The translations under genes were made by a program, and so were the position numbers. From Psilocybe azurescens (taxonomy: Eukaryota > Basidiomycota > Agaricomycetes > Agaricales > Agrocybaceae), in the NCBI GenBank assembly GCA_023853785.1, contig JAJIRX010000067.1, positions 124,001-188,000 on the forward strand: a stretch of DNA of 64,000 nucleotides, read 5' to 3'. Positions 1-64,000 of the stretch are shown piece after piece. Numbering within the stretch: position 1 is the first letter of the stretch; every line of letters starts with the position of its first letter. The notes under the pieces are model-generated. The model was given only the letters and a program-made list of their open reading frames with translations, was not told the origin of the DNA and searched no databases.

Positions 1-631
1 GTTATTATGTAGACTTATAAGCTTATTAGGACGAGCGTGTATTAGTTATTTATTTTTCTGGATTTGTAGTCTTTGTAGACCTTTGTAGACCTACTTAGTA
101 CAGTGCATTTCTGATGCGCAGGGGAAGTTCAACTATGCCCATCATAATGCTGCACATGTCCTGACCAGGAGTACGGTAGGCACTTCACTTTATAGACGTT
201 CCCCAGACTATTATCTAATTTAGGCGTTCACTGTAGGTGCTGAGATGCTGCAGGTAAACACAGACCCCAAACTTTATGCGGATTTAGAGTGGAGTAAGGA
301 CTCGGAGCGTTTGCCTTTACCATGTCATTCAGGCCCACATGGAACCTCGCGGCTCATGTTGATCTTCAAGCATGATGCTCCTATTTTACATTCTATCTGA
401 ACTGAGAACGGTTGAAGCAGATCGGTATACAATAGGCTTTAGTGTAATCGATTCCTCGTATATTCACATTGCTCAGTATAAAGTAAAACTACATAACCCC
501 CCACGTGGCTTCATGTTTGCTAAAGGCGCTGGAGGTTGATCCCCCTTGATGACAGTGAATCTTAGAAACACTATAAGCACACATTCAGAATCAACTTGGC
601 GCTGAGAAGTACGTACAGAAGCTTTGATCGT
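1..631. other. Intergenic, no gene seen
   Basis: No open frame longer than about 30 codons with protein-like composition and no tRNA fold was seen. The last part is probably the 3' flank of the small secreted-peptide gene that ends at 632. Confidence 0.4.
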
Positions 632-805
632 CTAAGGGCAGGAACTTCCAGTGCAAATGTACTCTCCAGTTGTTCCGATTTTCTTGCAGGTACATCCACG
701 GGCCTCGAGATTCTGACCAAGAGCCGCAATGGGGCTAGGTGCTGCCTGGACGGTGTAGGACAAGGCGGCGAGCATGACGGCGACGATGGTAGCGGAGAAT
801 TTCAT
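632..805 (-). CDS. Small secreted cysteine-containing peptide
   Basis: A 57-codon single-exon ORF on the minus strand, read directly from the sequence. It starts MKFSATIVAVMLAALSYTVQ, a Lys followed by a hydrophobic core and an Ala-rich AQAA-type cleavage region, which is a good signal peptide for residues 1 to about 21. The mature part is short and ends with four cysteines in the pattern C-T-C, nine residues of spacer, C, then S-S-C-P-stop. Two disulfides are therefore possible. The ATG is the only one in frame, and a TATA-like element lies about 70 nt upstream on the same strand. It is too short to assign to a family. It could be a small secreted protein of the effector or peptide-signal type, but no function can be inferred. 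An artefactual ORF is possible, yet the signal peptide plus paired cysteines argue against chance. Confidence 0.6.
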   Translation of the reverse strand: MKFSATIVAVMLAALSYTVQAAPSPIAALGQNLEARGCTCKKIGTTGEYICTGSSCP

Positions 806-874
806 CTTTGACTGAGTGTTTGTGTGAATGAAAACGGGGACTTGTTTCCTTGCTTATTTTGAGCTAGGGTCTCG

Positions 875-881
875 TATTTAT
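875..881 (-). promoter_or_regulatory. TATA-like element upstream of the secreted peptide gene
   Basis: The minus strand reads ATAAATA here, about 70 nt upstream of the ATG at 805. Spacing and strand fit a core promoter for the small secreted peptide; this is inferred from sequence only. Confidence 0.35.
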
Positions 882-2169
882 GCTATTCTGTAACACCTCA
901 TCCACCGCGCGCACCACATGCACTGTGCAGTCTACTACAGTAATGGCGATGACTGCCCTATCTCGACTCGCTTATCAGTTTCTTCTAACCTGAAGACGCA
1001 TGGAATAGAAACGCGTGTCAACTTTCAAGAGCCTAAATTGGTACTTAATATGTCATTACGAATTTAACGCCATGCATTGCATACTGGTACAGATCATTCT
1101 TGTAAATCAGCTCTGTAGAATATCTCTCAAGATACTCTCAAAGCTTTCCTACGGGGGACCCAGTGTGATCAGAGTGTCATGCTCAAGTATTCTGCTCAGC
1201 TTACGATTGTCGCAGATTTAGTATCACCCTTGGATTGAGAAGAAAAGGACGCCTCTTGAATTCAGGACAATCAAATTGGATATCAAAATCAATTATGACT
1301 ACTGTATCATACATTGCACTGATGTAAACATGTTGATGCATATCAACATATGTACATAGGAAAATGAAACTTGTTCCGCCTGAAGCAATACAAACCAACT
1401 CACAGAGACTCGCAGCGGCACTAAAAAGGGGACCTACATGACAATCTAAAATAAGCGAGCGACTGCACGCTTGTGCGCCACATGGAAGGCGTTATGATGA
1501 TCATGATGCCAAGCCTTAATTCAGCGGTCCGAAGACTATGCGCTCTCTACTAATTGCTCTGGTCTTCATCAGGTATCCAGCGCCCGTCATGATGTAGGCT
1601 GGATTGATATGGAGGAAGCTCCGTGTTATCTGGACGTTCCAGATGTCCATAGAATTCAGGGGTCACTGACTGTCACTGAGCGATTCCGAGGAAGAGGCTC
1701 ACTCTTCCGCTGTCCACGTCAGAGTTCGTATAATTTTGAAGGGTGAGAATTACTTCGGACTTTTCTAACCGTCGTAGAGTCTTTGGTAGCGTTCTATAGA
1801 GAGGGAACGCAAGGCAGTGCGACTCGAGCGGTCTCATTGAGACGCATCTTGGTTAAAAAGTCGACAGAACGCCCGATGCAGACTGGGTAGAAGAACTGTC
1901 GTGTATACTATGACTAACTTACTTCTTTGAAGTTTTTACGAAGCAGATATGATGGTAAACCCAGACGAAGATCTATGAAAAGAGCCCCGAGCAAGGCTGA
2001 GCGCTCACAAAACAAACGGATTTTGCCGACGTCACGTGCACGAATCGGTACCGTCCCAAGTTTGTCCGTTTTGTGACTGTCCCGTCTACAGGCCGTCCAC
2101 AATGATACTTCTATCTCTAAGTTTTAAGGCTTGATATATGCAAAATCAAGGCTTTAATTCTCTACCGCA
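882..2169. other. Intergenic, no gene seen
   Basis: Only short ORFs without codon structure. A short signal-peptide-like start near 1539 (+), reading MRSLLIALVFIR, closes after 19 codons. I do not call it. The right end holds the promoter of the HNH gene. Confidence 0.35.
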
Positions 2170-2940
2170 ATGGAGGAACACCCAACCGCCCAATTTTCCA
2201 TCTTCAAAGATTGCATAGCTCAAAAGCTGTTGCATCTGATAACGCCGGACGATAATGGCACGGGCGATGACCAGACAGCCGGAGATACCGACTCCGGCAG
2301 CCCACTAGACGATTTTGCATCCTATCTAGCGACAGAAGCCTGGGAGACGCTCCCTTCTGTTCTCAAGGAAGCTACCAACGAAACACACGACACCCTTCCT
2401 GATGTCGACTCACTTTCCCTGGAATCCGTACCGGCATCATTCACCGACAGCCTGGTGTCCTATGGAGTCGTCCACGACACGGATGACGCGGTGGATTTTC
2501 TGAGGAAGGCCATCGGTGACTATGTTGCGCAAACGTGTGCGCCTCGTCCTGCATGGAGCTCCACTCGCACGGAGGAATGTGCGATTTGTGCGCGTGCGGT
2601 TCCGCTCACGTATCATCATCTTATACCGCGCTCTACACACACGAAGGTGCTGAAACAGGGGTGGCATCCAAAAACGATGCTCAATTCTGTGGCTTGGCTT
2701 TGCCGGTGAGTACACTGGATACATAACGATAGGAGGAAGTTGGTGGGAAGAGCGACCAATTTCTGACTTTTTCTTTGCTAATTTTCATACAGGCCATGTC
2801 ATTCAGTTGTTCATCATGTGGCCTCAAACGAGGATCTGGCGCGGTACTTCCATACAGTCGAGCTTTTGTTGCAGAGAGAAGACATTCAGAAGTGGCAAAA
2901 ATACGCCGCGAAACAACGATTCGGAGTTCGACGCGGTTAA
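2170..2940 (+). CDS. HNH-motif protein
   Basis: Two exons, 2170-2705 and 2793-2940, with a GTGAGT donor and a CAG acceptor that keep the frame, give about 227 aa. The N-terminal 130 residues are acidic and unrecognised. The C-terminal part holds a treble-clef-like HNH core. It begins with CAICARAVPLTYHHLIPRS (Cys pair, then the His pair), continues with an Asn in KTMLNSVAWLC, and ends across the splice with CRPCHSVVHH. This C-x2-C ... HH ... N ... C-x2-C-H-x3-H spacing is typical of HNH proteins in which four cysteines hold a structural zinc and the histidines form the beta-beta-alpha metal site. The start is the first ATG after a stop-rich leader. Fungal proteins of this kind are mostly uncharacterised. 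Nuclease activity is an inference from the fold, and no partner is suggested by the neighbours. Confidence 0.8.
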
Positions 2941-5144
2941 TTCCGTTCCTGTAGGTTCCCAAGAAAGTTCCTGCTTTTCCAGAATACGTACACAATATTT
3001 CATTGAATTGAATTTCAATCATTCGAAGAAGGCAACAGTCATTCGTTCATTCGGAAGGGCCCCCTGTCACAATCACTGTGTGAAGAGATTCACGTTTGAG
3101 GGTCGTTCTGCTAGCTGTGGCCGTGCTTGTAATCGCTCGGAGATGAGAGCGAATCGTTAAATATAGACTCCGTTATGTACTTTGCTGGCCATAGACGCCG
3201 TGATCTGTACCTACCCTTGGAGGCTCCTCAGACTTTCGAGCTTTAACCCATGGTCCCACTATCCCACAGCCGCGTCGCAGATCACCCCAAAATAGAATAC
3301 TACCGGCGATGCGTTTTGGGGTTGGTTTGATCATCGGTGATCATCGGTTTTCCCATGAACGCTATCTACACACAATGGTGGGTTGCTCAATGCTCCCCAA
3401 GGGGCATGCAATAAAAAACTCGGGGGCACTATATATCTTAAAGAATGAGCCGACCCTTCCTTTCTAATTAGGTTGTAAATCGGTAATGTCCGAGACTCGG
3501 TCGCATTTTGTGTGACTAAAACAATTATAACTACAGTACATATGTGCTTCACGTCGTGCCCTTCTTTCTACCTTTTTGAGCCTTAACGATGAACCCATGG
3601 TTCTTCTTGCTCTCGTAATTGCAGAACCCAGCTGGTATTGAGCATACATATGAGCCTATTGCACATTGAATGGTACTGTGTTAGAAAACAGAGTACAAAT
3701 TAGTAAATAGAACTTGAATACATGAAGACACAATATTGGTTTGTCAAATTTGACACTTTTCTGAGTTGTTCCTGAGGCTCTTGCCAGTCGCAAGCATGTA
3801 TAGAATCCGATTAGAATATGGCAAAGCAGTGAAAAAGATACTTGATATGTACATGTAAAATTTGACCAGCTCTATTTCCTTGCTTGCAAGGGTTTTAGGG
3901 AGGGTCAAAATTCTATATATCCCTAACGTCGCATTTCAACATTTTTACATACATGTGACCGAAAGATAAGATATAAGTGGGGAATTTGAAAGGCTTTTGT
4001 CATTCCGTTGGTCTGATTACCCAACTCGGATAAGGCAAGAGCAAAGCCCCAAACGAACTTTCTGTAATGTTTCTATTGGCAAGCAGGCGTGAGCCGCCAG
4101 CGGCGGCATTCACTCTAGTTGTAAGTTGACCAGCTAAAATAAAATCGACCTAAGGATGCCGGTGGACCCCATGTCATGTCCCGGAATTTGCCGGTCCGTA
4201 CCCTTGTGCTCCCCTCATATTTCAAATTTTACCAGTGTCGAGTGTCCTACTCTTGTTTGTTCTGGTCTCGTTACGAGAATCTACTGGAAGCTATTGACTC
4301 TGTGTAAGGCTTTGGAATTTCCATGTTGTATGTCGCCTTGATGGTAGTGATCATTTCGGGTGCTAAGATATGATGTCATCGACTACGCTCTTCCCTCATC
4401 ATCGCGGGCAGTTGGCGGGTACATGAGACTTGGACATAGACACATTTACATTAACAATATGTTTAATATTTGGCCTAACCTACCATGCTACAGCACTTGG
4501 ACCGTATACGTGTTATTCTGCTGGAGCCAGAAATTAGAATGAGTGTGTGCAGGTGTGTGCCAAAAACACTTATAGCTACCTTCGCCTCCAACTGAGAGTG
4601 GAGTGCGAGGATGGAAATAGACACAGGAGGATGAGTAATTACATGTACAGCCCCACGTTATCATATCGTAATGTAATATCAATCAATTCTTCGGCAGTAC
4701 AAACGTATAATTTTAAAGTTTTGTTTTTCGAATTTTTCCTGCAGGTCATGCATTGCATCATTTAAGACCCACTCATGAATCATGACTACGTACATTAATT
4801 TGGAACCCGTCTCAATTGGTTGTGACACGACCTAGCCCTACATCTACGTCTACTCTTGCCCGACCGCCATCTAGACTCGAGACTAGAGAGAAAATTCGAA
4901 TTGATACGTACACCGGATCTTCACCGCCCAGAGAGAGATCGGGTCGTTATCCAACTATAGCCCCTCCCTCTTTCCCCTTCCCGCCACCTTGTTCCCGACA
5001 AGACAAGGAATCTTCGCAGGCTCTATTTGGGCATGAAAGACGATCACTTACCAGATTGGATTACCATTCTTTGTTGATTCTCTTTGATTTCGCTCTCGCG
5101 TTCCGGATTTCGCTTTTATCAAGACGGCACAAGCAACTTTAACA
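2941..5144. other. Intergenic, 2.2 kb
   Basis: No convincing exon. The left part is the 3' flank of the HNH gene. A 108-codon open frame at 4816-5142 is proline/serine-rich and lies just upstream of the zinc-finger start; it is more likely leader or promoter sequence. No tRNA or inverted-repeat element was seen. Confidence 0.4.
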
Positions 5145-6713
5145 ATGAGTCTCTCAGCTTCTTACTGTGTGACTGCAACAAGTCTGCAGGTAAAGATGAC
5201 AGGTTAGCAGTTCATGTCCTCCCCTCCCCCCCCCCCCCCCCCCCCCCTCCCTACCCTGTTATCATATCAATGTAATTCGAAAGCTTATTGAATCCTTTTT
5301 GCATTTTATTATCACAGGATTCCCAGAATCCTTCCAGAGGAGCACGGTGACGCCCTCCCCCTCCCCAGTACCAGGAGGTACAGTCACATTCGGATGCGGA
5401 TGCGGCGGCGGCGGCGATACGGTCGGACGCTAGTTCGTCATCATCATCATCAGCGCGGACGGACATTAATTCGGGAGTGAATTCGCTTTCGTTCCGCAAC
5501 AATTCTTCTTTTTCTCCCTCTCGTTCTTATAATGCTGCTAGTGCTGCTTCCAGTGCTGCTGGAAGAGCGCCGGCAACAGTACCATCATCAGCACCAGGCT
5601 CAGGATCAAGTATAGAAATAGGAAGGGGACGTGAATACAGCCCCGTCCCCTCCCCCGCCGCGTGTCGAGGAGCAATGTGATGCGCCTGGAGAACATCCTG
5701 AATGATGTCTCCATGAACCATGACCATCGTGTTCTTCCACCGACTCGGTGGCCGCCTCGCTCGAGGAGTTTGGGATCTGGACGATCCGAGTCCGAGTCTC
5801 CTGTGCAGAGTCAGAGTCATTTGGATGTAGGTCGTTTGTCTTCGTTCTCCTTTCACATCCTTCACATTCTTGACTTTACTTTTCAAATTGATTGGGAAAT
5901 TTTTCTGAATACTAATCAAACCCTTTTAATTTTATTATTATCTCCATGTTCCAGGTATTCGCACCGTCATCTCCCAGCAGCACGATGAGTGTGCCTGAGC
6001 GGAGCGAGTCTCCAGAGGAGGAGGAGAGCAGCCCTGTAAGTGCGACGAAGGCGATGATGATTAAGAAGAAGAAGGTCAAGATGCATAGGTGCCCCGAGTG
6101 CCAGAAGGATTTCCCTCGGTGAGCGGTTTTTCCAGCCAAAATGAACATTTGTAAACTGTGTACTGTGAAACTGGAACTGATATTTCTGTATTTTTGTAGA
6201 CCGAGTGGATTGCGGACGCACATGAACATGCACACGAAGGAAAAGCGTAAGCGAACATTCTTGCCGTTGAATATCTGGATCCCCTCTTATACCGCACCCA
6301 CAGCATTCGCATGCACCTACCCAGGCTGCACCCGCTCCTTCTCTGTCGTCTCCAACGCGCGGCGGCACATGCGCACGCATGGGCTCGGCGTCTCCGTGGA
6401 TGACGGCGATCAGGCGGCCATCCCGTATGTCGTGGGGTTCGAGGACCCGATGGTACTCGACCAGCCGGATGTGCTGAGCATGCAGGGAGTGGGGTCACCG
6501 AGCCGGAGCCATCCATTTAGACTGAGGTGGATACCGCTGGGCGCATCGATGCAGCAGAAAGTGGTCGCCGACGCTGCTGCAAAGTCTGTTAAGGTGGGGG
6601 TGGAGATGGGAATGGGGCGGTTTCGGCGCAAGGTTAGGCCTAGGGGGCGGAGAGGAAAGGACTTTGTGAGTAATCTTCTTTGCTGTGTGACGTCTCAGTA
6701 CATTATTAAATGA
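5145..6713 (+). CDS. C2H2 zinc-finger protein, two fingers
   Basis: A multi-exon model. A short exon 5145-5189 is followed by a long intron, then a Ser/Ala-rich exon starting near 5369. Three further introns of about 60 nt follow: 5579-5640, one starting after LD near 5827, and one splitting CG|A of the first finger. The next intron, near 6247-6310, joins TKEK to PFACTYPGC, recreating the classic inter-finger linker. Fingers: HRCPECQKDF ... LRTHMNMH and FACTYPGCTRSF ... ARRHMRTH, both with complete C2H2 ligands. A basic KKKKVK stretch just before finger 1 could be a nuclear localisation signal. The N-terminus is low-complexity (poly-Ala, poly-Ser), and the C-terminus has a basic RRKVRPRGRRGK run. 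It is probably a DNA-binding regulator with unknown targets. The first exon and the last splice are uncertain: a final intron from 6666 would give a slightly different tail. Confidence 0.72.
5226..5247 (+). repeat. 22-nt cytosine homopolymer
   Basis: An uninterrupted run of C, preceded by shorter C tracts, inside the proposed first intron of the zinc-finger gene. The run length is unlikely to be exact in any assembly. It also adds pyrimidine density to the 3' part of a long intron. Confidence 0.95.
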
Positions 6714-7700
6714 CTAATAGCGTAGCCTTCCTACTCGATGCAACATATAACGCATTTTTAAATGCACATATAGCAAGCGGCAGACTGGCCAGAAATACCG
6801 ACAGAGTTCCTCTTTTGGCTCCTGGATTTCTGGCAGTACCATACGAAACCCAACGTCATCATTCTATCCTCATATCGGGGCAAACATGTATGCTAGTCTT
6901 ACACTAGATTTCACATTTCTAATTCCTTAGGGGTGTTGGTGGGTTGATTGGTTAGCTCGTTGGTTGGATTACTTATATTACACGCGGCAATGCGTAAAGT
7001 AGCGGACTCTCACTACTGACATAGTTATTATGGGGACAAGCATTTGTACTACAAACTACAAGATCATTCATGTATGGATAGAATCTACCTGGGGTGTATT
7101 TCTCTGACCGACCTGTATATTAGCGAAGGATTTACGTCATCGAAAGTTTACGCCAACTTACTTCAATGTTACATTTGGATCGGCGCTCCTGATCATGTAC
7201 TTCCGATTGAACGAGAATTTCTCCGAAGAGGAGCCCGTAAGCTTGAAGATATACAAATGCACATACCGCTAGACCTTACCCTAATTCTACAAATATGATT
7301 AACGCTATTCGCTTTCTTAATGTGTGTGCACCGTTCATTTAGGCCGTATCGGAGGCGTCACCTAAGAATATCCGGCTTCTTTATAGATGTGCACCCTACT
7401 ATGGTGCTTATAAGTTGGGCCTTCACTAGCACTAAGAATACGACCACACCCCAATGGGTCTTCTCACAATCCTTCCGATCCTCGCCCACCAGTTCACACA
7501 GTCGCATACCCCATAATAGCTCCTTATCCACCACCCCTAAATCTGATCCAAAATTACCCCTTAGTAGCGCGATGCACCACGTGATGGAATATTTTCCTCG
7601 TTGAGGCGGCTTACGCTGTGGCTCTGCCGAATTACTTCGCAATTGCTTGTTTGACACAGTACCAACACTGAATACATACCCACGTCTCTTTTTTATAGTT
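6714..7700. other. Intergenic between zinc-finger and DnaJ genes
   Basis: Two open frames at 7044-7298 and 7320-7604 lack protein-like composition and splice context; nothing is called. The last 100 bases carry the DnaJ promoter and a possible leader intron ending TTTTATAG just before the ATG. Confidence 0.35.
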
Positions 7701-9614
7701 ATGAACTCGACAACATATCCGATTCTCCCCTCACGGCCTATTCATCCACATATCGCGACGAGCTGTTCCAATGCCAGATGCAACGTGCCTCTAGAATTTC
7801 CAGTACCGAGCCCCCAGCCTCGCCCCGGTACGCTGCTCCAGATACGCTGCTTTGCGTGCCAGAATGTGCTGTCGCATGCGTTCTATCCGGGACAGGTACC
7901 GTCGTCATCGTTGGTGTATGATCAAGGTTCAAGATCATCGGGCACACCAAGTGGGCAGAAGTCAGCATCGACAGGTGGTAGCAGCTCGCAGCAGCAGCAG
8001 CAGCAGAGGAGAGGAAGGAAGATCGGGACGCAGGACAGGCCTTTGGAGACGGGATACTATGATATCCTAGGTGTACCGGTCACTGCTACAACAGATGACA
8101 TCAAAAAGCCTACAGTGCGTCTCTCCTTTGTTTTAACTCCTTGAGTTCGACTAACAACCGTTTACTCATTTATCACCATTAAACTAATTTACAGGACGAG
8201 CCGCAATCAAACACCATCCCGACAAGAACCCAGACGACCCGCATGCAGAAGAGCGCTTCAAAGAGATTGCCATCGCCTACCAGACTCTCTCCGACGACGC
8301 CCTGCGACGCAAATACAACGAGTTCGGGCCCAAAGAGAGTGCGCCGGAGGGAGGGTACGTCGACCCCGAGGAGGTCTTCGGAGCTATCTTCGGCGGTGAG
8401 CGCTTCGTGCCCATCATCGGCAACATCAGCCTCGCGCGCGATATGAAGACCGCGCTGCAAGAGGCCGAGGATGCGGAGGGCGAGGACGAGCAGACACAGA
8501 CGCCCAGAGTGAAGGATGCCAAGGGGCGAGAGATTCTGAGTCCAGAGGAGAAGGCCAAGAAAGAGGAGAAAGACAGGATTAAAGCTGAGAAGGACAGGCA
8601 GAAATCTGCCGAGGTGAGTACATGTACCCTTTTTCTTTCACGATTCGATTTGCATCGTACTTTGATGTGGGGCCTTTTATCTAACAGATCTCTTAATTGC
8701 ACAAACAGAAAGCAGCAGCGAGAGCCGAACGAGTGAACAAGCTCGTCGAGAACATGGAGCGCAAGCTCAGCATATTCACCGAGTCTGCTACGGGCCCAGG
8801 CGACCCGGACGTGTCCACTAGCTGGCGGACGATATGTCAGTTGGAAGCCGAGTGCGTTTTTTTTCTTTCTCTTCCATTGCATCTCTCTTGAGTCTCTCCC
8901 TCTCCCGTGAACTGATTCTTGATTACCGTCGTCTTCGAATAATAGGGACTTGAAGAACGAATCATACGGCGTCGAGCTGTTGCAGACGATCGGCTTCGTG
9001 TACGTCGCCAAGGCGAAGCACCATCTCGCGACGAACCAGACGTTCCTCGGTGTCGGAGGCTGGCTGCACAATGTGCAGGGAAAGTATCATGTGTTCAGCG
9101 AGACGTACGTCATTGCTTCTTCTTTTTTCTTTTCTTTCATGTCATTCTTAATTTATCTCTCTGAACACCCCCATCCCGCAGAGTATCCACCCTCCGCGCC
9201 GCCATCGAGCTCAAAAGCGTCTTCGACCAAATCCAAGCCGCCGAAAAAGCCGGGAACCTCTCCCCCGAGGACAAGAAGAAGCTCGAGGAGCAAGCCGCGG
9301 AGAAGGGAATTCAGGCCTTGTTTAAAGGCACGAAGTTGGAGGTGGAGTCGATCCTGCGCGAGGTATGCGAGCGCGTCCTGGCGGACCCCACGATCCCGCG
9401 CGAGAAGGCGCAGCTTCGCGCGGTCGCGTTGCAGATGCTGGGCGAGGCATATATGGGGGTGCGAAAGGATGAGGGTGCAGGTGTGGTGGGAGGGAGTGGG
9501 AGTGGCGGTGGTGGTGCGGGTGCGGGTCACGGGGGAGGAGGGGGATATGAGGACGCGGATTACGTGAAGGTGGATACGAAGAGCAGCCGGGCGCGGGAGG
9601 CGAGGGGCCGGTAG
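7701..9614 (+). CDS. DnaJ-X type J-domain co-chaperone (Caj1/Djp1-like)
   Basis: Five exons: 7701-8114, 8195-8613, 8709-8851, 8946-9104 and 9182-9614. The N-terminus has a possible zinc knuckle (CSNARC ... CFACQ), then a Ser/Gln-rich linker with a poly-Gln run. The J domain follows with YYDILGV and the Hsp70-stimulating HPD motif in HHPDKNP. Exon 2 continues RFKEIAIAYQTLSDD, a charged coiled region, then the C-terminal DnaJ-X domain through exons 3-5 (for example GVGGWLHNVQGKYH). The tail is Gly-rich. This is the architecture of yeast Caj1 and Djp1, cytosolic Hsp40s that assist Hsp70 and peroxisomal import. One oddity sits at 8101-8114: the frame reads IKKPT where the family has IKKAYRR, because AAAAAGCC lacks one G. 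As given, exon 1 and exon 2 are out of frame. Everything downstream is intact, so an assembly error is likely. Confidence 0.88.
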
Positions 9615-10557
9615 GGGGTACATGAGATGAGATGAGGTGGCTTGATGGCTGATATGAAAGCTTATCCCGGCGGTAAATGGTGCTAGCAAGAGGAGCCGGG
9701 GGAGGTTGGAGCCGAATCACAAGTAGAAGACGTCTCCGAGATCAAACGCTCGGAGAAAACGGAGCGACATGATGGATGTATACTGCAATGCACATACCAC
9801 ACCCCAAGCACACAAACTACAAACCGCAAGCCACATTTTGGGGCATGAGAACGATGACTACCTTCCACGACGATAACAGCACAGACGTTCCATTATCAAC
9901 ACTTACTTACATGCCTTGTTTTTTAATTACTACGATTACCAGTGATACATGCGTATACTTACAGAAGGAGGCAACTTTGCTTGTGTGACTCCCTTCTCAA
10001 AGCATCGGGGGTAACTTCTACACTCTGTACAAATGGTGTTTGCTGGTATTGCCCAAACAGTGAACAAACTGAATAAAGTATAGATATATAAATTCTCGTC
10101 CCAGTGGTTGCTACCGAGCTTTAGCTCAATCTGGAAAAAATAAACGCAAGACGCAGCTGATAATTACGGATAATCAACCGAAGAGAGAAGAATTGGCGTT
10201 TCTTGCTCTGCAGGAACACACATGTCGTTTGAGTCGAAATTAAGGAGTTAAGGAGTTAAGATCCAGTAAACGTGGACCATGTTATAGTAAAATATCGGGC
10301 ATGCTGAAATATGTTTGCAAAGATTTGGAGGCTGATCTCATGGTAGAATATGTGGCAAACGACAACCTACGACATGTCTCTTGAGATGAAAAGGCATGAT
10401 CCAGTCGTGCTTTAGCCAACCTGTAAATTCCATGAGCCATGAAACTCACCTTGAGTTCCACCAGAAATTTGTTTAGGCGTTATCACTGTGGGCGCTTATT
10501 GAGATAAAAAAAAGGGGGGTACTAACGTTGAAGACCTTTGGGCATCACATGATATCA
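9615..10557. other. Intergenic
   Basis: 3' flank of the DnaJ gene and upstream flank of tRNA-Gly. A short direct repeat of TTAAGGAG occurs near 10240-10260. No coding evidence. Confidence 0.35.
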
Positions 10558-10642
10558 GCATTAATGGGGTAGTGGTAACCTGGGTCGTTGCCATCTGAGC
10601 AGAAAGCTCGACCCGCCGGGGGTTCGATTCCCTCTTAATGCA
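10558..10642 (+). tRNA. tRNA-Gly (anticodon GCC), with intron
   Basis: The acceptor stem GCATTAA pairs perfectly with TTAATGC, followed by an A discriminator. The D arm is GGGT/ACCT, and the T arm is GGGGG-TTCGATT-CCCTC with one G-U pair. The anticodon stem GGTCG/CGACC encloses TT-GCC-A followed by about 14-15 extra bases, which fits the canonical tRNA intron position after base 37. The anticodon is at 10590-10592. A short T run about 10 nt downstream fits a Pol III terminator. The exact intron ends are inferred from the stem pairing. Confidence 0.9.
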
Positions 10643-11856
10643 AGATCTAAATTTTATACGGCTGCAGATAGCTCACATTTTCTGTCTAATGTGACGACTG
10701 GACCGACGCATTTTTATATTTTTAGCATTAGGTGAGCTCGAGGACGGAAGCGAATATTGGGTTGTCTGGGGCAGACCCCCTCAAGTGGGGCTCTCTCCGT
10801 CTCCTCATGTCGAATGCTTTGTACAGTGTTTCTCAGAGGAGACGAGTCTGTGATGGGGAACATGCCTAGTCTTCCACCGGTTTATTTCAATATTTGGACC
10901 AAGTGAACACATTTGCGCACGAAGCCGATGATGTCTCGAGGCTCGATGCTATAGCATTCCCAGACGTGCCATTCTACACATGTACTTGAAGTTTGGTCGC
11001 AATTCCTGTACCAGAGGGTACCATAGCGAGTTTGTGCGTCGCGAGCGGCGAGCTTTTGATTTAACAGCGCGGCGTACATGCTCGTCCACACGATTGACAT
11101 GTCGAAGTTGATGAGAACAGGTGGCACAGGACGGATTGATACAGAGGGTTGGACTTGTAGACCTAATGAGACTGTTTTAAGCATAGATTGATACTAGAAA
11201 CATTTGTATCTGCCCAAGTTTAGAGAGAAATACTAGGCTCATGACCAGTCAGTACCCCTCGTTACGCCCGAAGTACATTATCTGATGTGAGTTGTACTGG
11301 TGGATGGTTTGCGTTCTCAGAATTAAACCCACGAGATATCCCTTGAGAAATTAATATAGCCAAATGTGCGGTCACAAATTATCCAAACTGAAAGTTACAC
11401 GAGTAATATCCAAATTTGCCTCAAGTTCCATGAGAAAATCGTCTATTTGTTCATTCAACCCGCTACAACCCTACCACAGGCGCTTAGAGTGGTCACCGAT
11501 ATCTGAGCCAATCATTTCGCGAACCTGACACCTGCACCTAAGAAACAGTCTTTAGTGCACGGATCGCTCAACAATTTACACGACTCCAGAAAATGGCCTA
11601 GAGATAATACGATGCCAAAGGACTCAAAGGTCTCGATTCTCGAGTTGGCACAATACCGTCTCTCCGCAGTTCTCCTACTCTGTGATGTGGTTAGCTTGGT
11701 ACCCATCAGTCAGGCCACCCCCAGGTAAGGCTCCTCCGTCTTCCTTTTCACCTAGATTAGCGTCATATCTGCAGCACACCAGCATGAAGTAAAGTGCCAT
11801 CCATGGAGAACGGAAAGTACATTGTATCTATCTATACCAGATATTCTCGAATGCTG
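10643..11856. other. Intergenic between tRNA-Gly and TyrRS copy A
   Basis: Mostly featureless apart from the low-confidence minus-strand ORF at 10882-11184. No repeats or RNA folds were noticed. Confidence 0.35.
10882..11184 (-). CDS. Doubtful hypothetical ORF
   Basis: A 100-codon open frame with ordinary amino-acid composition (MLKTVSLGLQ at the start, CVEWHVWECY in the middle). No signal peptide, membrane segment or known motif, and no supporting introns. It stands alone in an otherwise empty region and could be chance or a degraded exon. Confidence 0.2.
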   Translation of the reverse strand: MLKTVSLGLQVQPSVSIRPVPPVLINFDMSIVWTSMYAALLNQKLAARDAQTRYGTLWYRNCDQTSSTCVEWHVWECYSIEPRDIIGFVRKCVHLVQILK

Positions 11857-13620
11857 CTATGATGTAGTATTGGGCTCAGGGGCCTGCTTTGCCGATTCTG
11901 CTTCTGCGTGTGCAATCTCCTCCGCACTGGGAGCCGCCGCCGCCGCCGCCAGGCCATCGGAGGGCGCTTGGGCGTTTTTACCCTTTCCAGGCGGTGGTGG
12001 GTGGTAGACTTTTTCCTAAAAATAAAATGAAATAGTCAGTCCAACTCTTTTCGATAAAAAGACAGGAAAAAAAAGGAAAACACACCTTCTTCTTCTTCTT
12101 ATCCTTCGCATTCGGATCCGGATACGCCAGCTTCTCAATCTTCTGCCATTCCTCGTTCTCCTCAAACGCCCTTCTAATCGGGTCAAGCAGCCTTACGATT
12201 CCATTCGCCACCGCCTTCTTCAAATCTCCGGGGTGCAGGGTCTTCGCAGCGAAGTCGTCGACGATGGCGGCAAGGACGCGTAGTGAGTCGTGCCCCGAAC
12301 TTGGGGTCCCGCTCGATGCTGAACACGGTTCCTTCAGGTGCATCATCCGTGATGAAGGGGCGCTGGTCGCCGAGTCCTTCTTCGAGCAGCGTCCCGTTTC
12401 CGGCAGCCACAGCGGCCTTGCGCTCAAGGCGCAATTGACTGATGGGAATCAAGACGGCCTCCACGAACGCGAGGACGCCGTTGCCCTCAACGGTCCCCTC
12501 CTCGCAGAACGCGGCTTTCAGCTTCTTGCGCACGGTCTCGGCAGTGTCGAGGAAGTCGATCTTAGAGTTCGGGTCCGAGGCGGACATTTTGCCGCCGGCG
12601 AGCCCGGGCACCATGGCGTTCATGAGGTGTGCGCGTTTGGCGTAGCCGAGACGCGGGAGGTAGAGTTCTGCAAAGGTAAAGATCTTGCGCTGAATGGGAG
12701 AGTGAATTGGTCAGTACGATTTTAATATGATGATCTTGGTGAGTAAAGATGCGTACTTGATCAACACCACCGAATTGGAAGTCGACCCCGAGGTACTGTT
12801 CGTCAAGAGCCTGTAAGCCAGGGTACAACAGTCCACTAAGCAGTGCGCTATCGACCTGCTTTACCACCTCGGCTCCCGCCTTCTTGGCGTCGTGCTCGGT
12901 CACCGATGCGCAAAGTCTGTAGTTGTCCATGTTGTACTCCCTCGTGAGCTGGTAGGACGATCCCTCGACAAAGCGCAGGGTGGATGTGGGGATCCCGAGG
13001 GACTGGAAGACCGTGCGAAGGAGGAATTCGTAGTATTTTGTGCGGTGGGCGACTAGTTCGAGAGGCGCTTTCATGTTATCGAGGAATGCATGGATATCTG
13101 TGAAGTTCGATACATTGAGGTGAGTGAATTGCAGTGCGTAGCTTCGTGGGTTGCCAGTGATGCACAATGCGTTACGGGGTGGGTGAAAGATACACGACTA
13201 ACCTGCCAGCAGAATGGTGACCTGCAAATCAAAAATTCGAAAATACATGAATACTCCGAAATAGACACGAAGCCAGGTGTCAAATTGATCGACCACGTAC
13301 ATCAACGCCCGCTCGCAAGAAATCCGCGATTTTGGTCAATGGGACGAAGTATCCGATGTGTGCTGAACAACGTTAAGCAATGCACATTTGAAGGGGGTAA
13401 CCTAAATAATTGGCGTACGTCTTCCAGTGGGGGCAGTTCCTGTATGTATACATCAAAACTTAGAGTCGGTTCGAACAGAGATAGTGTGCTTGAAGATGGT
13501 ACGCGCCCCAGTAACATTTCGGCTGCCGTCCTCTGCGAGGACGCCTTTGATGATATCTGCACCGAGAACCTCTTGCAATCTCCGGGTGATGAGCTCGTAC
13601 TTTTCGTCTGGTGTCGCCAT
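11857..13620 (-). CDS. Cytosolic tyrosyl-tRNA synthetase, copy A
   Basis: Class I aminoacyl-tRNA synthetase that charges tRNA-Tyr in the cytosol. The minus-strand exons match the family in order: [14 protein letters not shown]; the HIGH-like region [29 protein letters not shown]; the tyrosine pocket with [17 protein letters not shown] and FQFGGVDQ; the KMSKS-like loop [17 protein letters not shown]; then the C-terminal [15 protein letters not shown] and a tail with seven alanines. Introns are short, and the gene is on the opposite strand to tRNA-Gly. Three sites lack a base compared with copy B: about 13532 (GAGGACGG), about 12295 (TTCGGGGC) and about 12270 (TCCTTGCC). The first garbles the K-C-Y-W-G segment. 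The other two lie about 25 nt apart and shift the frame between DPKFG and AAIVDDFA. It is either the functional gene with assembly indels or a decaying copy. Sequence homologous to copy B also covers about 150 bp upstream. Confidence 0.85.
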
Positions 13621-15155
13621 CAGTAGAAAGGATAGATCGAAGTAACTTGTAAACTTGACTTGGCTGCAAGATCGCAAAATCTTATCGAGTGACTCGATGC
13701 GGCAATTACCGTTAAAGCTATTATCGTTCTAAATAAATAGCTACAATTTGATCGTTTTCCGTATTCGGAGGTTGGACTTCAAATTTAAATGTTGGAATTG
13801 CCTTTGCACTTCCATTTGTACCTTTAGTCCAAGGATGGAGGATCGTCGAAAGATATTTTCCCGCCGCATAAATCAATGACGTCGTAGTCTTTGGGTGTCA
13901 TCTCGAGATCATCAGAGACGCACCGCACCAAAGCAAGTATAGATCGGCGTAGACCCCTTGTTAGCCTTTGGTCCTAGAGTGGCTATGAAAGAACACTATA
14001 CAGAATAAAGAACGATTGATTAGTTGTAGCCACTTTGTATGAGACTTATAATACGAATCACGCTACTAGTGCGTCACTACAGAGCCTCAAGTGTGTCAAA
14101 TCAGCTGCCTAAGCTTTAGACATATCATTTCTTCTACTGGTGTCTTCTGAATCGGTGTTGCACTGGCTAGCAGTCCTGAATTACCACACTTTCAATTGTT
14201 ATGACACGCTGTCGTAGCCTCCGGGAGCCGCACAGAAAGTGATGAAGGGATTTGTAGTTTCATTGATAGTATCGTACACGTTGTGCTCAATCGACAGGGC
14301 TCTAAGATAAATGTTACTAAAGGTTTGACGGAATACTATAATAAATGCCATGAGAAGAATGACACCCTGATGCACAGACTTAGAAGCATCTCTTTATTTC
14401 GGAAATAAAATGTAGTCGAGTGGAAACCACCGTCACAGCTAATATTCTTGGCTCCAAGCCGAAGCTCATGATGACCTTTAGCAATATCTACCGTACATGA
14501 CAAGCTCAAACGTGCTGCTATAGTACTTGCTAGTTCGAGCGAACGGAAATTGATAACTAAGAATTTAAAAACGCTCTTCTAGACCCTGTGGTACGTCTAT
14601 TCTCGGCTTCAGTGGCGAACCTAGAGCAGGAGAAGAAAAGGCAAAAAAAAACAGAAGTTCATGAGTCATCAGAGCCGGTTTCTTACCTTACGGAAACAAC
14701 TGTTCATTTACCTGGAACACTTACACTATGCAAGGAGAGGATTCTTATCAAGACGCACTCACAGATGGAAAAAGACTGCTTACCACTTACCTGGAGTCCT
14801 ACGTCTCTCAACCCGAGAAAGGATAGTAAAGACCACCAGATTCGACTGTAGACAGGAATTCTCGCTTCCAGTTAAAGGGGATCGCATGCTATCGTAGTTT
14901 CGGTAAAGATCTGCGCTCCGTGTAGCCCGACTGCCTAAAGCCGAAACTAGGACAGTATGATTCGGCCCGTCCTATCAGCTCCTCATATAAAAAGGACGAC
15001 GTCTCGTCAATATTCTTCAAGCTGCGCTTCCAATCTACAACTTATACAAACATTTCACAGTGCCGGTCGCTTGTATGTCGCTCCTTTAATTATCACTGTT
15101 GTTAATGCTCACACTGACTGTGTTCTAGAATTTCTTATTCTCTTCCACAATCAAC
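13621..15155. other. Intergenic, 1.5 kb
   Basis: The first 150 bp resemble the upstream region of TyrRS copy B (17642-17795), so the duplicated segment includes the promoter. The rest shows no gene. Overlapping open frames at 14588-14897 have no recognisable content. Confidence 0.4.
14986..14994 (+). promoter_or_regulatory. TATA box of the secreted-peptide locus
   Basis: TATAAAAAG lies 170 nt upstream of the ATG at 15156 on the same strand, leaving room for a 5' leader. It is a good match to a fungal TATA element. Confidence 0.4.
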
Positions 15156-15570
15156 ATGCATATCAAATCCGTCATCATTTCCACTGCTGCTCTCATCCCC
15201 CTCGTCTGCGCGAACCCGTATGTATACCTGCATGCTGTCATGTAGTCTGTTCTAACACCTCATTTTGATGAAGCATGTCATCCAACTACGGAAGCGAGAA
15301 CTAGCTGTAAGTCACTCCATTATGTGCATGCTAGCACATAACGGATACTGACGATTACTTATCTGAAGCCGTCGCAATGGTGTTCTCAAGTGCCCAAACT
15401 ATAATAACCAAATAATATGCAACACAACCCACTACTGCCCCCATCCCGGCGCCAGACCGACCCACATCCCGGGAAGCTATACTGGGAATGAAGCTTTTTT
15501 TTGTGCACTGATGGACGCAGATGCAAGTGCCTGTAATGACGGAGCTCGGAGCTCAGAGAATTTTATCTAG
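15156..15570 (+). CDS. Small secreted cysteine-rich protein, splicing uncertain
   Basis: Exon 1 (15156-15217) encodes MHIKSVIISTAALIPLVCANP, a clear signal peptide. The last exon (15369-15570) encodes a cysteine-rich segment with KCPNYNNQIICNTTHYCPHP and later FFCALM and SACND, six cysteines in all. Joining these two directly keeps the frame and gives 87 aa, but the intron would be 151 nt. Two introns of normal size (15218-15273 and 15307-15368) would instead include a 33-nt exon, which has an in-frame TAG at 15302-15304. So the transcript either skips this exon, or the gene is truncated after about 30 codons. A good TATA box lies upstream. The family is unknown; the pattern is that of small secreted proteins common in Agaricomycetes. 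Confidence 0.5.
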
Positions 15571-15825
15571 AAACCAGTTTTTGTATTGAATATACGGTTT
15601 ATTATCATAATTCTTGAGCAACCAAAACTGTGAAGCCATCAGAGGTACAAGCTGAAGTCTAACGCAGTAACATTTGATCATCTCACACTGGAACGCAATG
15701 TACAAAGTAAGGTATTGGTAATAATTGCCTCCAGAATGGATTACTATTTTCCATTGCGATGCTGACCGGTCGTTATTTGTGCTCTGTTTGCTGCCGAGAG
15801 TCCCGGCGCTTATCTTGCGACCATA

Positions 15826-15966
15826 TTATAAAGACCAACGTGGTTCATTTGGCCTCGGAGGAGAAGCAGAAATATTGGTGACTAAATTTTCAACTCTCTT
15901 CTTCAAGCGAGACACGAATCGAGAGCATGTCTGAAAAATATTTGCACGGCGCCATGAAGTCTGTGA
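15826..15966 (-). pseudogene. 3' tail of a kinase-like gene fused to TyrRS copy B
   Basis: The minus strand encodes WRRANIFQTCSRFVSRLKK followed by a Pro-rich end. This aligns residue by residue with WRRANVFQACSQFVSHWKR at the C-terminus of the kinase-like gene ending at 43969. It is the downstream half of the gene whose 5' part is at 17865-18298, with the TyrRS duplicate between them. Confidence 0.75.
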
Positions 15967-17641
15967 GCTCGTAGGGACCTGTTGCGTTGCAAATTTCGCT
16001 TCTGCATGTGCAGTTTCAGGAGAAACTGCTAGTGATGGTGCACCGGGCACCTGTGTGTTTTTGCCCTTGCCGGGTGGTGGAGGGTGGTATACCTTCTCCT
16101 AAAAGGAAAAGTGTTAATGCGCAGGCTCACTCCAAATCCTAAAACAAAATACACACCTTCTTCTTTTAGTATCCTTCGTAATTGGATCGGGATAGGCCAG
16201 TTTTTCAATCCTCTGCCATTCCTCGTTCTCTTCGAACGCCTTCCGGATTGGATTGAGCAGGCGCACGATGCCATCAGCCACTGCCTTCTTGAGGTCGCCC
16301 GGGTGCAAGTTCTTGCAAGCAAAGTCGTCGTGAATGGCGGAGAAAGAGGAGTAGTGCATTGTGCCTCCGAATTTAGGGTCCCGCTCGATGCTGAATACTG
16401 TGCCTTTCGGCGCGTCTTCCGTGATAAAGGGCCGCTGGTCGCCCATCCCTTCTTCCAGCAGCGTCCCAGAGCCCGCATCTACTGCCATCTTGCGCTCAAG
16501 GCGTAATTGACTGATAGGAATCAAGGCAGCCTCGACAAAGGCTAAAATACCATTTCCCTCGACCGTGCCCTCCTCGCAGAATGCAGCCTTCAGCTTCTTG
16601 CGCATGGTCTCGGCGGTGTCGAGGAAGTCAATCTTGGAGTTAGGGTCCGAGGAGGACATCTTGCCGCCGGAAAGCCCGGGCACCATGACGTTCATGAGGT
16701 GTGCGCGTTTGGCGTAACCGAGGCGCGGGAGGTAGAGTTCGGCGAAGGTGAAGATCTTGCGCTGAACGGGAGGGTGTAGTCGTCAGTGAGGTAATGATAA
16801 TGTGGGTGAGACGGAAAGGAAACAAATACTTGATCAACACCACTGAATTGGAAATCTACCCCAAGGTACTGTTCGTCGTGCTTCACGACCTCCGCCTCCG
16901 CCTTCTTGGCGTCGTGTTCGGTGACTGATGCACAGAGTCTGTAGTTGTCCATAGTATATTCCTTGGAGAGCTGGAAAGACGATCCCTCGACAAAGCGCAG
17001 AGTCGACGTTGGGATCCCGAGGGAGGTGAAGACAGCTCTAAGGAGGAACACGTAGTATTTTGTGCGGTGGGTGATTAGTTCGAGGGGAGCTTTCATGTTA
17101 TCGAGGAAGGCGTGAAGATCTGTACAGTTCGCGGCAATGAGATGGACAAGCTCATTCAAGGGGACATGTGTGCTGCTAGTAGTCGAAAGGGGTGAGACTA
17201 ACCTGCCAGCAAGATAGTAACCTGCATTTGTGTTATGCACAACCATGAATACTAGTCAATGTACACAAAGACAGATAAAATGACAATGGCCACATACATC
17301 AACTCCCGCTCGTAGAAAATCCGCGATTTTGGTCAATGGGACGAAGTAGCCGATGTGTGCTTTGAGAAACAATTAACATTTAGCTTCCAGCCAAGGTGCA
17401 CAGTTGAGTGAGATCTGGCTGAGCAATCTACGTCTTCCGGTTGGGGCAGTTCCTGCATGTATACACCAACATTTTAGCATTGGATTCGAATAGACAGACA
17501 TATAGTCAATAAATTGTAGTACGTGCCCCAGTAGCATTTCGGCTGCCGTCCTTCTGCGAGTATGCTTTTGATGATATCTACTCCGAGGGCATCTTTCAGT
17601 CTCCGGGTTATGAGCTCATACTTTTCGTCCGGTGTTTCCAT
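15826..17641 (-). pseudogene. Tyrosyl-tRNA synthetase copy B, damaged and fused to a kinase tail
   Basis: Second TyrRS gene, same strand and exon layout as copy A. It retains [60 protein letters not shown] and [17 protein letters not shown]. Three defects are visible. First, 17 codons are missing after EAEVVK: copy A has [18 protein letters not shown], copy B only H. That segment holds the Tyr and Gln equivalent to human Tyr166 and Gln170 of the tyrosine pocket. Second, one base is missing near 16165, shifting the frame before the last exon. Third, the C-terminus does not end like copy A. After about HAEAKFATQQ it runs in frame into SWRRANIFQTCSRFVSRLKK, which matches the end of the kinase-like gene at 42555-43969. 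The exon 1 donor keeps the frame only if a GC donor (GG|GCACGT, 17526) is used. Tyrosine charging is unlikely. Confidence 0.75.
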
Positions 17642-17864
17642 CGGTATGGAGGCTAGATCGAATGTAATTTGTAGACTTTGAAGTTCGCATTTACATCTTA
17701 TAGTCATCGAGGAATGACTCGATACAGGAGTTACCAGCGCCGTCCGACCCGCGTCAAAGCTATTAACGTTCAAAATAAAAATAGCTACAAGCTGATCACC
17801 GAGAGTCCCTTTTGACTCGCAGCAATAACGGACGGTCTTTAGTCATTAGGCCGAAGAATGACGT

Positions 17865-18298
17865 CCTGTTCGTTGGGAGGGTGGAGAACATCCAAAATGG
17901 GGACGCAATGGTTTATAGGATTAGCTGATAGCTTCTCAGAAGAAAGACACCGCGAGACGCCCTCCTCGTATGGATGCCCCTTTGTGAGCACTATCTTCAA
18001 AGCAATACGGATGCCCGTCGGTATATGAATGGCATCATTGACTTGTCCGTGCTTCGAGCTTTCACATCTGCATTATCTGCATTATCATCAGAGAAAGCTC
18101 TTAGCCTCAGTCTGCGTCCATCTTCGTTTGTGTAGTAAAGTGTTTGATCCACTGTCCACGAAGAGACCCAATGTGGAGAATAACGAGGTCGCAGCTGATA
18201 TCCTTGGCCTTTGAGGTAAACAAAATGAGTTCTCCAGAAATATTCTGAGGGTCCAAAACACCACCAGAATTGAATTCCTGCCCAACGGCTGTCAACAT
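17865..18298 (-). pseudogene. 5' fragment of an Agaricomycete kinase-like gene
   Basis: It begins MLTAVGQEFNSGGVL at 18298 and is colinear with the start of the gene at 42555 (MLTAADHEFNAGGVL). It continues through the first intron and the VAL-K strand region (IPTGIRIALKIVL) to a point equivalent to VLHPPNEQDVIL, near 17865, where similarity stops and the TyrRS copy B promoter begins. One base is missing near 18256 compared with the intact paralogue (GGTGTT-TTGG against GGTGTTCTTGG). The catalytic loop, DFG region and most of the C-lobe are absent. Confidence 0.75.
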
Positions 18299-18701
18299 GA
18301 TAGGAACTGGGAATGCTGTATCCTGTATGTGATAGTTAACAAGGACTCATAGTGACCATTGTGTTCAGCCATGGTAAATTTTGTATGTGACCATGTTGGG
18401 CCCTCGGCTCGTGTATGTGTTTTAATGCGTTTATCATTGCAAGTGTAAGTGGAGTGATTCCCCACCCCTCCCCAGATCCATCGAATCCTGGATATAGGCG
18501 GTTGCGTTCAAGCTGTTCTTATTCGAACTAAGTGGTTGCGTTTAGAAGCTGCTTACTTTCCGTGATCGGAAGTTGGACAGTCACAGTGGATTTAGCCTAA
18601 GTATGAACCAACTATGAACGTGTGGATGAGGAGCAAGAAACAGCTGACTTTATACCTCCAAGTATATTAACGTTATGAAATCAAAAAAAAAAAGGCCAAA
18701 T
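18299..18701. other. Intergenic between kinase fragment and MFS gene
   Basis: No gene seen. This holds the former upstream flank of the kinase fragment and the 3' flank of the transporter gene. Confidence 0.35.
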
Positions 18702-21247
<2,546 letters not shown>

Positions 21248-22746
21248 TGAAAGAAAAGGAAATGAAGAAGGCGGAGAAGGAGAAGGGAGATGAAAACTCT
21301 GCGGGAGCAAAAGTGAAAAGTACGCCAGGCAAAGTCACAGTTTATGTAGTGCTTCCATGGAATTCAGTTTGATTGATCTCATCGGGGGCCACGCAAAAAT
21401 GAAAGACAACTTCGAGAGGCACCAGGCTGAGTCGTAATGCGCAATTACACAAAGCTTCCTGACAGTCATTCCGTCACGGTCGTCCGCGAATAGAACTCCT
21501 AAGCATATGGCGCACATGGCGCTCCAGAGTTCCCCAGGATTCCTGAGCTCCGTTCAGTTTCATATTTCGCACATCGCCAGTAAAAATGATGGATCCATGA
21601 AAAGCACGCACCCTTGTGGGGATCCTGAAAATCCACGTTGCGAGAAGAAGACGGAAATCTGGACGATTTCGTGGCGAGTTGGGGTACTGGGTTCCCCATG
21701 TTGCATGTTGCATCGGCGATTTTTGCTAGTCCTGCGAGTAGGGTTGTGGGGCTGTTGTGGGGTGGTGACTTTGATGCGAAGGATTCGCGTTTTCTAAACG
21801 TGTAATAATGTCCGATTATCCATGTAGACGATTGGAGCCCTGGTGAGAGATAATCATGACGAAGAATGTAATGACGGCTCGGCACGCGCGCCAAAATTGA
21901 CCGTATATAAATAACACCAATCAACTCGGCTAAAACGTCCCCGAAGTTGTGGAGCACAGCAAGAGCACAGAGCATGGGTCTCGTCTTCATCAGAGTCGTG
22001 GACATTCCTCTAGAGATTCTTCTCTTCTCAACTGCCTTACATGACCATCTTCACAGAGTTAATAAGTTAGTTACGGAACAACAGTATAACAACTAGAATT
22101 TCTTGAATCAGTGATCGACATTATTCGAGTCCGATTATTATCAATAAAGCATCGGAGAATATAATTATTTCCTGGTGAGCCCAAGATGAACAGAGTTTGC
22201 CACGAGCGCACGAATTGGGTATTGACCAAAGAGTAAATTGCTAAAATACGGACCATTGCAAGTTAGTTTTCAGCTTCAATCTCCGACTACGTGACTATGC
22301 CGCGTTGCCGCTCTTCCCTGAGAACATGTATTACGGATAGTGTAAAGAAATATCACCAGACACGGGACTTCTGCAAATCTAACTGCGTGATTGATTAAGT
22401 AGAGTTGGACTACAGAACAACCTCATAGGCACTCAGCCTAATGAAATTATGAGGGTGAAATGGTACAGGTGACCGAAATATATCCACAGGTATGACTATG
22501 CCCATCCGCTACAGCACTTCAACAGTGCGTTTTTACTGAAAGTTGCCACTTGAAGCCTATGAACTCCAGATGTGGACGCAGCATATAGCCTAACAGGATA
22601 ATCCTATTAAAGCGGACCAGAACTTGAGCCTGAATGGTGGTTGCAGCAGCATGGTTGTAGAAAGAGGCACTACTTGGAAAATCTCCCTAACATTTCAAGT
22701 CTCGACGGCGTATGCCGGAGCGGCGATACATCATTCATAACGAATA
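21248..22746. other. Intergenic upstream of the MFS gene
   Basis: Contains the MFS promoter. A 168-codon minus-strand open frame at 21499-22005 has no recognisable motif and overlaps other frames; not called. Confidence 0.3.
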
Positions 22747-22916
22747 CAGTCGAACCTGCCATAACCCATACCTGTGATACCCCATAACCTGTAATAACCC
22801 ATAGGTGCGAGCTGCCACCAAACCGAAATATACACCAAAATTAACCTCTGATAACCCATGACCTGCCATAACCCATAGCCTGGGCCAAGGGGAATGGGTT
22901 ATGGCAGGTTCGACTG
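22747..22916. mobile_element. Pogo/Fot1-type MITE with TA target site
   Basis: A 170-bp element bounded by TA dinucleotides (22745-22746 and 22917-22918). Its ends are near-perfect inverted repeats of about 24 bp, CAGTCGAACCTGCCATAACC on the left and the reverse complement on the right. CAGT/ACTG termini with TA duplication are typical of pogo/Fot1-like members of the Tc1/mariner superfamily. There is no coding capacity. The interior is made of degenerate copies of a unit like CCTGNNATAACCCATA (at least five), so the TIR motif itself seems to have been iterated. Confidence 0.85.
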
Positions 22917-22918
22917 TA

Positions 22919-23971
22919 TAATGCTCCTTGAGGTAACCCCGGGTTGCGATGGGAGTTTCCAGATCGATTAATCCACACGTTTAGGTTTGGAATTGGCGAC
23001 TTGTACATACTTAGCAATATACATTCATGATTAGAAGATTTGGTCTACAAATTTAAGAATAACTCTACCGAGAGGAGAGGCCCTCTAGATTATTTTGATT
23101 TCTGTTCAGCGTTACAGCCATACCCATGGGAGCTCCATAAAGTGCTCTTGTGAATTTCTTCACTCTAAGCATGTTATCGTGAGAACGGCCTCGATTGCGC
23201 TGCGACTGGAGAGGCGTGGAATATGGTGCATGATCATATCAGAGAGATGCTTGCACATGTACTGATAAGTACTTCCGGAAACCGACGTTCAGAGAAATGG
23301 ACCGTGCCGGGTATCTGCTAGTATTACTTAAGTACTTGAGTAACGACGTTCTCCGAATAGGTGTTTGAAATCCCCCGGCGATTGTAATTTTAAAGTGCCA
23401 GGACCTATCTTGAACCTCAATAAGCTTGTGCAATCTTTGGGTTGCTTGATGTCATTCTATTCACCAGCACCCAGTGGTACCTCATCCTGGCCTTCCATTT
23501 GCATTGAATGACCCGACAGAAGAAAGGCTCCTGAAAGGGTTGGGATACAATAGAATCTTGAATCACAATCAAGTACACAGTATCTGGATTTCATGGATCG
23601 CTCCTTATTTCAAAAACGCCTTGTTCCGAAGGAGGAATAGCATCGACTCAGGTGGGTCATGATCCAACAAGGGGCCAGACGCCTGAGTCTCAACCTGTCC
23701 CAACTCTAAAAGACCAGGCGTGAAGCAAGGCCCTAAGGAAAAGAGGAAAAATTCTTTGCATCCGCCAACAAAGTTAAATCGGCATGAAACACTGCAATTC
23801 AGAAGCAGGCACGAACGGACCTGTTGGAGCATACAAAATGGAATCTATATATGTACATAACTCGACTATAGTAGGCCAATTAAGGAAGAAAGGAAGGAAG
23901 ATTATGAAGGACTCGGGTGAATTGTCGAAAAAGCAGGACTACCTGTTCGCAAAAATTGCGCGTTGAAATGA
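22919..23971. other. Intergenic between MITE and PRP43 3' end
   Basis: No convincing exon or RNA. Short ORFs near 23474-23832 lack features. Confidence 0.35.
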
Positions 23972-27068
<3,097 letters not shown>

Positions 27069-27640
27069 GATTATCTAGTCTATGGGATGTGGAGCAGAGA
27101 AATAGAAAGAGGAATCACCATTGCCGATTGCAGAGTCACAGTTGAGAGTTCAAGAAAAATACCAGTCACGTGTACGGGCCGGCGGATAGGGCTTTTGTGG
27201 AGTCTCTTCTCAGTTCCGTCAAAAGTTAAAACACCCCAAAAGTCAGCCAACAACTTGCCGAAAACACACGACATATTTCTCCTGAGCGTTTCTCTTTCTT
27301 GTTTAAGTCTCTAGATATGTATGGACTCTCCTTTATCTTTTATCTTCTGGTTATAAACTGGAACAAGTAAACCTACGCTGGCATGATTTGGTAAGTTGGA
27401 TTCAAAGCGATTTGAAGAAAGAATCATGACAACCTTAGTGAAGGGCATAGATCTGAATCACTACTTGGATACGATCCTAGTGCCAGCACCACTGGGCATC
27501 GGAAAATACAGATACTTTTAGTATCAGTTGGCGATAAGTGAACAGCCATACTATGTTATCTGTTCCTCATCAACTGCGGAATGTCTTGCAGAAGAGCCTA
27601 TGCGATGCGATATCAACGAGCTGAGAGACAGAAACATGGC
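27069..27640. other. Intergenic; divergent promoter region
   Basis: Separates PRP43 (transcribed left) from the duplicated alpha/beta block (transcribed right). The last 130 bases resemble the region upstream of beta2 (33050-33160), so the alpha and beta promoters share ancestry beyond the duplicated block. Confidence 0.5.
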
Positions 27641-27828
27641 GAGATTAACGTACTATTCTCGTGCACGGAATTGGATTTCCGAGTATGTGGGTAGTATGGC
27701 ATGTCCGGGCGCTTTCTATGGCCTCGAGGCGTCATCGCCTTGGGCCAGTGTACTCTCATGAGCTATATCAACTGATGGAAAAATGAATGGCATGGTTAGA
27801 TTACCTCCCACAGAAAAAGACTTTCGGG

Positions 27829-28200
27829 ATGAGAAGACCGGAGGGTCCTCGCTCGAGGGGCCTAACAGAGATAATCCACTATTCGCATCCTATAGGGGCC
27901 AACCCAACGACACCACAATGTTTTATCCAGTAATATCAGACATTCATGCGGCCACAGAAGAGTTGGTCCACAATATATAGGTATCTCAGTCTTCAAATTT
28001 CAAAAGTGCCATATAATTCAAGTACGCTATGGATTAGAACAATAATCATGACCTCTGTCAGCTCAGGAGAAAAGCAGAGACGATATGGTGCCAACTCGAG
28101 ACTATTTCCCTTGGTGTAGTATCCACAGATCAGCGTTTTATTTTGATCGGCAGGATATAATACATATTGTTCGAAATCCAAAGGAGGACCTATCCAGCGA
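27829..28200 (+). pseudogene. alpha1, degenerate copy of the alpha gene
   Basis: Same order as alpha2: an ATG-AGA-AGA start, a short exon encoding RDNPLFASYRGQPNDTTMFY, then the KAETIWCQLETISLGV exon. Differences from alpha2: one base is missing in the CTCGAGGGG stretch, shifting the frame. The codon before the intron 1 donor is TAG instead of TCG. About 0.55 kb is deleted so that GGTGT of exon 2 runs straight into the final-exon sequence (STDQRFILIGR). The promoter TATA is also degraded (TATATCA). Three independent lesions make this a real pseudogene rather than a sequencing artefact. Confidence 0.75.
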
Positions 28201-28970
28201 CTGATTATTGTACCTTCATTCGACGATGATCACAACTTAAGGGACTCACCTTTCAACACGACTCAAACAATACTGTGTGCTCCTGCAGAAAAACAAACGT
28301 CGAATTTTCTTTTTTAGACTTCTTTTACAGGTTGGATAGTCACGTTGTGCGCCCACATTACCATGCGGGAACCCGACGAGTAGCTACGTAAACGTCAAGT
28401 AGCGGCATAATCGAACAGAAATTCTAGAAGTAGTTCCTGTTCACTTACTTGATACATGTCAGCCTAGGCTTGTACTTGTCGAAGGAGCATATTCCAATAG
28501 GAAGACGTATCCCCCTTTTCCTGTTGAGAATTTTGATATACCCTAAGTCCAGTTCTCTGATGCTCTCGGAAGCGATGCCACTTTTGGTCCCCTTTAGGAT
28601 CGTATTAGGAGATTTTAAATTTTAATCAGAACGACTCTGCAACGAATTGTTCTCCTCTGGTAACGAGCTTGGCATCTCTCTGTGTTCAAGCAAACAGATA
28701 TATTACAGATAGTTGCTAGTGAGTGACAGCTGTGTATCAAAGGGCGGTGTTTAATCAACTCACATCAGTCCTCGAGGCCTTATCTTACCAGTAATCCGCG
28801 CTGTGCCATCTCCTTTCGTGAGATCGAAGTACTATTCTTTACACAGAGTTCAAGTTCGAACCCATTTTCCGAGTATACGTATAGAATGACATGGACGGAT
28901 CTTTTCTAAGGCCTAGAGGAGTCACCGCCTTGCGCCAGTTTACTGGCATGATCCAAATATGAGAATCAAG

Positions 28971-28977
28971 TATATAA
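28971..28977 (+). promoter_or_regulatory. TATA box of beta1
   Basis: TATATAAACG lies about 60 nt upstream of the beta1 ATG. The same element at the same distance precedes beta2 and alpha2, so it is conserved among the paralogues. Confidence 0.6.
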
Positions 28978-29038
28978 ACGGGTAGAAGACCAGGAAAACC
29001 CCCCATTAGATCTTCTCCCACTAAGCCGAACATAAAGT

Positions 29039-29970
29039 ATGAGAAGAGCTAAGAGGCCTCACTTGATGGGACCCGACCGGGACAACCCAGAATTCACCAC
29101 CAATGACGACCACCCCAACCGCATTGTAATGTTTTATCCAATACTAGCAAATATCCATGAGGCTACACAACAGTTGGCCGTTTATATATCGGTATGTCAT
29201 TCTTCAAATTCGACATGCCATAAATCCACATACCTTCGAATCGATTAGGACAATGATCATGCCATATGCCAACTCGGGAGAAAGGCGGAGACGATATGGC
29301 GTCAAATCGAGGCGCTTTCCTTTGGCGTTTTGTTATCACTGGTCCATTCTCTGGAATCGTACAGATTGTAGGTAGATCTTTGCATTAGAGAATATACAAT
29401 AACCTGCTATCGTACCATTAGATGCTTATACGACATTCGCGATTTGATTGACTCAGGCACCACTATAGGCGCCCACAATGATCGTATCTCGGAGATAAAT
29501 CAACGCATGGACCATTTTCTGGTGGAATTCAAGGTGAATTTCTATATTTCGGGTGCAAATTACAAGTTGGGTAAAACATGACTATATCAGGCTTTATCAT
29601 CTCAAGGGACATCTCGTATGTTCACTTCTTACATATGTTTTATCATGAATAATGAATGAATCACCTCAAAATCTTTGTAGATATGTTCCAACGAGCTCGA
29701 GATTTTACTATCACACAGTCCACCTTTACTCAGCATACGATTCAAAACACAATACAACATCCAGTACAAATTATATCAGACTCTGTAGTTCGTGAGCAAG
29801 CCGTACGTGATACTAGAACCACCACTATCGAAAGTCTTATTGGAGCTGAGAGCATACTATTTACAGGACAAGATCTTGCGACTGCAATATTTGCAAATCA
29901 GCGTTTTATTTTGATCGGCAGGCCATACGTGTCGTTCGAAATGCAAAGTGAAGATTTATCAAAACGTTGA
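29039..29970 (+). CDS. beta1, unrecognised Agaricomycete protein
   Basis: Five exons (29039-29191, 29249-29367, 29422-29533, 29591-29615, 29681-29970), all joined in frame by GT-AG introns of 54-65 nt, give 232 aa. It starts MRRAKRPHLMGPDRDNPEF, then an amphipathic, helix-prone centre (MFYPILANIHEATQQLAVY, KAETIWRQIEALSFGVLLSL, LIDSGTTI, INQRMDHFLVEFK). A C-terminal part follows with FQRARDFTITQSTF, ISDSVVREQAV and NQRFILIGRPYVSFEM. There is no signal peptide, membrane span or catalytic motif. The F-x5-F-x-I-x4-F pattern resembles a short beta-type segment often seen in Agaricomycete NLR-like and related proteins; this resemblance is an impression, not an alignment. A conserved TATA box precedes the gene and a perfect hairpin follows it. 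Its neighbour of the same family is psi-alpha1. Function unknown. Confidence 0.75.
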
Positions 29971-30097
29971 TCATTCACCTCCCTTCCTTGATCTTGACGA
30001 GTTGATGGTCTATACTCTTCCATTTCGACTCAAACGACTACGTATGCTCCTGCAGAGCAAGAAACGCCGACTTTTGCCCTTCATTTATTATCACCCC

Positions 30098-30142
30098 CGA
30101 CACACTATTCTCTATAGAATTTATACGACGAATAGTGTGTCG
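30098..30142 (+). other. 13-bp perfect hairpin downstream of beta1
   Basis: CGACACACTATTC and GAATAGTGTGTCG form a perfect 13-bp stem around a 19-nt loop, 128 nt after the stop codon. The same hairpin stands after beta2 with an intact stem and a few loop changes, so the stem is kept while the loop drifts. It may be a 3'-UTR element or a remnant of an inverted-repeat insertion. Confidence 0.8.
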
Positions 30143-30973
30143 TTGCCGATACTTCACGCCATGGTCCATCCTGGTTGTATCGGGGAATGATGAATCTGAC
30201 CCATTTATCTCTCCTCGACGTACTACTTATTTGATACAGTATTTATAAAATGGATAGAGTGTTTGCTCCAATACTTTAGCACACGAGACATTCATGGGAG
30301 GTTGGATATCTCTGTTGCTTGGCCTTGGGAGTTGCAAATACTTTTTCTTTTTCTTTTTCTTGCGGTCCCTCATGTTAGAAACCGCGCTTAGGCTTAGTTT
30401 GATAAATCGGCGAGGTTGTCCAAAGCGAGTGTAAATCGAGTAGAGACGTAGGTAACGTAGATGACCAATATATAACACTTATTTACTAGTAATTGAACTC
30501 GTCCTATGTACCTCACTGGCAATAGTTAGTATAGCAGGACCCCTGATATACTTATAAACGAGTAGTAGAACTTAATAAGCTCAGACTAGGTTACAGATAA
30601 ACTATAGATGTAAATTGATATCCTATTCTAGTTTTACATGAGAGCTTATATACTATTGTAAAACTAATCTTTCTGGAACATTCCCTAATATTCTACCTTG
30701 TTGTATATTCTTCCTGTCTTGAGGAGGCGATGCACGCTGACTCGAGACAAAGGCGACATTTTCTTTCTTGTGTCGTGTGACTCATAAGCGAAGCATGTCT
30801 GATCCCTAACACCTCATTTCATGACGAAGATCATTCTGGGCATCAATTGTATAGGGACTATACATGTACCATTGTAACACACCATATGATAGAAAGGACA
30901 ATTACCGTGTTGCTTATTATATGGGTTCAGTAATTCCTCTGAGCCGCTGAATGCTGTTTATCCCTAAATAGGA
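30143..30973. other. Spacer in block 1
   Basis: Corresponds only in part to the spacer after beta2 (34474-34841). The first 160 bases align, the rest is unrelated or heavily diverged. Contains an (A)n/TTTTTC-type low-complexity tract near 30340-30360. No gene seen. Confidence 0.4.
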
Positions 30974-31230
30974 ATTACCAGAGGACAACCCTGAGGCGTG
31001 AATCGCCACGAAACAAATAGAGCCAAACGCTTCCGTCTCAAGCGATTTTGCGTTAGCTTGATTTTTGCTCGTAAACGTCGTCGTTGCTCCCCCTTTCCCG
31101 CCCTCCGAACGGGTTTTACAATGGCCCTCCCTACGCCCTCTTTTGATGGTATTGGCATTGCCAACTTGCCCAACCAGGTACGTATGTTGGCTTGGTGTTG
31201 CATAGCGGGCGGGCAATAACTGACGCGTCT
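30974..31230 (+). pseudogene. Orphan septin promoter, exon 1 and partial intron
   Basis: Near-identical to 34842-35104 upstream of the complete septin gene. Exon 1 (31121-31177) is intact and encodes [19 protein letters not shown] with its GTACGT donor. After about 53 nt of intron the sequence switches to alpha2 upstream DNA. There is no acceptor or second exon of the septin. If the promoter still fires, the transcript would run into the alpha2 promoter region. Confidence 0.85.
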
Positions 31231-31359
31231 GAGATTAACGTACTATTCTCGTGCACGAAATAGAAACTGAATTTCCGAGTATCTGTGTAGTCTGACATGT
31301 CCGGGCGCTTTCTATGGCCTCGAAGAATCATCGCCTTGCGGGAGTGCACTCACATGAGC

Positions 31360-31366
31360 TATATAA
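31360..31366 (+). promoter_or_regulatory. TATA box of alpha2
   Basis: TATATAAACGG, 65 nt upstream of the alpha2 ATG. It matches the elements of beta1 and beta2 in sequence and distance. Confidence 0.6.
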
Positions 31367-31424
31367 ACGGATGGAAGATTGAGTGGCGTGCTTGGATCAC
31401 TTCCCACTGAACAAGTCTTTCTGG

Positions 31425-32333
31425 ATGAGAAGAAAGAAGGGCCCTCGCTCGAGAGGGCCTGACCGAGATAATCCAATATTCGTAGCCGATGGGGGCCAAC
31501 CCAACCACACCACAATGTTTTATCCAGTAATAGTAGACATCCATGCCGCCACATCAGAGTTAGTCCACCATATATCGGTATGTCACTCTTCAAACTTCAA
31601 AAGTGTCATATAATTGAAGTACGCTATGGATTAGAACAATGATCATGACCTCTGTCAGCTCAGGAGAAAGGCAGAGACGATATGGTGCCAACTCGAGACC
31701 ATTTCCCTTGGTGTCCTATTATCTCTAGGTCATTCTCTCGAGTCATACAGATCGTAGGTCGATGTACTAGCCCTAGGATGTTTACTGATCTGTAATCCTG
31801 ATAACAGATGCTTATATGAGGTTTGCGAGCTGGTTAACTCAGATACCACTCTAAGCGCCCGTGGTAGCCAGTTGAATCAACGCATGGACGATTTTCTTTT
31901 GAAATTCCAGGTGAGTCCCAGTATAGCGCTGTGTAATCCAAGGTCGGATAAATTATGGCTGCACGTTAGGTTATGTCTTCTCAAGGAACATCCCGTAAGA
32001 TGATGCTCTACCCTGATCCAACAGTGGTAGTAAATGTCTGACAACTTTCAAATTTTGGCAGACATGTTCCAGCACGCCAGAGATTTCGCTATAACAAAAT
32101 CCACATTCTCTATACAAAACACAATTCACCAACCAATACAAGTCACGTCAGATACTGTTATTCGTGAGCAAGCGGTGAGATCTTCCTCTTTATCATCGAT
32201 AGTTTCATTCGAGCTGAGAATAAAATATTTACTCGAAACAGGACAAGATCCTACGACTACAGTATCTGCAGATCAGCGTTTTATTTTAATCAGCAGGCCA
32301 CACATATTGTTCGAAATGCAAAGGAGGCCCTAA
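31425..32333 (+). CDS. alpha2, unrecognised Agaricomycete protein
   Basis: Same five-exon plan as beta1. Exon 1 gives MRRKKGPRSRGPDRDNPIF and ends HHIS|GTATGT. Exon 2 starts after GGATTAG with NNDHDLCQLRRKAETIWCQ. Exon 3 covers RCLYEVCELVNS and MDDFLLKFQ. A mini-exon VMSSQGTS follows, and the last exon gives HMFQHARDFAITKSTF ... SADQRFILISRPHILFEM. Length is close to beta1 (about 230 aa), and the protein is clearly related but diverged, so alpha and beta are older paralogues than the block duplication. No known domain. It is the only apparently intact alpha copy. The TATA box is conserved, and the orphan septin 5' end lies directly upstream. Confidence 0.7.
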
Positions 32334-33300
32334 GCTACTGATCATTGCACCTCCATTCCACGATAATCACAAGTTGGGGCTCACCCTTTCATTACGACTC
32401 AAACATTTCTGTGTGCTCCTGCAGAGAAACAAACGCCGATTTTTTCCTTTTTACATTTCTTTTACACTACTTTTGCACTTCATTTTTTCTTTTCTTGTTC
32501 TTCACTGATATATTGCTCTGTAAGTCAAACGCCGCATTATCCATCGCAGAATTATTCACTTCTCTACATTCAATAGAGGTCATCCACGGGAGGTTGGATA
32601 GCCATGTTGTGCGCCCACATTACCATGCGGGAACCCGACGAGTCGCTACGTAAACGTAAATGTTGTGCAGCGGCATAATTGAACAGAACTTGTAGAAGTA
32701 GTTCCTGTTCGTCTATTTGATACATACCAGCCTAGGCTTGTATTTGTCAAAGGAGCATATCCAAATAGGAAGACGCATCCCCCTGTTTCCGTTGAGAATT
32801 GTGATATAATCTGAGTCTGGTTCCCTGATGCTCTCGGAAGCAATGCCACTTTTGTTCCCCTTCAGGATCGTATTAGGAAATTTAAAATCTGAACGACTCC
32901 GCAACGAATTATTCCCCTCTGATAACGAGCTTAGCATCTATGCTCGAGCAAACAAATATATTACAGATAGTTGCCAGTGAGTGACAGCTGTGTACCAAAA
33001 GGCGGTGTTTAATAGTTCAAATCAGGCCTCGAGGCCTTATCTTACCAGTAATCTGTGCTATACCATCTGCTCCTCATCAACTTCGATGGGTGCTGCCGAG
33101 GAGCCTGTATGATATGAAATCAAAGGGCCAGCGACATAGAAGCATCGTGAGATCGAAGTACTATTCTTTACACACAGAGTTCAAGTACGAACCCATTTTC
33201 CGAGTATACGTGTAGAATGATATGGACGGATCCTTTTAAGGCCTCGGGGAGTCAGCACCTTGCGCCAGTTTACTGGCATGATCCAAATATGAGAGTTAGG

Positions 33301-33307
33301 TATATAA
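33301..33307 (+). promoter_or_regulatory. TATA box of beta2
   Basis: TATATAAACGGG, about 60 nt upstream of the beta2 ATG, identical in position to beta1. Confidence 0.6.
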
Positions 33308-33368
33308 ACGGGTAGAAGACTGGGCAAATCCCCCATCAGACCTTCTCCCACTAAGCCGAACATTAAGT

Positions 33369-34276
33369 ATGAGAAGAGCTAAGAGGCCTCACTTGAGGGG
33401 GCCCGACCGAGACAACCCAGCATTCGCTACCAATGGGGACCACCCCAACCACGTTGTAATGTTTTATCCAATACTAGCAAACATCCATGAGGCTACACAA
33501 CAGTTGGCCGTTTATATCTCGGTATGTCACTCTTCAAATTCGACATGCCATAAATCCACATACCTTCGAATCGATTAGGACAATGATCATGACATATGCC
33601 AACTCGGGAGAAAGGCGGAGACGATATGGCGTCAAATTGAGACCCTTTCCGTTGGTGTTTTGTTATCACTGGTCCATTCTCTGGAGTCGTACAGATTGTA
33701 GGTAGTTCTTTGCATTAGAGAATATACACTAACCTGCTATCGTACCACTAGATGTTTATACGACATCCGGGATTTGATTGACTCAGGCACCACTATAAGC
33801 GCCCACAATGATCGCGTCTCGGAGATAAATCAACGTATGGACCATTTTCTGGTGGAATTCAAGGTGAATTCCCATATTTCTGGTGCAAATTACAAGTTGG
33901 GTAAAACATGACTATATCAGGCTTTATCATCTCAAGGGACATCTCGTATGTTAACGTCTTGGACATGCTTTATCATGAATAATGAACGACTCACCTCAAA
34001 ATCTTTGTAGACATGTTCCAACGAGCCCGAGATTTTACTATTACACGGTCCACTTTGACTCAGCATATGATTCAAAACACAATACAACATCCAGTACGAA
34101 TCGTATCAGACTCTGTAGTTCGTGAGCAAGCTGTACGTGATACTAGGTTTACCACTATTGAAAGTCTGATTGGAGCGGAGGACATGCTATTTACAGGACA
34201 AGATCTTGCGACTGCAATATCTGCAAATCAGCGTTTTATTTTGATCGGCAGGCCATATGTGTCGTTCGAAATGTAA
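33369..34276 (+). CDS. beta2, near-identical paralogue of beta1
   Basis: The same five exons and splice sites as beta1 are present, and the open frame is kept throughout. It starts MRRAKRPHLRGPDRDNPAF and ends NQRFILIGRPYVSFEM-stop. The stop replaces the Gln codon (CAA to TAA) of beta1, so beta2 lacks the last eight residues (QSEDLSKR). Substitutions are scattered and many are conservative (for example IEALSFGV to IETLSVGV), which suggests that both copies have been under some constraint since duplication. A TATA box upstream and a perfect hairpin downstream are conserved. It lies 720 bp upstream of the septin start. Confidence 0.75.
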
Positions 34277-34428
34277 AGGGAAGATTTATCAAAACGTTGA
34301 TCATTCACCTCCCTTCCTTGATCTTGACAAGTTGATGGTCTATACTCTTCCATTTCAACTCAAACGACTACGTGTGCTCCTGCAGAGCAAGAAACGCCGA
34401 CTTTTGCCCTTCATTTATAATCACCGCC

Positions 34429-34473
34429 CGACACACTATTCTCTATAGAGTTGATACGACGAATAGTGTGTCG
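34429..34473 (+). other. 13-bp perfect hairpin downstream of beta2
   Basis: Same stem as the hairpin after beta1 (CGACACACTATTC / GAATAGTGTGTCG), with two or three changes confined to the loop. Confidence 0.8.
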
Positions 34474-34995
34474 TTGCCGATACTTCACGCCATGATCCAA
34501 GGGAGAGTGGATCCTGGTTGTATCGGGGAATCTGATCTGTGTGCCATTATGTATCAAGTATTTGATTCGAGCACTGGATCCTACTCGAGAAATTACTCTC
34601 CCAAATTCAGCACAGGGCATTCATGGGGGTTTGGATATCTGTGTTGCTTCTCATTATCAAAGCTTGAAACCAATAGGTTTCGAGCACAATCGACAAGAAT
34701 AACTGTTTGTAGGAATTCGATTACGTATAAATAGAATCAAACGAGCGTATTCCGTTTAATTCACTGTGTCTTCAGAACATAAATGGGCCAAGATGCGCTG
34801 TTATTTCTGCGTGCACTGAATGAGTTGTGACAGTTATGAACCAGAGGACCCAGAAGCAACCCTGAGGCGTGAATAGCCACGAAACAAATATAGCCAAACA
34901 CTTCCTTTCTCAAACGATTTTGCGTTAGCTTGATTTTTGCTCGTCAACGTCGTCGTTGCTCCCCCCCCTTTCCCGCCCTCCGAACGAATTTTACA

Positions 34996-36575
34996 ATGGC
35001 CCTCCCTACGCCCTCTTTTGATGGTATTGGCATTGCCAACTTACCCAACCAGGTACGTATGTTGGCTTGGTGCGGCATAGCGGGCGGGCAACAACTAACG
35101 CGTCAAAACTATGACAGAGGCATAAGATTGTAGCAAAACGTGGTGCCCACTTCACCATTATGGTTGTCGGTGAGTATCTAGTGCTAGTGACGCCGGGATG
35201 AGGTAGCTGATATGTGCTGACAGGCGAGTCGGGATTGGGCAAAACCACGTTGATCAACACCCTCTTCTCGACTGAGCTGTCACCCCTAAAAACTACAGCA
35301 AACGTCACTACAAGCAGCTGGACAAGCTGACCGAAGTCGAGATCATCAAGGCCGAGCTCGAAGAGCGTCAATTCAAGGTCAAGCTCACCGTCATCGATAC
35401 CCCTGGGTTCGGAGACTACGTTAACAACCGCGACTCATGGCTCCCAATCGTCGAGTTCATCGACGACCAACATGAAGCGTACATGCGTCAGGAGCAGCAG
35501 CCACAGCGGCACGAAAAGACAGATCTCCGAGTCCACGCCTGCCTCTACTTCATTCGTCCTACAGGCCACACGTGTGTATACTTCTTTTCGAACATATTTG
35601 TATAGTTACTGACAATCTTGCGTCGTGGTTATAGATTGAAGCCTCTAGATATCGAAATCATGAAGCGTCTGGGAACTCGCGTCAATCTCATCCCAGTCGT
35701 CGCCAAAGCCGACACCCTCACGCAGAACGACCTTTTCACCTTCAAGCAACGGGTACGTGGTAGCATCACTCATCACTGGCTTTATGGTTTAGCTTACGTC
35801 CCATCTTGTTCCCGCCTTTCCGCCTATCTCGTACGTTTAGGTTCGCGAAGTGATTTCTGCACAAGGCATCCGGATTTACACGCCACCTATTGAATCGGAC
35901 GACGAGAATGCGGACCATGCTCGCGTCTTGATTGATGCTATTCCTTTCTCCATCATTGGCTCGACTGAGGATGTCAAGACCCTTGATGGCCGCGTTGTTA
36001 AGGGCCGTGAGTACATCTGGGGTGTTGCTGAAGGTCCGTCTTGATTCGCGTCCTCTTCATATTTCGATTTCTTAAACCTGAGTAACCAAATTCCAGTTGA
36101 GAATGAGGACCATTGCGACTTCAAGAAATTGCGCTCTCTCCTCATCCGAACGCACATGCTGGATCTGATCTCAACATCAGAAGAATTGCACTACGAGAAC
36201 TACAGGCAGGCACAGATGGAGACTCGCAAGTTTGGCGAAGCCAAGGTCAAGAAGCTAGACAACCCCAAATTCAAGGAAGAGGAGGAACAGCTGAGGAAGA
36301 AGTTCACCGAGCAGGTCAAGGCCGAGGAGGCGAGGTTCAGGCAGTGGGAGCAGCATGTACGTTTGCATTTCCGATTTCTCTTCTTTCTTTGCCTATGCCT
36401 TTCTGAGGCCGCATGTGGGATGTATTGCTGACTCTTTGCCTTATCACAGTTGATTGCCGAGCGGGATCGTTTGAACAAGGATCTGGAGATGGCACACAGT
36501 GCTATCAAGCAGCTCGAGGCCGAGTTGGAGAATCTCCAAGTCGGATATGGACGCAGCGGCACCAACAGAAGATGA
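34996..36575 (+). CDS. CDC12: Septin, Cdc12/AspC type
   Basis: GTP-binding filament protein of the septin ring at the bud neck or septum. Exons: 34996-35052, 35118-35169, 35224-35571, 35635-35752, 35841 to about 36033, then two more ending at 36575. Seen in order: the Cdc12-type N-terminus [15 protein letters not shown]-loop GESGLGKTT (about residue 37), the switch [29 protein letters not shown]4 motif AKAD, the septin unique element [18 protein letters not shown], and a C-terminal coiled coil ([12 protein letters not shown] ... LEAELENLQ). The length of about 400 aa is normal. One base appears to be missing in the A5 run at 35288-35292: LSPLK should continue [11 protein letters not shown], but the given frame reads TTANV. 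Because the rest is perfect, an assembly indel is likely. Its promoter and exon 1 also exist as an orphan copy at 30974-31230. Confidence 0.93.
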
Positions 36576-37295
36576 ACGCCGCTTAGGTGACTACTCACGG
36601 ACTGCTACTGTATTCGATGTACACTGCAGCGCCGCGGTCATCATTTTTGTGCCTGTCTCTCTTTCTTCTCTCGTTGGGTCACTCTATTTCTTGACATTTC
36701 GGCGATTGCGCAAAAGTTTACTTTCTACGTCGCTGATCGATTAATTTCTTCCGTGTCTCGTATTCAAGTATACTGCCCTCCGTACTGCCCTCCCTCCCCT
36801 TCTCGCGTAATCTTTCCTTTTTTTTTTTGTGCTCGTTTATTAGTATATACCCGCTCTTTTGTGTCTTTTTGTTGAACTTTTACTGTTCGTAGTCTGTGGA
36901 AAAATACCTAGCGTTACGGTGCGCGCTCCGGATTACAAATCTCCAATACACTCTCATTGTCGTCGCCATTTTGTTTGCCTTCTCTCTTTAACTGGTCTCT
37001 CTAGTAGTGAAAGGTCGTAGTACATACCCTGCCCAGATGTGACTCTGGACTGTAACTGAATTGATATATCCCTCTCTTTCTAGATTTGTTTCTCTCTTGG
37101 AAGTACAAAACATCTGTATTGTATTATCCTCTGCAGCTCGAAGGTAAACAATAATTTGTAAATATGCTTTAGATGGACATCCAAATTCTATATTTATCTC
37201 CTAATGTGGGACTGTGCGTGGGACTTGAAAGCGGTGTTTCTAGAGCCGTGGTTCGGGCGCTTGTAACTACCTAGCAACCATAACCTTCACTCTCC
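36576..37295. other. Intergenic between septin and DUF4238 gene
   Basis: Pyrimidine-rich 3' flank of the septin with several poly-T stretches; no gene seen. Confidence 0.45.
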
Positions 37296-38888
37296 ATGGC
37301 TTCTCCACCAGGTTCTACTGCAAAGGCTCCGAAAGACCAGTATCACCATGTAATACCACGATTCATACTGCGGGAATTTCAAATTGGTCCCAAGAAGTAA
37401 GCATATTATAGTCTTCAATCACCGAATCGAGCCATTGTTGAATTGAAGTTTATAAAGGACTAAGCGTGAAAGAAATCGAGATTATCGCAAGTTAGGATTC
37501 GTTGACGAGAAGGTCTGGTTCTACGATGTCGAAAAGCACACTCTGGAACAACGACTTGTCTCTGGGGTCTACGGGGTTAATAACTTATACCGGGACGCAC
37601 AGGTTCAAGATGTCGACGAGATCGAAAAGAAATTGTCGATGTTGGAGAACACATCGGCACGCATTCTACGTGATATACACGATGTTATTGATAAACCACG
37701 ACAAAACGGGCGACAGTCTACCTTTAGCATCAACCGAGGCGATCTCGAGCACTTGAGGAAATTTCTCTTCATCATGCACTACCGAAGCGACGCTCTATCC
37801 CAATTTTATTTCTCAGCCGAACATCCTGAAAATGCACCAATTGCCGATAAAATCAAAAGAATGGGCAAAAGATTGAACCTCAAAACCCCGGGCGAAATGT
37901 GGCTCCATTTTCTACGTTATTATCTTGATACTCCTCATTCTCAGATGGAGCTTGAGGCGATCGAGGGGATGCCAGAGACCGTAGATATAAGGGATTACAT
38001 TGGGCACCTTTCCAAAGCCATGCTCGATCCAGATGCAGAAAATGGTGTCGCAATTACTTATCATACCCAGGTCGGGGGCTACTACCTCAATATTGTTCAA
38101 GCCGCTTCTGAAGAGGAGTTTGTTCTCGGACACAATAGCTTTGGGCTCTGGGAGGGAGTGATGGGAACATCGCCAGGGATACATCGCCTTTATGTTATCA
38201 GCCCTCGAATTGCTTTTATTCTCCGCACCACCATGTTTCATAATAAACCGCTGGACGCTCTTGATAGGATACTTTGCAGAAGTGATTTACTCGAAATTCA
38301 ACTTCCAGGCGCCGTTTGCAGCAAATTATTCGACGAGAGCATGTCTCCCAGGGACATGCTTGACTACAAGGCTTCGATCCAGGCGAAAAATGACCAATAC
38401 CAGTTCCCGATCACGAAGCTAACGAAGAGGCAAACCCATCTCATCAATTCTGTGGTTATGCTGAACGCCAGGCGAGAAGGATCGCTCACTTTTCTTACAC
38501 CCCAGATCATGCGCTCGACCGTCCGGACTCTTTGGAGGAGCAAACATCCGGGAGTCCGCATAGAGCGTCATCGATATATGCCACTCATCCGTCAACTTAC
38601 ATATACCTCTCCAGCCATCTCAGGTAATATAGCAAAACCGGCTACAAGGTCATTCGGCTACCGGCTCCTCCTGGTAGCTCGAGTGCGCAGATTCGATATC
38701 CTGCATCGCCGCCGCCTCCGTCTGCGGTACCAACACAGTCCACGTCAAGCCATCCACCCGCCGAAGTGAGATTTCCGTCTTCCTTTGGTCGACCTGATAG
38801 CATTGCAGGAGTGGATGACTACGTAAAACTAGCCGAGAAAACCCTCTTTGAAACTATCGACCATATAACTCGTGGTTACCAAAAGTAA
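37296..38888 (+). CDS. DUF4238 family protein
   Basis: Exon 1 encodes MASPPGSTAKAPKDQYHHVIPRFILREF; the YHHV-PRF-LR-F signature marks the DUF4238 N-terminus. The splice AAG AA|GTAAGC ... TATAAAG|G ACT joins it to KRERNRDYRKLGFVDEKVWFYDV and an exon open for more than 1 kb, giving EKKLSMLENTSARILRD, RKFLFIMHYRSDAL, LPGAVCSKLFDES, and LTKRQTHLINSVVMLNAR. DUF4238 proteins are widespread in bacteria and fungi and have no established function; conserved His/Arg/Tyr residues have led to suggestions of nuclease-like folds. Near 38634-38637 the frame should shift (one A missing). The open frame then runs on as KTGYKVIRLPAPPGSSSAQ ... FPSSFGRPDSIAGVDDYVK to a TAA at 38886. Without the shift the protein would end at 38769. 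The last six codons and the stop lie inside the inverted repeat of a fold-back element. Confidence 0.75.
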
Positions 38889-39537
38889 CCGTGGTTCTAT
38901 GTTTGAAGCACAGGGACAAATTGACAACTCAGATTTTTTTTAATTTTCAGTGTATGTAAGCACATTATATACCGTAGTAGATTCCCAAAATTTCATAATA
39001 TTAGGATGAAATTTGACTGAGAAATAAGGACATTATCCCTTCTATGCATGAGGGGGAATTATCAGAAATTTTATCCAAGGTCCACAACTTTACAGGGCCT
39101 AGAGGTAGTTAATCTCAGTATGGGACATTTTGAATCATGTTTATAACTTAGTTTATTGACAAGATATAAGCCAATGAACATCCTGAACATTGTGTGAAAA
39201 CAGTAATTATGACCGAAAACAGCCAAAATCACTGAACTTGCAGTCTGCATATCTCATCGAAAAATGCAGATATAAATTTAATTCAACTTGTGCCACGCTT
39301 CAAATATGCATGTGTATGTCCTCTCAAAAGGATGAGGTCTGAAAATTATTTCTTACAAATTCCCCTTAGGTCCAGATGACAAAATAGCCATGTTTATCAG
39401 TCCTAATATTATGAAATTCGAGGAATCTACTACGGTATATAATATGTTTACATCCACTGAAAATCAAAAAATCCGAGTTGTCAATTTGTCCCTGTGTTTC
39501 AAACATAAACCCATGGTTACTTTTGGTAACCACGAGT
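38868..39537. mobile_element. Fold-back/MITE element with about 150-bp inverted repeats
   Basis: The left arm begins ACTCGTGGTTACCAAAAGTA at 38868. The right arm is its reverse complement ending CCACGAGT at 39537. The arms stay alignable for about 150 bp (for example ATTATATACCGTAGTAGATTC and CATAATATTAGGA in both) with roughly 10-15 percent mismatch. The interior of about 360 bp has no coding capacity. The arm ends also contain a small palindrome (GGTTAC-cnaaa-GTAACC). No clear target-site duplication could be fixed. It is a non-autonomous DNA element of unassigned superfamily. Confidence 0.8.
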
Positions 39538-40937
39538 ACACTAGACTAAATGAGTGCACCATCACGTATATTAATATGTAGAGCATTTCAATGATATCTT
39601 GGCTTTCTTGACAGCATCCATTGATCATTCATGTATAGTTGGGCGTCGTATACTTTCATATTCAACTCTATTGAGGAAATTATTCAACGTAAGTCGTGGC
39701 TACACTACGGACATGTCTACTCACAGTAGTCTTCTGAGCCACAAACTGTATCTGTCATCCGCCCTGTTTTATGTTGAACGAACCTAATCAGGTCTTCCAT
39801 TTCTAGAGAGGCATTTGCTTCGCAATTTTGTTCGGAAGCACACCTTGTACTCCTACTGAACCTTCAGGCCATAGTCCTATATTTAGTGTATTTCGCATTG
39901 AAGAAATATATTTATAGTTGAACCCTTCGCGTGTCAAAGTGAAAAGTAATAAGATCCTACACACAGGCTGAGAAAAGATAGCAAGCTTCGGCATCATCCT
40001 TTTATTGTTCCTATAATAGGTCGTAGCAACCGAATCGACACACTCACATTCTGTCGTTTACTGAACAATGTGATAAGCTTCCCTGCGTGTGCGATTGGTG
40101 GAACTAATATAACAATAACCATAAGCGGACATTCGAGCTATGCCCACAGCACCAAACATACCACAGCAACGTCATCTGACCATGGAGAAGCTTGTAGGAG
40201 AACAACAAATATTTGGTAAAACACGGTAGCACCTACCGTAATTATAACGCTCACTTATTGTTTCCAATTGGGTTTGATGCTAGATGACATTGTTTCACTC
40301 CTCACCGCAACGTAAATTATAGATCCGAGCGTGTTCCTCATCTGTGCATAACATTGTCATCAATTTCTGAAAATCAGAACTATGTTGGAGAACGTAGCAT
40401 GGCTCGCGGACGTCAGATCCATCCCCGATTCTGGAAACAATTCTCCCAGGGCGTTTTATACCCGCCTAATTATGCGTGGATCAAATTCTCCATTCTCCAT
40501 TCGGATGACTCTTCGCGGTCAAAGCCAGGAATCAGATGCTATACTAGGTCATTTGTTTTGACACCGAGCATTCTATTAGATAAAATAATACTTCTAACGC
40601 AAAAGCATCACTATCACAGCCTGTGCACCAGTCTGCATTGTTTATTGGCGGATAGTTCCCCTTACACTTGTCGTTTAGAGTCTCTCCAACTGAAATACAC
40701 ATGGATTTGACATATACGGATAATGGATGAACATTGTCTACATTGAATAATAGACTCCCGACGAGGAAAAAGAAACATATGAATCAACAACAATAGTTGT
40801 TGTATTGTAAGTCGTAACTTGTTCAAACCATTGCTGCGGTGATCTTAGACGATTTGATAAAAGAGCGTCAGTGATTTTTATAATTTTACGACCATTTGAG
40901 TATAGCCCGCATATCATAGGACACAGATATAGGATGG
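39538..40937. other. Intergenic, 1.4 kb
   Basis: A 118-codon frame at 40354-40710 (+) lacks motifs and is not called. No RNA or repeat structure noticed. Confidence 0.35.
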
Positions 40938-42058
40938 TCATCTCCGACGGCCTCGATTACGGTCAAGGAAAGAAGCTCGTGATCGCCAAGCTTCTATGTC
41001 CTTGCAAACAAGTTCAAGTGATGCAAGAGCCGGGTTTAGGGCTCTTTCAAAGTTTTGAAATTCTTCCTCGCTGATTGGCTCAATTGTGGAGTAACCAAAA
41101 GCACTGCGTTCATCATGGGGTGATGAAAATTTATGGTGTAATGATGGAGTGTCTTGTCTATGAACATAGAACGGTGGAGATGTCTCATCGTAGACGGGGG
41201 ATTGTTGATCTCCCGCTGATGAGGATGAATTTGCCACAGGAACGGTGCCGAGCTCCGGAAACATTTCTGTGGCCTGCTCCTGCTGGACGGCTGGTACATC
41301 GCCACGGGCAGGAAGGGGATTATTGAGCGCCAAAGGTTCGCCTCCCTCGACGGCCTGCTGAAGTATAGATCCCAGAAGATATGACCAGGTTACTACGGCA
41401 ACATATTAGAGGGCTGATCACAACAAAGAATGAAAGAACAAATACATGGAGTATCAGTATTCGGATACCTGTGCCGATATCGAACATTTAGGAAATTATC
41501 TGGAAAACATTCTGAACATTTCCCTTCAGAATTCCTAGGCTTTGCACGATGTTCTAAAATACACCTTTGGTGCATGAGGGTTGCGTAGGTGGATAGCTCC
41601 TAAAAGGTAATCAGGATTTAAGCAATCTGAAGACTTTGACAGTGCCTTACTAGTCCTTCTGTCCAACTCGCACGTCCCAACATAGAGTGTGCTTTGGTGT
41701 GTTCTTTCCCCTTCCCGTACCATTTTACTTCTCCTGCGTTCACCCTGCGTTTATAAGAAATGCGAGCTCTTACGTATCTGTATACCAGATATCAGAATTA
41801 ATTCGAAAGTATTGTAAAAAAGAGTCGGCAGGCTTACTCTTCGATGAGGTCAATGAACGTAGCCATAACATGGGATGGGATTATATCTTCTTTCTCTGCA
41901 ACTGCCGTAATAACTTTCTCGATGCGCTCTGTCCACTTCTGAATACGATATGCTGGCCGGCGGGTTCTTATGTAATTGGCGATACTCATAGTTGCTGGTA
42001 TGGCCGCCAATGGAACTTGTATTATAGTCGACCATTCGGTTACTGTATCCATAATCAA
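40938..42058 (-). CDS. Unrecognised multi-exon protein, possible membrane anchor
   Basis: Exon 1 (from 42058) encodes MDTVTEWSTIIQVPLAAIPA and RIEKVITAVAEKEDIIPSHV, ending GA|GTAAGC. The next exon, after TATACAG, joins in frame as YVRARISYKRRVNAGEVKWY ... SMLGRASWTEGL. A short exon ELSTYATLMHQ follows. The last exon (ending 40938) gives AVEGGEPLALNNPLPARGDV ... FGYSTIEPISEEEFQNF ... LDRNRGRRR-stop. The first three exons are in frame; the link to the last could not be placed without a frame change. A hydrophobic stretch near residues 10-25 could be a single membrane segment, and the C-terminal exon is acidic and probably disordered. No family recognised. Confidence 0.5.
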
Positions 42059-42554
42059 GGGTGAGTCGATTGCACGATAAAAATTCTGGTAGAGAGCTTT
42101 TAGGGAGAAATTTTTAGAGAAGCTTATTGCTGTTGAAGCTTGGATTTCTACAGTATTTAAAGAATGCTTTGGTGATACGTAACGGTAGTCACGATGCAGA
42201 GAAGTTTTCTCACAGATTTATTTTGAAGGTTGGCACACAGACGAGAAATAGGAAATGGTTTCCAAGAGACTTTGTGCGACATTGTCTTTCACACATGGTT
42301 TCTATTCATGAAGTAACGTCAACATTGAGTCTGTCAGAAAATGACTACCCTTGTAATTGTTGATCTATTATTAGGTACTTATTAATAGTACACTTAGAAA
42401 CCATTAATCGAGCTGGCGACCAAACAAAGCCAAAGGGAAAGTGAAGCTCAATTGTTCAACATTGAAATGTTCAAGCTCTAGTTGAACACCGTTGAACATC
42501 ATTCGCCCCTTGCTCACTACCCGTGCACAAGAATCACATCCTCCCTAGTCTGCC
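42059..42554. other. Intergenic; divergent promoters
   Basis: Lies between the minus-strand unknown gene and the plus-strand kinase-like gene. A run of GTTGAAC/TTCAAC words at 42440-42500 forms short inverted repeats. No gene seen. Confidence 0.35.
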
Positions 42555-43969
42555 ATGCTGACAGCCGCTGATCATGAATTTAATGCCGGTGGTGTTCTTG
42601 GACCCTCAGAATATTTCTGGAGAACTCATTTTGCCTGGCTCAAAAACCAAGGATATCAGCTGCGACCTCGTTATTCCCCAGATTGGGTCCCCTCATGGAC
42701 AGTGAATCAAACGCTTTACTTAAGTAACGAAGATGGACGCAGACTGAGGGTAAGAGCCGTCTCTCATGGTTGTAAAGATTATGCTTATTTCAAGGCCTGA
42801 AGTACGGACAAATCAATGACGCCGTTCATATACCGACGGGTTCTCGTGTTGCTTTGAAGATAGTGCTCAAAAAGGAGCATCCATACGAGGAGACTATCTC
42901 GCGGTATCTCACTTCTGAGACGCTATCGGCCGATCCCAGAAACCACTGTGTTCCCATTTTGGATGTTCTCCACCCCCAAACGAGCAGGACGACACCCTGA
43001 TATTGGTTATGCCCCTTCTTCGTCAATTTGGTTCTCCCATCTTTGATACGCTTGGCGAGGCTATGGAATGCATCCGTCAGCTTTTTGAGGTGAGGGATTC
43101 ATCATACATTTGTGTAGAGCGAGGCATATCTAACGGACCTAACGGATGTATCCAGGGCCTCCAATTTATACATGAATGCCATGTGGCTCATCGGTATGCG
43201 CTTCTCCCTATTCTCAGCACCAGGCATCACACTGAACCTACGTAGTGACATAAATATGAACAACTTCATGATGGAATCTAGGGATATGTTCCCGCAAGGC
43301 TACCATACGCAGGATATCTTGCTCAAGTCTGATTTGAGCGGACCCGCACGATATTATACCCGAACTCAGCGCCCCCGAGGTATTACATTATTGATTTTGG
43401 CATCTCTCGTCAATACGATGTTAGTGATACATCCCCTCGCGAGCCAGTGATACTGGGTGGTGATAGCACCGTACCCGAATTCAAAAATCCTTATGAAGCG
43501 CAAAATCCATATTGGACTGATGTCTATTACGCCGGTAATCTCGTTCGTACACATTTTCTTCAGGTGATACATTTCTATTATTCATGTGCCACGTCATTCT
43601 GACCTACAGAACTAGGGTCATCCTATTCTAACCCACATTAGAGGTTACAAAGGTTTGGAATTCCTGAAGCCTCTCATTGACGACATGGTACAAGACGACC
43701 CAAGCAAAAGACCAACGATGGATGAAGTTGTGAGGCGCTTTGAAGCCATCGGGAATGATTTGAGTCCATGGAGATTTCGCTCTCGGATTCCATGGCGGCG
43801 TGCAAATGTTTTCCAGGCCTGCTCTCAGTTCGTGTCTCACTGGAAGAGGAGAGTTGTCTATGTAGTCACCCGTACTCCGGCTCTTCCTCGGCCAAAGAAA
43901 CAATCATCGTCATCATTGTCCCAAGCTACTAAGCAGGACTCTCAACAACATAGTAATGGGAACAACTAA
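42555..43969 (+). CDS. Agaricomycete kinase-like protein
   Basis: Exon 1 (42555-42749) MLTAADHEFNAGGVLGPSEY is spliced with a GTAAGA donor to YGQINDAVHIPTGSRVALKI, which carries the ATP-lysine strand VALK. Later exons give GLQFIHECHVAHR|DINMNNFMM, the HRD catalytic loop with Asp and Asn (HRDINMNN), then IIDFGISRQYD (DFG) and DPSKRPTMDEVVRRFE, a typical C-lobe end. The tail is WRRANVFQACSQFVSHWKR and a Ser/Gln-rich end. All key kinase residues are present, so activity is possible. Two single-base shifts interrupt the frame: the C run at 42973-42977 (its broken paralogue at 17865-18298 has the extra base) and about 43375, before YYIIDFG. The junction before GYKGLEFLKP also could not be spliced in frame. 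It belongs to a large mushroom-specific kinase family of unknown role. Confidence 0.75.
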
Positions 43970-45019
43970 CTACTATTTAAGATATCCATTGTAAATGCCG
44001 CTATATACTTAAAACTAATATTTAAGCTGCCGTTTCTACAATCCTTTGTTAACGATTGGACACAGCATGAGAAGACCTTCAATAACTATGTTGTGATGCC
44101 AGTTTCCGCTTCCTTCGACAAGACTACTGCGAGATGTGTGTTATCAGGTACTTTCAAATAAGTAGTGTTCGCTAAGAAAGAACAATGCAGTTTCCAGGCT
44201 GTGTTATACTGCCTCGCCCACAACTACACAATTCTATTACAGCATGGCATACCTCAAAATGTCCGTAGCCGATGAATGTACTCATTTTATATCGGTTGTG
44301 GGAAAAATTCCACTAGTTTTAAGCCATCAACTTGAAGGTCAGACACTAGGTCGACGTTCCACCCCGCCTCATAAGTATAACTAAACCAACTGATAATAGA
44401 TTTATCCGGTCAAGGCCTAAATTCATCCTCACACAGCTGTCGGATGGTATACCCAATTATAAGTCTGTTCCTTTCCTTGTCTTACCGTACAAATTTACAC
44501 TCATTTACCTTTGTTCTTTGTCTGTTATCACGTTAAGCGAAGATACCTAGGTATTTATCTTCACACATCGAACGAAAACCCTTTTGTTTGGCACACCTAT
44601 CCCAAGTGAAGCTCGCTATACCCGCAAACTTTCACCGACCCTCGAATGAGTGCTAAGCTTACTTTGTTCTAAATTAATCAACATGACTCGGAGCGTATGT
44701 TAATAGACACAAATCCATATATCTACCTAGTTTATCCATCATCCGTTCATGGGGCACCAGTGATCATAACTCAATCGGACCCTCTCCTACCTTGTCGTAG
44801 AGTAATACTATGGATTTTCTAGATACATCGACGTAGTACAACAAACAATAGAACGTGTACAAGTGGTAAGTTGTGGATAGCCCTCGTGATGATGAATAGC
44901 GCCGATGATCACGATAACGTCCGTATAAACCGATCTAGGGCCAAGCATGGCCAAGTCAAAGTCAACCCCAACTCAACGTACTCAAGGTTTCAAATTGCAA
45001 CCGTTACAGTGCACAATTG
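43970..45019. other. Intergenic, 1 kb
   Basis: A/T-rich, with no exon-like open frames and no RNA fold noticed. Confidence 0.35.
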
Positions 45020-45180
45020 AACATCGCGGGCAAGGCAAGGGCAGGGCCGAAGAATTTCGATATGTGCCGCTCAATCGACGGCTAACGTCTACTTCCACAG
45101 CCTTTACAGGTGATATATAGCAAAACCGGTCATTCTATTATCGGATCCTCTTACGACTTCTTTGTGCAGAGCCGATGTCT
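45020..45180 (+). pseudogene. Remnant of a DUF4238 gene 3' region
   Basis: The stretch TTCGATATGTGCCGCTC through ACAGGTGATATATAGCAAAA matches 38570-38640 of the DUF4238 gene (TCGATATATGCCACTC through TCAGGTAATATAGCAAAA) with scattered differences. It encodes a partial RYVPL-like segment equivalent to RYMPL. No other part of the gene is found nearby, so this is a short relic. Confidence 0.5.
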
Positions 45181-45850
45181 TATCACTACTCCGTGAAGAC
45201 TGGCAGGCAAGGACAAGCACCGCGCTGCATCCATATCCATATCCACGTCACTTTCTACAGGTGTGCCACACAGAATCAACAGATAATTTATTCTTATAAT
45301 TTAAGCCTTTCTAGGTCACCTCAGGTAGAGTCGAAGGCACTAAACGGTCTCTGTCCGTGTAACCATGTCTTGATAAAATTTCTTCTCCTTGCGTTGTGTC
45401 CCGGGTAGTTGATTAGCTGTTTCCGTACGAAACAGCATGCTGATGAGTTGATCAGTGAGTGGAAAAGTTGAAATCCTCAAAGATGATTGAAGAAAGTTTA
45501 CCGGCAAAGACCGAAGAATGTATTGATAAATTTCGATGTCAGCTGTTCATGTTATGTATCCCGGCTCCGGCACATATTTTCTGGCCGCTTTCCAAACGAG
45601 ACAAGATGCCTATCACGCCTAATGAGATGACTAACATCAATCTGGCTCTCAACACACGTTGAGCTTGACACCGCACTACTGTCCTGGGAGGAGTAGTTGC
45701 CACCGCCACCCTTTCACACATGCTCCGGACTTGATTGCTCACCATCTTGAAGTGTTGGGGGAAACACGATTGTTGATACTTTTGCTCATATTGCACCAAA
45801 CTGTACGTTGTAATTGTCTTTTGGATAAGCCAATTACTCATGATGACTAG
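45181..45850. other. Intergenic before the kinase pair
   Basis: Open frames at 45175-45408 and 45459-45662 lack motifs and splice context; not called. Confidence 0.3.
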
Positions 45851-47777
45851 ATGAGTTTCTTTGGCTTGAACTATTTCAATTCGTCCAAGGAAGGGTCATC
45901 GAGCGATTGTGAGTTGAGAGGCCAGCGTCATGCTGAGAGCTGAAATCACGGATTCCTGGCAACGTAGCCTCTAATAGAACCAACAGGTGAGCACTGACCA
46001 GTTAACTTTCAAATGCAAATGTTTTCTGACCAACTTCGTCTGAGAAAGCTCGACCGAGTCTGATCTAGTGCGTCAAAATGAAGAGTTGAAGGGAAAGCTA
46101 GCAGAACTAGCCGCCGAGAACGCCCGACTGAAGCTGTCGACTATGCAATTGTCAAGCGAAAACACAAGATCGTCTCAACCCCTTAACACGCGTGGCCAAC
46201 TCGCCACTTCTTCACTTTCTTCCTTCAACCGCAAATCTTCCAACATGCCAAAGAAGGACAACTTTAGATGGGCAAAACTATCAGATCTTGGTGCTCTTCA
46301 CGAGGAAGACTCCACAGACGAAATACTCTCCCTAGGTGGGAGTGACTCGGAGGATTCGGAGGACAGTATCGCGGATGCACTTGAAGCCATGAACAAGCTT
46401 CTAATCTTAGATTCACCACTTGACTCTCCCGTCGACAAAATTTTGGATGATTTACCCCTTCCAGAATCTGCAGAGTCGTCCTTTTCGATATCGTTATCAA
46501 GCGTAACAACGGAGGACCTGACTGGCTTCATCATCCGAGATAGTGAGTACCCCGCCCATGGCGGAGGATACGCAGACGTATATACAGGTACTCTATCAAA
46601 AGAGGAGAAGAATACCAAGGTGCGTAAAGAAACCTTCTTGGAAAGCATATAGAACAAGTCTGAGAATCCTCCCAGGTGGCTATCAAGGTCATACGGGCAC
46701 ATACATATACTCCTAGTAACCAATGGAAGATAGAGAAGGTAACAGGGCTCTATTATTCGTCGTCGACTTTGATACTTATTCGTCAATAAAGAGGCTAAGA
46801 CGAGAGATTCGTCTATGGTCATGTTTGCGACATCCAAATGTTGTACCGTTATTGGGGACCACAATGAGCTTTGGTTCTCACACTGCCATGGTCTGTCCGT
46901 GGATGAATGAAGGAAATTTGCACCACTATCTAAATGATAGGAAAGCAGAGTTGAACTTGCGAAGGCGGCTGCAAATTGTAGGTATCTTTCTATTAACATT
47001 TTTATCGATGATCTTATCTCATTTATACAGCTAACAGATGTTGTGGAGGGTCTTTCATATTGTAAGCTTGAACCATCTCTTTTATTTATATCATCACAGC
47101 CGCAACTAACACACCCCTAAGTACATTCACAACCGGTTATCCATGGCGATCTCACAACCGTACGCAGCATGCTTTCTCTCATGTTGAAATATTTATGAGG
47201 ACTTGGCTAGGGTAACATTCTGATGGACGGAGGAAAGGCCCACCTGAGCGATTTTGGCCTATCGAATGTCATGGCCGAAGTTCGAAATAACTCGTTTATA
47301 AGCTCTACGGTCGGGGGTGCTCCCAGGTGGACAGCACCTGAACTCTTCCACGTAGGGACGGACATCAATGCCGTCCCGACTGTAACAAAGCAATGCGACA
47401 TTTATTCATTCGGAAGTGTTGCACTACAAGTACGTTCAGGCAAACCTATTCCAACGATAGCCTCATCTGCTCACATGCTGGCCTGTAGGTTATATCTGGA
47501 AGAATACCCTATGAAGATATTATCTCCGACGTTCAGGTTATTATGCAGCTGATCAAGGTAGCGATCCCCGAGACCGGCGGAACCTCTGCTATCAGATGCG
47601 TTCTGGGACTTCATCGTCTTATGCTGGAGCCGAAACCCCTTTAGTCGACCTGAAATTGACCAGGTGAGAGAGATGCTGCAGGTGTTGCGATATAGTTGCA
47701 GTGAGGAGACATTGGCTGCAAATGTTGTCGACTATGACAAGTCAGCAGAGAAGGATGTTGTGGAGGACACGGAATGA
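45851..47777 (+). CDS. TKL-like protein kinase K1
   Basis: A possible first exon is MSFFGLNYFNSSKEGSSSD at 45851. The next exon reads SSTESDLVRQNEELKGKLAE and continues as a leucine-zipper-like coiled coil (AENARLKLSTMQLSSEN), but the splice between them is not in frame, so the start is uncertain. A Ser/Asp-rich linker follows, then the kinase domain: Gly-rich HGGGYADVY, lysine strand VAIKVIRAHTY, RLRREIRLWSCLRHPNVVPL, catalytic loop VIHGDLTTGN (HGD variant of HRD), DFGLSNVM, APE-like WTAPELF and CDIYSFGS. The sequence is closely similar to K2. A frame break near 47571 must be crossed to recover PAEPLLSDAFWDFIVLCWSR and the tail ending EDTE-stop at 47777. This is a cytosolic Ser/Thr or dual-specificity kinase of the TKL group as seen in mushrooms; substrate unknown. 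Confidence 0.72.
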
Positions 47778-48026
47778 ATTGGAGATTGGGGTGAGTGGGG
47801 TTGCACATATGTAATATGTCTGTAGTTCTCAAATAGTATAAATTAAACTTTCCCGCTTGAATTCTGGACACCAGATCCAGGCTATAACGACCTGACAAAT
47901 TACAGTATTCACAAAGCTCTGTACTTGTGTACAGATATGATAAGTAATGCTATGTCGGAGTAAGAATTTGTGATCAAGGTCTATTTTTAGAGGACAACCG
48001 GCCGTTTCTTCCTTGATTTTACTATC

Positions 48027-50366
48027 ATGAGCTACTACTACATACCGCACCCCGAGGGCGGTGCGCCATTTCCAGGAGGGTCTGAAGTAAAAAGCCTTCA
48101 TCGCCCGTGCCCGGATATCCACCACCCATGCTGGCACATCCAACACCAGAAACTTCCAGTGGCCCACGGCTGTATCCCACACTGGAGACTTCTAGCTACT
48201 CGACGCGACCACCACCACCCACATCTACTGCTCAACAATATTTAGGGCAATACGCTACATTGGAGATCACCAGGTTTCCCATTAGTGATCGGCCATCATC
48301 TATTGCAGAGCTCGCAGAGCTCTCGAAGAGAGCCTTACAGATCGACTGGAATCCCAACTCTGAGCTTAAACAGAATCTCAGAAAAGCTGAAAAGCATCGT
48401 CGAGAGGGTAACGAATGTGTAAAGGGAGGTGATCTAGAAACGGCGTTCGTGCATTTTGCAACAGGGGCCACCCTTGTATTAGAGAAACTGCCACAGCACA
48501 GGGGGTATTACACTGGGTTGAATGCAAATCACCGTCACACTCTTAATCTAGTGAGTCTCTCATTCTTTATCACACACACATTTCCCTAGCGGTGCAAGAA
48601 ATCTGACTTTGATTTTTGCCATCCATGTGTTGGCTTTATATACCTATAGAACGGGCAAGACATTCTGGACCGTCTGGCTGATATTAAGCCTGTACTTATT
48701 GACCGATATGACAAGTGGTTGGCTCAGCAGTACTCGGAAGATGTCAACACAAGCAAAAGTCACAGCATAAGAACGAACGAACCCAGTGTCAGTACCAGCA
48801 ACGATAGCGATCGATATCATGCACCTCGATATGGCCTTATTGATAAGACCAAACCGTATGTGATACCCTCTTCGAAGACCAATGCTAGCGAGCTTTATGG
48901 ATGGAGTGGAATAGGGGAGATTTACAAGGATGAGAGGAGGATGACATCCCCAATTACAGAATCCCCGCCAAATCCTCCTGTTATAGAGAATGTCGACCGT
49001 CCATGGTCTCTACCAAAATCCGCCAATTCATCCTTCTCGACTACGATATCAAGCATAAAGACAGAGGATCTCACAGGGTCCGTGAAGCGGGAGAGTGAGT
49101 ATCCAGCCCATGGAGGAGGCTATGCGGATGTGTATACAGGCACGTTGACTAGAAAAGCGAGAACAATAAAGGTTTGAACACGTTTCTATAGTATAACGGC
49201 AGGCTACGTGACTGAACCAGGGTATCACTTTAGGTGGCAATCAAAGTGATTCGCTCACATACATATGCCGCATCAAATCAATGGAAAATAGACAAGGTAT
49301 TAACATCCAATTTATCCGTTATTGGTGACCTAAGTACCATGTTCTACTTTGTTTTAGAGACTAAGAAGGGAGATCCTCTTATGGTCGTGTCTGCGGCATC
49401 CGAATATCGTCCCATTGCTGGGAACTACGACGGGGTTTGGCGCTTATCCAGCAATGGTCGGTCCATGGATGAAGGATGGAGACTTGAGTCACTACCTCAG
49501 CATCAAAAAACGTGAACTGAGCTTGCGAAGGCGCTTGCAGATCGTACGCATCTGTAATTCATACTGGCTCTATGAATTTGACTAAAAGAATTCATGAAGT
49601 TGGCAGATGTCGTAGAAGGCCTAGCTTATTGTGAGGCCTAATCTTCCTGAGTCCGGATAATTCTAGCAATTTACTCCGTTGTCAAGTACATTCGCAATCA
49701 GTGATCCATGGTGACCTTACGACCGTACGTCTCGCTCTTTTAACACGACCCAATGCAGACACTGATGAACAGCACCTGACATTGTACTCATAGGGAAATA
49801 TATTGATGGATGAAGGCAAAGCCCACCTGAGTGACTTCGGCCTGTCGAATGTCATGATCGAAGTCCGAAATATGTCGTTTATGAGCTCCACCGTTTCCGG
49901 TTCTCCGAGATGGACAGCGCCCGAGCTGCTGCATGTAGGCGCCGGGGTCCCAGATGTGACAAAGCATTGCGATATCTATTCCTTCGGAAGTGTTGTACTT
50001 CAAGTGAGTGCCTTGCATCATTTCTGTGGCCAGCCACCTGATTCCCCGCTACAGACGGTCACAGGAAGGATACCGTATGAGAGCATTACACTCGATGTGC
50101 AGGTTCTGATGGAAGTGATGAGAGGTGGAACTCCTGCGAGGCCCCCCGAACCGCTTTTTTCAGACGAGTTGTGGGATCTGACCGTCTCATGTTGGAGTAG
50201 GGATCCCACATCTCGACCAGAGATTGGTCAAGTGCGAGAAAGGCTACACATACTGCGATATAACTGTAGTGAGGGTGAGCTGGCGACCAATATTGTCGAT
50301 TCAGACAAGTCACCGGGGGAGGACGAGGAAGATAATGCCGAGCCGTATACGTTTGTGTCTGATTGA
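48027..50366 (+). CDS. USP8-dimerisation domain fused to TKL-like kinase (K2)
   Basis: The N-terminus is MSYYYIPHPEGGAPFPGG and a Pro-rich linker, then RPSSIAELAELSKRALQIDW, RKAEKHRREGNECVKGGDLE, FVHFATGATLVLEKLPQHR and NGQDILDRLADIKPVLIDRY. This is the USP8-dimerisation/MIT-like helical module found at the start of AMSH and UBPY-type deubiquitinases. The exon carrying its end (after TATAG at 48650) runs without a break into a linker and then a kinase domain almost identical in plan to K1: HGGGYADVY, VAIKVIRSHTY, VIHGDLTTGN, DFGLSNVM, WTAPELL, CWSRDPTSRPEIGQV. All catalytic residues are present. An in-frame intron near 50004-50055 is hidden in the open frame. One base seems missing in the A5 run at 48089-48093, needed to link the first 25 codons. 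No protease domain is present. The module may recruit the kinase to ESCRT or ubiquitin machinery. Confidence 0.75.
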
Positions 50367-50915
50367 TTTCGTAGGTGCTTGATAGTGTGCTGGGCTAACT
50401 GGATTTTTATTAACAATTTGCTGTCGTCTTAATCTCCATCATGGTATGTAAGAGTCTGGTCACTCGTGAGTTAACCCTTTTTTCTCTTTATGTGTGATGG
50501 AACATATCGCTCCAAATCATGTTTCCGTGTCCTAACTGTTAACCCACTGCCTCATTGCCGATTCCGTGACGGAAAGTTTCTAGTAATAATAGCCACTCCA
50601 AGTCATTCAAAAGGTGTGTTTTGGGCGTCGCAAATCGTGAGGTAACGATGAACAATGAATCCAGCTATAATAATACGGGAAGAGCGTAAAATAATTAAGG
50701 TAGCAATGTGTACTTTGTGAAGGCGAAGGTAACGAAGTGTCCCCAGTTTCTTTCTAAGTTCCAATAGTAGTAAAAAGTCCGTGAGTAGATAATGAAAGAT
50801 ACCAACGAAAGCGAGAAGTCCATTGTATGACAATATACAAACAACAAGTCCGAGGGATCACAAAGCAAGCGACGGTAACACGGAAAGAAGTGTCCATCGA
50901 TCCATCGTTAGGCTG
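50367..50915. other. Intergenic, convergent 3' ends
   Basis: 3' flanks of the K2 kinase and, on the other strand, of the chitin deacetylase. No gene seen. Confidence 0.4.
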
Positions 50916-52561
50916 TCATGAACTGAGAACGAGGGCGCCAGTCACACAGGCGATCAATAGCGTGATGTGGGCGGACGTAAATGAAGAGATGATCGGTAGA
51001 GCCGCCGAACTCTTCGTATTGCTCGACCCGCTGGCAGCTGCTGACGAAGCGCCCGATGAAGTCACGCCGGCAGTCGATCCTGTTGATGTAGAAGATGCAA
51101 TGGTTGACGATGAATTCACCGCACTGGAGGCTGCGCCAACTAGAATGCTGTCGGGCTGAACATCATTCGAGGCCGAGTTCTGCGCGTTCTGATACGTGCG
51201 CCCATCTCCTACGACACTAGCAAGAGAGGAGAAATTCCATCCCGTCGATTTGATCTGAGGATATGCAGCAATGAACGCGTTGACTGTTATGTCTGTCAAT
51301 TCGTGCTCGAGGATGATAAGACCTGGGCTCTTGGGGGCTGAAGGGAGAATAATCAATTTCCCTTTTGGATAAGCTATGAGATGATAGATGGACATACAGG
51401 CTAGGAATCCTGTAAGGGCGGTACCTATCGACTGTGGCGTTCCATTCCAATCCGAAGTACTAATTACAGCTTGATGGTTAATATTTTTTAAGATTAAGGG
51501 GGAGATTGAACTCACTCTTGATTCCAGACTACAGTCTGCAGGCCGAAGACCTATTGTGATAGGGGTGAGATAGACCAATCTTGCTAACTATGATTGACTA
51601 ACCTCTTTGGCAATAGCGCTCACTCTCGTATCTGAATCGCCATAAGGAGGCCTCCAGTACTTTGGGACACGGCCTCCTGTCGAGTTATGAATCATTTGCA
51701 TAGTCCACCCGAGCTATTCGACAAACAGAGAATATCAACAGAAAAAAAAATGAACGAAGGCCAAGGTAGACGTACTTGACCCACGACCTGAAGGTTACTA
51801 AGAGTGGTCATGTACGGATGAGTCCAGGTATGCACTGCAATGTCATGCCCTGCATTAAACGCCGTCAAGAACTGATTGGGGTAGTATATCACGTTGATGC
51901 CAATCATAAAGTGAGTTGTAGTCTGGTTAACTGAACTCAAAAAATTGACGAGCGTGGGCGTTGACTGCAGAGAAGTGTCAGGGCAGCTAGTCACATGCAA
52001 AATGAATGTGGGACAAACAGGGGTAGGGCCATCGTCAAAAGAGCTCGCGAAAACGCCATTGGGAGAGTCCCAGATGTCGCCTGGAATTCTACATTTATAT
52101 GTTGCAGAGCAAACTTGGGGGCCATTAGGATTGATGCCAGAAGGATAGACCGGATTGACTCCGGGAGTGTTTGTTGATTGCGGAATGTTAGGAATACTTC
52201 CGGCTGCAACGGCTGCGTTGAGCGCGCTGACCCACGCTGCTGGAAGCGCGTTCGGGTCAGGGGAGCTTTGCGGGAACCCAGCAGACCAGGCTATGATAAG
52301 ATGAAGATGAAGACATCCATAATATGAATGGCATAAGAGCGACTTGCCTGGAGTACCTACATCAGCGTAGGTCGTGCCATCTCCGGGCGGCGCGCGTTTA
52401 AATAGCTCGTGGACCGGATGATCCTGATCGTGATACCAGCTCCCTGGAAGTGCTCGGTGGACGTTATGAACGTGATCGTGCTCTACAGTGGCAGAAGGTG
52501 TTGGTACGGCTGCGATGCGAACGACAAGGCAGGAGATAAGAGAGAAAAAAGGGAAAAGCAT
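50916..52561 (-). CDS. Chitin deacetylase (CE4), predicted GPI-anchored
   Basis: Carbohydrate esterase family 4 enzyme that removes acetyl groups from chitin, giving chitosan in the cell wall. It starts [20 protein letters not shown], a signal peptide. CE4 motifs in order: SFDDGPTP (catalytic base and metal Asp), HTWTHPYM (metal His pair), [18 protein letters not shown], and [10 protein letters not shown]. The C-terminal 65 residues are Ser/Ala/Thr-rich and end in a hydrophobic segment ([16 protein letters not shown]), as expected for GPI attachment. Introns are short. One of 54 nt inside DDGPTP|STPTL has no stop and hides in the open frame. The intron at 52291-52347 uses a GC donor (CAG|GCAAGT). 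Another splits GFLA-SPKSPG. Length is about 430 aa. No frame break found. It probably acts at the wall during morphogenesis. Confidence 0.92.
52291..52347 (-). other. GC-AG intron in chitin deacetylase
   Basis: The exon end DVGTP is followed by CCAG|GCAAGTCGC; the next exon after ATCATAG reads [10 protein letters not shown] in frame. The 57-nt length and the consensus are normal apart from the GC donor. Confidence 0.8.
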
Positions 52562-53899
52562 TGTGCGAGTAGTGGCGGTGATAATGTCGACCACAAGGCA
52601 AGGCGCGACCGAGAAAGTGGAAGGAAGGCACAACCAACACTCCGGAAATTTAGAACAAAAGGATTTCCAGGAGGGATAGGACCACTCTGGACGCTACCTG
52701 CACGCAGGAGGGAGGTGGGGGAGGAAGGGAGGGCGAACAGCACGCAAACCATCCCTTCAAGTACCTTATTTCGTATCTAAACCGTTTGGGGCAAAAACCA
52801 CTCTGATCGTCGCTTACATACTATTAACCGGTGCCGATAGTTGCCGCCGCAAAGCATTCTATGTTTATCAGCTATCGGAGGTCCAAATCCAATCAGGTCC
52901 AATCCCGTGCGGCCTGAAGACAACGAAGTAGCCGTTACCCAGACACCTTATGACTTGGCCGTGGCCTCGTTGTCAAATCATGTTAAGACAACTCATCTTG
53001 ACTGTTCTAATTTCCCCGCCAGTTGCCAGTGGTTGATTGCTTGAAGTTGATAACCAATCGATCGTTGACGGGCGCGAGCGAAGAACATGACTGCTCATGA
53101 GCATTGAGCGATTTCGCTGTCACTGGAAAGTCGTATCAAGCCGTTTCCTGCCGTCGTATAACAGAGACATCCGTTGATTATTCGGGGGCATCGGATTCGC
53201 ATGAAATGAAATATGTTTCAGCACATACGTGATCCCTGGCTTCTTTACCTCTGGCGGGATTAAATTTAGCAGAGACTAAAGGTAGCAGCTACTAGAAGCC
53301 CAAAAATGTCGGCCATTGGAATCCGTCTTGAGACCCGTCTTCAGATTCACAAATAACGACCAGGTCAAGTACTCTGCGGGCTTCAAGCTTTCTATTTTTG
53401 AACGACGATTGGCATACGGTGGCAGGAAACTGCTGCCCCGGCTGCCCCGACAGGAATTCTATGTCTTGCTTATTTCAAACTGTGAATCAGAGCATATTAA
53501 GCACGCTGATTTAATGTTTGTGTGATTACAAGAAATTGTACCCATATTGATGCCATAAGACACTGTGTCCATAGATAGAGCCATGTACATATTCGGGCAT
53601 GACGAAAAACGAACCGCGATACTGACGGACTAAAAGATATCTTTAGAGTAGATACCCTATCACGTCGACTTCAAAGTTCAACGTTCAGCCACCAGGCGCC
53701 AAACGTGCCGATGATCCTGCTCTATTTATGGCCGCCATAGAGGCGTTCTTTGATTTCCGATTATCGACGAGTGTAGTTTCTTATCTAAAATCGTCAGGTA
53801 AGCGGCGATCTCCAAACTAATAGATGATATCCGTGATTATTACATTCGCCTTACTCTTTAACGATTCTAAAATTAAAGATTCAAACTTCAAGTTTCACG
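52562..53899. other. Intergenic, 1.3 kb
   Basis: Contains the chitin deacetylase promoter (A/G-rich leader at 52540-52750). No gene or repeat recognised in the rest. Confidence 0.35.
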
Positions 53900-54292
53900 C
53901 TAGACTGCAGAAGAAAGAGCTATAGGGAAGGCGGTAGTGAAAGCCTTGCACTTTCTGTGTTTAGGTGCACCACTAGCACGACTCTCTGTGTTAGCCTTCC
54001 TGGGCGATTCATCTGCTTCAAACTTTGGCATGAGAGGATCTTGTGGTTCAACGTAATTTATGCTTCTGGCCTTTTCACCGAGTTCTCTCACCCCACCTTC
54101 GACGATTGCCTCTCTTCGGAAGTCTGGCTTGTGCGTGCTTCTTTTACCTTCCTTTTGATACTTATCTCTTTGCAGCTTACTCGCCCGCATGTACATCGCA
54201 GCATCGATAGTTAATCTCTCTTCCACTGCTTCGCTTCGGGAGACTGCTATTAACTCAACTTTTCCAGTTGTTAAATGACAGCCAAAAACCAC
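53900..54292 (-). CDS. Hypothetical protein, last exon of an unknown gene
   Basis: An open frame of 130 codons directly after an acceptor-like CAATACAG at 54293, so it is probably a 3' exon. It reads VVFGCHLTTGKVELIAVSRS, then a charged, Lys/Arg/Glu-rich segment (RASKLQRDKYQKEGKRSTHK, RREAIVEGGVRELGEKARS) and a short C-terminus. No signal or domain recognised. No convincing first exon was found upstream on the minus strand. It could also be a chance frame. Confidence 0.35.
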   Translation of the reverse strand: MVFGCHLTTGKVELIAVSRSEAVEERLTIDAAMYMRASKLQRDKYQKEGKRSTHKPDFRREAIVEGGVRELGEKARSINYVEPQDPLMPKFEADESPRKANTESRASGAPKHRKCKAFTTAFPIALSSAV

Positions 54293-55069
54293 TGTATTGA
54301 CCCCTGGAGTAAGACATTAGCAGTTTTTACCTCTTGATGAATGCCTATTAGGACGAGAAATTTGGGAATTATGATGGAAGGTGGTGGTCAGAGAGAAAGG
54401 TTAAGTATTTCGAGGATCACCTTGTGATTGGACAGTATACATTTAGGCGGAGACTAGAGTTTCGGAACGTTCCGTAGATTTATTTGAAGTTTGAACATGT
54501 CCAACATTGATCCAACGCTCTGTGTAAACTGCTTACAATCCAAGACTCCCAACCGTCATACGCTTTTCCATATCTCAAGGCTCTTTGTCTGAGTAGATTC
54601 TCTCATGAAAAATGGCTTCTCTCTCTAGATCCTGCTGTTTCGTTCAAAGGCTGTAGTCCTAGATCCAACCATTTGTCCACAGTTTCTCTCAGGAACATTG
54701 CACACTTGAGATGGTAAAGATCTTCGTGGGGCCTTGTATCACGGCCTCACCTGGGGATCTCTCTCGCGGTCGTTTAAGCCCGTGCTCATGGATTCGTGAT
54801 TGTAGCTTATCAAATAGGCACAGCACAGCACAGCTATGGACTGCAAATCCGCGGCGCACGCGCGCCGACGGCGCCGCGAGCGGCACTTTATCCTTCCGCT
54901 GCATTATACTGCCTACATCATACTACTTGGGCGGCAAAGACACATAACATTCAGATATTATCGTTCGATTTTCATTCAACACTCGGGCAGCAAGGCGGCT
55001 TGCTGCTCTCCTGCGCAGTAGCGAGTGTTCAATATAAACCAAACGTTTGTTGCTTCAGTTCCAACAAAC
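54293..55069. other. Intergenic; carboxylesterase promoter
   Basis: AATATAAACC about 40 nt upstream of the esterase ATG is a possible TATA element. Otherwise no gene seen. Confidence 0.4.
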
Positions 55070-57429
55070 ATGTTAGCTTTACTTCTCTCATTCTCTCTTC
55101 TCAGCGCTGCTTTAGCTGCTCCGCAGGTTAAACTCGGAAATACTTTCGTCTCTGGCGCGGAATACGCACCTTCTGGCGTTGAATTCTTTGGCGGTGAGTA
55201 GCATTACAGATAAATTGAAGCTGCAACTTGATTTCTGTCACACACATAGGAATACCTTTCGCCAAACCTCCTGTGGGAGAGCTTCGCTTACAGCCTCCTG
55301 TACTGACAACGACTTTGAATACGCCAACTTTCAATGCGACGAAATTTGGACCATCGTGCCTTAACACGGTCAGTACCGCATGATGTGCTATCTTCGGCTG
55401 ATTAACAGGCTCTTATTCGATGTGATACCAGGCATTTCCTGAATCTTTGGTGTCAGAAGACTGCCTGCAGTTAAATATATTTAGGCCTGCTAATATAAAT
55501 TCCAATGTAAAATTGCCTATTTTATTTTGGATTTATGGAGGTGAGTCGATATTTCGTCATGAAACGTGCAGCCATTCATCCCTTTGCATGTAGGCGCCTT
55601 CTCAGGTATGATAAGTATGCTCTTGGTACAAAAACCCTTGGCTGAGACTTCTGCTAGTTGGTGCTACATTGAAATATAACGCAACCAGCCTTGTGGCTCA
55701 GAGCATCGTAAGGGTAAGCAAATGGAGTCCTGCTATGGGATGACTTCTGGACTCATGTCGGTCCTATATCATATCTACTAGGGAACCCCCATCATTGTCG
55801 TTAGCACCAACTATCGCCTTGGGCCCCTTGGATTCCCGACGGCCTTGGAAGCTTCGAAAAAGAAGCGCTCAACTTGGGTATCAAAGACCAAATTGCCGCA
55901 TTAGAATGGGTCCAGGCCAACATCGCCGCATTTGGAGGTGATAAATCAAAGGTGTGCTCCTCTTTTCAAAAACCTCAACAAGATTCCGGTTGACGTACTT
56001 TGCATAGGTCACAATCTTTGGAGAAAGCGCTGGCGCATACTCTGTTACCCTCCATTTCTTAGGCAAGCACATTAAGGGTCTTGCAAGAGCAGCGGTTAGC
56101 ACCCTACGGACATACTGATAGATATACACTGACCCTGTTCTTCTAGATTGGTCAGTCGGCTCCTGTGGTTCCCTCCTTCCTTCCGGGACGGAATCAGGAT
56201 AGATGGACTAGCTTTGTTTCCGCTATTCCCGAGTGCGCATCGTTGGCGAACTCCACTAACACATTCGACTGCCTGCGCGGCAATTTTACTACTGCTACTA
56301 TGCTTAAGGGCGTTGCGGCTTCAACGACGAATATTCCGACTGACTTGACCTATTTCCCAACCATTGATGGACCCGATGGGATTCTCCCAGATTTACCGAC
56401 TAAGCTGGTCCCCACTGCGCGTATTCCAGTGATGTTGGGTTCCAATTTGGATGAAGGTATGGGCAATATAGCGGCAGATATATTTCAATAGTCGGGAATC
56501 TAATATGACTTGAATACAGGAACGTTTTTCATCGACCAACATGTTAATTCTTCGGAGCAGATCAGCAAGCAGATTATCGACCTCTGCACGCCCGCCCTGC
56601 TTGGAGAGAAGTCCCTTACTGCTGCGATGCAGCAGATATTGAGTCTCTATCCAGATATCCCTGCACTGGGATCACCGTTCGGTACTGGCAACAACACTTT
56701 CGGGCTGAGTAGCCAATACAAGCGTGGTGCCGCAATACGTAAGTATCCTCTCTCTAGGTCGTTCGCCCTCCTTAAACGTGCTTTGATTGATTATAATTAT
56801 CATCTACTTCAGTGGGCGACTGGATTTTCCAAGCGCCGCGTCGCGCGATGTCAACTTCGTTGAGAGCGCTGGGTATCCCTGTGTACGGGTACCACTTCAC
56901 AGAGCCGACCGCTATCTCGCCTATCGCACCGGACCCAAGCACAGTCGCTCCTGGATCTATTGCAGGTATATACATACCATTTAACTCAATAGCCACAAGT
57001 CGCCTGATTCACTAATCCACTCAATTTTGCTATAGTCACTCATGGGGCTGAGATTCCATTTGTGATCACTGGGCTAACGAACGGCACAGCGTCCACCGAG
57101 GCCTTGAGGGCTATGATGCAAGATTATTGGATCTCGTTTGCGGTGACCCTCAATCCTAACGATGGAAAAGGGAACAAACGTAAGTCAGAAAATATTGAGC
57201 GTAAAGGCAGGGTTGTATTCATCGCTTCTCTTCAGGTCCTAAATGGGAGGAATACTCTGTCACCAAGCCGGTAAGCAGTCCCGCCCTTTCGCATTCCTTA
57301 ACTAATATTGAGAGCCTATCCTAGACCGTGCTGCAACTCAAAGGTGGAGATGTTAAGGTCGTCCCGGATACTTACCGCGATGCCCAGATGCGGTTCATCA
57401 ATTCCATTCCCCACGTCTTCCATCGTTAA
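55070..57429 (+). CDS. Secreted type-B carboxylesterase/lipase
   Basis: Alpha/beta hydrolase of the cholinesterase family that hydrolyses carboxylic esters outside the cell. The signal peptide is MLALLLSFSLLSAALAAPQ. Family marks: YRG-equivalent IPFAKPPVGELR, EDCLQLNIF, the oxyanion region PILFWIYGGAFSG, nucleophile elbow FGESAGAYS (catalytic Ser), acid GSNLDEGTFF (Glu), and the His loop VTHGAEIPFV. About twelve exons, all with GT-AG introns of 50-70 nt; one exon of only about 12 nt encodes GAFSG. The length of about 545 aa fits the family. One base appears to be missing in the A5 run at 55857-55861, where LEASKK must continue EALNLGIKDQIAALEW. The rest is in frame, so the catalytic triad is complete. 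Expected to be a lipase/esterase in nutrient use or detoxification; substrate not inferable. Confidence 0.9.
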
Positions 57430-58347
57430 TGACAACAGTAGAATAAACACCGTCGCTTACATACCGCTGTTACATTCAGGGACGAGATCTTATCCTGTTT
57501 ATTGACTTGTTTTTGTGACTTTATATGAGCGATAAGAAAGGGGTTGCTCTGCTTGTTATTGGGCACGATGCGGTAAGCCTGTCACATCAAATAGCTTACT
57601 GGTTTATAGAAAGGGTGTACTGTCTCACAGAAAACTGAATGATTCATCAGACGCATAACAGTCAAGTCCACCTGTCATGTATACCTGATTGAAACAATGT
57701 TGGTATAGATGAATTAGTTACTGGCTATTTCATTCGAAGACTCACCTGCTCCCCTAATTCGTGTAAAAAGCACTATTCCCAGTCCTTCCACGTAGGAATA
57801 GATACAAAGTAATGTGGCAGCATGGGGTTGTTGACCAATTGTTGACCAATCATATTCATAATCTGTCCTTGATGGAGTACAAACACGTTGTAGGGAAAGA
57901 AAGTACGATACAATTATACCTCGCTTTCCCCTCGCATTTCATTCCAATCTCTACATGGTGTCCTTTGACTGTGCAGTTCATCCAGAGCCATTTCGTCGAC
58001 GAATATGACCCCGCTATGGAGGATAAGCCGATTCAAACTGCGGGTCCTCTCGAATAGCAGCAGTTAATCCCCTCCCAGACTCGCACCAAAAGCAGTATGT
58101 AATTGGCGAAACAGTCGCGTTTCTCGACGTTTTCGATACAGCTGGCCACGAGGAACGTCCGTGAGCGAATTTTCGACCACGCTTACCAGTCTCCAAACCA
58201 CCAAAAGGGTCCATCAGTGTCAAAGAAGTAACCTCAGCTTCCATGACAAGCGGGAAATCGCCTTGGGGTGAAAGTTTGGGATGCGAGACCAGGAAAGAGT
58301 CGCGACAGTCAACACCAGAATTCGTTTCCCGTTCGTAGATGACGTTC
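57430..58347. other. Intergenic, convergent 3' ends
   Basis: Between the esterase (+) and the TFIIIC subunit (-). A short direct duplication of TGTTGACCAAT occurs near 57828-57850. No gene seen. Confidence 0.4.
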
Positions 58348-59110
58348 TCATTCATCCATATACATGTCTTCCATATCATCGTCGTGAATATCGTCCATCG
58401 TGAGCATGTTGTCCAGTGATTGAGGGGTTTCTTTCTCTTTGCCTTTCGCTGATCGAGTTGCGTAAGAACTGCTGCCTGAGGTCTCCTTTCCTTTTCCCTT
58501 TCCCTTCCTTTTCGCCTTCCCGCTTGCAGTCGATTTACGTGTTCTCGGAGCACGAGGTGGGGGACCAGAGAGACCGGTCATGCGATCTATCTGTGCGGAA
58601 CGGTCCTCTGGCTGGGGTTCCATGTTGATAGTGATTTCATTCGAGCTTTGTGCAGGTATTTTGGGAATCAAGGTCACTTCTTGGAAGGCCACACGCTGTT
58701 CAGTATTGCCTACATGCACGACTGATCTTGTGTTCCAATCATGGCTCTCTGCCCTCAACGTCCTAAGCAAAACGTCATAGGATTGTCTAGTAGCGTACCT
58801 TTGTCGTCTGTGAAAATCATTTCCGTTCCTAGGAGTAGGTCGTGGCGTCCTTTTAGTATAGTACCTTGTAGTTGAATATACGGAGTAGGAGTGTCCAAGC
58901 CCTGAATCACAGTGGTGAATCACCGACCATAACAGATAATTATGAACGTACAATTAATCTGTAAGTTGTAGAACTGGGAACAAGCGTTGGTTCTACATTT
59001 CCCATGTCCAAAGTAACGAAGAAGACTTCTTCTTCGTCTTCATATTCTTCATCTGGTCCAAAAGATTCCACTTGTCGATAGCCAGGACATAGGCTTTCGG
59101 GAGTGTCCAT
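58348..59110 (-). CDS. TFIIIC tau55-like subunit (Sfc7/GTF3C6 family)
   Basis: Small subunit of the RNA polymerase III factor TFIIIC, which binds tRNA-gene internal promoters. Three exons. Exon 1 starts MDTPESLCPGYRQVESFGPD, followed by an acidic stretch and VFFVTLDMGNVEPTLVPSST-TYRLI. Exon 2 gives GLDTPTPYIQLQGTILKGRH and LLLGTEMIFTDDK. Exon 3, using the acceptor GGGCAG, gives ESHDWNTRSVVHVGNTEQRV-AFQEVTL. The tail is Lys/Gly-rich and acidic, ending MEDMYMDE. The middle is the TFIIIC_sub6 (tau55-related) domain. Length is about 220 aa. All three exons join in frame, and the ATG at 59110 is the first in frame. It is coincidental but worth noting that two tRNA genes with internal promoters lie in the same window. 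Confidence 0.82.
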
Positions 59111-59487
59111 AAAGAAAAAGTTTAAGTCAGAGAGATCCGGGCTCTTACCGGCTCGACGCTATTAGTCGTTTCTGACTAATCAAAATTCAAGCTCCGCCCC
59201 GAAGCAAATTATGTAAGCTATGTACCTAAGCTCGAGCTGACTACCCCTTGTAATTGAAGAGAATGCTATACATATGCTACATATCACCGTCCTCCTCCCT
59301 GTCCAGAGTCAGCTCCATGATGTAGCATCAGCATCTCGATCTTGCTGATAGCCGTATTCGATATTTGCCGGTGACAGAGAATCGATATACTTACAATTCT
59401 ACTCAGTGCCTGAATATTGTAAAGAGGATGTCGGAAGGAATGCGGCGTATTGGGGGTAAAATACATCTATAGCGGCACACCTAATTT
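59111..59487. other. Intergenic, or a further exon of the small minus-strand gene
   Basis: A minus-strand frame at 59284-59466 (MYFTPNTPHSFRHPLYNIQ) follows an acceptor-like CTATAG. It could be a downstream exon of the 59488-59657 gene, or noise. Confidence 0.3.
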
Positions 59488-59657
59488 TCATTCCACCCGC
59501 TTTTCCTGGAGTGTCTGTATAGCTTCCTCTAGGCGATGAATCTCAGTGTCTATATCCTCTTGCTGCTTGATTGGCCCGCAAGCACATTCTTGACCGCTGT
59601 AAGCGCCTTATCAGATGGCTGATCGTTGTTCCTCGCAAGATCGTTAAAGTCCGACAT
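59488..59657 (-). CDS. Candidate very short coiled-coil protein
   Basis: It starts MSDFNDLARNNDQPSDKALT at 59657. After AVK a one-base gain (AAGAATG to AAGGAATG, near 59600) is needed to continue as ECACGPIKQQEDIDTEIHRL and EEAIQTLQEKRVE-stop, giving about 56 aa. The first half is polar; the second is a clear heptad-like helix. Without the correction the frame ends after SSSKRI (35 codons). It lies back-to-back with MRM2, sharing about 245 bp of upstream DNA, a normal arrangement for two small housekeeping genes. No family recognised. Confidence 0.4.
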
Positions 59658-59902
59658 AGAAAATGAGCTTGAGAAATGGTTGTAATCTCAACAAAATCCA
59701 CGGGAATGGTATATGCAACACTTGCAGAATATCCGGGGACCGGATTCCGAAGCAAGCTTAATTTGTTACTATGTTTGAACATGCTTGCCAGGAGCTTCCG
59801 AAGCATTGTTTCCGGAGCAGACAACGACGAGAACAAAACAGAAACTCTTTGAAGCACCGTTTTCCTTGTCACTAATGCTCAAGCAGCAGGACTGATCACC
59901 GA

Positions 59903-60921
59903 ATGGTCTTCCGACAAACGGTTATAAGGCTTTCAGAGAAGTCCAAGTCCAAGTCGTCCTCATGGGCTGCACGACAATTTCGTGATCCGTATGTGAAGAA
60001 ACGGCTCAGCGACCCCATGGCGTACAGGGCGAGGTCCGCGTTCAAGTTGTTGGAAATCAACGACGATTCTAACAAGTTCTTGGAATATCCGGATGTGAAG
60101 GCCGTGGTGGACTTGGGTGCCGCTCCTGGGGGTTGGAGTCAGGTTGTGGCAGACAAATTGGGGTGGAATCGTACACCACCAGGGTTGATGCCGTTGTCGA
60201 GGAATCCGACTATACCGAGAGACCCTCACCCTATGGGTCAGTATTTCAGTCTTCTTAGATATTATCACTCGCTTTACACGTCTTTTGTAACCAGAAAAGG
60301 CAGCGAAGAGCAAGAAATGGGGTCGAAGCAAGCCAACTCCGCCGGTAGAGCTGGATTATTTCGACCCTCTCAACATTGACAATCTCGATGAAAAGACCGG
60401 TGATGTTACAGGCCGCGGAACCATCGTTTCTGTTGACCTTCTAAAGATTGAATCTATTCCTGGTGTGCAGACACTCCAAGCTAATTTCTTGCACCAGTCG
60501 ACAACGGTTACTATCAAGAATATTTTACGAAACGAAGACAATCCAGAGGGAAAGGTCGATGTTGTGCTATCTGACATGGCTGCCAACGTCTCAGGGAATG
60601 ATACCCATGATATCGAAGAGTGTCTCGAAATCTGCGAAGCCGTGTTCGCTTTTGCCCAGGGTCATCTTCGAACGGCTGAAAGCACTGGCCGGCGCAGAGG
60701 AGGCGTTCTGCTGTATGTTTCTTTGTTCGCTAAAGATTGAATCTACTGATACATCAAACATTAGGATGAAATTCTTTGCCCATCCTCTTCTCGAGAAATT
60801 CAGGGACGAAAAATTGAAACCTAATTTCAACCATGTCAGTTATATCAAGCCTAGTTCTAGCCGTACTACCTCCAGAGAGGGTTATTACTTGTGCCAGGGA
60901 TGGAGGCCATTGCAATCATAA
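59903..60921 (+). CDS. MRM2: FtsJ-like rRNA 2'-O-methyltransferase (Mrm2 type)
   Basis: SAM-dependent enzyme that methylates a 2'-OH in mitochondrial large-subunit rRNA. It starts MVFRQTVIRLSEKSKSKSSS, basic and Ser-rich as in mitochondrial presequences. Core marks: WAARQFRDPYVKKR, MAYRARSAFKLLEIN (K of the K-D-K-E tetrad), motif I VDLGAAPGGWSQVV, VSVDLLKIESIPGVQ, VVLSDMAANVSGND (catalytic Asp), and the last segment KPNFNHVSYIKPSSSRTTS-REGYYLC with the remaining Lys and Glu. Three exons join in frame (ATG G|AA AAG and CT|G ATG). The stretch NRTPPGLMPLSRNPTIPRD between motif I and the first intron is unlike the family; the neighbouring frame there is acidic and could be real if two indels compensate. 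The tRNA-Leu gene begins 128 bp downstream. Confidence 0.88.
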
Positions 60922-61048
60922 TCTGTATCCCTTATACTCAATCGTTGTGTACTCGGTAGCGGATGTATCAAGTCGAGTATGTTGGTCCAGTTGAAGAGCC
61001 TGTGTAGGTAATACACGCCACGAACGTTGGTGGGCAACCGTCGCACAT

Positions 61049-61155
61049 GGTTAGATGGCCGAGCGGTCTAAGGCGCCAGACTAAGGAACGACCAGGACAT
61101 TTGATGTTCAGTTATCTGGTCCGAAAGGGCGTGGGTTCGAATCCCACTCTAATCA
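61049..61155 (+). tRNA. tRNA-Leu (anticodon AAG), with 27-nt intron
   Basis: The acceptor stem GGTTAGA/TCTAATC has one G-U pair; the discriminator is A. D arm GGCCGAGCGGTCTAAGGC, anticodon stem CCAGA/TCTGG, loop CT-AAG-G with the anticodon at 61083-61085. The intron is about 61087-61113. A long variable arm (TCCGAAAGGGC) marks a type II tRNA as expected for Leu. T arm GTGGG-TTCGAAT-CCCAC. A TTTT terminator follows directly. Confidence 0.95.
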
Positions 61156-61684
61156 CCACCTTTTAATTCTGCTTTCTCCAAACCCCTTCCCTGGCGCCTG
61201 AACGGAGAAATGTTAAATGAATTTTATTGCTGATCAATGATGTGCACAGGCTCCTCAAAATGAATGTCGGAAAAATCAAAAAATCATATTAGGTGTGATA
61301 TCGCAATGGAAGACCATGCCAGGTGCTGTATGGTCATCAGGCGGCGGGTTACTGTGTCACTTTCAATCAACGTTTATAATTGTTTATCAAGTCTGACAGA
61401 CTGCGTACTGTATGTAGACATTATTTGCACTTGTAAAGCCCTACCTGTCCTGGTCTACCTTGCCAATGTATACAGACCCTATCGGAAAATTTACAGACCT
61501 ATCAAGACAAGTAAGGCATCATAGACTCACACAGAATTTCTCATATACAACTATGAGTCACGCACAGAATACACACCAAAAAATCATAGGAAAACATAGA
61601 TATGGATTATATTTCTGTTGTACATTAGATACACGGTGACTATGACTCATTTTTAGGACTCTTCATCGTCCACTTCTTCGTCGT
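61156..61684. other. Intergenic downstream of tRNA-Leu
   Basis: No gene seen. Two copies of an ATAGACTCACACAGAAT / GAGTCACGCACAGAATAC motif about 30 bp apart near 61515-61575 form a small direct repeat. Confidence 0.4.
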
Positions 61685-62097
61685 CTATCCTTTTGATCTC
61701 CCTCTATCAATTTCCATTCTCGAGCTAATGTCATCAAACTTCTGCTGCAAGTTCTGAGTTGAGGTGCTGTTCAAGCGGGCCTGCAGTTCTCGAGCTAAGT
61801 ACCTGTGGAGTGTTGAACCGCGGTCACATGGTCAATACAACAGAACACTGACTTACTTGACGAAGAGATCGCGCCGCACGGGGTAGTATTCTCACCAAAT
61901 AGCAATGTCTTTGCGTCGTCGCTATCAGCGTTAGACGTTGGGTTATTTGAGATAGTCGAAACGGTGTTGGAGCAATGGAGATGGGTGTCAGGGGAAACGA
62001 AATGTTGAAGGATTTGGGCTGAGTCCCGTCTTTTAAGTTCAGAAACAACTCCACTGTTCATGACGACACAGGTGGAGCTCAGAACAAGTGAGGTCAT
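61685..62097 (-). CDS. Unrecognised small protein with C-terminal coiled coil
   Basis: Exon 1 starts MTSLVLSSTCVVMNSGVVSE at 62097 and runs to PCGAISSSS. A GTAAGTCAG donor follows. Using the acceptor GTACTTAG, exon 2 continues in frame as RELQARLNSTSTQNLQQKFD and DISSRMEIDRGRSKG-stop. The second exon is a plausible amphipathic helix. Total length is about 110 aa. No family recognised; the two-exon frame agreement is the main support. Confidence 0.45.
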
Positions 62098-63794
62098 TTT
62101 CAAGCCATTCTAGATGCTACTTGGACATTTTAACACCGTTACCGACAGCATGTCTCGTGGAAAAAAGGCTGCTCATCATCATCCCTCCTCTCCTCCTCCG
62201 GCTCCACATAAGTTTTGCAAGTACTGCATAAGCATTTGACTCTGGAGAGATATTATCTCAGAGATACAGCCGATGGATACCTACGAGCAGGGAACTAAGA
62301 GTCAATGAATGTAATGAAATCCGTTAAAAATCTTAGTCTCAACAAAGGAATACCACACCTGACTGGGAATGATATTGACATTACACGGGCCTCATACACC
62401 TTCCTGCCAAAGCTGGTCACACTATATGACACCCTTAACTGCGGCCAATAATTTCCAGGGCCAATGTTGATCAGGCCTTACGAGGCGGTCAGACGACGCA
62501 AGGGATGACCAGAACATATAAATCCATTATTAGTCGATATACTCACCTGAAAAGGTCTCGGTAGGTCATGTCGCCAAACCTTGTCAGGCTTTTTCAGACC
62601 TTAAACCACCTTATGAGGCTGCCAGGCGTCGCAATGCCTGATAGGGTAAATTCATTTTTTCCGACAGATGGAAGCTATCGTCCATCCATATCCCTTTGTT
62701 TGCAAGATTCTGTTCTTTGTGTTAAGACTGTTGTGTAAAGAAGTTAGATAATCTTATTGTGATCTTTTCAAGCCTTTTGTTGTATGCAAGATGTAATAAG
62801 CCATCGCAATAACGATGGAACTACATCCGTCGGTTAAATTGTACACATCAAGGGTATCCTTATCACAAACTTTGGAAAAGAGAGCCCTTGGGGGCCTAGG
62901 ATCTCAGATGATCATAGCCCACAGGGTATAGTTTATCTTCCTTGGGTGAGCGGTGCCGCGGTTATGTTCTAGATCAAGTGTACCAAAGCTTATCTATGTA
63001 GTCCCAGTGCTTGAACTACTGGCACGCAATTGGTAACTGTCATGATCGTACTCTGTGTGTGTACAAACTGGCAACAACTCGGAGAGAACTCGTGGTGAAC
63101 TTTGATGACAATGATGAATCCACCGAGAAGTGGACTAATAGAGTAAGTAATACCCGCAGTTCGATTTGAGGGACTTGTTTGCCATAAGTATCACTGCGGA
63201 AATGATGTTTTTGGCACTAAAATTTAGTTCTCTTGCTCGTCCAACTGCGCACCCTTCACATATCAGGGAGTGAATTATGACCTGGGCTGGAAACAGTGTG
63301 ATCGGTCCAGGCCAAGGTGAAGCATTTGGTTCGTTCATTAAAGTACAGCGTCATTTCGTTTCGAAAGCTTGCGAAGGTGGCATTCTGCTTACGAGGTTTG
63401 TGGCCTGGGTGAGAACCTTTATGTTTGCAAAATAAATTGTAGCCTCCTCATATCAAGTTTATCTCAATGCGATGGCATTTTCCATGCGGGCAGAAAAGAC
63501 CGATTCCCTTCAATGATAACGCAACAACGAGTAGGAATTGCGCTGCGCATCCGCAGGAGACGACACCGGGGTATCAAATGACCAGAATGGGTTTAGAACA
63601 GAAATTTGAAAGGGCGTCGAATAAAAGGACCACATTCCAGGATTATCTCTTACATAGTTGAAATTTCTTCTGGCTTCTGGTTTCCGGCTGTTCACAACAT
63701 CTTCGCCTGTAAGAAACCTATCCGCACATCGAAAGACAGAGATGAGCTGACCCCAGTATATTAGCCCTTAGCATAGCATTCTTCATTGTCCAGC
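62098..63794. other. Intergenic, 1.7 kb, with a degenerate direct repeat
   Basis: The segments at about 62475-62520 (CAGGCCTTACGAGGCGGTCA) and about 62605-62650 (CACCTTATGAGGCTGCCAGG) resemble each other at about 70 percent and may be relics of a repeat. Several minus- and plus-strand frames at 63135-63695 have no protein-like content. Confidence 0.35.
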
Positions 63795-64000
63795 ATGTCT
63801 TTTTCACGCAACCGAGGACGTCCTCGCCTCAATTGCTTGCGCCCGAGGACAGGAACGATGGTGTACCCAACGCCGAGACCCAGCCCCTCATCCAACGTGC
63901 TGCAGATCCCGAAGACATCAAACAAGAATCAGACACCCAACCAACCCTAACAACAACCCCTCCCAGTCCACAAACATCGCCCGGACTCCTCCCCTCCCAC
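63795..64000 (+). CDS. 5' end of an unknown gene, cut by the window edge
   Basis: ATG at 63795. Directly, the frame is MSFSRNRGRPRLNCLRPRTG and stops at about 46 codons. If the T5 run at 63800-63804 had one more T, the frame would be MSFFTQPRTSSPQLLAPEDR and stay open, Pro/Gln/Thr-rich, to the end of the window (for example QPLIQRAADPEDIKQESD). The second reading looks far more like protein and fits the indel pattern of the other genes. It is a disordered N-terminus; family unknown. Confidence 0.4.

Follow-up and report, generated by a model that had tools for sequence, protein, structure and literature searches.

The window is the whole stretch of 64,000 nt analysed here, positions 124001-188000 of contig C66 in a genome of 70.4 Mb assembled in 937 contigs. 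On its minus strand, the 5' part of a protein kinase gene (18299-17859), a cytosolic tyrosyl-tRNA synthetase (TyrRS) gene (17797 to about 15975, including about 156 bp of its 5' flank), and a kinase C-terminal tail (15954-15826) are joined in this order. The initial annotation had described this arrangement as a duplicate of TyrRS lying within a kinase gene that lacks its middle, and BLASTN of 15600-18500 against the window confirms the observation. The synthetase, referred to as copy B, matches the neighboring TyrRS copy A (16045-17797 against 11962-13753, 73% over 1858 columns, E 0). As had been claimed, the kinase pieces match the start and the end of the paralogue K: 17859-18299 aligns with 42994-42554 at 83% (E 3e-130), and 15848-15968 aligns with 43896-43779 at 77% over 121 columns (E 5e-20). 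Bases 42995-43778 of K, 784 nt of the kinase core, are missing at the fusion locus, with 1890 nt in their stead, and a complete kinase domain is consequently absent there. The features are listed in Table 1.

Table 1. Features of the fusion locus and its paralogues, in window positions.
Feature	Position	Strand	Remark
5' remnant of protein kinase gene, from ATG	17859..18299	-	83% over 442 columns to 42554-42994
61-nt junction zone	17798..17858	-	Similarity to A upstream and to K within the range of shuffles
5' flank of TyrRS copy B, putative promoter region	17642..17797	-	Homologous to copy A flank
TyrRS copy B exons 1-6	16157..17641	-	Open through 370 codons; alignment to human TyrRS
Chimeric last exon	15826..16098	-	TyrRS C-terminal stretch to ~15975, then 43-residue kinase-derived tail, stop 15826
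TyrRS copy A, ordinary paralogue	11857..13620	-	7 exons, stop 11857; 0/165 near-invariant columns changed
Kinase paralogue K	42555..43969	+	Nearest relative found in genome for both kinase pieces

The homology of B to A begins 156 bp before the start codon (ATG at 17641), in agreement with the "about 150 bp" of promoter originally proposed, and this region is regarded as a putative promoter. The left junction is blurred, because the 61 nt at 17858-17798 resemble neither the sequence upstream of A nor K beyond shuffled controls (alignments matched by 398 of 1000 and 809 of 1000 shuffles, respectively). The right junction lies at most about 20 nt from the position of the copy A stop codon. TyrRS homology past the junctions was not found, equally good alignments being obtained with 37 of 300 shuffles upstream and 149 of 300 downstream. 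As to terminal inverted repeats or target-site duplications, which would mark a transposon-captured gene, a scan of 15400-18700 that reports repeats of at least 12 nt gave short scattered matches, none of them at both junctions. Copies A and B have the same orientation and are about 2.2 kb apart.

Both TyrRS copies are composed of seven exons, and their six introns are placed at the same positions, which rules out B as a retrocopy. The exons of B are located at 17641-17527, 17452-17432, 17359-17298, 17221-17203, 17119-16830, 16761-16157, and, for the last, 16098-15826. Intron 1 of both copies (13506-13440 and 17526-17453, minus strand) opens with GC, not GT, and the remaining introns of B have GT-AG ends. 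The gene models of P0001 from Psilocybe cyanescens and P0017 from Crassisporium leave the family pattern at intron 1, which suggests that it may be a conserved GC-AG intron. The last exon of B encodes the TyrRS C-terminus followed by the kinase tail, the latter read as in the kinase itself. The earlier claim that the TyrRS frame reads into the kinase tail holds within this exon. At the lysine-rich end of exon 6, B as assembled is one base short compared with A, which puts the tail in a different frame from exon 6 if the homologous splice site is used. The P. cyanescens fused protein is in frame at this point. Copy A, in turn, is one base shorter than B at three places (~13532, 12294, and 12271).

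Exon 5 of B also lacks 51 nt (17 codons) between 16879 and 16878, in frame and within the catalytic domain; this loss could be an assembly error. The 17 missing residues, which are present in A, include the alignment positions of human TyrRS Y166 and Q170, which are tyrosine-contact positions. Compared with human TyrRS, the tyrosine pocket of window B is incomplete. Exon 6 of B matches PF00579 with 53 bits against a curated cut-off of 21.1 (P0010, the fused protein of P. cyanescens, reaches 126.2 bits), and spliced B carries PHIGYF and GGKMSSSD, which we take to be the HIGH-like and KMSSS signatures of TyrRS. A profile search of the genome with PF00579 gave 10 matches, among them A and B; the other loci are read as a mitochondrial-type TyrRS (C175), a mitochondrial TrpRS (C506), and a cytosolic TrpRS (C477). 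The only cytosolic TyrRS copies found by this search, and by the DNA search with its two matches, are A and B. Consequently, if the assembly is complete, one of them must do the essential work.

One-base frame breaks in A and B would ordinarily point to pseudogenes. This explanation was rejected because five HSP70 loci also change frame without a gap, within conserved protein sequence (C477 ~737413, C454 ~770435, C719 ~13331, C434 ~292225, and C631 ~14229); two further positions, C434 ~291875 and ~291537, were left out of this count because they resemble introns. Small indel errors thus occur at a notable rate in the assembly, and the locus illustrates how an indel-prone assembly can mimic pseudogenes.

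The same fusion is found in P. cyanescens, where protein P0010 (CVT25_004206) ends in a junction and tail of the window B type. In a search with the C-terminal stretch of the fusion, P0010 was the sole match among 26 candidates from a 90%-clustered database. The P. cyanescens fusion is known from the protein alone, whose model starts after the first exons, and it is evidence for the right-hand junction. In a quick IQ-TREE phylogeny of 122 rows (120 listed of 4803 matches, plus A and B), the proteins A, B, P0001, and P0010 form one clade (SH-aLRT 99), within which P0010 is the sister of B (99) and P0001 that of A (89); among the 120 relatives listed, the P. cyanescens copies are nearest to those of the window. 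Two cytosolic TyrRS proteins of Galerina marginata (P0002 and P0003) are paired with each other in the tree and represent an independent duplication. Between the two Psilocybe species, 310 of 313 residues are identical in the A body, 278 of 296 in the B body, and 37 of 43 in the tail. P0001 and P0010 read through the places of the window's one-base breaks, save in the first exons outside the P0010 model, and P0010 retains the 17 residues lost from window B. These comparisons show that the fused C-terminus predates the divergence from P. cyanescens, as far as can be judged from protein sequences.

It is very improbable that the TyrRS and kinase pieces were falsely joined by mis-assembly, although small frame errors do occur in the assembly. 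The same right-hand fusion occurs in another species, where it shows a divergence of its own, 6% for the body and 14% for the tail. The initial concern about a mis-join is thereby answered for the right junction, and the left one is without an independent check. The CVT25 proteins are assumed here to come from the Illumina assembly of P. cyanescens. The published genome of this species is described as Illumina-sequenced (PMC6121855). The finding is not an artefact of the present assembly; support is weaker for the left junction than for the right.

When the genome was searched at the DNA level, each of three queries (the TyrRS piece, the kinase 5' piece, and K) returned itself and one partner, all on the window's contig. 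A DNA search with 15600-16040 returned itself and a short match outside the tail at C66:231706-231792. Because the genome DNA searches missed the tail match visible by BLASTN, weaker copies may exist. A protein search with K gave 61 matches, including the tail at C66:139847-139966 (56%, E 2.5e-5); the others are more distant kinases, K itself, or the 5' piece. The relatives of K belong to a large Agaricomycete PF00069 family, mostly of about 360-400 aa, with GALMADRAFT_74620 of Galerina at 60% to K. FunK1 (PF17667) was considered as the kinase family and rejected, since none of its at least 126 genome matches is listed on C66 and the relatives of K carry PF00069; 2 of the 120 relatives listed (P0125 and P0190) carry PF17667 besides PF00069. 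The last ORF of K alone gave no Pfam family match.

The two kinase pieces at the fusion locus differ from K in several respects. In the 5' remnant, intron 1 has a CT donor where K has GT, dN/dS relative to K is 0.48 and 0.41 in the two exon parts, and the frame is stop-free apart from one one-base gap. These dN/dS values and the CT donor would be expected of a dead remnant. The family ending HW-x-R ... A-x-P is common to K and 13 aligned relatives (of 120 listed), and its H-W reads R-L in both fusions when compared by eye. With dN/dS of 0.98 against K over 34 codons, the tail has probably lost the constraint of the kinase family. The AlphaFold2 model of P0010, poor as a whole (mean pLDDT 63.8), contains one predicted helix in the tail at 405-435, with 10-residue mean pLDDT values of 48, 78, 81, and 63.

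Other rearranged or repeated segments were encountered. Pieces resembling window 21489-21972 and 15519-15697 adjoin at C66:231.4-231.9 kb, giving this contig a second mosaic. Several segments of window 27558-35104 are repeated internally at 67-93% identity; 46458-47755 and 49010-50323 are 64% alike (both by BLASTN). In Cyclocybe aegerita, a TyrRS (P0011) and a near kinase relative (P0124) may place both parent genes on one contig.

Divergence between TyrRS A and B amounts to dS 0.83 (95% 0.654-1.065) and dN 0.072, which gives dN/dS of 0.087 (bootstrap 0.061-0.117; 366 of 370 codons, 4 dropped). The 58 residue differences in 400 columns, when polarised by 14 relatives, fall on B in 42 cases and on A in 9, with 7 ambiguous. 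Consequently, B has been looser than A yet strongly constrained for most of its life, and these ratios show long purifying selection on the TyrRS part, at the level of codon comparison. At near-invariant columns, of which 165 were defined over 118 relatives, B has 7 changes in 153, P0001 has 5, and P0010 has 9 in 153; the 118 control rows have a median of 0 and a maximum of 5 in 162. All five changes of P0001 are taken to lie in a mis-spliced stretch, and seven of the nine in P0010 in a mis-predicted N-terminus. Over the 295 body columns compared, 12 differences from A that arose since the species split are confined to window B and 6 to P0010. Since some changes are thus private to P0010 as well, decay differs between the two species in extent, not in kind. 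Constraint is weaker in both fusions than in A, and weakest in that of the window, which has the 51-nt loss in addition. Given this loss and the changes at near-invariant sites, window copy B is probably decaying.

The age of the kinase pieces can be compared with that of the synthetase pair. The kinase pieces differ from K by dS 0.285 (0.176-0.42) over 154 codons, and the TyrRS dS was equal to or lower than this in 0 of 1000 bootstrap pairs. Since dS is 0.83 for the synthetases and 0.285 for the kinase pieces, the TyrRS duplication and the kinase fusion seem to be separate steps. The initial annotation had a TyrRS copy replace the kinase core in a single event; the embedded duplicate with its flank stands, and the single step is not supported by these dS values. 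That annotation did not mention the 51 nt missing from the catalytic domain, the age of the fusion and its inheritance, or the assembly's indel errors. The TyrRS paralogue seems to predate the separation of this kinase copy from K, unless the kinase pieces underwent gene conversion with K, which could also produce the contrast in dS. Homology of the kinase copy starts at the ATG and was not found in the 400 nt on either side, where 277 and 284 of 300 shuffles scored as well; for the kinase intron, 299 of 300 shuffles align less well than the real sequence. Homology confined between the flanks would also fit a conversion tract and does not decide the matter.

The likely explanation is that B is a real, inherited chimeric gene of Psilocybe-type mushrooms in which the TyrRS duplication came first and the kinase recombination later, and which is decaying in this genome. 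A cytosolic TyrRS gene was duplicated to give A and B, and ectopic repair or recombination would later have joined a kinase copy and TyrRS-B. Copy B lies between the kinase 5' part and tail, its stop codon replaced and its last exon running into the last 43 codons of the kinase. Transcription would proceed from the TyrRS gene's own 5' flank, and the product would be a TyrRS-like protein whose C-terminal extension is basic, probably helical, and devoid of the conserved residues of the kinase family. In P. cyanescens, B may still charge tRNA-Tyr, as the 17 residues are kept there. In the window genome, B should be unable to bind tyrosine owing to the 51-nt loss, and copy A would perform the housekeeping function while B decays.

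A single event, in which a copy of TyrRS A was pasted into the kinase gene and later gene conversion rejuvenated the kinase pieces, is unlikely. It would account for the position of B close to A in the same orientation, for its possession of A's flank and introns, and for its end at A's stop codon. However, it must explain a dS contrast that no bootstrap pair reversed, and it requires that conversion affected the 5' piece as well as the tail. Somewhat less likely still is that B remains a fully working second TyrRS here too, with the 51-nt loss and the one-base break being assembly errors. The low dN/dS, the other exons, which are open, the GT-AG introns (besides the GC donor of intron 1 common to A), and the 17 residues in P. 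cyanescens B all fit a working gene. Yet a clean in-frame loss of 51 nt is unlike the small frame breaks of the HSP70 loci, and the near-invariant substitutions of window B include G147E, G165S, and V248A, sites at which P0010 is unchanged.

Retention of B as a catalytically dead pseudo-synthetase with a new role, such as tRNA binding or pairing with A, is improbable. In its favor, the frame is open over 370 codons and the loss is in frame, but the changes at conserved sites and the freely evolving tail resemble decay. Equally improbable is the broader proposal that the genus possesses a second, lineage-specific TyrRS to which the helical kinase-derived tail gives a new place or partner, and which is non-catalytic in this genome while still binding tRNA or the sister subunit.

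Copy B belongs to the same family as cytosolic TyrRS (class I, PF00579), with KMSSS and a HIGH-like PHIG motif, and its 14-residue C-terminal stretch is common to many of the Agaricomycete TyrRS examined. It is unlike cytosolic TyrRS in that its own stop codon is lost, 43 kinase-derived residues are added, and, in the window, 17 catalytic-domain residues are missing. The Agaricomycete PF00069 kinase family is the source of the tail and the 5' remnant; the kinase core is absent from B. Human TyrRS has an appended C-terminal EMAPII-like domain. Both it and fusion B thus have a C-terminal extension, that of B being unrelated, short, fast-evolving, and kinase-derived. Chimeric genes formed by duplication and recombination are described, for example, in Drosophila yakuba (PMC5460883). 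As in the chimeras described there, two parental genes are united in one, with the 5' end from one and the 3' end from the other; unlike them, one parent here is an essential tRNA-synthetase gene and two separate steps are indicated. Two identifiable parents share one frame within the last exon, P0010 is in frame throughout the part that is read, and, as the P. cyanescens orthologue shows for the right-hand junction, the fusion is inherited beyond one genome. Chimeric genes of this kind are known, and B is a genuine example. A TyrRS-kinase fusion was not found in the open-licence literature searched by title for TyrRS chimeras, Psilocybe, and basidiomycete synthetase fusions. The locus is a clear and approximately datable example of how a paralogue of a housekeeping synthetase gained a new C-terminus from a gene unrelated to it; relatives of both parents lie within one 32-kb stretch, and a second species has an orthologue. 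This system allows tests of the use of such an extension and of the way in which duplicated synthetases are lost.
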